Assembly: GCA_028873845.1 (NCBI GenBank)
Contig: JAPPNO010000049.1
Location: 1-38,531 of the forward strand
DNA from: Gemmatimonadota bacterium
GTDB taxonomy: Bacteria; Gemmatimonadota; Gemmatimonadetes; Longimicrobiales; Gaopeijiaceae
Length of the DNA: 38,531 nt
Direction of reading: 5' to 3'
The notes beneath the pieces are model-generated. The model did not search any database. It was given only the letters and a program-made list of their open reading frames with translations, and was not told the origin of the DNA. A program made the translations under genes and the position numbers. Shown here piece after piece: positions 1 to 38,531 of the stretch. How positions within the stretch are numbered: position 1 is the stretch's first letter; every line of letters starts with the position of its first letter.

Positions 1-1704
1 TGCAACCACAATCACCGCAACAAGATGCGAAACTACAACCACATGTCGGCCCGGCAGACCGACGGTCGTGAAGTCGCCCTTTCGGAGTTCTCGCTGATGA
101 ACGAACTGAGCACCGCCCGCACGGTCCGCAACGAGGAGATCGCACTCGCGGTGCCCGACGGCCGGAGCGTGAGGACGCTGGTCAACGTCACCCCGATCCA
201 CGCGTCGGAGGGCAGGGTCGAATCGGTCGTGGTCACGCTGCAGGACCTGGCTCCATTCGAGGAACTCGAGCAGATGCGGACCGAGTTTCTCGCAATCGTG
301 AGTCACGAACTGCGTACTCCGCTGACCTCCATCAAGGGCTCGACCGCCACGGTGCTCGCCGCATCGCCGGAGTTCGCTCCGGCCGAAATGTTGCAGTTCT
401 TCCGCATCATCGATACGCAGGCGAACAACATGAGCGGTCTGATCGGCGACCTGCTCGATGCGGGACGCATCGCGACGGGCACCCTGTCGGTCTCGCCGGA
501 ACCATCGGATGTGGCGGCGCTCGTGGACCGGGCACGAAACACCTTCCTCAGCGGCGGCCGCGGCCGGGGGCACAGGATACTCGTCGACCTTCCGCCGGAC
601 CTGCCCCGCGTGATGGTCGATCGCCAGCGCATCGTTCAGGTGATGAACAACCTGTTTGCGAATGCCGCCACCCACGCTCCGGAGTCGACGCCGATCCAGG
701 TCGCCGCCCGGCAAAGTGGCGGCCACGTCGCCATCTCGGTTTCCGACCGGGGAAAGGGGATTCCCCCCGAACAGCTCCCGCAACTGTTCGCAAAGCACAC
801 CGGCGCCGGCGACGGGCCCCGCGGTGTCCGGGGTGGCCTGGGCCTGGCCATTTGCAAGGGGCTGGTCGAGGCCCACGGCGGGCGCATCCGGGCCGCCAGC
901 GGCGGCGAGGGCCAGGGTGCCCGGTTCACCTTCACGGTCCCCGTGACCGAGGCGGTGGACGGACCGGAAGCCGTGGCCGCGACCGCCGGGCGGGCGGTGG
1001 CCCTGAGGCAGGGTCGGGAGTCGGTGCGTATCCTGGTGGTCGACGACGACCCGCAGACGCTGCGCTACGTCCGCGACGTGCTCACCGCGGCGGGGTACAC
1101 CACCCTGTCGAAGGGTGATCACCGGGAGCTGTCGCGCGTCATCCGCGCGGAGAAACCCCAACTCGTCCTGCTCGACCTGATGCTGCCCGGCACCGATGGC
1201 ATCCAGTTGATGGAAGAGGTTCCCGAACTGGCCGATCTGCCGGTCATCTTCATCTCCGCATACGGGCGCGACGAGACGATCGCCCGCGCCCTCGGAGCCG
1301 GAGCCGCCGACTACATCGTCAAGCCGTTCTCGCCCACGGAACTGACGGCGAGGATCCGGGCGGCCCTGCGGGGCCGGACCGAGCTGCCCCCCTTCGAACT
1401 CGAAGGCCTGTCCATCGACTACGACCGGCGCCGGGTCACCGTGGCCGGGCGGCGATTGAAGCTGACGGCGACCGAGTACGAGGTGTTGCGCGTGCTGTCG
1501 ATCAACGCAGGACGGGTATCGACCTACCGTGCACTGCTCCGCCAGGCGTGGAGCCGGTACGACGGCCACGTCAACCCCAAGCTGGTGCACGCCGTCGTGA
1601 AGAGGCTGAGGCACAAGCTGGGAGAGGATGGGGGCGAGGCAGCCTACATCCTCAACGAGCGCGGGATCGGCTATCGGATGCCGGCGCCGGAGGAGGACGC
1701 TTGA
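1..1704 (+). CDS. Hybrid sensor histidine kinase with receiver and OmpR-type DNA-binding domain (5' end outside window)
   Basis: The reading frame is open to base 1, so the true start lies upstream; the first Met in the window is at 25. Counting from that Met, residues about 1-80 are the end of a PAS-like domain, matched by residues 235-310 of the next gene. HisKA follows with phospho-acceptor H94 in SHELRTPL. The HATPase domain has the NNLFANA box near 208, DRGKGIP near 241 and GLGLAI near 271. A receiver domain (about 334-450) carries D384 in LLDLMLPGTDG and K433. A winged helix of the Trans_reg_C/OmpR type (about 456-553) closes the protein. Kinase, receiver and DNA-binding output on one chain suggest a two-component pathway collapsed into one protein that regulates transcription directly. 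No membrane segment is visible in this part. The missing N-terminus probably has a GAF domain like its paralogue downstream. The stop codon overlaps the next start. Confidence 0.9.
   Translation, partial: CNHNHRNKMRNYNHMSARQTDGREVALSEFSLMNELSTARTVRNEEIALAVPDGRSVRTLVNVTPIHASEGRVESVVVTLQDLAPFEELEQMRTEFLAIVSHELRTPLTSIKGSTATVLAASPEFAPAEMLQFFRIIDTQANNMSGLIGDLLDAGRIATGTLSVSPEPSDVAALVDRARNTFLSGGRGRGHRILVDLPPDLPRVMVDRQRIVQVMNNLFANAATHAPESTPIQVAARQSGGHVAISVSDRGKGIPPEQLPQLFAKHTGAGDGPRGVRGGLGLAICKGLVEAHGGRIRAASGGEGQGARFTFTVPVTEAVDGPEAVAATAGRAVALRQGRESVRILVVDDDPQTLRYVRDVLTAAGYTTLSKGDHRELSRVIRAEKPQLVLLDLMLPGTDGIQLMEEVPELADLPVIFISAYGRDETIARALGAGAADYIVKPFSPTELTARIRAALRGRTELPPFELEGLSIDYDRRRVTVAGRRLKLTATEYEVLRVLSINAGRVSTYRALLRQAWSRYDGHVNPKLVHAVVKRLRHKLGEDGGEAAYILNERGIGYRMPAPEEDA
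1691..1696 (+). promoter_or_regulatory. Ribosome binding site that fixes the TTG start of the second kinase
   Basis: A perfect AGGAGG lies 4 bases before TTG at 1701, inside the end of the first kinase gene. The TTG overlaps the TGA stop of that gene (TTGA). No ATG occurs in a sensible place, and the GAF homology begins soon after the TTG. Confidence 0.75.
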
Positions 1705-3785
1705 GCGACATCGACGATCCGGGGCAGGAGATCTCGAGGCTGCGGGAGCGCATCGCCCGGCTGAGTTCGGCGAGCCTGCGCATCAGCGAGAGCCTCGACC
1801 TCGAATCGGTTCTGCGCGAGGTGGTCGACAGCGCACGCGTGCTGACCGGCGCCGCGAACTCGGCCATCACGACCGTGGACCGTGTCGAACAGGGTCGGGA
1901 TTTCATCTCGTCCGGCCTGACGTCCGAGGAGTTGCGGCAGCTCCGGGCCCTGCCCCAGGGAGAGCGCCTCTGGGGGTACCTGCTCCAGCATCCGCGTCCG
2001 CTGCGGCTCGACAACCTGGCGTCCCACCTCGGCGCACTCGGCATTTCCACCGCCCCCATTCTCGACCGGAGCTTCCTGGGAGCACCCATCCGCCATCGGG
2101 GGGTGAACATCGGCCATTTCTATCTCACCAACAAGGAAGGCGGCCAGGGATTCACCAGCGACGACGAGGAGATCCTGATGTTGTTCGCTTCGCAGGCGGG
2201 GGCGGCCATCGCCAACGCCAGCGCATATCGCGACGAACAGCGGGCCCGTGCCGATCTCGAGGCACTGGTCGAGACCTCGCCGGTGGGCGTGGCCGTCTTC
2301 GAGGGGAAGACCGGCGCGCTCGTACGGTTCAACCGCGAAGGGCAGCGGATGGTGGCGGGCCTGGACCCGTCGGGCCGCTCGCCCGAGGAGCTGCTGCAGG
2401 TGCTCACCGTTCGTCGCGGGGACGGCGAGGAGTTCTCGTTCGGAGAGCTTCCGCTCACGCGGGCGCTGCGCGCCGCGGAGACCGTGCGTGCCGAAGAGGT
2501 CGTGCTCTCGGTGCCGGAAGGCCGAAGCATAACGACTCTGGTCAACGCCACGCCGATCCGGGCTCAGGACGGCGAGGTCGTTACCCTGGTGGTCACGATC
2601 CAGGACCTGGCACCGCTGGAGGAGCTGGAACGGCAGCGGACCGAGTTCCTCAGCATGGTCGGCCACGAGCTGCGGACGCCGCTGACCTCGATCAAGGGCT
2701 CGACCGTGTCCCTGCTTGCGAAGACGCGCGAGCTGGCCCCCGCGGAGCAGCTCGAGTTCTTCCGCATCATCGACGAGCAGACCGAACGCATGCAGGGCCT
2801 GATCAGCGACCTGCTCGACGCGGGGCACATCGATTCGGGCACGCTGTCGGTCGCACCGCAGCCCTCCGAGGTGGCCGCCCTGGTGGACAGGGCCAGAACC
2901 ACCTTCCTCGGCGGTGGCGGCCGGCACACCGTCATCATCGATCTGCCGCCGGATCTGCCCCTGGTGATGGCGGACCGGAGACGCATCGTGCAGGTTCTGA
3001 ACAACCTGTTCGCCAACGCCGCCCGGTACGCGCCGGAGTCGTCCCCCATCCTGGTCGAGGCGGTTCGCGACGGCGTACACGTCGCGGTCTCGGTCACCGA
3101 CCGGGGCCGCGGCATACCCCCCGACAGGCTGCTGCACCTGTTCCGCAAGCACGCCGGAGGCGACGGCACGCCCGGAACGATGCGCTACGGCCTGGGCCTG
3201 GCCATCAGCAAGGGGCTGGTGGAGGCTCACGGCGGGCGCATACGGGCCGAAAGCGGCGGGCCGGGCCAGGGTGCGCGCATCACCTTCACCCTGCCGGCAG
3301 CCCCCGGCGACGCGGCGGCCTCCACGACCAACCCGGCACCGCCGGGCGCGGCCGGCCGGGATCGGGCGCGCATTTTGGTGGTCGACGACGACCCGAACAC
3401 GCTCCGGTTCGTGCGCCACGCCCTCCTGGCGGCGGACTATGCTCCGCTCGTGACCGGAAACCCACGGGAGCTGGCGACTCTGATCCGCAATGAGAAGCCC
3501 GCCCTCGTTCTGCTCGACCTGATGCTGCCCGGCACGGACGGGATCGAACTGATGCAGCAGGTCCGCGAGCTGTCCGAACTGCCGGTCATCTTCATCTCCG
3601 CCTACCGACGGGATGAAACCATCGCCACGGCGCTGGAAGCCGGCGCCGCCGACTATATCGTCAAGCCATTCTCGCCGACCGAGCTCGTGGCGAGGGTCCG
3701 GGCGGCGCTGAGCCGCCGACCCGAAAGGGACTCCCCCGCGCCGGGCGCCCGCGGCGAATCGTCACACTTGCCGTTCAGGCCCTGA
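1701..3785 (+). CDS. GAF-PAS hybrid histidine kinase with C-terminal receiver domain
   Basis: This is a 694-residue cytoplasmic-looking kinase; no signal peptide or membrane helix is seen. A short coiled coil (about 8-30) leads into a GAF domain (about 32-178) and a PAS domain (about 185-305). HisKA follows with H322 in GHELRTPL. The HATPase domain has NNLFANA near 434, DRGRGIP near 467 and GLGLAI near 497. A receiver domain (about 555-670) carries D606 and K655. It is a close paralogue of the upstream gene, with near-identical stretches around the H box and the phospho-Asp, but it lacks the winged helix and ends in a short Pro/Arg tail. It probably senses a cytosolic or gaseous ligand through GAF/PAS and passes phosphate on, perhaps to the first kinase. 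The TTG start is chosen from the AGGAGG 4 bases upstream and the stop/start overlap, which imply translational coupling. Confidence 0.9.
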   Translation: MSDIDDPGQEISRLRERIARLSSASLRISESLDLESVLREVVDSARVLTGAANSAITTVDRVEQGRDFISSGLTSEELRQLRALPQGERLWGYLLQHPRPLRLDNLASHLGALGISTAPILDRSFLGAPIRHRGVNIGHFYLTNKEGGQGFTSDDEEILMLFASQAGAAIANASAYRDEQRARADLEALVETSPVGVAVFEGKTGALVRFNREGQRMVAGLDPSGRSPEELLQVLTVRRGDGEEFSFGELPLTRALRAAETVRAEEVVLSVPEGRSITTLVNATPIRAQDGEVVTLVVTIQDLAPLEELERQRTEFLSMVGHELRTPLTSIKGSTVSLLAKTRELAPAEQLEFFRIIDEQTERMQGLISDLLDAGHIDSGTLSVAPQPSEVAALVDRARTTFLGGGGRHTVIIDLPPDLPLVMADRRRIVQVLNNLFANAARYAPESSPILVEAVRDGVHVAVSVTDRGRGIPPDRLLHLFRKHAGGDGTPGTMRYGLGLAISKGLVEAHGGRIRAESGGPGQGARITFTLPAAPGDAAASTTNPAPPGAAGRDRARILVVDDDPNTLRFVRHALLAADYAPLVTGNPRELATLIRNEKPALVLLDLMLPGTDGIELMQQVRELSELPVIFISAYRRDETIATALEAGAADYIVKPFSPTELVARVRAALSRRPERDSPAPGARGESSHLPFRP

Positions 3786-3862
3786 GGCGGAGCCTGCCGG
3801 CGCCGGTATGCTGAAGGGGGCGGCGTCTTGACGCGTCCGGCGCGGTTGGGTCACTTGCCGTC

Positions 3863-5491
3863 ATGTCCCTCCGTGCCGACTACGACCTCGACACCTTTCG
3901 CGGCGACCTCTTCGGCGGACTGACGTCGGCCGTCGTGGCGCTGCCGGTCGCGCTCGCCTTCGGGGTGGCGTCCGGGATGGGGGCCGCCGCCGGCCTCTAC
4001 AGCGTGATCGCGGTCGGTTTCTTCGCGGCCGTCTTCGGCGGCACGAAGTCCCAGATCTCCGGCCCCACCGGCCCGATGACGATCGCGATGGCGGTCATCA
4101 TCACGACCCACGCGTCCACCCTGCCCGAAGCCCTCACCGTGGTCGTGATGGGGGGGCTGATCCAGGTGCTGCTGGGAGTGCTGCGGATGGGACGCTTCGT
4201 GGTCTACACGCCGTACGTGGTGATCTCCGGGTTCATGTCCGGCGTGGGGCTGATCATCATGCTGATCCAGGCCCTGCCGTTTCTCGGGTTGCCGCCGGCG
4301 CAGGGCGGACCGATGGGCGCGATCCGGGCGCTCCCGGAAGCGATCGGGGGGATGAACGCCGGCGCCCTTACCCTGGGCGCGGTGGCTCTGGGCGTGGCCG
4401 CGTTCTGGCCGCGGAGGCTGGCCCGGTATCTGCCCGGCCTGCTCGTCGCACTCCTGGCCGGCACCGCGCTGGGGGTGCTCTGGCTGACCGACGTGCCGGT
4501 CATCGGCGAGATTCCGAGGGGCCTGCCTTCCCTGCAGCTCGAGCTTCCCACCCTCGGTTTTCTGGTGAAGTCGCTGCAGCCCGCTCTCATTCTGGCCCTG
4601 CTCGGCTCGGTGGACAGCCTGCTGACTTCGCTGGTCGCCGATTCCCTGACGGGGACGCAGCACAAACCCAACCGCGAACTCGTGGGCCAGGGGGTCGGCA
4701 ACATGGTGTCCGGCCTGTTCGGGGGACTGCCCGGCGCGGGCGCGACGATGGGCACTGTGACCAACATCCGCGCCGGCGGCACCACGCAGGTGTCGGGGGC
4801 GCTGCGCGCGCTGATGGTGCTGGCTCTTCTTCTGGGACTCGGACAGGCCGTGGAGCCGATCCCGCAAGCGGTCCTCGCGGGCATCCTCATGAAGGTCGGC
4901 TGGGACATCATCGACTGGCCGCTCCTCACCCGCATCCACCGCATCCGGCGGGAACATCTGTTCGTGATTGCGCTGACCCTGGGGCTGACGGTGTTCGTCG
5001 ATCTGGTCACCGCGGTGGCCATCGGGCTGATCGCGGCCGGAATGGTGCACGCGCGCCAACTGGAAGGCCTGGAGCTGGACAGCGTGGTCTCGGTGCCGCT
5101 GCTGGACCACGTCTTCTTCGCGGGCGAGGAGGAGGCGCGCACGATGGACCGCTATGCGGCCCGGGTCGGCCTGGTGAGGCTGAACGGAAGCTTCACGGTC
5201 GCGTCGTCCCAGAAGCTGTACAGCGTGATCGGGGGCGACATCAAGGACCACGACGTCGTCGTCTTCGACTTCACCGGGGCCACCTACATCGACGACAGCG
5301 CGGCAATGATGGTCAGGCGCCTGCTGGCGACCGCGGCCAGAGAGGACACCGAGTGCATCGTGCTGGGGCTCGCCGGCAAGGTGGCCCGGATGCTGCACAC
5401 GCTGGACATCCTGAGGGATCTGCCGGAGGAGCATGTGGTGGAGACGATGGAAGAGGCGCGCGGGTTGGCAATCCGCCTGCTGGAGGGGTAG
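3863..5491 (+). CDS. SulP family inorganic anion transporter with STAS domain
   Basis: This is a 542-residue SLC26/SulP-type permease. The N-terminal part holds the characteristic first helices (FGGLTSAVVALPVALAFGVASG) and the SGPTGPM loop, followed by roughly ten to twelve hydrophobic segments up to about residue 400. A cytoplasmic STAS domain (about 430-540) ends the protein and contains VVVFDFTGATYIDDSA, the usual anti-sigma-antagonist-like core. Family members move sulfate, bicarbonate or other anions; the substrate cannot be read from the sequence. The gene stands alone, 77 bases after the kinase, with no strong ribosome binding site before the ATG. Confidence 0.9.
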   Translation: MSLRADYDLDTFRGDLFGGLTSAVVALPVALAFGVASGMGAAAGLYSVIAVGFFAAVFGGTKSQISGPTGPMTIAMAVIITTHASTLPEALTVVVMGGLIQVLLGVLRMGRFVVYTPYVVISGFMSGVGLIIMLIQALPFLGLPPAQGGPMGAIRALPEAIGGMNAGALTLGAVALGVAAFWPRRLARYLPGLLVALLAGTALGVLWLTDVPVIGEIPRGLPSLQLELPTLGFLVKSLQPALILALLGSVDSLLTSLVADSLTGTQHKPNRELVGQGVGNMVSGLFGGLPGAGATMGTVTNIRAGGTTQVSGALRALMVLALLLGLGQAVEPIPQAVLAGILMKVGWDIIDWPLLTRIHRIRREHLFVIALTLGLTVFVDLVTAVAIGLIAAGMVHARQLEGLELDSVVSVPLLDHVFFAGEEEARTMDRYAARVGLVRLNGSFTVASSQKLYSVIGGDIKDHDVVVFDFTGATYIDDSAAMMVRRLLATAAREDTECIVLGLAGKVARMLHTLDILRDLPEEHVVETMEEARGLAIRLLEG

Positions 5492-5576
5492 GCGCCGTGG
5501 GCGGATCCTCCACCGCATTCCCGCAGCGAGGCGCACCGGCCCGTGGCCGCGAATCGCCTCGCTCACCTATCCACAC

Positions 5577-5615
5577 TGTAAATCACACTTTACATTTTGT
5601 CATGTATAGTATACA
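5577..5615 (+). promoter_or_regulatory. AT-rich promoter with two perfect dyads upstream of the S9 peptidase
   Basis: In an otherwise GC-rich region this patch holds TGTAAA-N6-TTTACA (5577-5594) and TGTAT-AGT-ATACA (5603-5615), both perfect inverted repeats. TTTACA at 5589-5594 and TATACA at 5610-5615 are 15 bases apart and could act as -35 and -10. The dyads overlap these elements, as repressor operators often do. An in-frame ATG at 5602 lies inside the patch, which argues for the later start at 5650. Confidence 0.45.
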
Positions 5616-5649
5616 GTTCTTTCACTCCCAGCTTCGCCGGATCATTTCG

Positions 5650-8037
5650 ATGCACCAACCACGCCACGCTTCCCGACTTATCCTTGCCACTGCCGGCCTC
5701 GCCCTCCTCCTGCCCCCCTCCCCCGCCGCCCCCCAGCAACCCGCCCCCCCCGACCCCCCCGGCGCGCTGCCCTACGACCTCGCCTTCGCGATGGCCTCCT
5801 TCCCGTGGGACTCGCGCTGGTTCGTGTCGCCCGACGGCCGCTTCGTCGCCTACGGCGTCCACACACCCCCCGACACCACCGTCAACCTGGACGAGCGATA
5901 CCAGCCCAACGGCACCCCGTCCTCGGCGTTGGGGACCACGCTGTACTACACCGAGATCGCCACCGGCCGCACCGTCCACGCCTGCCCGGGCGGCGCGTGC
6001 TGGCGCCCGGCGTGGTCCCCCGGCGGTACCGCGGTCGCCTTCTTCTCCGACGCCGACGGCCCGCCCCACCTCTGGGTTCACGACCTCGCCGCGGGAACAT
6101 CGCGCAAACTCTCCGACGACCCCGTGAAGCCCAAGCTCTGGGACGGCGACGAACCCCGCTGGAGCCCCGACGGCTCGACGCTGTACGCGGGGTTTGCGCC
6201 GGAGGGAAGGTACCGCAGCCCCATGCGCCCTCCCCGGGTCGAGGCCGCGAACCCGGCCGGCGTGGTGGTCCTGCGGAGCGGCAGCGAGGAGGCGGCCGCA
6301 CCGCACGACGCCCCGCCCCCCACGCCCATGGAGGACCACTTCGCGCGCGAGCACCTGGTGGCCCTCAGGGCGGTCGACGTCGCCACCGGAGAGACGCGCA
6401 CCCTGGTGCCCCACGACGCGGCGGTCGCGGCCGGCGCCGCCCGGCTGTCGCCCTCGGGAAGGTGGCTCGCCTACCTGTCCGGCTTTCGCGCCGTGAGCGA
6501 GACGTCGCAGGAAACCGTGATGGACCTCGCCGTGGTGTCCACGTCGGGGGGCGACCCGATCGTGGTGGTGCGAAACGTCCCCCTCACCCAGGGCGGCTAC
6601 TTCAACCACGGCTACAGCTGGCACCCCACCGACGACCGATTGATGTTCATCGAGGACCGGCGGATGTACCTGACCGATCTCCGCTCGGGCACGCCCTCGT
6701 TCCCCCGGCCGCTCGCTTCCGAGTTCGGATACGTCGCCGCGACCGTCTTCGGGTTCACGCGCGACGGGGAGTCCGCCGTCCTCGGCATCGACATCTTCGA
6801 CGACCGCGCCTATGGCGATCCCCGCCCGCGCGGCCTCGCCCTGGTCCCCCTCGACGGCGGTGCGCCGGCCACGATCACCTTCGACAGCGAGCGGTGGATC
6901 TACGACCGCCTCCTCAAGGCCGACGGCCGCACCCTGTGGCAGCCCGACGGCTCATCGGTTTCGGTCCTCCTCACCGAGCGTTCGACCGGCGAGAAGGCGG
7001 TGGTGCGCTACGACCCCGCGAGCGGCGAGGCCCGGATCCTCTGGAAGGCCCGCGGAAAGCTCGGCAATCTCACCTCGGGCGGGCGCCACGACTTCATGCT
7101 GGCGCAGTACGAGGACATGGCGACGCCCCCGAACATCTACCGCTTCGACGGGGACTTCGCGGCTCGGGAGCGCATCACCCACATCGATCCCCGCCTCGAC
7201 GAGGTGGAGGTGGGCACGTCGGAGACCTTCGAGACCACCGTCCCCCTCCACGACGGCACACTGACCAGGGTGAAGACCGCCGTACTGCTCCCGCCCGGCG
7301 CCAAACGCGGCGACCGCCTCCCGGCCGTGGTCACCATGTATCCCGGCGGCGACGTTACCCGCAGCGCGGCGGATTTCGGCGGCGGCAGCGTCTTCACCGT
7401 CCCCAACCTGGCCTTCACCAGCCGCGGTTTCGCGGTGGTGCTCTGCCACCTGGCGCTCGGGCCCAACCGGGAAGCCGGCAACCCGGTCCAGGAGATGGTC
7501 GACGTGCTGCTGCCGCAGGTGTACCGCGCCGCCGAACTCGGCTACGTCGACCTCGACCGGCTCGCGATCGCCGGGCAGTCGTACGGAGGGTACGGCACCG
7601 CCTCGATCGTCACCCGTACGAACGTCTTCCGGGCCGCGGTCCCCATCTCCGGCATCTTCGACCTTTTCGGCAACTACGGCCACATCGATCCCGACGGCGA
7701 CGGATTCTTCCAGGGCTGGAGCGAGGGCGGGCAGGCGCGCATGGGAACCCATCCCTGGGCCAACGTGCGCCGCTACCTCGAAAACTCCCCCTACTACAAC
7801 GCCGACAGGATCACGACGCCGGTGCTGATCGTGCACGGGACCGCCGACATGGCCTACCACGATGCGGGCAAGCTGTTCACGGCGCTCAGACGGCTGGGGA
7901 AGCCCGCGCAGCTGGCGTCGTACCTGGACCAGGGGCACGTGATCAGTCTGTGGCGGCGGGCGAGTGCGGTGGACGCGGCGAGGAGGATGGTGGAGTTCTT
8001 CAGGCGGCACCTGGGGGTGGCGGCTCCGGTGTCCTGA
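5650..8037 (+). CDS. Secreted S9 family peptidase (prolyl oligopeptidase type)
   Basis: This is a 795-residue protein with an N-terminal signal peptide (Arg/His-rich start, hydrophobic core LILATAGLALLLP, then PAAPQQ), so export is likely. The middle has WD/PD40-like beta-propeller blades with repeated SPDG/SPGG motifs (WFVSPDGRFVAYG, WRPAWSPGG, RWSPDGSTL). The C-terminal alpha/beta hydrolase domain carries the nucleophile in GQSYGGYG (S644), an Asp in HGTADMAYHD (D733) and a His in DQGHVISLW (H763). It probably cleaves oligopeptides outside the cytoplasm. The start at 5650 is preferred over ATG 5602 because it begins directly at the signal peptide and lies outside the promoter dyads. It is a single gene; the next gene is convergent. 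Confidence 0.9.
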   Translation: MHQPRHASRLILATAGLALLLPPSPAAPQQPAPPDPPGALPYDLAFAMASFPWDSRWFVSPDGRFVAYGVHTPPDTTVNLDERYQPNGTPSSALGTTLYYTEIATGRTVHACPGGACWRPAWSPGGTAVAFFSDADGPPHLWVHDLAAGTSRKLSDDPVKPKLWDGDEPRWSPDGSTLYAGFAPEGRYRSPMRPPRVEAANPAGVVVLRSGSEEAAAPHDAPPPTPMEDHFAREHLVALRAVDVATGETRTLVPHDAAVAAGAARLSPSGRWLAYLSGFRAVSETSQETVMDLAVVSTSGGDPIVVVRNVPLTQGGYFNHGYSWHPTDDRLMFIEDRRMYLTDLRSGTPSFPRPLASEFGYVAATVFGFTRDGESAVLGIDIFDDRAYGDPRPRGLALVPLDGGAPATITFDSERWIYDRLLKADGRTLWQPDGSSVSVLLTERSTGEKAVVRYDPASGEARILWKARGKLGNLTSGGRHDFMLAQYEDMATPPNIYRFDGDFAARERITHIDPRLDEVEVGTSETFETTVPLHDGTLTRVKTAVLLPPGAKRGDRLPAVVTMYPGGDVTRSAADFGGGSVFTVPNLAFTSRGFAVVLCHLALGPNREAGNPVQEMVDVLLPQVYRAAELGYVDLDRLAIAGQSYGGYGTASIVTRTNVFRAAVPISGIFDLFGNYGHIDPDGDGFFQGWSEGGQARMGTHPWANVRRYLENSPYYNADRITTPVLIVHGTADMAYHDAGKLFTALRRLGKPAQLASYLDQGHVISLWRRASAVDAARRMVEFFRRHLGVAAPVS

Positions 8038-8064
8038 CCGGGTCCCACGATCCGTCGGCGCCGT

Positions 8065-9492
8065 CTATCCCCCCACCCGCCGCGCCTGCGCCCTCCCCAT
8101 CCCGATCGACAGCACGATCCACATCGCGGCCAGCGGCCCCGTCGATACGGCCACCCACACCAGCGTCAGCCCGAGCAGCGCGAAGAGCCCGTCGATCCCC
8201 GCACCGGCGAGATCCCCGCCCCGGTACAGGAACACGTCGACCACCGGCTTGGCCTTGTACTTCTCCGACGGCGTCACGACGCTGAAGAGCGTCTCCCGGG
8301 AGGGCCTTGAAATGGCGTAGCGGGTCGCTCGGTGCACCGCCTGGAAGATCATCATGACCCCGTAGACGGGCCACACCGCCAGCACCGCGAAACCGGCCAT
8401 CGTCACGAGCGGCAGGATCGCCAGCGTCCACCCCACGCCCAGCTTCCGGATCACGTGCGTGGTGATGAAGATCTGGGTGATCAGCGTCGCCACCTGCGCC
8501 ATGGTGTCGAACTGCGCGAAGTTGCCGAGCAGCTGGCTGAAGGTGTCCGAATCGCTCAGGATGATGTTGGCCTGGGTGAAGTAGATGAGCGTGTTGGAGA
8601 CGGCCATGAACACGACCCATACACCGACGCCGAGCAGGTACGGCGAGGTCGCCACCGCGCGCGCGCCGTCCCAGAAGGTGCCCCCGATCGCTCCGTCCGC
8701 GTCCCCTTTGCCGCCGGGTCCCTCGCCCTTTCCATCTTCACCTTCACCGCCGGACCCTGCCCCCGTCCGATCGCCCGCCCCACCCCCCACCGCCTCCAGC
8801 CTGGACGCCCCCGACCGCACCGCCATCCGCTCCAGCGCCAGCATGACCGCGATCGCCGCAGCGAAGAATGCGGCCCCGATCAGCATCAGGCCCGCGGGCA
8901 GATACGCACTCTCGGTCAGCACGCTGATCAGATTCGTCGCCCAGCTCCCCACGATCGCCCCCAGCGTCCCCCCGATCCCGACGAAGGCGAACATCCGCTT
9001 TCCCTGGTCCACGTCGAAGATGTCCACCATGAACGCCCAGAAGACGCTGGTGGTGAACAGGTTGATGACCGTCAGCCAGATGTAGAAGGAGTAGCCCACA
9101 CCCCGCGACAGCGCCGTCTGCGCATCGGTCCCGATCAGCCCGCCCCCCGACCTCACGTCCTGGATCAGCAGCGCCGCGAACCCGATCAGGCACACGATCA
9201 CGAAGAGGTACGCCACCGGGATGAAGCGGCGCCGGTTGGTGCGCGCCACCACCCCGCCGAAGGCGAGGACCGCGCCCAGCGACACGAAGCAGTTGATCGC
9301 GAAGAGCCAGCGCAGTTCGTCCATGCCGCGCGCGACTCCCATGGCCTCGCGCACCGGGCGCAGGAAGAAGTAGCCGCACAGCACGGTGAAGAAGAAGAGG
9401 GCGGACATGGCGGCCAGGGGGGGTTCGCCCGGCCGCATGTTGACCAGCCGGTTCACGAGCCGAACCGTGGCGTGCCAGAGGCGTGCCACCAC
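8065..9492 (-). CDS. NTT/MFS-like translocase (ADP/ATP carrier-like membrane protein)
   Basis: This is a 475-residue polytopic membrane protein with about 11-12 hydrophobic segments. Motifs FFTVLCGYFFLRPVREAMG, FWAFMVDIFDVDQGKRMFAFVGIGGTLGAIVGS and the late RATRYAISRPSRETLFSVV are the pattern of bacterial proteins annotated as NTP/NDP exchange or MFS-like translocases. The transported substrate is unknown. A Gly/Glu/Lys-rich low-complexity loop sits near the middle (GAGSGGEGEDGKGEGPGGKG). The GTG start at 9492 is supported by AGGAGG seven bases upstream on this strand. The open frame continues to 9585, but that extension is basic and low complexity. The next gene is a divergent paralogue. Confidence 0.8.
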   Translation of the reverse strand: MVARLWHATVRLVNRLVNMRPGEPPLAAMSALFFFTVLCGYFFLRPVREAMGVARGMDELRWLFAINCFVSLGAVLAFGGVVARTNRRRFIPVAYLFVIVCLIGFAALLIQDVRSGGGLIGTDAQTALSRGVGYSFYIWLTVINLFTTSVFWAFMVDIFDVDQGKRMFAFVGIGGTLGAIVGSWATNLISVLTESAYLPAGLMLIGAAFFAAAIAVMLALERMAVRSGASRLEAVGGGAGDRTGAGSGGEGEDGKGEGPGGKGDADGAIGGTFWDGARAVATSPYLLGVGVWVVFMAVSNTLIYFTQANIILSDSDTFSQLLGNFAQFDTMAQVATLITQIFITTHVIRKLGVGWTLAILPLVTMAGFAVLAVWPVYGVMMIFQAVHRATRYAISRPSRETLFSVVTPSEKYKAKPVVDVFLYRGGDLAGAGIDGLFALLGLTLVWVAVSTGPLAAMWIVLSIGMGRAQARRVGG

Positions 9493-9499
9493 TGTGAAT

Positions 9500-9505
9500 C
9501 CTCCT
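9500..9505 (-). promoter_or_regulatory. Ribosome binding site that fixes a GTG start
   Basis: AGGAGG on the minus strand ends seven bases before GTG at 9492. This decides the start of the translocase gene against the longer frame that begins at 9585. Confidence 0.7.
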
Positions 9506-9644
9506 CTGCCGCGAGCGGCGCTATCGAATCGCGTCAGGTTCCCCCCGGGGCCGCCCGGGATTGACGTTCCGCAAGAGAAGCCCATCCTTCAACGGAAGCA
9601 AGCAGGAACCGCGCATCCTCCGCGCGTCCTCCAGCCTTCCATTC

Positions 9645-10943
9645 ATGAACTCCAAGTCACGGACCACTCCACGGGATTTCGTCGCGCGCCTGACCGGAGT
9701 CCGCCCGCAAGAAGCCGGCATCGTCCTGCTCTCGGCCGCCTATTTCTTCTTCGTGCTGTCGGCGTACTACGTGATCCGGCCGCTCCGCGAGGAGATGGGC
9801 GTGGCCGGGGGCGTGGAGAACATTCCGTGGCTCTTCACCGGCACGCTGGCCGCGATGCTCCTCTTGCACCCCGTCTTCGCCGCGATCGTGTCGCGCTGGC
9901 CGCGCAGGCGGTTCGTCACCGTGACCTACCGCTTTTTCATGCTCTGTCTGGTCGCGTTCTACTTCGTGCTGAACGCGCTGCCGCAGGGGGAGGCCGCGGC
10001 GATCTGGGCCGGGCGGGTGTTCTTCATCTGGACGGCCGTCTTCAGTCTGTTCGTAGTGTCGGTCTTCTGGTCCTTCATGACCGACATCTACCGGGAACGG
10101 CAGGGCCGCCGCCTCTTCGGCCTGATCGGCGTCGCGGGGACGCTGGGGGCGATCGTCGGGTCCTCGATCACCGCGCTGCTGATCGAAAGCCTCAGCCCCG
10201 CCACACTGCTGTGGTTCTCGATCGTTCTGCTCGAGTGCGCGGTGGCGTGTGTGAAGGGGCTGGACCGGAAGGCGGGGGGCCGGGTGCCCGACACGCCGTC
10301 GCCCGCATCGGACGACGAGGTGATCGGCGGGTCTCCGCTGGACGGGATCAGGCACGTGCTGGCCTCGCCCTATCTGCTGGGCATCTGCGCCTTCATGCTC
10401 CTCTTCACCATCGGGTCCACCTTCCTGTACAACATCCAGGCGGCGGTGATGGAGCGCACCTTCGCGGACCCCGATCAACGCACGTCGGTCTTCGCGCAGA
10501 TCAACCTGGCGGTCAACACCCTGACGCTCCTGACCCAACTGTTCCTGACCGGGCGCATCATGAAGCGGTTCGGGGTGGGGCTGACCCTGGCGCTGCTGCC
10601 GCTGCTGAGCATCGTGGGCTTCCTGGCGCTGGGCGCGGCACCCGTCTTCGCGGTCTTCGTGGTCTTCCAGGTGCTCAGGCGCGCGGGCAACTTCGCGCTC
10701 GCGGTGCCGGCGCGTGAAGTCCTGTACACCGTGCTCCCACGCCGCGACAAGTACAAGGCCAAGAACTTCAACGACACCTTCGTCTACCGTGCGGGCGACC
10801 AGATCGGGGCATGGTCGTTCGCGGGCTTCGGCATGCTGGGGCTCGGGACGGCCGCGATGGCCTTTTCGATGGTGCCGGTGGCGGGGGTGTGGCTGGGGGT
10901 GGCGCTGTGGCTGGGACGGAGGCAGAGGGGATTGGCGGGGTAG
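9645..10943 (+). CDS. NTT/MFS-like translocase, paralogue of the divergent neighbour
   Basis: This is a 432-residue polytopic membrane protein. It shares the diagnostic motifs of the minus-strand neighbour: FFFVLSAYYVIRPLREEMGVAGG, FWSFMTDIYRERQGRRLFGLIGVAGTLGAIVGS and RRAGNFALAVPAREVLYTV. It is shorter and lacks the charged low-complexity loop. The in-frame sequence before ATG 9645, back to 9561, is polar and overlaps the other gene's leader, so the ATG is preferred. The two genes are transcribed head to head from about 150 bases of shared upstream sequence and probably arose by duplication with inversion. The substrate is unknown. Confidence 0.8.
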   Translation: MNSKSRTTPRDFVARLTGVRPQEAGIVLLSAAYFFFVLSAYYVIRPLREEMGVAGGVENIPWLFTGTLAAMLLLHPVFAAIVSRWPRRRFVTVTYRFFMLCLVAFYFVLNALPQGEAAAIWAGRVFFIWTAVFSLFVVSVFWSFMTDIYRERQGRRLFGLIGVAGTLGAIVGSSITALLIESLSPATLLWFSIVLLECAVACVKGLDRKAGGRVPDTPSPASDDEVIGGSPLDGIRHVLASPYLLGICAFMLLFTIGSTFLYNIQAAVMERTFADPDQRTSVFAQINLAVNTLTLLTQLFLTGRIMKRFGVGLTLALLPLLSIVGFLALGAAPVFAVFVVFQVLRRAGNFALAVPAREVLYTVLPRRDKYKAKNFNDTFVYRAGDQIGAWSFAGFGMLGLGTAAMAFSMVPVAGVWLGVALWLGRRQRGLAG

Positions 10944-10979
10944 CGGGGCAACCCGACCGGGTGCTGTGAGCGAACGTTG

Positions 10980-11567
10980 CTACAGCAGCCGCTGCAACCC
11001 CACAACCAGCCCCACGATCAGTGTCGCCTGTGCGAGGAGCAACCCGTACATCTGCGCCTTCAGGCTCTTGATGTCGTCGTGGCAGGCGCTTCGGACCTTC
11101 ACGATTTCGGTCTTGAGGTCGGCAATGTCGTCCCTCATGACATCCATCTCCCTGCGCAGCGCGGCGAACCCCGTTCGCATCTCCTCGCGCACCGCGGCGA
11201 ATTCCGTTCGCATCTCCTCGCGCACCGCTACGAACTCCGCACGCGTCTCCTCCCGCAGCTCCGCAATCTCCGCCTTGAGCTCGGTGCGCAGCTCCGCAAT
11301 CTCCGCCTTGAGCTCGGTGCGCACTTCCGCGATCTCCGCCTTCAGCTCGGTGCGCACTTCCGCGATCTCCTCGCGCAACGCCCGGTTGTCGTCCCGGCTG
11401 GCACTCCGCAGATCGCGCAGATCCTCCCGAGTGGCGGCACCACCGGCCACAGATCCACCGAAGGCGGCAACCATGGCCTCCGCCTGTGCCGACTCGAAGC
11501 CGGCCTTCTCCAGCGCCCTCGCTGCCTTCAGCGTATCCACACCCATCCCGTACATGGATTCAATCAT
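10980..11567 (-). CDS. Coiled-coil protein with C-terminal membrane anchor (DUF1640/CCDC90-like)
   Basis: This is a 195-residue protein. The N-terminal part (MIESMYGMGVDTLKAARALEKAGFESAQAEAMV) resembles the DUF1640 family, which has a short helical head, a long coiled coil and a C-terminal transmembrane helix. Residues 67-143 form seven copies of an 11-residue repeat based on EIAEVRTELKA. The hydrophobic segment LLLAQATLIVGLVVGLQRLL ends the protein. ATG 11567 is chosen over the longer frame (11591) because GAGGGAGGG lies just upstream. Family function in bacteria is not established; the mitochondrial relative is a scaffold of the calcium uniporter. It is convergent with the upstream translocase gene. 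Confidence 0.75.
   Translation of the reverse strand: MIESMYGMGVDTLKAARALEKAGFESAQAEAMVAAFGGSVAGGAATREDLRDLRSASRDDNRALREEIAEVRTELKAEIAEVRTELKAEIAELRTELKAEIAELREETRAEFVAVREEMRTEFAAVREEMRTGFAALRREMDVMRDDIADLKTEIVKVRSACHDDIKSLKAQMYGLLLAQATLIVGLVVGLQRLL
11139..11369 (-). repeat. Seven tandem 33-base repeats encoding an 11-residue coiled-coil motif
   Basis: The copies translate as EIAEVRTELKA, EIAEVRTELKA, EIAELRTELKA, EIAELREETRA, EFVAVREEMRT, EFAAVREEMRT and GFAALRREMDV. The first three copies are almost identical at the DNA level, and divergence grows toward the 3' end of the gene. An 11-residue period suits a weakly right-handed hendecad coiled coil rather than a classical heptad one. Confidence 0.85.
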
Positions 11568-11750
11568 GATCCCTCCCTCGGTGCGCGTCAAATTCCGAAG
11601 CCTCGAGACTCGCCCGTCGGGTGGGTCGCTGGAATGGTGATTTGGGACTCTCTGCCGTTCGGCCGCGAAAACCGTATCGGAGTGCCGGTCCCGACAACGA
11701 ATCCACCTCCAACTTGTACCAGGTCGCCCTCTCCGTTACCTTGGAGCGCC

Positions 11751-12710
11751 ATGCGCAGAAACGCCCGTCCCCGCCCACCGCTGCCCTTCCTGCTGCTTCT
11801 TCTCCCCATCCTGACCACGCAATCCGGATGCGGCCTTGGCGAAGCCGAACGGACGCGCCAGCTGCGCTCCTCCTGCGCCGACGGCGACGCGGGCGCCTGC
11901 GAGGAGATCGGCATCAGGCTTCTGCATGGCGAGCGGGTTTTCCGGGACGAGACCCAGGCGATCCCCTTCCTCGAGCAGGCCTGCGAGGGAGACCGGTGGG
12001 AAGGGTGCTACGAACTCGGCGCGGCGTATCGGGGCGGGCGCGGGGTGGACGAGGACCTGAGGCAGGCCGCGCGGTATTTCGAGAAGGCGTGCGATGGAGA
12101 TTTCGGCGAGGGGTGCGCCGCGCTGGGCTATCTCTACCAGACGGGGCGCGGAGTACCCGGCGACCTGACGCGGGCGGCGGACCTCTTCGAGAAGGCGTGC
12201 GAGAGCGGACTCACGGGAATGTGCGTGAACCTGGCCGTCGCCTACGAGGAAGGGGAGGGGCGGCAACAGGACCCTGCCAGGGCGGCGGAGTTGTACGAGC
12301 CCGCGTGCACCGGGGGCGGCAACCCCGATGCGTGCCTGAGACTCGGCCGCCTGTACCGTTCCGGAAACGGCGTCGCCAGGGATCCGGCGCGCGCGGCTCC
12401 CCTCTTCGAGCAGGCGTGCGATGCCGGGAACAAGGCGAGCTGCCGGGAGCTGGCCCGGCTCTACGCCGACGGCGAAGGCGTGGACCGGGACCCGGAACAG
12501 GCCGTGGAGCTGTACGAGCGGGCCTGCGGCGAGGGCTGGTGGGACAGGGGGGACGGAGAGAGCTGCTACCGCCTCGCCGAAATGTACCAGTCCGGGACCA
12601 TGGTGGAGCGGGACGATGACGAAGCGGAACACTATTTCTTCACGGCCTGCAGGCTCGGCTACCGGCTGGGGTGCGCCCCCCCTCCCCCGCCCCCACCGGA
12701 TTCCACGTGA
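11751..12710 (+). CDS. Exported cysteine-rich Sel1-repeat protein
   Basis: This is a 319-residue protein. A strongly hydrophobic N-terminal segment (LPFLLLLLPILTTQSGC) is a signal peptide; the SGC end could be a lipobox, though position -3 is Gln. The rest is about seven Sel1-like helical repeats of about 36 residues with the pattern LG-x-x-Y-x-x-G-x-G-V-x-x-D-x-x-x-A. Each repeat has a pair of Cys about eight residues apart (for example CEGDRWEGC, CDGDFGEGC), as in Helicobacter Hcp proteins, so disulfides outside the cytoplasm are likely. Sel1 repeats bind protein partners or cell-wall ligands. TTGGAG precedes the ATG. The stop overlaps the first ABC ATPase start, so this may be a surface component produced with the transporters. 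Confidence 0.8.
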   Translation: MRRNARPRPPLPFLLLLLPILTTQSGCGLGEAERTRQLRSSCADGDAGACEEIGIRLLHGERVFRDETQAIPFLEQACEGDRWEGCYELGAAYRGGRGVDEDLRQAARYFEKACDGDFGEGCAALGYLYQTGRGVPGDLTRAADLFEKACESGLTGMCVNLAVAYEEGEGRQQDPARAAELYEPACTGGGNPDACLRLGRLYRSGNGVARDPARAAPLFEQACDAGNKASCRELARLYADGEGVDRDPEQAVELYERACGEGWWDRGDGESCYRLAEMYQSGTMVERDDDEAEHYFFTACRLGYRLGCAPPPPPPPDST

Positions 12711-13654
12711 CCGCGATGCTCGAAGGCAACGCGCTCATGACGATGGACAACGTCACCAAGCAGTACCCCGCGGTCGTGGCCCTCCACGAGGTGGACCTGT
12801 CCTTCACCGAGGGGATCACCGGTCTGCTCGGCGAGAACGGCGCCGGCAAGAGCACGATGATCAAGATCCTCCTGGGCCTGGTCCCCCCCACCTCCGGTTC
12901 GGTCCAGGTGCTGGGCGAGGACGTGACCCGCAATCCTCTCGTGCGCACCAGGCTCGGATACATGCCGGAGCACGACTGTCTCCCGTTCGAGGCGCCCGCC
13001 GCCGAGTTCCTCTGCCACATCGCCGAAGTCAGCGGACTGCCCGCGGCCAGGGCCCGCATGCGGGCGGCCGACACCCTGAGGCACGTCGGTCTCTTCGAGG
13101 CGCGCCACCGCCCCATGGGCACCTACTCGACCGGGATGAAGCAGCGCGTGAAGCTCGCCCAGGCGCTCGTGCACGACCCGGACATCGTGCTCCTGGACGA
13201 ACCCGCGGCCGGACTCGACCCGGCCGGCCGTGACGACATGCTCGGCCTGGTACGCAAGACGTACCGCGAGTTCGGGATCACGGTGGTCTTCTCCTCGCAC
13301 CTCATGTCCGACGTCGAGCGCACCTGCGACCGGATCACGGTCCTCGAGGGCGGGCGGGTCGCGAAGTCGGGTGCGGTCGCGGAATACACCGCCGAGACGA
13401 GGACCCTGTTCATCGAGGTGGACGGCAACCGGGAGCGTTTCGTGGCGGCGCTCGAGGCGCGCGGGGTCTCGGTCGGGGTGGGCAAGGGCGGCGTGGCGGT
13501 CCAGGGATCCGACGAGGATCTCGCCGACCTGGTACGGGACGCGCTGGTCGAGGCGGAAGCGCCGCTGCGGCGGATGGCGCCCCGCAGGCGGGAACTGGCG
13601 GAGCTCTTCACCGGCGTGGACGGGGACCATGGCGAAGCCGGGGAGGCCGGGTGA
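12707..13654 (+). CDS. ABC transporter ATP-binding protein
   Basis: This is a 315-residue ATPase: Walker A GENGAGKST, signature YSTGMKQRVKLAQ, Walker B DIVLLDEPAAGLDP and H-loop SSHLMSDVERTCD. It belongs to the multidrug/ABC-2 exporter class, and its C-terminal about 90 residues form an accessory domain. GTG 12707 overlaps the TGA of the Sel1 gene (GTGA); ATG 12716 is three codons later and is an equally possible start. The ATG of the permease overlaps the end of this gene. It is the energy module for the membrane protein downstream; the cargo is unknown. Confidence 0.88.
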   Translation: MTAMLEGNALMTMDNVTKQYPAVVALHEVDLSFTEGITGLLGENGAGKSTMIKILLGLVPPTSGSVQVLGEDVTRNPLVRTRLGYMPEHDCLPFEAPAAEFLCHIAEVSGLPAARARMRAADTLRHVGLFEARHRPMGTYSTGMKQRVKLAQALVHDPDIVLLDEPAAGLDPAGRDDMLGLVRKTYREFGITVVFSSHLMSDVERTCDRITVLEGGRVAKSGAVAEYTAETRTLFIEVDGNRERFVAALEARGVSVGVGKGGVAVQGSDEDLADLVRDALVEAEAPLRRMAPRRRELAELFTGVDGDHGEAGEAG

Positions 13655-14628
13655 TGGCCGAGACGAGGACCGCGCAGGCCGCCGGCGACCCGAAGGCGGG
13701 AGGGGTCGTCTTCGACATCGGGTACCAGCGGTATGCCGGGCCTCGCGAGGGCCGGCGGCGCGCCCGCCTCGCCGTCTACAAGGACGGCTTCCGCAAGGTG
13801 CTGGGCCTGGGGCGGGGGCCGAAGGCGAAGCTGCTGCCCTGGGCCTGCATCCTGGTCCTGGTCGGCATCAGCATCGTCATGGCGGCCATGGTCGGATTCG
13901 GGCAGCGGACCCTGGGCGACGTGGGGGCCGAGATGGTCCCTGGAACGTCCCACTACTTCTACTACTCGATTTTCGGCCTCAACATCCTCTTCATTTTCGC
14001 GGCGCTCGTGGCCCCGAGGCTCCTCTGTCCCGACCGCCGTAACGGGACGCTCCACCTGTACCTGGTCCGGCCGCTGACCGCCACGGACTACGTCCTGGCG
14101 CGGTGGGCCGCCTGCCTGACCGTGATGGTGCTCGTCGTGTGGCTGCCGCAGTTCGTGCTGCTCGCCGGGCGCGTACTGGGTCATCCGGAACCCCTGACCT
14201 ATCTGGACGACAACTGGACCGACATCCCGAAGTTCCTGCTGTCCGGAGCCGCCATCGCCGCGATGGTCACCGCCGTTTCCATGCTCGCCTCGGGGCTCGC
14301 CACGCGTCGGGGATACGCCTCCGTGCTCCTCATTGCGCTGTTCGTGATCCCGAACGCGGTGACCGCGCCCTTCGCGTTCAACCCGCAGCTGCAGTGGGTC
14401 TCGATGTTCAGCCTTGGCGACGTCCTCGGCGAGACGAACAAGCTGATCTTCAACGGGGTCGAACAGGCCGCCGAGGCCGACTCGCAGGTCGAGGACCCAT
14501 TCGGGGACCTGGACCTCGATACCGCCCAGACGCGGTTCTCTCCGGCCTTTCTTCTCGCAGCGTACTTCGGCTGGCTCCTGGCACCGGTCGTGGTCCTGTG
14601 GATGTACTACCGCAGGCTGAGACTATGA
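13654..14628 (+). CDS. ABC-2 type permease
   Basis: This is a 324-residue membrane protein with about six hydrophobic segments (for example ACILVLVGISIVMAAMVGF, IFGLNILFIFAALVAP, CLTVMVLVVWLPQFVLLAG). RRNGTLHLYLVRPLTATDY after the second segment is the usual ABC-2 permease signature region. The ATG overlaps the preceding TGA by one base (TGATG), and GGGAGG lies seven bases upstream. It pairs with the ATPase before it. Residues 1-50 are a basic cytoplasmic stretch that includes GYQRYAGPREGRR. Confidence 0.85.
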   Translation: MAETRTAQAAGDPKAGGVVFDIGYQRYAGPREGRRRARLAVYKDGFRKVLGLGRGPKAKLLPWACILVLVGISIVMAAMVGFGQRTLGDVGAEMVPGTSHYFYYSIFGLNILFIFAALVAPRLLCPDRRNGTLHLYLVRPLTATDYVLARWAACLTVMVLVVWLPQFVLLAGRVLGHPEPLTYLDDNWTDIPKFLLSGAAIAAMVTAVSMLASGLATRRGYASVLLIALFVIPNAVTAPFAFNPQLQWVSMFSLGDVLGETNKLIFNGVEQAAEADSQVEDPFGDLDLDTAQTRFSPAFLLAAYFGWLLAPVVVLWMYYRRLRL

Positions 14629-15566
14629 CCTCCAGCACCCCGACGCCGGTGATCCGCACCGAGCGGCTGACGCGCTGGTTCGGCAACATCGTGGCCGTCA
14701 ACGAAGTCACCCTCGACATCCACCCCGGAATCACGGGGCTGCTCGGTCCGAACGGTGCCGGCAAGAGTACCCTGATCCGCACGATGGCGGGGCTGGCCCG
14801 GGTCTCCAGCGGCACCGTCACGATCTTCGGCGAGCCCGTTCGCAACAATCCACCGCTTTCAAGGCGCATCGGGGTCATGCACGAGCACGAGACCGTGTAC
14901 GGATTCCTGACCGGGCGCCAGTTCGTGACGCTGATGGCTGAGCTGCGTTCGGTGACCCCTCTCGGGGAGGCCGTGGAGCGCGCCATCGACCATGTCGAAC
15001 TCCAGGATGCCGCCGATCGCAGGATCCGCACCTATTCCCGCGGCATGCGCCAGCGGATCCGCCTCGCCGGGACGCTCGTCCACGATCCGGAGGTCCTGCT
15101 CCTGGACGAGCCGCTCAACGGCGCCGATCCCAAGCAGCGCATCCATTTCCAGCGGCTTCTGAAGAGGTTCGCGAGCGAGGGGCGCACCATCGTGGTCTCT
15201 TCGCACATCCTCGAGGAAGTGGAACGCATCGCCGACACCGTGCTCCTTCTCGTGAACGGAAAGCTGGCCGCCTCGGGGGACTTCCGTGCGATCCGGGCGG
15301 CGCTCAACGAGCGGCCATACCACGTGCTCGTGGCGTGCGATTCGCCCCGGGCGCTCGCGGCGGCGGTCGTAGAGCTGGACTCGGTGGAGGCCGTCAAGCT
15401 GGACCCGGACGGGAGGATCGTGATCCTCAGCCGCAACGTGCGCGACCTCCAGATCGCGCTTCCGAAGCTGGCCCAGCGGAACTCCGTCACCCTGCGCCGG
15501 GTGGTGCCGCTCGACGATTCGCTCGAGAGCGTCTTCGGCTACCTGGTTGAAGGGGGCGAGCGATGA
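14625..15566 (+). CDS. ABC transporter ATP-binding protein (second pair)
   Basis: This is a 313-residue ATPase: Walker A GPNGAGKST, signature YSRGMRQRIRLAG, Walker B EVLLLDEPLNGADP and H-loop SSHILEEVERIAD. Its start overlaps the preceding permease stop in ATGA, and its stop overlaps the next permease start in the same way. It is similar to the ATPase at 12707 but clearly diverged. An Asn replaces the usual Gly after the Walker B Glu-Pro-Leu, a common variant. A C-terminal accessory domain of about 80 residues follows. It probably drives the permease at 15563, or a heterodimer with the first pair. Confidence 0.88.
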   Translation: MTSSTPTPVIRTERLTRWFGNIVAVNEVTLDIHPGITGLLGPNGAGKSTLIRTMAGLARVSSGTVTIFGEPVRNNPPLSRRIGVMHEHETVYGFLTGRQFVTLMAELRSVTPLGEAVERAIDHVELQDAADRRIRTYSRGMRQRIRLAGTLVHDPEVLLLDEPLNGADPKQRIHFQRLLKRFASEGRTIVVSSHILEEVERIADTVLLLVNGKLAASGDFRAIRAALNERPYHVLVACDSPRALAAAVVELDSVEAVKLDPDGRIVILSRNVRDLQIALPKLAQRNSVTLRRVVPLDDSLESVFGYLVEGGER

Positions 15567-16276
15567 AGTCGCTCTTCCTGCTCACCCTGAGAAGGGTCCT
15601 CGCCCCCACGCGCCTCCTGATGATCGCGGGCCTCGCGCTGGTGCCCTTCGCGGTGACGTCGCTGATCCTGCTGATCCCGGACGCGCCGCCGGTGCAGATC
15701 TTCGAGCAGCTCATTCTGAACACCCTGCTCGCCGGGGCGATCATTCCCCTGGCCACCCTCGCGACGGGCCGGGCGGCGTTCGGGGACGAGATCAGCGACC
15801 GCACCCTGGCAAACATCACCCTGACACCCAATCCCCGGTGGAAGATCGTCCTGCCGAAGCTGCTGGCAGTCGTTTGCGTGCCTGTCCTGATCATGGCGGT
15901 CAGCGCGTATCTCACCGGCTACCTGGGCTACGGCGGCGACCGGTCCGCCGCGTGGGCCGTGACCATCGGCGCCATGGCGGCGGTCGTGCTCTACAGCACC
16001 CTCTTCGTCTGGCTCGACCTGGTGACCCCCCACGCGGTGGGCATCGGTCTGGCCTACATCGTCGTGTGGGAGGGGCTCTTTTCGCGCTTCGTCTACGGCG
16101 TGCGCTTCTTCAGCATCCGCAGCTACGCGACCTCGGTCACGCACGGCGTGGACGAGCGGCGGTTTGCGGATGGGGTGCACACGGGGCTGGGGCTGACCGT
16201 GGCGGTGATGGCGGTGGTGGTGGCCGTGCTGTTTCTGTTGTCGGTGCGGAGATTGCGGACGATGGATTCGCCTTGA
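15563..16276 (+). CDS. ABC-2 type permease (second pair)
   Basis: This is a 237-residue membrane protein with about six hydrophobic segments, including LLMIAGLALVPFAVTSLILLI and a final VAVMAVVVAVLFLLSVRRLR. The motif FGDEISDRTLANITLTPNPRWKIV sits where ABC-2 permeases carry their conserved coupling region. ATGA overlap with the ATPase indicates coupled translation. It is the last gene of the five-gene Sel1/ABC run; the next gene is convergent with only 4 bases between. Confidence 0.85.
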   Translation: MKSLFLLTLRRVLAPTRLLMIAGLALVPFAVTSLILLIPDAPPVQIFEQLILNTLLAGAIIPLATLATGRAAFGDEISDRTLANITLTPNPRWKIVLPKLLAVVCVPVLIMAVSAYLTGYLGYGGDRSAAWAVTIGAMAAVVLYSTLFVWLDLVTPHAVGIGLAYIVVWEGLFSRFVYGVRFFSIRSYATSVTHGVDERRFADGVHTGLGLTVAVMAVVVAVLFLLSVRRLRTMDSP

Positions 16277-16280
16277 GGAG

Positions 16281-17309
16281 CTACTCGAGATCCCTGCGGT
16301 AACGGGTTGCCTTGTATTCCTCCACCCAGGCCCGGGAGCTGCGCCACCGGCCGCTCGAGTTGCGGACCGCTCGAAGCCTGCCGCGTCCGGCTGCCGCGCG
16401 GAGGGCTGGAGCATTGAGGTCCGGTGTTGCCAGGGCGCTCAGGGGCACCAGGCGGGCCGGTCCGGCGACCGCCGGAATGACGAATTGGTAGAGGTTGTCG
16501 AGAATCGCGCGGGCGAGCATCTCTCCCAATGGACCGGACTCTCCTCGATCCGCCTTCCGGAGGGCGGCGAGGTAGCGTGAGCGTTCGCGCTTGTAGATGA
16601 TCGCGGGCGGGTACCCGAGCCGGACGAGGACCAGGTTCAGAAGCAGACGTCCCGTTCGCCCGTTGCCATCGAGGAACGGATGAATCTGTTCGAACCGGCA
16701 ATGGGCCTCGGCAAGAGACTCGGGAAGGCTCGACGACGCGGCATCGAGCTTGTTGACCTCCTCAACCCAGGTATCCATCTCCGAGGCAACGAGTGGCCAC
16801 GATACGGGAGTCAATCCCCCGGGAAACGGCCGGATGTCGTGTTGGCGGAAGTTGCCGGGTGTCTCCCGATCCGTGGCGTCGGGGTGGGGCACCACCTCCC
16901 AGACCGGCGACAATGCCGTGTGGTGAACCTGCCGGACCTCGGCCAGGCTCAGGAAGGCTCCGGGGTGGCAGAGGCCGTTCCGGTGGACCGCTTGCCGGTA
17001 CACCCACTCGGCCGCTGTAGCGTACCCTCGAACCTCCAGGTACTCCCGCAGTTCGCCGTCGCCGACGGCCCGCCCCTCCGCCAGGAGTTGCTCGACCTGT
17101 TTCAAGACCAGAGTATTACCCTCGATCGCCGTGGAATGATGGGCCTCCCGGTACCAGATTCCGCGCCAGATTCCGGAAGCCTCTTGTGGGCTCGGCAGGC
17201 CGCCCAGGCGCTCCCACAGCTCGGCGACATCGGCTCGTAGACGACTGTAGACTTCTCGGCGAGGCGGGCGGCCCGGGCGTCGGGGTCGGTCTGAAATGTG
17301 TTCGGTCAT
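16281..17309 (-). CDS. Fic family protein (predicted AMP-transferase)
   Basis: This is a 342-residue protein with the full Fic active site HPFLDGNGRTGR (H210 to R221). The N-terminal inhibitory motif STAIEGN (S59 to N65) fits (S/T)xxxE(G/N), so it is a class II Fic with a built-in inhibitory helix. The family transfers AMP, or less often other groups, to hydroxyl side chains of target proteins; solitary Fic proteins occur as toxins and as defence genes (SoFic type). The C-terminal 80 residues are basic (RSSRAWVEEYKATRYRRDLE) and may bind DNA or a partner. The ATG overlaps the stop of the frame-extended TOPRIM gene upstream (ATGA). It lies at the left edge of the accessory island. Confidence 0.9.
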   Translation of the reverse strand: MTEHISDRPRRPGRPPRREVYSRLRADVAELWERLGGLPSPQEASGIWRGIWYREAHHSTAIEGNTLVLKQVEQLLAEGRAVGDGELREYLEVRGYATAAEWVYRQAVHRNGLCHPGAFLSLAEVRQVHHTALSPVWEVVPHPDATDRETPGNFRQHDIRPFPGGLTPVSWPLVASEMDTWVEEVNKLDAASSSLPESLAEAHCRFEQIHPFLDGNGRTGRLLLNLVLVRLGYPPAIIYKRERSRYLAALRKADRGESGPLGEMLARAILDNLYQFVIPAVAGPARLVPLSALATPDLNAPALRAAAGRGRLRAVRNSSGRWRSSRAWVEEYKATRYRRDLE

Positions 17310-18280
17310 GGAGACGCTAATCTAACAGAACAATTGTTTTCGTCGATTCGGAGGGATTTTCCGCAACGGCAAGCGTGTTTTTTCTCCCGTGGGGCCGGGT
17401 TTTTCTTGCGAATTATTTGTTCGATTCTGGAACCTGAAATGTAACAGAATACTTTTAGGAACCAATCCCATGACCTCCGCGGCGTCCGACACGTCAGCTT
17501 CAAGCGGTTCCGCGACCGGACGTTCGAGCTGGACGAAACGACGGTGCGGTGGAGGTCCCGGATCCTGTCGGGGCGGGGTGGAGGCGGATGGTTTCGTGGG
17601 CGTCTTCCAGGTCGAAGCGGTAGCGGCGGCCGCGGTAGTTGAAGGTGTTGATCGCGAGGAGGCGGTCCGCGAGGATGTCGTGCAGGACGACGTTGCGGAG
17701 GCGGCCGGCGCGGTGGTGGAGGGCGGTGGGGTACGAGAGTGGGGTGCTTGCGCAGCTCCTCGTCGTGTCGCGCCGCGCGTTCGAGGTCGCCGAGGGAGAA
17801 TCGCTGCCGTAGCCGATCACCGGTCAGTGACGACTTGGAGTATGATGACCAGAACTTCCGGAGCTGCTTCTCCGCATCTTGCGCCGGTACCCTGCGCGCC
17901 TCCCACCCCTCGTGCAACCGTACGAGCAACCCTTCGAGGTTCGGCTCGATGAGCACCGCTTCCAGTCCGCGCCTTTCGGCCTCCGTCAGCGCATCACGGC
18001 CCGCGGCTCGATCCGCCTGCAGACGGTCCGCGTCCAGCAGCACCAAACGCGCCGCTATTCCGCCCCTATCGGGATGCCGCTTCAGACGGCGCGCGGTCTC
18101 CCTGACGACTTCCATCGAGTCGCCGCCATTGCAGGGTCTGGCGTCGAGGTGCACATGAAGACCTGCCTGATCGCACAGCAAGCCGAGAAACCGGACGAAA
18201 GCGCGGTCGCTCTTCCCCTCAACTCCGGCGAAGACGACCCGCCTGCGCGGCACGTCCGGCCGGTGCCGCGATCGCCTCAC
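17306..18280 (-). CDS. TOPRIM-fold predicted nuclease (RloB-like), C-terminus replaced
   Basis: Residues 1-178 look like a TOPRIM/RloB-type protein: VVFAGVEGKSD with E21, LVLLDADR with D83 and D85, then IEPNLEGLLVRLHEG and a helical end LERAARHDEELRK. Such proteins are about 190-220 residues long. Here the frame goes on for another 145 residues with Pro/Arg-rich, non-protein-like composition to a stop at 17306, so the natural C-terminus seems lost at about 17743. The ATG overlaps the stop of the AAA ATPase upstream (4 bases), the normal arrangement for ATPase/TOPRIM defence pairs (RloA/RloB, PARIS and split OLD types). The catalytic residues are intact, but whether the altered tail allows activity is unknown. 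Confidence 0.6.
   Translation of the reverse strand: MRRSRHRPDVPRRRVVFAGVEGKSDRAFVRFLGLLCDQAGLHVHLDARPCNGGDSMEVVRETARRLKRHPDRGGIAARLVLLDADRLQADRAAGRDALTEAERRGLEAVLIEPNLEGLLVRLHEGWEARRVPAQDAEKQLRKFWSSYSKSSLTGDRLRQRFSLGDLERAARHDEELRKHPTLVPHRPPPPRRPPPQRRPARHPRGPPPRDQHLQLPRPPLPLRPGRRPRNHPPPPRPDRIRDLHRTVVSSSSNVRSRNRLKLTCRTPRRSWDWFLKVFCYISGSRIEQIIRKKNPAPREKKHACRCGKSLRIDENNCSVRLASP
17329..17338. promoter_or_regulatory. Palindrome upstream of the Fic gene
   Basis: AACAATTGTT is a perfect 10-base palindrome 20 bases before the Fic ATG, in a stretch (17310-17460) much richer in A/T than its surroundings. TAACAGAA overlaps its left edge at 17323-17330 and recurs at 17442-17449. It could be a small operator for autoregulation; no clear -35/-10 pair was found. 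Confidence 0.25.
17469..17546 (+). pseudogene. Possible N-terminal remnant of another AAA/OLD-type ATPase
   Basis: Read from 17469 on the plus strand, the translation LRGVRHVSFKRFRDRTFELDE looks like the first beta strand of a RecF/OLD/AAA-15 ATPase, just before the expected Walker A. The Walker A never appears: after TTV the similarity stops. An ATG at 17470 is one base out of frame with it and an in-frame TAA lies just upstream, so this would be a decayed fragment. It runs opposite to the intact AAA gene at 18277. The evidence is short and based only on pattern. Confidence 0.3.
17575..17748 (-). pseudogene. Unidentified coding remnant behind the TOPRIM domain
   Basis: In the second minus frame, bases 17748 to 17575 translate to a protein-like stretch that includes NVVLHDILADRLLAINTF and YRGRRYRFDLEDAHETIRLH. 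It has ordinary amino-acid balance, unlike the Pro/Arg-rich tail read in the TOPRIM frame. It has no start of its own next to it and ends where the plus-strand ATPase-like remnant begins. It is probably a fragment of a lost gene joined to the TOPRIM gene by a rearrangement. The family was not recognised. Confidence 0.3.
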
Positions 18281-19482
18281 CCGATCCGGGGAATCCCGCC
18301 GAGCACTCCAGCCCGGTACTTGGGGTACAGCCGGACATCGCGGCGAAGACCTCGAACATCCTGGGCACCGTATACCTGTGTCGCGCCTCCCCCATCTTTC
18401 TCGACGATGAAGACCTCTTCCTTCTCCAGTTCGTCAAGGAGGCCGACATGGTGCGAAGTCACGAGAAGCTGGGCACCCCGGGAATTGCTCTCGCGCGAGC
18501 GGAACAGTCGCAGCAGTTCGGCCACCAGGTCCACATGGAGGTCACCGTCGATTTCGTCCAGAACCGCCAGACCGGACACATCGAGCGCGTGCTTGACCAT
18601 CGGCAGCAGGTGGAACAGGCGCCGGGTGCCCCTTGATTCCAGGCCGAGGACGACAGGGGCGTCCAATCCATGGTGCTCGAACCGCACGAACCTGGTCCCT
18701 TCCCCATCCCGAGCGACCTCGAGACCTCGGATTCCCGCATCGATACGACCGAGCTGGGTCTCCGCCCAACGCCTCGAGTCGGGATCGGCCTCGATCCATC
18801 CGATCGCCGTTTCGGTGTCGAGCGAACGCGTATCGTTACCGACGACGTTGGTAGTGTTTCCGAGCCAGCCCCGCATCCAGTCCGCGATGCGTCGCGCCAA
18901 TGGCACGTTGAACATGGCCATCGTGGCGATCACCGACGTGGTCGGACCGAGCCCCCGCAGCCGGTCGTCCGACGGCCGGACCCCGAAGTCGCGTGACACG
19001 TAGACCGGCGCATCCTGGCCACGCCGCTCGTACAGCCTCCGCTTCCGCCCCCTTGGGAAGTGGAGGAGCGCCTCCCGGATCACGGACATGTGTTCGACCC
19101 CGGTCTCGGACGGCGTCCGCCCGACCATCAGTTCGTACCGGAATCGCTGCGAGCCGTTCCCGGGCGACAACCAGTCCCATTCGCCCTCCAGCGAGAACCG
19201 AGTCGGTTCCCAACGGGTTTCATCGCTCAGAAAGGGAACCAGCCAGATGGTCTCGTTGAAGAGGGAGACGTAACGCGCCACATCCACCAAGGCACGCAGG
19301 AGGGTCGTCTTTCCGCACCCGTTGGGTCCCATGAGGACGGCGACGGCGGGCAGCTGGAGGTCCGGCTTGACGCTGCTGTGGCGGAAGCACGCCAAGTCCG
19401 GAGCCGTGCCCCGAATCCGCAGATCAAGGGTCGCCGTGTCCCGAACCGATCCGTAGTTGGATACAGAGAAAGCGTGAATCAT
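18277..19482 (-). CDS. AAA family ATPase (RloA/OLD-like), partner of the TOPRIM protein
   Basis: This is a 401-residue protein. The N-terminus MIHAFSVSNYGSVRDTATLDL is the classic first strand of the AAA-15/AAA-21 group. Walker A is MGPNGCGKTT (about 51-60). A long helical insertion follows, then Walker B-like GLAVLDEIDGDLH and the H-loop region LLVTSHHVGLLDEL. Such ATPases sense DNA or phage products and control a TOPRIM nuclease made by the next gene. ATG 19482 is chosen; an in-frame TTG at 19515 coincides with the -35 element. The -10 box ends five bases before the ATG and no Shine-Dalgarno is present, so the mRNA may be leaderless. Its stop overlaps the TOPRIM start. Confidence 0.8.
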   Translation of the reverse strand: MIHAFSVSNYGSVRDTATLDLRIRGTAPDLACFRHSSVKPDLQLPAVAVLMGPNGCGKTTLLRALVDVARYVSLFNETIWLVPFLSDETRWEPTRFSLEGEWDWLSPGNGSQRFRYELMVGRTPSETGVEHMSVIREALLHFPRGRKRRLYERRGQDAPVYVSRDFGVRPSDDRLRGLGPTTSVIATMAMFNVPLARRIADWMRGWLGNTTNVVGNDTRSLDTETAIGWIEADPDSRRWAETQLGRIDAGIRGLEVARDGEGTRFVRFEHHGLDAPVVLGLESRGTRRLFHLLPMVKHALDVSGLAVLDEIDGDLHVDLVAELLRLFRSRESNSRGAQLLVTSHHVGLLDELEKEEVFIVEKDGGGATQVYGAQDVRGLRRDVRLYPKYRAGVLGGIPRIG

Positions 19483-19487
19483 ATTCC

Positions 19488-19515
19488 ATATTAGCGGTTT
19501 TTTCGTGGAGGTCAA
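19488..19515 (-). promoter_or_regulatory. Sigma-70-like promoter of the AAA/TOPRIM pair
   Basis: On the minus strand, TTGACC (19515-19510), a 16-base spacer and TAATAT (19493-19488) form a good promoter. The -10 element ends five bases before ATG 19482, so transcription would start at or next to the start codon and give a leaderless message. Confidence 0.5.
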
Positions 19516-19517
19516 TA

Positions 19518-19544
19518 GATAATGCTACGGACGATGCCATTATC
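19518..19544. promoter_or_regulatory. Dyad just upstream of the -35 of the AAA/TOPRIM promoter
   Basis: GATAATG (19518-19524) and CATTATC (19538-19544) are perfect 7-base arms with a 13-base spacer. They lie immediately upstream of the predicted -35, a typical place for an activator or repressor site. The rest of 19545-19749 shows no gene. Confidence 0.35.
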
Positions 19545-19749
19545 ATGCCGGTATGGCACCGCTCGGTACCACCGGAATGCGGCTGGACGTCCGGTCCGGC
19601 GCCTGGGGTTCGCACGGCTCCGGAGCGGCCGTTCGCTGGGTCGCATCGGGCCGCCGAGAGAAGTATCGCGCATAAGAGCGCGAACCAGTTCGATCACCGG
19701 CGGAGCCGACCCACGCGGGCGAACGCTACGCTGCTTCCAGCGGTGGTCG

Positions 19750-20385
19750 TCAGGATCCCGAGCCCTTGGGGCGGTAGTCCCGTGGGTCAAGGCACTTGTC
19801 GTACAGCGCCCGGTCGATCCTGATCCAGTCCGTCTTGTCGATTCCCCTCCGGTTCCGAGCAGCGGGGCTGTGCGGAAAGGCGCTTGCGATCTTGATCCAT
19901 CGCTGCTGCACCCGTGCGATGGTTCGTATCTCCTCGGCAACCTCCGAGAGATCCTGATCCTGGCTGAAGACGAGGGCGACATCGAATTCGTGGCGGTTGG
20001 CGAGTGCGATCACGTCCAGCGCGATCCGCACGTCGATCCCCTTCTCCTCTCCGGCCAGAAAGAAGTGCTCTGTGCCGTCGGGCAGGGACACGCGGCGGTT
20101 GCGGTACCGGAGAGGCCTGCTATATACGACCACGCCGCGTCGTCCCATGAACGCGAGCTTTCGGGTCCAGAAGGCGTGCCACCTGGGATTGTCGCCGACA
20201 TCGGGGATTCCGGTGTAGAAGCGGACTTGGGCCAGCTCCCAACCCTGCCGCAGACAGACTCGCTCGGCGAGCGCGGTGACGTCGTAGCTGGGGTACGTGT
20301 ATCCGAACGCCGCCCGGGCGGCGTGGAACAGGTTCTGGCCGTCCACGAAGGCGACCGCACGCTTGGTGAGAGGCTCGCCGCTCAT
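19750..20385 (-). CDS. NYN domain protein (PIN-like predicted ribonuclease)
   Basis: This is a 211-residue protein with the NYN/LabA fold signature. RAVAFVDGQNLF gives D15 and N18, EEKGIDVRIALDVI gives D118, and DVALVFSQDQDLSEVAEEI gives D143 and D145; together these acidic residues form the metal site of PIN-like RNases. It probably cleaves RNA in the cytoplasm. ATG 20385 is chosen because the domain begins ten residues later; the open frame extends to 20484, but that extension crosses a strong terminator hairpin. There is no good Shine-Dalgarno. It lies 267 bases upstream of the AAA/TOPRIM pair on the same strand, within the defence island. Confidence 0.8.
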   Translation of the reverse strand: MSGEPLTKRAVAFVDGQNLFHAARAAFGYTYPSYDVTALAERVCLRQGWELAQVRFYTGIPDVGDNPRWHAFWTRKLAFMGRRGVVVYSRPLRYRNRRVSLPDGTEHFFLAGEEKGIDVRIALDVIALANRHEFDVALVFSQDQDLSEVAEEIRTIARVQQRWIKIASAFPHSPAARNRRGIDKTDWIRIDRALYDKCLDPRDYRPKGSGS

Positions 20386-20396
20386 TGAGCATCCGG

Positions 20397-20440
20397 AAAA
20401 AAATAACCCCGCCCGAGGCCTCTCGGCGTGTCGGGCGGGG
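20397..20440 (-). terminator. Intrinsic terminator inside the NYN leader (possible attenuator)
   Basis: On the minus strand a perfect 10-base stem (CCCCGCCCGA at 20431-20440 side, TCGGGCGGGG at 20407-20416 side) with a 14-base loop is followed by TTATTTTTTT, a textbook intrinsic terminator. It lies only 11 bases before the NYN start codon and points toward that gene. No minus-strand gene lies upstream to be ended by it, so it may stop leader transcription or end a short RNA from 20441-20690. Confidence 0.65.
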
Positions 20441-20611
20441 AGGAAGTATGGAAGAATCGTAGCGGGGGCAGGGGGAGAGGTCAACTGCCACTGCCGCTCC
20501 GTGGAGAACCTGGATATCGCTACCCATCCCGAATCGCGCCCATTCTAGGGAGAAACCTCTCACTGGCCCTCTGTTCGAATCCGCCCACACGGGAACAGTT
20601 GGAGCGTGACG

Positions 20612-20641
20612 TTGCGGACTCGTGGAATGATCCGTTACGAT
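20612..20641 (+). promoter_or_regulatory. Candidate promoter of the HTH-nuclease-STAND gene
   Basis: TTGCGG (20612-20617), an 18-base spacer and TACGAT (20636-20641) lie about 50 bases before ATG 20690. GGAG at 20677-20680, nine bases before the ATG, is the ribosome binding site. TACGAT recurs at 20665-20670, which could matter for autoregulation by the HTH domain. Confidence 0.3.
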
Positions 20642-20689
20642 ACTTTAGATATCCCAGTGACCGCTACGATCCATACGGAGCCGTATTCC

Positions 20690-23600
20690 ATGGCGAAACC
20701 CAACCACGAAATGACTCCAGCCCGCATCCGCACCATCCGGAAGCGCCTCAACCTCACCCAGGAGGAGGCCGGCAAGCTCCTTGGTGGCGGGGCGCGGGCA
20801 TTCACCAAGTACGAGTCGGGCACCATGAGGCCCAGGGCGGCCGCGAGCAACCTGCTTCGAGTGCTGGAGGCCCATCCCGGAGCGGCGTGGGTGCTCCGGG
20901 GCGATGACGCGCCGCCGCCGCGGCCCAGGGCTCCGTCCCCGTTCGACGTGCAGGGCGAGGATCTCGCCGACCTCCGCGCCCACCAGCTCCACGAGCTACT
21001 GCGTCGGCTCCTGAGCGTCGAGGCGCAGGCGAACGGCATTCCGCTCCACGGCATCCACGTGTCCAGCAACATCGCTGCGGCCGACGGCGGGGAGGATGGG
21101 CGCATCGCCTGGCAGGGCGGCCCGGAGTGGACCAACTTCCTGCCCTCACGACTCTGTCAATTCCAACTGAAAGCGGGGGAGATCGCGCCATCCAGGGCGG
21201 GGCGCGAGGTGGTTGCACGCGGCAGGGTGAAACCGATGGTCCGCGCGGTCCTTGAGGACGGGGGCCACTACGTGCTGCTGTGTACACGCCGGTACACGCA
21301 GGAGAAGATCGCGAAGCGGGAGGAACGGATCCACGCGGCGCTGGCCGATGCCGGGCTAGTCGTTCCACCGGACCGGATCCACTTCCGGGACGCGGACAAG
21401 ATCGCGGGCTGGGTCAACGCACATCCGTCAGTCGGTCGTTGGGTTCAGGAGAAGGTCGGACTCGGGCGCGCGGGCCTGTTCGCCTCGTGGGGCCACTGGC
21501 GAGGCCGAAGCGAGCATCTGGTTCCCTGGGTCGAAGACGATCGGCTGTCCCTCCTGCGAGGCACGATCCGGGAGCGATTGACCCAGCCGCGCACGTTCCT
21601 CCGTGTAGTGGGCCTCTCGGGCGTGGGCAAGTCCAGGCTCTGTCTTGAGGCCTTGGGCGGGACTGGCGGTGACCCTACGACCGGTCGGCCGGTGCGCGAT
21701 CTGGTGATGTACGCGGTGCTGTCCGAAATGCCCGACCGAGCGCTGTCCGACATCGTCGACCAACTGGCGTCTGCTGGTGCTCGCGCCGTCGTCGTGGTGG
21801 ACGACTGCGATCCGGAGAGTCACGACACGCTGGTGAGGCTGGTACGGCGCACCGGAAGCGAAGTCTCCCTGCTCACGATTGATGACGAGATTCCGGCCGA
21901 ACCGGCCATTGACACCCACACGGTGAGGATCGCGGAGGCGCCTGGGAGTGTCGTCGAGGGGGTTGTCGAGCATGTCGCCGCAACTCTCTCGACCTTTGAC
22001 CGACACCGCCTTGCACGCATGGCGGATGGGTTTCCCGAAGTCGCGATCCGTATCGTTGCCGACGCGGGCGCCACCCAGCTCTTCGACCCGCGCCCGGAGC
22101 GGCTCGTTACCGGCTTCGTGTTGGGCAGGGACACGCGAGAAGGCGATCTCCTGCTTCGTTGCGCCATGCTGCTGGCGGCCTTTCGCGTTGTGCGGGTGGA
22201 GCCCACGATCCCCGCGTGGCCCAACCCTTCCCACACGCAAACGACCGAAGACTGCCTGGCTCCGGTCGCGGCCCTGGGTCGCGGCCTTACCTGGGAGGAC
22301 CTGCACGCGGCAGCGTGCCGACTCAAGGAGCGGGGAGTACTCAAGCGCCGCGGCGGACTCGGGTCCATCCAGCCTCGGCCGATCGCCATTCGGCTTGCAG
22401 AGCGCCAATGGCGTGAGTGGGATCGTGGAAAATGGGATCGGGTGTTTTCGGGCGACCTCGGGTCCGACCTCACCAGAGTAGCCGCCGAACGTCTGGCTCA
22501 GATGGGCGGCAGGCCGATCGCCACCGAGGTCGCTAAGCATGTTTGTCGGGACGGCGGTCCCCTCGACAGCGGCGTCAGCAAGAGCGCGCGGGCCGACATT
22601 CTCTCCTGCCTGGCCCAAGTCGACGTGGCGGCCGTGGCTGAGCACATCGAACGTTTCCTCGATGACCATCCGGACCCGTCACTCATCGGCGACGATGAGC
22701 GGAACGGCCTCCTCCGTGCCCTCAGCAGAATCGCCTTCTCGGCGGCGGCATTCGCGGTCGGCACCCATCTGATGCTGCGGCTGCTGGAGATTCGGGACGG
22801 AGTGGACAGCGAGCATGTGGCGCGCCCGTTCACTGATCTCTTTCCTGCAGTCTCGGGCGCGACGGAGGCCGACGGCAACGCCCGGCTGGCCTTCCTCGAC
22901 CAAGCGCTCGAGGCAAGCGATGCGGCCCGATTGACGTACCTGGCGCGTGCGCTGGCGTCTGGCTGCGATCTAGGGAGCCACTTGAGCGCGATCGGCCCTG
23001 AAGTGCACGGGTCGCGGCGAACCCTGAATCGATGGCACCCGGCCACGCAGACCGAGCTGCGCGAGTATCTCGGAGGGTGCATCGCTCGTCTCGCCACGCT
23101 CGCGATTCGAAAGGACGACATCGGCGCCTGGTGCCGCAACGAGCTGGGCGGATCCATCGCTCATCTAATCCACCACAGCTTCATCGACGACGTGGAGCAG
23201 TCGATCCAGCGAGTTGTTGGCGCTGGCCACAGGTGGACGCTCGCTCTACGCCAGCTCCACGGGGCTCTCGTGCATTTCTCCGAGGCGATCGACGACGCGA
23301 CGGCACAGCGCGTCCGGTCCCTGATCGACTTGCTCGCGCCGACTGACCTATATGATCGGGTACGGGCACTGGTGACCGATCCGCCCATGCCCGACGATTC
23401 GAATATCGAGCCAATTTCGGAGCAAGTTGCGGCCATGCGCATCAAGATTGACGCCTTGGCGGACGAGCTCCTTCAGCAACCCACAGCCCTACGCGACATC
23501 CTCCCAAGGTTGAGCCGGGAGCGGCAAGTTCACGCGACCGAGCTGGGAGAGTCCATCGCCAACCGGGCACGGTCTCCCTTGAACTGGCTGGATCCCATTG

Positions 23601-24781
23601 TCGAGGCGGTTGGGGAGGTGCCAGACGGCGAACGCAACCACGATCTGCTTCTCGGGTTCGTCGCGGCTCTCACGATGCAGCGTCCCGACCATGCTGAGTC
23701 GATCAAGCAGAGGGCCATCGAATCCTCCGCTCTCGCGCCAGCCTTTCCAGCACTCTGTCGTCGGATCGGGCTCACGTCAGCCGACGTCGGGCAGGGCATC
23801 GATGGATTGGCCCGGGGGACCATTCCGTCCGCGGCGATGGTGTCCTGGATGCGCCCGGAGACGCTGGCCCCGCTGCCGCATGAGGCGGTGGCCGATCTGC
23901 TCGACGCCTTGTTCGACCATGACGCGACGTCGTTCGCGATCGGAGTCACCACCCTGTGGATGATGACGCGGGACGAAGATCGGAAGTCGGAGGAGGCCGA
24001 AGAGTCAGGGCTCCGAATCGGGGGTTTTCGGCCCCAAGTCCTGGCGATGGCGCGGAACTCCGGTCGATGGCGGGCGCGGGACTCCCAGGCTTCGACCCCG
24101 CCCGCCGACTGGTGCTTCGCGCAGGTCATGCTACGGGCGCTAGGCTCGGGCCACGAAGACGACCACGCCCGCGAGACGGCGCTGGCATTCTCGAAGGCGC
24201 TGACGTACGGCCATCGGAACGGCTGGCTCGACCCGCTAGGCCGGACGCTACGGGACGTCCTGCGCGAACTGTTATCCGGCTTTCCGGGAATCGCGTGGCA
24301 GCTCATCGGCTCGGAAATCGTCGCCAACGAGCGGTTCGCGCGTCTCATGAAGTTCAGCTTGGGCGAGAGGGGCGAGCCGTCCCGCGGCGATCCACCGATC
24401 CTGGCCTTGTCTGAGGAGGTGCTGTTGGCGTGGTGCCACGCTAGCCCCGAGCGCGCCCCGGCCTTCCTAGCGGGGTGCCTACCCGTCCTCGCGACACCCG
24501 ACGAGTCGGCGAACCCTCCGCTCCATCCGGTGATGTCGCGCGTCATCGACGAATTCGGCCAGCGATCCGATGTACGGGAGGCGTTTGAGCACGGCCTGTC
24601 CCCCAAGGGCGTATACAGTTCACTGGCGAACCACCACGCCAGCCAGGAGGGTGCGCTTGCGACGCTGCGGAACCACCGGACGCCGGAGGTTCGTCGGTGG
24701 GCGAGGAGGTTGCACCGGGAAACGGGGCGTGTCGTCGACAGCGCGAGGGTGCGGAATGAGGAAATGGGGGTGGGGGGATGA
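20690..24781 (+). CDS. HTH - PD-(D/E)XK-like nuclease - STAND NTPase fusion, predicted defence protein
   Basis: This is a 1363-residue protein. Residues 9-65 are an XRE/MqsA-type helix-turn-helix (MTPARIRTIRKRLNLTQEEA, then LLRVLEAHPGAAWVL). Residues about 95-200 look like a restriction-endonuclease fold: E111 in LLSVEAQANGI, ADGGEDGRIAW with D132/D136, and the Q-x-K pair in CQFQLKA (Q159, K161). A P-loop NTPase follows: Walker A GLSGVGKS (308-315) and Walker B VVVVDDCD (367-374) in the STAND style. The last 850 or so residues are helical and unrecognised and probably form the sensor. By analogy with Avs-type STAND proteins, target binding by the C-terminus would trigger oligomerisation and DNA cleavage. 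The HTH may autoregulate. The start is fixed by GGAG at 20677. It is a single-gene unit, convergent with the next gene. Confidence 0.75.
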   Translation: MAKPNHEMTPARIRTIRKRLNLTQEEAGKLLGGGARAFTKYESGTMRPRAAASNLLRVLEAHPGAAWVLRGDDAPPPRPRAPSPFDVQGEDLADLRAHQLHELLRRLLSVEAQANGIPLHGIHVSSNIAAADGGEDGRIAWQGGPEWTNFLPSRLCQFQLKAGEIAPSRAGREVVARGRVKPMVRAVLEDGGHYVLLCTRRYTQEKIAKREERIHAALADAGLVVPPDRIHFRDADKIAGWVNAHPSVGRWVQEKVGLGRAGLFASWGHWRGRSEHLVPWVEDDRLSLLRGTIRERLTQPRTFLRVVGLSGVGKSRLCLEALGGTGGDPTTGRPVRDLVMYAVLSEMPDRALSDIVDQLASAGARAVVVVDDCDPESHDTLVRLVRRTGSEVSLLTIDDEIPAEPAIDTHTVRIAEAPGSVVEGVVEHVAATLSTFDRHRLARMADGFPEVAIRIVADAGATQLFDPRPERLVTGFVLGRDTREGDLLLRCAMLLAAFRVVRVEPTIPAWPNPSHTQTTEDCLAPVAALGRGLTWEDLHAAACRLKERGVLKRRGGLGSIQPRPIAIRLAERQWREWDRGKWDRVFSGDLGSDLTRVAAERLAQMGGRPIATEVAKHVCRDGGPLDSGVSKSARADILSCLAQVDVAAVAEHIERFLDDHPDPSLIGDDERNGLLRALSRIAFSAAAFAVGTHLMLRLLEIRDGVDSEHVARPFTDLFPAVSGATEADGNARLAFLDQALEASDAARLTYLARALASGCDLGSHLSAIGPEVHGSRRTLNRWHPATQTELREYLGGCIARLATLAIRKDDIGAWCRNELGGSIAHLIHHSFIDDVEQSIQRVVGAGHRWTLALRQLHGALVHFSEAIDDATAQRVRSLIDLLAPTDLYDRVRALVTDPPMPDDSNIEPISEQVAAMRIKIDALADELLQQPTALRDILPRLSRERQVHATELGESIANRARSPLNWLDPIVEAVGEVPDGERNHDLLLGFVAALTMQRPDHAESIKQRAIESSALAPAFPALCRRIGLTSADVGQGIDGLARGTIPSAAMVSWMRPETLAPLPHEAVADLLDALFDHDATSFAIGVTTLWMMTRDEDRKSEEAEESGLRIGGFRPQVLAMARNSGRWRARDSQASTPPADWCFAQVMLRALGSGHEDDHARETALAFSKALTYGHRNGWLDPLGRTLRDVLRELLSGFPGIAWQLIGSEIVANERFARLMKFSLGERGEPSRGDPPILALSEEVLLAWCHASPERAPAFLAGCLPVLATPDESANPPLHPVMSRVIDEFGQRSDVREAFEHGLSPKGVYSSLANHHASQEGALATLRNHRTPEVRRWARRLHRETGRVVDSARVRNEEMGVGG

Positions 24782-24908
24782 CCGCGACAGGCGCCTTCTG
24801 CGGGGGAATCGGTAGTTCGCCCACTGCATTTCCGCATGAACGGCGGTAGGACCTGCCCCCGACCATACGGTGTATATGGCAGTATGGCCAACCGTGCGGG
24901 GGAAACCG

Positions 24909-26069
24909 CTACGCCCCCCCCTTCTCCCGTAGAATCGTGACCTGCCGGGGATTCCGAAGCCGCCAGCGCTGGCCCTCGCGCCGAAGGTCGCCTTCAAGGG
25001 ACACGCTCAGACGGTCGCGGTGGGCACGAGTGATTTCGCGGTAGTCCGAAGGGTCGAAGACCACCTTCACGGAGGTCATCCGTCCGTCCACAAACGCCCT
25101 GATCGTGGCAATCCCATGCGATTCGCCCTTCCCCCGCGCCAGCCCCGACACGTAGCCTTGGATCTCCTCGTCGGTTCGCTCCTGCCGGTCCGCCAGCACT
25201 CGCGCCGCCTCGTCAAGGACCGGCGCGTCAGGTGGCCTGAAACTCACCACCAACCTCTCGGGCGCCGCAGTGCTGAACGGCCGTGTCATGGCCCAGCTCA
25301 CGGACACTTCGAGCCCCCCACCCACCTCGGTGAGCCTCGCGACCGAACGGCACAGGTTGGCGCTGACACCGTCGTTCACCCGCTCTTCGAATTCGCCGAT
25401 TCCGGCCGCGTCCCGGTTGACCCGGTCGGTCGCCGTCCTGGAGGCTCGTAGGCCGGAGACCAGCTTCCGGGCGACCCTCCGCTCGAAGGGCTCCTCGTAG
25501 AGGTCCTTGACGGGCTCCTCGCGAAACAGCTTCTTCTGCAGGGAGGGCGGCACCGGCGAGAGGATGTTGATCACGAAGCTGCCGGGCTCGGTCTGGCCCA
25601 GACGCACCTTGCGCAAGTAGTCGGTGGCCCGCTTGTTCCGACCCGCCCGGTACATCCGCTGCGGCCTGTCCGCCGAGCACGCCGCGGCCAGCAGTAGGCG
25701 CTTCGCTTCGGCCAGCGCGGCCGCGCCGTCGGAGATGCTGACCGCGTTGTCGTCGTCTGCGTTCGGAAGGCGCACTCGGATCAGGTCCGACTCGGCCAGA
25801 GCGAGGTCCACGAGCACGGCGAGCATCCGTCGCCCTTCGAGCCGGGCCAACTGCTCTGCGATCTGGTAGATCCTCGTACCGTAGTCACCGTAGTGCTCGA
25901 ACGCCGGCACGATCGCGGCCTCCCGCTCGTCCTCAGCCCATACGTAGATGTCCGCCGTGTCGCCACCGATCGACTCCTCACGATACCATCCGTTCGCGCG
26001 GAGGTAGGCGTGGACGGAGCGAAGGCCGATGTTCCCGGCGAGCGCGGCTTCGGTTGCCTGAGTGCTCAT
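24909..26069 (-). CDS. Conserved-looking protein of unknown function, partner of DUF4365
   Basis: This is a 386-residue soluble protein that I do not recognise as a named family. The N-terminus has a mixed alpha/beta region (SVHAYLRANGWYREE, then GGDTADIYVWAEDE). The middle is rich in charged helices. The C-terminal about 80 residues (TIRAFVDGRMTSVKVVFDPSDYREITRAH, then VSLEGDLRREGQRWRL) look like a small beta barrel. ATG 26069 has AAGGAGG five bases upstream and overlaps the DUF4365 stop (ATGA), so the two genes form a translationally coupled pair. No membrane segment or catalytic motif is visible. Confidence 0.65.
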   Translation of the reverse strand: MSTQATEAALAGNIGLRSVHAYLRANGWYREESIGGDTADIYVWAEDEREAAIVPAFEHYGDYGTRIYQIAEQLARLEGRRMLAVLVDLALAESDLIRVRLPNADDDNAVSISDGAAALAEAKRLLLAAACSADRPQRMYRAGRNKRATDYLRKVRLGQTEPGSFVINILSPVPPSLQKKLFREEPVKDLYEEPFERRVARKLVSGLRASRTATDRVNRDAAGIGEFEERVNDGVSANLCRSVARLTEVGGGLEVSVSWAMTRPFSTAAPERLVVSFRPPDAPVLDEAARVLADRQERTDEEIQGYVSGLARGKGESHGIATIRAFVDGRMTSVKVVFDPSDYREITRAHRDRLSVSLEGDLRREGQRWRLRNPRQVTILREKGGA

Positions 26070-26560
26070 GAAGTCCTCCTTCGCAAGTGGGCGAACAGTG
26101 GGGCGAGGCCCGACCGGTCGAAGCGCTGGGTTCGGGGGATGACCACCGTTGTCGAGCCAGCGTCCAACGGATCCCGTCCCGCAAGCGAGATCCACCAGCC
26201 ACACTTCATCAAGATCATACGCTCGGGGGTGCAATTCAGCCACTGGGACTCGTCGGGGGGAAGCTCCAGGACAACCAGCACCAACGGGACCGTCCGTTGA
26301 GTCACGAGATCATTGTAGTTCTTTCGCTTTAGCCGGAAGTGGAGACCGTCGTGGTGCTTCCGGGCGTTCGACGTGGCCTTCAGCTGCAGATCCACGGCCG
26401 CTGGGCTCGGTGGGCCGGACCGAATGGTCGCGTCGATGCTGTCCATGTCCGGATCCGGTCCCTGCTGGAACATGAGGCCATCCCTCGCGGCGAGCGCCGC
26501 GACGAACGCGTGAGAGAGCTTTTCCTTGCGCTGGTTGTCGGTGAGGATCGGTGGAGCCAT
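26066..26560 (-). CDS. DUF4365 domain protein (restriction-endonuclease-like fold)
   Basis: This is a 164-residue protein covering the whole DUF4365 domain. It starts with a helix TDNQRKEKLSHAFVAALAARDG. The acidic loop DPDMDSIDATI (D38 to D43) is followed by the strand VDLQLKATS with Q59 and K61, the D...QxK layout of PD-(D/E)XK enzymes. Then come LVLVVLELPPDESQW and MILMKCGWWISLAG, typical of the domain. It is probably a DNA- or RNA-cutting effector whose partner is the next gene. ATG 26560 is chosen because the domain starts there; the frame upstream to 26749 is low complexity. It is the first gene of a two-gene minus-strand unit, divergent from the IetAS-like pair. Confidence 0.75.
   Translation of the reverse strand: MAPPILTDNQRKEKLSHAFVAALAARDGLMFQQGPDPDMDSIDATIRSGPPSPAAVDLQLKATSNARKHHDGLHFRLKRKNYNDLVTQRTVPLVLVVLELPPDESQWLNCTPERMILMKCGWWISLAGRDPLDAGSTTVVIPRTQRFDRSGLAPLFAHLRRRTS
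26075..26081 (-). promoter_or_regulatory. Ribosome binding site that fixes the start of the 386-residue protein
   Basis: AAGGAGG on the minus strand lies five bases before ATG 26069, inside the end of the DUF4365 gene. It rules out the longer open frame that begins at 26243. Confidence 0.7.
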
Positions 26561-26864
26561 GGAAGGAGCGTCCTTGGTTCCGGGGTTGACTGAGGATGAA
26601 GGGCAATAAGATACCATCGCTGAGCAGATGCGGATTCGGCTGCGGGTGGCGGACTCGGGGCCTCTCGCCACGGTCCAAGCGTCAGGCGCGGCCCCCTTGT
26701 CCGCCGACGGCGACGCCACACTGCGCCGCGACCGGGTTCCCCCCGCCAACCGTCAACCGGCTACATTCAAGTTGGGCACGCGGCTTGCAGGCCGCCCAGC
26801 CGCGGACCAACGTGGTGCCAGCAATGGAACCGGATCCCGACGTTACCGAGAGGAGCACATCGAC
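26561..26864. other. Divergent intergenic region between DUF4365 and IetA-like genes
   Basis: These 304 bases have no convincing gene. TTGACT (26586-26591) and TAAGAT (26607-26612), 15 bases apart, are a weak plus-strand promoter candidate for the ATPase gene, with a leader of about 250 bases. A GC-rich hairpin (GCGGC, TTGCAG, GCCGC) lies near 26781-26796. Confidence 0.35.
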
Positions 26865-27836
26865 ATGGCAAGAGCCGATCTGCTGGTCTCTCTCGTCCGA
26901 GCCAGCGCCGAGGGCGACCGGGGGCGGGTCCGTAAGGCAACCGAGGCGATCATCGCCGAGGAGCGGGCGAAGAACCACCACGTGCTGGCGGATCGCCTGA
27001 CCCGGGCCGTCGCCAACGGGGCGGAGAGTCCCCGAGCGGCGTTCGTGGTGCACGGGAGCGCATGGCGCCGGTTCGCGACCGAGCTGGTGCCGCGACGGCG
27101 TTTGGAGGACCTCGTCCTTTCCGACGCGAACAGGGCGGCCTGCCGAGACCTGATCGAGGAGCAGCGGAGGGCGTCCGTTCTGCGCGCGCATTCGTTGGAG
27201 CCCCGGCATCGCGTGCTTCTCGTCGGACCGCCGGGGAATGGAAAAACGACGCTGGCCGAAGCCATCGCCGAAGCGCTCTCGGTCCCCTTCATCGTGGTGC
27301 GCTACGAAACGATGATCGGGAGCTACCTCGGCGAGACCGCGAACCGCCTGAAGCGCGTGGTCGACTACGCCCGCACCACACCCTGCGTTCTCTTCTTCGA
27401 CGAGTTCGACGCCGTGGCGAAGGAACGGGGGGACACCCACGAGACGGGCGAGATCAAGCGCGTGGTCACCTCGCTCCTGATGCAGGTCGACGGACTGCCG
27501 AGCTACACGGTGACCGTGGCCGCCACCAACCACCCCGAGCTGCTCGATCGCGCGGTGTGGCGGAGGTTCCAGCTGCGTCTCTCGCTCGATCCGCCGTCGG
27601 AGAGGGGCCTCGCCAGGTACCTTGAGAAGTTCGGCCGCCACATGGGCGGTGGGCTTGGGCACGCCCCGGCCAAGCTGGCGGCCCGGCTGGGGCCGGTCAG
27701 CTACGCCGAGGCCGAGGAGTTCTGCCTTGACGTGAAGAGGCGGTTCGCGCTGGGGACTGGTGGTGTCGGCATGAAGGCGGCCGTGACTGCTACGCTCAAG
27801 CTCTGGGAAGAGCGGGGGCGGGTGGTGGCCGAGTAG
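26865..27836 (+). CDS. ietA: AAA+ ATPase of an IetAS-type system
   Basis: This is a 323-residue protein. A helical N-terminus (about 1-100) precedes one AAA+ module: Walker A GPPGNGKTT (121-129), Walker B CVLFFDEFDA (174-183), sensor-1 N222 in AATNHPELLDRA, and Arg residues 233-234 in RAVWRRF as the finger. A helical lid ends the protein. The fold is close to FtsH/katanin-like AAA ATPases. GAGAGGAG lies upstream of ATG 26865. The gene sits 19 bases before an S8 subtilase, the arrangement of IetA/IetS, described for plasmid incompatibility in Agrobacterium and reported as an anti-phage system (Gao et al. 2020). The ATPase probably controls the protease. The symbol rests on architecture and context, not on a search. 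Confidence 0.8.
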   Translation: MARADLLVSLVRASAEGDRGRVRKATEAIIAEERAKNHHVLADRLTRAVANGAESPRAAFVVHGSAWRRFATELVPRRRLEDLVLSDANRAACRDLIEEQRRASVLRAHSLEPRHRVLLVGPPGNGKTTLAEAIAEALSVPFIVVRYETMIGSYLGETANRLKRVVDYARTTPCVLFFDEFDAVAKERGDTHETGEIKRVVTSLLMQVDGLPSYTVTVAATNHPELLDRAVWRRFQLRLSLDPPSERGLARYLEKFGRHMGGGLGHAPAKLAARLGPVSYAEAEEFCLDVKRRFALGTGGVGMKAAVTATLKLWEERGRVVAE

Positions 27837-27855
27837 GGGCGCGACGCGACGAGAC

Positions 27856-30456
27856 ATGTCCGAGTTTCCGCTCCTGCCGCTTCCGGCACTGGAGATCAGG
27901 GTCCCGCCCCCCGGTAGAGGCTTCCCGCCAACGGTGCCGCGGCATCCTCCTCGTGCGCGTCAAGCTGAGCGGCTGGGCCCGGTATTCGACAGGCTGGCGT
28001 CGGTGTTTGCGGGTGGCCGTGATCCGGTGGAGTTGCGCGAAGACCCCGCGAGTCTGGCTCCAGAGAGGGTCATCGTGTTCGAGGTGGCTGGATCAATCAG
28101 CGATTTCGTTGCCGCGTGCCGAAAGGTGCCCGGATTGGAGTACCTCGCCGAGCAAGATACGGAGTTCGAACCCGACGACGACTTCTGGGTTGTTGACACG
28201 CGGGAGGGGAAAAAGGGGCAGCGCCGCGGCGACAAGGCAGTGGGGGGACGGCTGTACGCAGCCATGCCGGACCTTCGAGCGCTGAGAGAGCTCCTCAGCC
28301 TATGGGAGCGCCATCAGCGGCGCTTGAAGCCCGAACCCGGACGCAAGGCTTGGTTCGACCTCTTCAAGCTCCTTCGGGTTCTTCGGCCTTGGGGACCCGA
28401 GGACAGGATTCCCGACGAACTACGCGAACACTTCCTGTTCGATATCGAGTCTGACCCCGAGTCAACGGTCGCGCTTGAAGTCGAGTTGTGGTATCGGGAG
28501 AGCGGGGCGCAGCGGGAGCGGGCGAGACGCGAGTTGGCTGGGGTCGTGGCTCAAGCGGGCGGATCGATCGTCCATCAGGCCTCCATCCCGCCCATTCGCT
28601 ACGAGGCAGCGCTGATTCGCCTGCCACGACAGGAGGTGAGGCGGGTGATCGATCGGGAACCTGTGCATCTGGTGGTCTGCGACGACATCATGTTCGTCAG
28701 GCCTCAATGCACAGCGTCTCCCCGACCAGTGCAACGTCGCTCATGGCCCGGAGCGGTACCCGAAGGTCCACTCCCCGCACGGGACGAACCCCCGATTGTT
28801 GCACTACTTGACGGCGTGCCCGTCCAGAAGCATCGGCTACTGGAAGGGCGGGTGGCAATCGACGACCCGGACGGTCTTGATCAACAGAGCGTGGTGGCCG
28901 CGCGACGCCACGGCACAGCGATGGCATCGTTGATCATTCATGGAGACCGTAATCGGTCTCAAGCCCCGCTGAATCGATTGATCCACGTCCACCCGGTCAT
29001 CTACGCACCCGAGACTGGCTCAGAGGAGCGGTTCCGGTCGGACCGCCTGTTGGTCGATACCATCTACCGGGCAGTGGTGCGCATGAAGGAGGGGGTTGGC
29101 GGCGCACGTCCGTCCGCTCCCCAGGTCTTCATCGTGAACCTCTCTCTGGGCGACACGCGACGGCCCTACGCGGGCTGGATCAGTCCTTGGGCGCGTCTGC
29201 TCGACCACCTCGCCCATGCCTATGGCATCCTGTTCGTCGTGAGCGCCGGGAACGTCAACCAACCCCTGCCGATCTCGCGATTCGACACCATGACCGCGTT
29301 CGAGGACGCAGATGCGTCCACGCGTGAAGAGGCCTTGCTCGAAGGGCTCGGCGAACAGCGCTCTCAGCGAACGCTCCTGTCACCTTCCGAAGCCATGAAT
29401 GTGCTTACTGTGGGTGCCGCGCACGACGAGGCAGCGCCCGGTGGCCTTGGAGGTATGGGGACCGGCCCGACAGTGGCCCCGTACTTGAACGGTGCGTTGC
29501 CGAACATCAGTTCCGCCATGGGACTCGGGCACCGCAAGGTCATCAAGCCCGACGTCCTCATGCCGGGAGGACGGGAGCATGTCCTGGCGAGTCCACAGGG
29601 TGGCCACATCCACGTCAGGCCCGGGAATCCCGGATCGCGCTTCGGCATCCGAGCGGCGGCACCCGACCTGCAAGGCAGCTTGGACCGGGAGACGAACACC
29701 AGCGGGACCAGCACGGCCGCCGCATTGGCCACACGGGCCGCGCACCAGCTCTACGATGCGCTGATGGATCCACAGAACGGAAGCGTGCTCGCCGACGCGG
29801 ATCCCGAGTACCACGCGGTCGTGGTAAGGGCCCTCCTGGTGCACGCAGCCCGGTGGGACGAGTCGGTGGCGTCCAGGGTCGGCGACCTCTACGGGCCGCA
29901 TGGGCAGGGGAAGCACGTAGAGCGGTTGGACAACGTCGCCCGACTCCTGGGCTACGGAGTTCCGCAAATCACGGAGGCCATGACCTGCACGGCCCACAGG
30001 GCAACGATGGTCGGCTACGGGCGGATCGCGAGCGGGCAGATGGCCGTCTGTCGCCTGCCGCTGCCGCCCAGCCTGTCTCGCGTTGAGGTGCCCCGCACGC
30101 TCACGGTCACCCTTGCCTGGTTCTCCCCCGTCAATGTGCGGCGTCTGGCCTATCGGATGGCGAGGCTCGAAGTGGCGGGAGGCTTCGACGCCGAGTTTGG
30201 AACCTCTCGGCAGAAGAGCCAGCCCAGCGACAGGTCGATTCCGAGGGGAACGCTGTTCCATCAGCGATACCACGGTGAGGAGGCCGTCCAGTTCGTCGCG
30301 GACGGCGAGGTGGAGCTACGCATCACGTGCAAGGAGCCAGCCGGCCCGCTGGACGAGACGATCCGCTACGGTCTTGCGGTCACGATCGAGGCTGGTGAGG
30401 GAATTCCCGTATACGAGGAAGTACGGCAAGCGCTGGCGGTGCGGGCTCGGGCCTGA
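27856..30456 (+). CDS. ietS: S8 subtilisin-like serine protease of an IetAS-type system
   Basis: This is an 866-residue protein without a signal peptide, so it acts in the cytoplasm. Residues 1-310 are an N-terminal extension of unknown fold. The subtilase domain carries the triad D319 (IVALLDG), H352 (RRHGTAMASLI) and S619 (NTSGTSTAAAL); the oxyanion Asn lies in VSAGN. The last 170 or so residues form a beta-rich domain (TLTVTLAWFSP, then EVELRITCKEPAG). A cytoplasmic subtilase next to an AAA ATPase matches IetS. On infection the pair would cleave host or phage proteins; the substrate is unknown. It is the second gene of the operon; no terminator with a T-run was found after it. Confidence 0.85.
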   Translation: MSEFPLLPLPALEIRVPPPGRGFPPTVPRHPPRARQAERLGPVFDRLASVFAGGRDPVELREDPASLAPERVIVFEVAGSISDFVAACRKVPGLEYLAEQDTEFEPDDDFWVVDTREGKKGQRRGDKAVGGRLYAAMPDLRALRELLSLWERHQRRLKPEPGRKAWFDLFKLLRVLRPWGPEDRIPDELREHFLFDIESDPESTVALEVELWYRESGAQRERARRELAGVVAQAGGSIVHQASIPPIRYEAALIRLPRQEVRRVIDREPVHLVVCDDIMFVRPQCTASPRPVQRRSWPGAVPEGPLPARDEPPIVALLDGVPVQKHRLLEGRVAIDDPDGLDQQSVVAARRHGTAMASLIIHGDRNRSQAPLNRLIHVHPVIYAPETGSEERFRSDRLLVDTIYRAVVRMKEGVGGARPSAPQVFIVNLSLGDTRRPYAGWISPWARLLDHLAHAYGILFVVSAGNVNQPLPISRFDTMTAFEDADASTREEALLEGLGEQRSQRTLLSPSEAMNVLTVGAAHDEAAPGGLGGMGTGPTVAPYLNGALPNISSAMGLGHRKVIKPDVLMPGGREHVLASPQGGHIHVRPGNPGSRFGIRAAAPDLQGSLDRETNTSGTSTAAALATRAAHQLYDALMDPQNGSVLADADPEYHAVVVRALLVHAARWDESVASRVGDLYGPHGQGKHVERLDNVARLLGYGVPQITEAMTCTAHRATMVGYGRIASGQMAVCRLPLPPSLSRVEVPRTLTVTLAWFSPVNVRRLAYRMARLEVAGGFDAEFGTSRQKSQPSDRSIPRGTLFHQRYHGEEAVQFVADGEVELRITCKEPAGPLDETIRYGLAVTIEAGEGIPVYEEVRQALAVRARA

Positions 30457-30948
30457 GCTCTCGCGATCACGGGCCGGACCTCCCGATGGCCCGCGCTCAG
30501 AGCGTCTGGTCCGTACGGTCAACCGACCCATCGGAAGACCGCGTAGACCGTGGCGTTCACGTGGATGGACACGAGGACGGTCGGTTTCGCGAATCCCGCG
30601 CCTCCGCGATCTTGAATGACGCTGCTCCACCGGTTTCGGACCCGGTCGGCGCAGCGATGCGGAATTACGGGGTGACACCGGTTGTCCGGTCGGAGCGCGA
30701 GGCGTGCGTGCCGAATCGGCGGCCTGACGGCAATTGAGCGACCGGCAACGCGCATGGACCGTGCGGGTCGACGGCCGAGTCGTCACCCACGGGGATGTTC
30801 ATTCACTTCATCACGTCCCTGCCAGCCTCCGCCTGACCCAAGCCCCTTCCGCAGGCAGTCCGCGCCTCCGCTGCCCCCGACTTCCAGGTACAACCATGCG
30901 GCCGGTCTCCCGAGCACGCCGCGGCAAGAATGCACTCTTCCACAGCGG
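30457..30948. other. 492-base region without a gene between convergent units
   Basis: It lies between the IetS-like stop and the stop of the minus-strand coiled-coil gene. Short open frames on both strands (for example 30486-30737 plus and 30519-30755 minus) have compositions of GC-rich noise and no start signals. No clear hairpin-plus-T-run terminator was found. It could be the scar of a lost gene. Confidence 0.4.
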
Positions 30949-32079
30949 CTACGTGCCATCCATACCGTTCATAGCAAGTTGGATGACGAAACTCACCCAC
31001 GAATCTGTACGCAGCACCAAGGCGTTGAGTTGCTGGTCAGTCAACCCGGGGTCAGCCTGGTGCACCCGATTCAGCATCGCCATGTAATCCAAGAGCGCTT
31101 TGGTATCGCTGACTAGAAAACTACTGAGCGGTTCAGAATTGATCTCACGACAAATATAGAGTATCCGTGCGCGTCGCGTCGGCCTCCCATTCGGGCTCAC
31201 CATATCACCCATGCCACACGACCAAGACAAGACCATCTTGTCGGGAGCTAACATTCTAATAAGATGATTCCAGAGCTCCCGAAGAGAAACGAGTACATGG
31301 CGACTGCGATCAACACTTCCTCCGACCAAGGCCTCTTTCGATCCCTGGTACATTTTCTCCAGTGCTGGGTCAAGCCGACGAAGCAACGCGGGTACATTAG
31401 AGGTCTCGTCTCGGATCTCAGCAACGATCGCTTCATCCGCGTGCGCCTCTTCAGAATCTGGCAACACTGTTGCAACACCGTATCCCGCGGTCAAGATCTC
31501 ACGGCTTGCGCCTGGGATCACAAATGCTGGCAGCTCAATAACGTTCTCTATACTCCTTACCGCGAGAGCTGCATCGCGGAAACGACTCGCGAGTGTCTGG
31601 AATGAGGCCAAAGGCTGCGACAACAACTCGATTTCCCTTGAAGCCAAGCTGCGAATGTGGTCAACGTCGAGGCGCAGGGTAAGGCGTTCCGCCATCGCGG
31701 TCCATCGAATCGACGACGACACCGACGATTGGGCAGCGGCTTGGACTTGGGCCATCCTATCGACCGAAGATCGTAGCTCCTGCTTCCAACTCTCGTGAAT
31801 CCTCGCAAGGTCGCCGAATTCGCGCTTTGTGCCACGAATGCTGTCAACCAATTCGAACAAGCCGCGATTAGACTCATGAATGATCCGCTGCACGCGGGAG
31901 GTAGCAGCCGCGCTCGCTTGAAGTTGCTTACTTATGTTGGCGTAATTTGTGCGAGCGCGTTGCATGGCCTCTGCTGCCTGTCGAATAGAACCATAGTGTG
32001 GCCGCAACGCTCGGACCGCCTCGTCTAGCTGCTGGCGCATCGCCAGATACCTGCGAAGTTCGTCGTTGGTGTATGTCAT
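30949..32079 (-). CDS. Coiled-coil protein with C-terminal domain like the predicted pPIWI-associating nuclease
   Basis: This is a 376-residue protein. Residues about 1-180 are long amphipathic helices, likely a coiled coil (RRYLAMRQQLDEAVRALRPH and onward). The C-terminal about 150 residues contain LDPALEKMYQGSKEAL, DRSRHVLVSLRELWNHLIRM, LAPD, then GRPTRRARILYI and a final helix TDSWVSFVIQL. This order resembles the Pfam family called predicted pPIWI-associating nuclease, found in many defence loci. The nuclease activity in that family is a prediction. GGGGGAA lies upstream of the ATG. It starts 36 bases after the methylase stop on the same strand, so the two are probably one operon. GC content is visibly lower than in the neighbours, a sign of recent transfer. 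Confidence 0.6.
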   Translation of the reverse strand: MTYTNDELRRYLAMRQQLDEAVRALRPHYGSIRQAAEAMQRARTNYANISKQLQASAAATSRVQRIIHESNRGLFELVDSIRGTKREFGDLARIHESWKQELRSSVDRMAQVQAAAQSSVSSSIRWTAMAERLTLRLDVDHIRSLASREIELLSQPLASFQTLASRFRDAALAVRSIENVIELPAFVIPGASREILTAGYGVATVLPDSEEAHADEAIVAEIRDETSNVPALLRRLDPALEKMYQGSKEALVGGSVDRSRHVLVSLRELWNHLIRMLAPDKMVLSWSCGMGDMVSPNGRPTRRARILYICREINSEPLSSFLVSDTKALLDYMAMLNRVHQADPGLTDQQLNALVLRTDSWVSFVIQLAMNGMDGT

Positions 32080-32115
32080 GTCATGATTCCCCCTATGCTC
32101 GTTGGGCGTTCCGTG

Positions 32116-35100
32116 CTATGAGACGACCGAGCACCTCGTCCCGCACCGGTAGCGGTACCGGCGCTTGCTCGGTCCAGACGCGGGTTCGTCGTTCTCGCCT
32201 GAGTGATCTGGTAGAAACTCGCACCGAGTGGGAATACCTGTCCACCCGTAGGCCGCGAGGACGGCTTCGTCCATGGCGGCGTGGAGTCGTCGCAGTTCGG
32301 CAATGTCGGGATCGCGCTCATCGGGGTCGTGGAAGCGGTTGTAGGTCTTGGTGAGGCCCTCGTTGTTCATCACCATGAGGTCGGCCCGGAAGTCGTAATA
32401 GGCTTGGCCCGCGGCTTCGAGGGCGGTGTGCGTGGTCCAGCCAGGCGGGAACGGGAATGTCTCGTAGACGTCGGAGGGGGTGTACCGGAGGTCGTCCTTC
32501 AAGGAAGAGCCGAAGAAGCGGGCCCAGATCTCGTGAGGCCGGGATTGGAGGGCGCAAAAGGCGGCGTACGTGCCGAGCGCGAAAACGTTGTGCGGCCCGG
32601 CGTATACCATGTCACGATCCAGGAACGCGAACTGCATATGTTGGCATGTAAAACCGTGAAACAAAACCCTCTCCAAGCCGGCGATCGCAGTCTGGAGCTC
32701 CTTGGCCAGCGATCCGTACTGCCACCAGAACTTCGCGCGCTTCCGCCCAATTGCGTTCTGGGTCAGGTGCACCCGAGCTGGCTTCACCTTGTCCTCCACG
32801 ATCTTCAGCAGATCCGGCCAATCCTGTGCGACCGGGTCCGGATAGTCGGCCGGCACGATCCCGCTCCGCAACCACACCGTGCGCTGTCTTCCGTCCGCAT
32901 CCTCCCATTGTTCGCCGAGATCCGCCCGCCGCAGCGGATATTCCCGGAAATTGATCACGTACCTGCGATGCTCATGAGTCGGGCTCGTATTCACTTCCGA
33001 GCCTCCGATGTACGGGAAAATGGCTTCGGCATTCTTCGAATCCTTCTCGATCAGTCGCCGCATCTCGCTGAGCGGTGACGCCACGCCCTTCGTGTCGGTA
33101 TCGTCGAACGTGAAGCCCATGCCGAGCACGATGCTCCCCTGGAAGCTCTGATCTTCGTTGGCCTCCAGCTTCACCGGATCGTCATGTCCACCGGTGTGGA
33201 AGAGGAAGGCCGTAATCTCGTCGACAGGCCGCCCGTCAAGATGCTTCGACACGAGGAACTCTCCCTTGGCGGCATGCACGACGCTCACGACCACAGCGGC
33301 CTGACCCGGCCATGTGTAGCGGGTGGATGCCCAATAGATCTCTCCGCCATTCTGGCAGATCCACCGAAGCCCGGTGGAGCGCGTGTCGCCCTGCCCGATA
33401 GTGTTCGTCGCGATCAGTCCGAAGGTGCCGCCATCGCGAAGCAGGTCGAACACCCGGCGGAAGAAATGCGCGACGAGGTCCGAGTTTCCGTGGCTCTTCG
33501 CGTGCAGTTCCTTCAGCCACAGCGGGTAGCTGTCGATGGTCGCGGCCGCAACCGTGTTCTTGCCGGCAAACGGCGGATTCCCCACAAACACGTCGAACCC
33601 CGGATTCGTCCGCTCGAACACCTCGGGAAACTCGATCTCCCAGTGGAACGGCGCTAAGACTGGGTTGGCCTTGCGCTTCGCCTCCAGGCGCTCACGGTGC
33701 TCCTTGGTGTCGTCGTCCTGAACCGCAGCAAGGTGGGCAACGCGCCGCGCCTCCCGCGACTTCACCTTCGTCTCCAGGAAGAACGCCTCGACCGCCAGGT
33801 CGCCGAAGAGCCGCACGTCCTTCAGCGCGGCCTCCACCTGTTCCCACTTGTCCTCCAGCTCCCACTGCGGCGTTCCTGGCCCGGCCTCCCGGATTTCCTC
33901 CCGGAGCCTCACAACCCGGTCTACCGCGTCCGACACGCGCGTGTTCAGCTCCAACTGGAGCGGCAACGCGCCTGTCTTCCAGGTAAACGCCGAAATCTGC
34001 CGCCGCGTCAGCCCTACCAGCGAATCCCCATCTCGGAGCGCGTGGTCCACGAAGGTGAGCGCCTCGTCCTTCGCCAGCGTCGCCAGCCAGAGCGACATCT
34101 TGGCCAGATCCACTGCCATCGGATTCCGATCCACGCCGTAGAGGCACTTCTGCGCGACCATGCGTCCCGCCAAGACCAGCTCGTCCTCTCCCGGCGGCAC
34201 CTCAGGTCGGCCCCCGTGCCGCTTCCACGACTCCACCAGCTCGTCGGCCAGCTGGCGACACGCCTCCACCAAGAACGCCCCCGATCCCATCGTCGGATCG
34301 CAGATCTTCAGGTCGAGCAGCTCGGAAGGCCTGGGCCCCCTACCGTTTCCCATGCGGTGCAACACTGGCTCCAGCGCCTTCCTCACGATCGGCTCGGTCA
34401 GCTCGCGCGGCGTATAGTGCGACCCCGAACGCCGCCGTTCGTCGCTAGGCTGCAGGATCATCGCGCCCCGCGGCACCAGATCCGGCGTGGCCGCCGTGTC
34501 CACCACTTTCGCAAGCGCCGCGTGCAGCTCGGTCACCCCCTCTGCCGCCTTGAGCGGCTTCGTCACCGTCGCCGTCAGCTTCCGCTCCGTCCGTTCACGC
34601 ACCCACTTGGCCCGCGCCCCCGGTTCCACCTCCGCCAGTTCTTCCAGATTCACCGTCGTCGACGCCCCACCCTTCTTGTGCGCCCTGATCGCCACCGACC
34701 GCCCCGTCGCCGTCTCCAGTCGGAACCCCATCATCGTCTCGTAGACGGACCCGATCTGCTCCACATCGAGGGCCCGGTACGAGATCCGCTCGCCGTCGAG
34801 CACCAGCAGCTTGTCGAGCACCCTGTAGATCGTCCCGTCGGGCACCAGCGGCACCTTGATCGCCTGTGTCACCTGCGGTGCGCCGCTACCGTGCCACCCC
34901 TCCAGAAACGGAAAGCGGCTGGGGCTGAAGAGCTCCCCCCGCCGGGCCGGCAGCCGCATGCCGCCGGACTTCGCACCGTCGTGAACCATGCGGAAGAGTA
35001 CCACGAGCTGCGCCCATGCCCCGTAGCGGTCGTCCATCGTGTCGGGGTACAGCCCGGCCTCCTCGCGAAGCCGCTCGTAGAGTCCGCCGACCGAGTAGTG

Positions 35101-36054
35101 GTCCCCGAACGTGGCGTCCTCGGAGAGCAACCCGCGCTCCTCGGCGTAGAGCACGAACACCAGCCGCAGCATGACGGTGAGCAGGGCGCGGTACACGTTG
35201 TCGGGATCCTGCTCGAGCTCGTGCGCCAGCAACTCGCCGTGCGACTTCTCGTGAGCCGACTGAAAACCCCGCAGCAGCTCGTGAAGCCCGTGCAGCACCT
35301 GCTCCGACAGCCGCTCGCTCACCACGTTCTGGTACTTGCGGCTCTCTTCCAGCAGACCCGCCAGGCGCTTCTTCTCCGGCAGGGCCAGCAGCCGACTCTC
35401 CAAGAGCAGCAGCCGTAGCGCCGCACACAGCGGCCGCCCAGCCGTGGGAAGCATGTCGTTCACCCGGAAGTCCATCCATCCCGAGGTCTCTCCGCGCGGT
35501 GCCGACACCAACCGAATGACGCGACCGTTGAAGAGAACGCCCGCCGGGACACGTGTGCCCCGGAGCAGACGCTCCAGACGACCGTGCGGTGACGCTTCCA
35601 GGCCACCCTTCCCCACCGTCGCCCGGTCCGGATCGGTCCCCGGATCGATCACCGACACCAACAGCTGCCAAGGAGGACAGCCATCGCGCGGGTCCCGCTC
35701 CTTCACCGCGAAGTCGGGGACCAGCGTCTCACTGTATTCGGGCAGACGGAGTTCGAGGTCGCGCGGAATCGGACAACCGTCCATCCCGGCATATCCCTTG
35801 GGCGAAAAGCTCCAGCCCAACGTGTGTCGTGCGAAGCGTTCGAAGTCGGGCAGGAAGGGTTCGGGCTCGCGGCCGGGCCGAAAACACCGCTCTTCGACAC
35901 ACTCCGCAAGCAGCCGCTGGCCCTCAATGTCCCGACGGTTCAGGATCGCGCCCGCCTGGACGAGCGCGTGGGCGGACACCACCAGCCCGGTCGGCTGAAT
36001 GAAGCCGAGCCACTCCAAGTGGTCCCTGACCTGTGCGGGCAGGCGCTTCGCCAT
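32116..36054 (-). CDS. Large adenine-specific DNA methylase (Eco57I / PglX / DrmMI-like)
   Basis: This is a 1312-residue protein. The methylase core has motif I DPTMGSGAF (from D586), DRNPMAVDLAKMSLWL and catalytic NPPF (N826), so it makes N6-methyladenine. The N-terminal about 250 residues have VPDFAV (D114) followed by WQLLVSV, which has the spacing of a PD-(D/E)XK site but lacks the expected acidic-x-Lys pair; cleavage by this part is doubtful. The C-terminal third (from about 900) has FTFDDTDTKG and DVYETFPFP, like the specificity part of type IIG and BREX/DISARM methylases. Size and layout fit a type IIG enzyme, PglX or DISARM class 1 DrmMI, but no BREX or DISARM partner is present. The only gene in line is the coiled-coil protein downstream. 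The start has a weak ribosome binding site. Confidence 0.8.
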   Translation of the reverse strand: MAKRLPAQVRDHLEWLGFIQPTGLVVSAHALVQAGAILNRRDIEGQRLLAECVEERCFRPGREPEPFLPDFERFARHTLGWSFSPKGYAGMDGCPIPRDLELRLPEYSETLVPDFAVKERDPRDGCPPWQLLVSVIDPGTDPDRATVGKGGLEASPHGRLERLLRGTRVPAGVLFNGRVIRLVSAPRGETSGWMDFRVNDMLPTAGRPLCAALRLLLLESRLLALPEKKRLAGLLEESRKYQNVVSERLSEQVLHGLHELLRGFQSAHEKSHGELLAHELEQDPDNVYRALLTVMLRLVFVLYAEERGLLSEDATFGDHYSVGGLYERLREEAGLYPDTMDDRYGAWAQLVVLFRMVHDGAKSGGMRLPARRGELFSPSRFPFLEGWHGSGAPQVTQAIKVPLVPDGTIYRVLDKLLVLDGERISYRALDVEQIGSVYETMMGFRLETATGRSVAIRAHKKGGASTTVNLEELAEVEPGARAKWVRERTERKLTATVTKPLKAAEGVTELHAALAKVVDTAATPDLVPRGAMILQPSDERRRSGSHYTPRELTEPIVRKALEPVLHRMGNGRGPRPSELLDLKICDPTMGSGAFLVEACRQLADELVESWKRHGGRPEVPPGEDELVLAGRMVAQKCLYGVDRNPMAVDLAKMSLWLATLAKDEALTFVDHALRDGDSLVGLTRRQISAFTWKTGALPLQLELNTRVSDAVDRVVRLREEIREAGPGTPQWELEDKWEQVEAALKDVRLFGDLAVEAFFLETKVKSREARRVAHLAAVQDDDTKEHRERLEAKRKANPVLAPFHWEIEFPEVFERTNPGFDVFVGNPPFAGKNTVAAATIDSYPLWLKELHAKSHGNSDLVAHFFRRVFDLLRDGGTFGLIATNTIGQGDTRSTGLRWICQNGGEIYWASTRYTWPGQAAVVVSVVHAAKGEFLVSKHLDGRPVDEITAFLFHTGGHDDPVKLEANEDQSFQGSIVLGMGFTFDDTDTKGVASPLSEMRRLIEKDSKNAEAIFPYIGGSEVNTSPTHEHRRYVINFREYPLRRADLGEQWEDADGRQRTVWLRSGIVPADYPDPVAQDWPDLLKIVEDKVKPARVHLTQNAIGRKRAKFWWQYGSLAKELQTAIAGLERVLFHGFTCQHMQFAFLDRDMVYAGPHNVFALGTYAAFCALQSRPHEIWARFFGSSLKDDLRYTPSDVYETFPFPPGWTTHTALEAAGQAYYDFRADLMVMNNEGLTKTYNRFHDPDERDPDIAELRRLHAAMDEAVLAAYGWTGIPTRCEFLPDHSGENDEPASGPSKRRYRYRCGTRCSVVS

Positions 36055-36078
36055 CGCGGCTATTCGGTCTCTGGCCGA

Positions 36079-36092
36079 CGCGGAGTTCCGCG
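36079..36092. promoter_or_regulatory. Dyad CGCGGA-GT-TCCGCG before the methylase gene
   Basis: It is a perfect inverted repeat of 6-base arms with a 2-base spacer, 25 bases upstream of the methylase ATG. The core GGAGTTCC recurs in the dyad at 36300-36313. Confidence 0.4.
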
Positions 36093-36209
36093 ACGCGAGG
36101 TTCGTGGTGTTGGGGGGGCAGGTTCCCAGGGGCTCATCCCGTCAAGCTTCCCGTGTGGGGATGGAGAGCGCAAGTCATATGGTCAAATCGGAGCCAGCGG
36201 GGGCAAGGT

Positions 36210-36238
36210 GGGCACCCGGAGAATGGGCACCCGGAGAA
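36210..36238. repeat. Tandem direct repeat GGGCACCCGGAGAA
   Basis: Two identical 14-base copies (36210-36223 and 36225-36238) are separated by one T. Each contains CCCGGAG, the left half of the dyad at 36300-36313. Confidence 0.8.
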
Positions 36239-36299
36239 CGGAGTTGCCCAACCGCCGCGTGCAACCCAACTTGGGGCTCCGCGTTCTCCGGGGCGCTGG

Positions 36300-36313
36300 C
36301 CCGGAGTTCCGGG
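36300..36313. promoter_or_regulatory. Dyad CCCGGA-GT-TCCGGG before the DUF262 gene
   Basis: It is a perfect inverted repeat of 6-base arms with a 2-base spacer, 45 bases upstream of the DUF262 ATG. It has the same GGAGTTCC core as the dyad next to the methylase start. Confidence 0.4.
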
Positions 36314-36358
36314 TCTGCCATCCTCCAGCCACCGATCCGCACTAACCCGCGACCACCC

Positions 36359-36973
36359 ATGAAAGCCAAGGAAACCCCCTTCTTCGCGCTTTTCAACCAG
36401 AACGTCCAGTATCTCGTACCCCGGTGGCAACGCCGGTATGTGTGGGGCGAGACGGAGATTGATCGCCTCATCGAGGACATGCTGGCGATCGCGGAAGCCG
36501 AGAACCAAGTGCGACCTCACTACGGCGGGACCTTGATCACTGTGCAGGAGTCGATTTCGCCCGTGATGATGGTCTATCGCGTCGTGGACGGGCAGCAGCG
36601 TCTTACCACCGTGAGCATCCTGCTGGCTTGCATCGCCGATACGCTGGCCGCCAACGGGGCGGACGGAGACCTGAATCCCGAGGAAATCCGGGATGACCTG
36701 CTCACGAATCCGGAGGAGCCGGAGGACAGACGGCGCAAGCTCCGCCTGCAGGACGGCGACGAGGACGAATTCCGCCGGATCATCGAGGGTGACTCGCCCG
36801 AATCCGGTGACGGGCATGTGGCCGACGCTTGGCGGATCGTGAGGAAGCGTGTGAACTCCGACAACGTCCAGTCCCTGATCAACAGGCCGGGGCAAACACC
36901 ACTGGAATCCCTTGGACATTCTCGGACCATTCATCACAGGTCCGAAGTCCTTTGCCAGCAACGGTTTTACTGA
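36359..36973 (+). pseudogene. Truncated DUF262 (GmrSD-like) restriction protein
   Basis: This is a 204-residue frame. Residues 1-170 are a good DUF262 N-terminus: VPRWQRRYVWGETEIDRLIEDM, the ParB-like motif DGQQRLTT (77-84) and LRLQDGDEDEFRRII. Complete relatives are about 550-700 residues and carry a second, HNH-type (DUF1524) domain that is absent here. After about residue 175 (near 36884) the sequence turns into RPGQTPLESLGHS and stops, so the rest was probably lost when the integrase element arrived. No Shine-Dalgarno is seen. DUF262 hydrolyses NTP in type IV systems that cut modified DNA; this copy is probably inactive, though the NTPase domain itself looks intact. Confidence 0.7.
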
Positions 36974-37112
36974 GAACTACCGTCCCATGTCGTCCCTTGC
37001 GATCCGACTCGGTTCCGTGTACCATTGATCGCAAATGGTGCAACGGTAAGTCATACATGGAACCGGGAGACCCATCCTGAAGCACCCCTCGAAACCTCTC
37101 AGCGCCTCGTTC

Positions 37113-38207
37113 GTGAGGCACGTCAAGCGACCGGGCCGTTACGGCGACGGCGGGCGCGGCTCGCACGGCCTCTACCTGCGGGTCTGGCGGCGTCCGAACG
37201 GACGCATCGGCAAGGCGTGGGCTCAGCGCCTCCGTGTCGGCGGCAAGGTCACATCGCTGGGGTTGGGACCCTATCCCGTCGTCACGCTCGCCGAGGCGCG
37301 GGAGAAGGCGCTGGAGAACCGCCGCGCCGCCCACGCGGGCCGCGATCCACGGGGCGGCGGCGTTCCGACGTTCGAGGCCGCGGCGAAGAAGGTCATCAAG
37401 CTGCATTCGCGGACGTGGAAGGCCGGGTCGCGGGTCGCGCTGGAGTGGGAGCAGACCCTCGGGGACTACGCCTTTCCCGTTCTCGGGCGCAAGTCCGTGG
37501 CGGAGGTCACGAGCGGCGATGTGCTGGACGTTCTCACTCCGATCTGGCACACCAAGTCGGCGACGGCGAAGAAGGTCCGCCAGCGCATCGGGGCGGTCAT
37601 GAAGTGGGCCATCGCCCAGGGCCACCGCACCGACAACCCGGCGGGCAAGGCCATCAAGGCCGCGCTGCCGAAGGGGAACGGCCAGGTCCGCCACCATCGG
37701 GCGCTCCCTCACGACCGGGTTGCCGAAGTCCTCTCGAAGACCACGAGCAACACCAACGGCCTCGCCTTGCGGTTCGTCGTGCTCACCGCCTGCCGGGTTG
37801 GGGAGGTCACCGGGGCGGAGTGGTCCGAGATCGAGGGCGACCTGTGGACGATCCCGGCTTCGAGGATGAAGACGAGGAAGCAACATCGTGTGCCGTTGTC
37901 GTCGGCTGCCATGCGGGTCCTCGCCGAAGCGAAGTCCGACTCGCCGTTCGTTTTCCCCGGCCGGTCCGGAGTGAAGCCGATTCCCCGCCAGTCCGTCGGA
38001 CGGGCGCTCGAAGGGACAAGGGCGACGCCTCACGGGTTCCGCAGTTCGTTCCGGAATTGGTGCGCCGAGACGGGGGTTCCCCGCGAGGTCGCCGAAAGGG
38101 CGCTCGCCCATGTCGTCGGGAACAAGGTCGAGGCCGCGTACAACAGGACCGACCTGTTGGAGCGCCGACGCGAGGTCATGGAGGCGTGGGGACGGTACGT
38201 GTCGTAA
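37113..38207 (+). CDS. Tyrosine recombinase (phage/island integrase)
   Basis: This is a 364-residue protein counted from GTG 37113. An N-terminal arm-binding region (GRYGDGGRGSHGLYLRV, then KVTSLGLGPYPVVTLAEAREKA) is of the DUF4102/P4 type. A core-binding domain (about 85-190) follows. The catalytic domain is complete: R228 in TACRVGE, a basic KTRKQHR strand, H307 and R310 in PHGFRSSFR, H333, and Y343 in AAYNRTD. The family's usual N-terminus extends upstream; the in-frame sequence KHPSKPLSASFVRHVK matches it, so the true start may be CTG 37077, which has GGGAG seven bases before it. It integrates or excises the mobile element that abuts the truncated DUF262 gene. The direction of the element and its att sites cannot be fixed in this window. 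Confidence 0.88.
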   Translation: MRHVKRPGRYGDGGRGSHGLYLRVWRRPNGRIGKAWAQRLRVGGKVTSLGLGPYPVVTLAEAREKALENRRAAHAGRDPRGGGVPTFEAAAKKVIKLHSRTWKAGSRVALEWEQTLGDYAFPVLGRKSVAEVTSGDVLDVLTPIWHTKSATAKKVRQRIGAVMKWAIAQGHRTDNPAGKAIKAALPKGNGQVRHHRALPHDRVAEVLSKTTSNTNGLALRFVVLTACRVGEVTGAEWSEIEGDLWTIPASRMKTRKQHRVPLSSAAMRVLAEAKSDSPFVFPGRSGVKPIPRQSVGRALEGTRATPHGFRSSFRNWCAETGVPREVAERALAHVVGNKVEAAYNRTDLLERRREVMEAWGRYVS

Positions 38208-38531
38208 GTGGAGGCGGCTACATGCCCGCAAAGGCCGTTTCCGGTCGATCCAGGGGCTATTCGGGTAACCTACGGGCCGTGGAATCGCTCAGGAGCGACG
38301 ATCTCGGGTCTCCGAGGGGTATGGGCAGGCCGGTAATCGGGCGCTCGGCAGACCGTGGCGCAGCCCCGGGGAGTGATGGGCCGGGCCGGTTGCTCGATGG
38401 GGCGTTGTTCCGGGCGGTGCCCGTAGAGGCGTTTCGGCGGCTCCGCCGGGCTGGCTAAGCCACTGTTATGGTGGCTAAGCCAGCACACGCGACAAGATGT
38501 ATCGGATCCACAACTCGTTGCACCCGATGAG
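38208..38531. other. Region after the integrase without a clear gene
   Basis: These 324 bases run to the window end. A 78-codon frame at 38222-38458 (MPAKAVSGRSRGYSG and onward) has no ribosome binding site and Arg/Gly-rich noise composition. The strong hairpin at 38450-38484 is the only clear structure. Confidence 0.35.
38450..38484. repeat. Hairpin built from two copies of TGGCTAAGCCA
   Basis: TGGCTAAGCCA occurs at 38452-38462 and 38472-38482 in the same orientation. Because the unit is itself nearly palindromic, the two copies with flanking GC pair into a 13-base stem with one A-A mismatch and a 9-base loop. There is no T-run after it, so an intrinsic terminator is unlikely; a recombinase or excisionase site near the integrase is possible. 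Confidence 0.6.

Follow-up and report, generated by a model that had tools for sequence, protein, structure and literature searches.

How bacteria keep potentially lethal STAND nucleases quiet and yet fast is an open question, for which the solutions known so far mostly involve a regulator encoded by a separate gene. The question is raised in a particular form by one gene on a 38,531-nucleotide contig of a Gemmatimonadota bacterium (JAPPNO010000049.1; this whole stretch is referred to as the window). Its intact 1363-residue open reading frame, which has the codon-position GC pattern of a genuine gene, combines on one chain, from N to C terminus, an MqsA-type helix-turn-helix (HTH), an Mrr-like nuclease segment, a P-loop NTPase and an all-α HEAT-like solenoid (Table 1). 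This architecture, read from sequence, is that of the original prediction. We consider it likely that the gene encodes a one-gene, self-regulating defence protein that arose when, in a single event, an MqsA-type HTH became joined to a STAND nuclease of the PD-lambda-4_A type.

Table 1. Features of the window gene and its surroundings
Feature	Position	Strand	Evidence
HTH-fused PD-lambda-4_A-like protein, 1363 aa	20690..24781	+	open frame; PADLOC PDLC03991; about 30 homologues with the same order
MqsA-type helix-turn-helix, residues 5-70	20702..20899	+	PF15731 and TIGR03830 above cut-off; VIA-align to 3fmy
Putative Mrr-like PD-(D/E)xK-type nuclease segment, residues 85-260; D132, D136, Q159, K161	20942..21469	+	motif, hhalign, helix-strand order
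P-loop NTPase, STAND/AAA type, residues 265-500; Walker A GLSGVGKS (K314), Walker B D371	21482..22189	+	conservation; fold matches
All-alpha HEAT-like solenoid, residues 501-1363, probable sensor	22190..24778	+	AlphaFold; Foldseek
Candidate diverged operator copy 1, CCGTTACGAT (tentative)	20632..20641	+	direct repeat, 29 bp spacing
Candidate diverged operator copy 2, CCGCTACGAT (tentative)	20661..20670	+	direct repeat, 29 bp spacing
NYN-domain HEC-09-like gene, divergent neighbour	19750..20484	-	
Fic (SoFic-like), unnamed 324-aa gene, AbiLi-like AAA ATPase	16281..19515	-	
PDC-M02B candidate defence gene, convergent neighbour	24909..26243	-	394 bits
IetA and IetS pair	26628..30456	+	467 and 942 bits
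DrmMI/type IIG methylase (-) and GmrSD_N gene (+)	32116..36973		

The body belongs to the PD-lambda-4_A family

Residues 85–1355 match the PADLOC model PD-Lambda-4_A (PDLC03991) end to end (profile positions 4–1270 of 1283, 253 bits, E=1.3e-75; this model gives 2524 bits with the E. coli PD-lambda-4 A), so the body is of a known kind and probably not an Avs type. PD-lambda-4 is an E. coli anti-phage system found by phage selection (Vassallo et al. 2022, PMC9519451). The proposal of a new type beside Avs is not supported: by this full-length relationship the body belongs to the PD-lambda-4_A family, no Avs model is among the PADLOC matches of the protein at E up to 1, and the novel part is the HTH. 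The second protein, PD-lambda-4_B, which is part of the E. coli system tested (PMC9519451), was not found with its model PDLC03992 in the window genome (96.5% complete, 137 contigs) or in 13 other genomes with fused members, the E. coli control being positive; of the loci searched, L047 and L137 alone had it. What was known as a system of E. coli, PD-lambda-4, is in this way extended to a broad family that works, or is kept, without a second gene.

Domains of the window protein

The HTH was identified consistently by profile, sequence and fold, as originally predicted. It matches PF15731 with 53 bits (cut-off 30) and TIGR03830 with 63.7 bits (cut-off 61.8), its sequence match in the PDB is MqsA (E=6e-11), and residues 5–70 of the AlphaFold model superpose on MqsA (3fmy, VIA-align) with a Z score of 11.1 and an rmsd of 1.9 over 66 residues, the same fold at 41% sequence identity to E. 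coli MqsA. The PF15731 match spans model positions 69–124 of 131, and the zinc-binding, toxin-neutralising domain of MqsA is absent from the protein. At the DNA-contact positions N97 and R101 of MqsA, this protein instead has R36 and K40. The capH profile also gives a weak PADLOC match to the HTH.

The nuclease-like segment GGEDGR...QxK is borne out by its conservation, with D132, G134, D136, Q159 and K161 identical across 71 aligned homologues; at the sequence level the catalytic motifs are intact. A profile–profile comparison (hhalign) matched the segment to Mrr_cat with a probability of 77% (E=2e-5; 4.9% for an HTH control), the DGGxD...QxK residues being in register, and the helix–strand order of the AlphaFold model fits the PD-(D/E)xK type. 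From the motif, the secondary structure and this profile match we infer an Mrr-like fold for the segment. The nuclease profile had no significant match in the PDB or Pfam, and Cap4_nuclease was matched at 0.026 by one of 52 members. The fold-search list for the AlphaFold model was filled by NTPase matches.

The P-loop lysine K314 is invariant in the 71 homologues, and the Walker B residue D371 is an aspartate in 68 and an asparagine in three, all of them HTH-fused. The fold resembles CED-4, Dark, Apaf-1 and NRC4 (Z 9.8–10.3), with which the AAA+ proteins NSF and ORC tie. The predicted P-loop and Walker B are thus conserved in a fold that is as much like AAA+ proteins as like those of the STAND class. 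The remainder of the chain had been described as an unrecognised helical C-terminus. Helical it is, the AlphaFold model being all-α and confident (mean pLDDT 88) and its best Foldseek matches being HEAT-like solenoids (CAND1, importin 13 and SF3B1), but it lies inside the full-length PD-Lambda-4_A match and is in this sense recognised. The solenoid is probably the sensor.

A single fusion shared by several phyla

Relatives with the same domain order exist, as had been expected: the HTH-bearing proteins form one clade of about 30 members from at least seven phyla. In a tree computed with the HTH columns excluded they occupy one side of a branch with support 100, and the tree places a single fusion of the MqsA-type HTH to a PD-lambda-4_A-type STAND nuclease. 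The start of the E. coli, plasmid and prophage relatives falls after the HTH in every case. That the HTH might be encoded by a neighbouring gene in the HTH-less relatives was considered and rejected, no MqsA-like HTH being present in the flanks retrieved for them. Long HTH-containing frames in two genomes (G013 and G021; L043 and L044) were set aside as members, their body being unmatched, and a single-sequence scan of the genome contigs with P0001 found no relatives.

A predicted operator precedes most HTH-fused genes

The palindrome ACCAT-N-ATGGT is found upstream of HTH-fused genes, often as a pair 28–30 bp apart (ten loci). The motif was derived de novo from Pseudomonadota alone, where it occurs in 13 of 15 loci (the next motif in 4 of 15), and the other fused genes were held out; it recurs in 10 of these 13, vs 0 of 36 HTH-less genes (Fisher p = 3.5e-8). 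This predicted operator thus precedes most HTH-fused genes, and because of its recurrence in the held-out set predicted self-repression by the HTH-fused proteins is well supported at the level of the clade. Since a matching DNA site precedes the gene in many relatives, production of the immune protein is probably under its own control. In L056 and L071, whose operator pairs have a 29 bp spacing, a PemK-like (PemK/MazF-like) gene is inserted between the pair and the HTH–STAND gene; the predicted pair has moved ahead of the insert, still heading the operon. No ACCAT-N-ATGGT-like site was found in L048 and L063. A sigma-70 -10 box under operator 1 was considered as a general rule and rejected: a perfect, correctly spaced TTGACA occurs only in the close relatives L051, L052 and L074, and the remaining loci resemble shuffles. 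Viral contigs gave a single match to the operator pair (L163), which adjoins the edge of unrelated phage genes and was taken as chance.

Around the window gene itself, between positions 15187 and 26344, no such site (at least 8 of 10 matching) was found. A single perfect match occurs in the 4.05-Mb genome, at another place, and one such match is expected by chance. The recognition helix is nearly the same as in relatives having the palindrome. Upstream of the gene there is a direct repeat with the 29 bp spacing also seen in operator pairs of the clade (Table 1; chance about 1.7%, post hoc), which is only suggestive of a diverged operator. The self-repression originally proposed for this protein is therefore supported for the clade and not for the window gene, where the palindrome is absent; autoregulation is the weakest step in the window copy because the operator is diverged or lost there.

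Genomic surroundings

The defence genes that had been noticed around the gene form a dense island, which includes HEC-09-like, AbiLi-like, PDC-M02B and IetA/IetS genes. Among 98 neighbours of fused genes, PADLOC recovered type III and type IIG/II restriction–modification, with three members per top family in a tally made without a control set.

Proposed mechanism and alternatives

In the uninfected cell the protein, probably a dimer, would bind its own promoter through the HTH, and its level would be held low. The helical C-terminus would sense a phage component, the NTPase would then oligomerise, and the Mrr-like nuclease would cut DNA, so that phage growth stops or the cell dies; for the window protein, the trigger, the cutting of DNA and the protection against phage are what we infer. 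A feed-forward loop, in which phage sensing and STAND oligomerisation would both turn the nuclease on and take the HTH off the operator, giving more protein, is possible, if doubtful. If it were true, the immune protein would be its own inducible repressor, with the loop on one chain.

The HTH might instead mainly guide or gate the effector, bringing the nuclease to particular stretches of phage or host DNA, the operator being a by-product or a protected self site. Its position directly ahead of the nuclease on the same chain would suit this role, as would the conservation across phyla of a fixed fusion and not of a separate regulator gene. However, the palindrome is concentrated upstream of the protein's own gene, the sole perfect genome match elsewhere being chance-expected, and the paired promoter sites mirror mqsRA autoregulation, so that we consider guiding or gating unlikely. 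The presence of an MqsA-type HTH, together with the PemK/MazF-like genes in L056 and L071, could also point to toxin–antitoxin descent or role, the HTH protein repressing, and perhaps neutralising, a co-encoded toxin. This is very unlikely: neither the window nor most fused loci have a toxin gene in the operon, the gene upstream of the window gene is divergent, and of MqsA only the C-terminal HTH is matched, the zinc-binding domain missing.

STAND joined to HTH is a known regulator design, and the protein could accordingly be a MalT-like transcription regulator of cellular genes with its nuclease segment out of use. The nuclease residues are nevertheless identical in all 71 homologues, the contexts are defence islands and mobile elements, and the HTH-less majority belongs to a phage-defence family; a regulator of this kind is very unlikely. 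The question of control is directly testable for the proposed self-regulating defence protein, as it is a single fusion with a co-conserved operator that shows at the sequence level in many phyla.

Comparison with known systems

Avs/AVAST proteins consist of an N-terminal effector, a STAND NTPase and a C-terminal helical sensor. The window protein has this general three-part plan in common with them, but carries an HTH ahead of the nuclease. PD-lambda-4 A has the same catalytic motifs, P-loop motifs and body length, to which the window protein adds the N-terminal MqsA-type HTH and most HTH-fused relatives their own predicted operator; identity to the HTH-less forms is about 20–28%. In E. coli, the mqsRA promoter contains two AACCT-N3-AGGTT palindromes, spaced by about 32 bp, to which MqsA itself binds (PMC4894380). 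The palindrome of the clade has the same ACC-N5-GGT frame and often likewise stands in tandem in the promoter of the fused gene, whereas the central bases differ and the window gene has no MqsR toxin with it. CapH, BrxR/CapW and RptR are HTH proteins that also act on the transcription of defence genes; these are separately encoded repressors, whereas the window protein would join repressor and effector on a single chain.

Architecture of the window protein

The 1363-residue frame is intact, and its start is favoured at the ATG rather than at an in-frame GTG upstream (20606), on the evidence of relatives and of the HTH boundary. Residues 85–1355 align with positions 4–1270 of the 1283 in the PADLOC model PD-Lambda-4_A (253 bits), so that the HTH is the sole part of the protein outside the model. 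The arrangement proposed in the original prediction, an HTH, a nuclease-like segment, a P-loop NTPase and a helical C-terminus on a single chain, was confirmed; the C-terminus that it had called unrecognised belongs instead, with the nuclease and the NTPase, to this one known defence family. The body is thus known, and the HTH fusion and its operator are new within reach of the searches made. The literature searched, which covered few subscription journals, contained no description of a fused HTH in PD-lambda-4 and no paper on an MqsA-type HTH joined to a STAND nuclease.

Residues 8–63 match the MqsA antitoxin family with a score above the curated cut-off, as does the TIGR03830 match of this HTH, and a solved MqsA HTH matches it by sequence (E=6e-11). 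In the AlphaFold model of residues 1–500 (mean pLDDT 86), the HTH is superposable on 3fmy, the C-terminal domain of MqsA (Z 11.1, rmsd 1.9, 66 residues). The recognition helix, GGGPRAFTKYE, is nearly constant among fused members.

Residues invariant in a diverse 15-member alignment include D132, G133, G134, D136, Q159, K161, G308, G311, G313, K314, D371 and C373. D132, D136, Q159, K161 and K314 do not vary in 71 homologues, and D371 is D in 68/71 and N in three, all HTH-fused. The elements predicted near the first motif (helix 97–114, strands 122–124, 137–140 and 155–161, helix 182–189, strand 193–198) follow the order of a restriction-endonuclease core, the third strand of the model holding Q159xK161. 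A 52-member profile compared with a 20-domain Mrr_cat alignment gave a probability of 77% (E=2e-5; 4.9% for the HTH alignment used as control), with DGGxD opposite DGGxD and QxK opposite QxK. Because the segment matched no family in PDB or Pfam by sequence, residues 85–260 are described as a likely, rather than proven, Mrr-like nuclease. The fold of residues 265–500 resembles CED-4, Dark, Apaf-1 and the NRC4 resistosome (Z about 10), with NSF and ORC tying. Everything after residue 500 is helical and predicted with high confidence (pLDDT 88), and the structures that it most resembles are HEAT-type solenoids, CAND1 and importin 13 among them.

Genomic surroundings

Nearly all genes at 16.3–38.2 kb are defence- or mobility-related, which bears out the earlier claim that defence genes surround the gene, and those to the left are ordinary (two-component kinases, a sulfate permease, a peptidase, transporters). 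Given the integrase at its right end, the cluster could represent an integrated element. No other DISARM genes were recognised beside the DrmMI-type methylase, possibly a type IIG restriction-modification enzyme, and no Argonaute gene was recognised among the window genes scanned. The neighbouring genes point away from or towards the window gene, which is therefore transcribed alone. PD-Lambda-4_B was found neither in this genome nor in 13 other fused-member genomes.

Features of the window gene and its surroundings
Feature	Position	Remarks
Direct repeat CCGTTACGAT / CCGCTACGAT	20632 and 20661	upstream of the window gene; 29 bp spacing, as clade operators
Window gene	20690–24781 (+)	
pPIWI-associating nuclease domain	30949–32079	PF18165, 68 bits
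DrmMI-type methylase	32116–36054	1220 bits, MmeI-like domains
Phage-type integrase	37113–38207	right end of defence cluster
Island content	16.3–38.2 kb	Fic/SoFic, AbiLi-like ATPase, NYN/HEC-09, window gene, PDC-M02B, IetA-IetS, pPIWI-associating nuclease, DrmMI-type methylase, GmrSD_N gene, integrase

Relatives and origin of the fusion

Nearly all of the 87 plasmid records of relatives (22–28% identity) begin at query residue 85, as do those in prophage-like viral contigs and in E. coli. A relative of an Enterobacter member occurs in 173/5426 E. coli genomes. At one E. coli locus (L047), the A model gives the copy 2524 bits, and PD-Lambda-4_B comes next; it is read there as two frames (9898–10807; 248 and 59 aa) that cover the 303-aa model, so this partner gene may be broken.

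The motif DGGED[GA]RI, which skews the sample to one half of the family and could miss fusions elsewhere in it, picked out 77 relatives in a scan of 84,980 species genomes. About 30 carry an HTH of the same type on the same chain, in the same domain order. They belong to Gemmatimonadota, Bacteroidota/Rhodothermota, Pseudomonadota, Nitrospinota, Cyanobacteriota, Dadabacteria and Acidobacteriota, many coming, by record title, from sponge or marine metagenomes. In a FastTree phylogeny of the bodies, with the HTH left out and quick-type support values, a branch with support 100 separates the HTH-less rows from the fused rows, the latter joined by one broken (L101) and one truncated, HTH-lacking copy (L073); the fusion therefore arose once and spread later.

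Three fused-clade copies are broken: in L063 the gene is split and some 3 kb separate the parts of the body, L101 lies in three frames and L073 is truncated. On a Rhizobium plasmid (L031), an HTH-less PD-lambda-4_A relative is directly preceded by a gene (816–4934) for a protein of 1372 aa, in which a large body follows an N-terminal HTH of another type (HTH_3). This protein matches the A model only weakly and briefly, at residues 245–288, and is a second, independent HTH-plus-large-body design. Two same-genus Gemmatimonadota loci (L043, 5722–9402; L044, 4995–7940) encode long proteins (1227 and 982 aa) with an N-terminal HTH and then an unrelated body.

A putative operator and proposed working

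An 11-bp palindrome recurs upstream of the fused genes. So that its definition would not be circular, all 1024 half-sites were ranked de novo on 15 Pseudomonadota genes alone; ACCAT-N-ATGGT came first, at 13/15 genes, against 4/15 for the runner-up. At 9/10 positions or better it precedes 10/13 held-out fused genes from other phyla and 0/36 HTH-less relatives (Fisher p 3.5e-8), and ten loci have paired palindromes 28–30 bp apart. HTH and operator thus occur together, as self-regulation predicts, and the putative operator is co-conserved with the HTH in the fused clade.

In loci L056 and L071, a pair spaced by 29 bp precedes a PemK-like toxin gene inserted in front of the HTH-STAND gene. These PemK/MazF-like genes (PF02452; L056 5582–5917, 55 bits; L071 from 5585, 46 bits) separate the pair from the HTH-STAND gene, and the second palindrome overlaps or abuts the toxin start codon; a toxin-STAND operon is possible. 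At L064, the fused gene has its own operator and, just upstream, a small HTH-only gene (5985–6351; MqsA family, 49.5 bits) that is equipped with an operator pair of its own and is a duplicated regulator.

The window copy is an exception to this pattern. No similar site (at least 8/10 positions) lies between 15187 and 26344, and the single perfect match in the genome, on another contig, is expected by chance. The direct repeat CCGTTACGAT / CCGCTACGAT, spotted post hoc, is only a candidate operator; simulated sequence has such a repeat at 28–30 bp in 1.7% of cases. In the closest relative (G033, 63% identity), ACCTTTATGGT lies 29 bp ahead of the likely start.

Architecture, kinship, motif conservation, the single fusion and the operator co-conserved in the clade are shown by comparing sequences, and the mechanistic steps are inferred from the families. 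HTH binding would keep basal expression low, the helical C-terminus would act as sensor, the NTPase would drive assembly and the Mrr-like domain would cut DNA; infection may also lift the repression. We consider such a defence effector with HTH self-regulation a probable explanation, its effector half because the E. coli relative was tested and its regulatory half because of the operator statistics, the latter being the weakest part for the window copy.

E. coli MqsA binds two AACCT-N3-AGGTT palindromes in the mqsRA promoter, about 32 bp apart by published coordinates (PMC4894380); the ACC-N5-GGT frame is identical in these operators and in the fused-clade palindrome.
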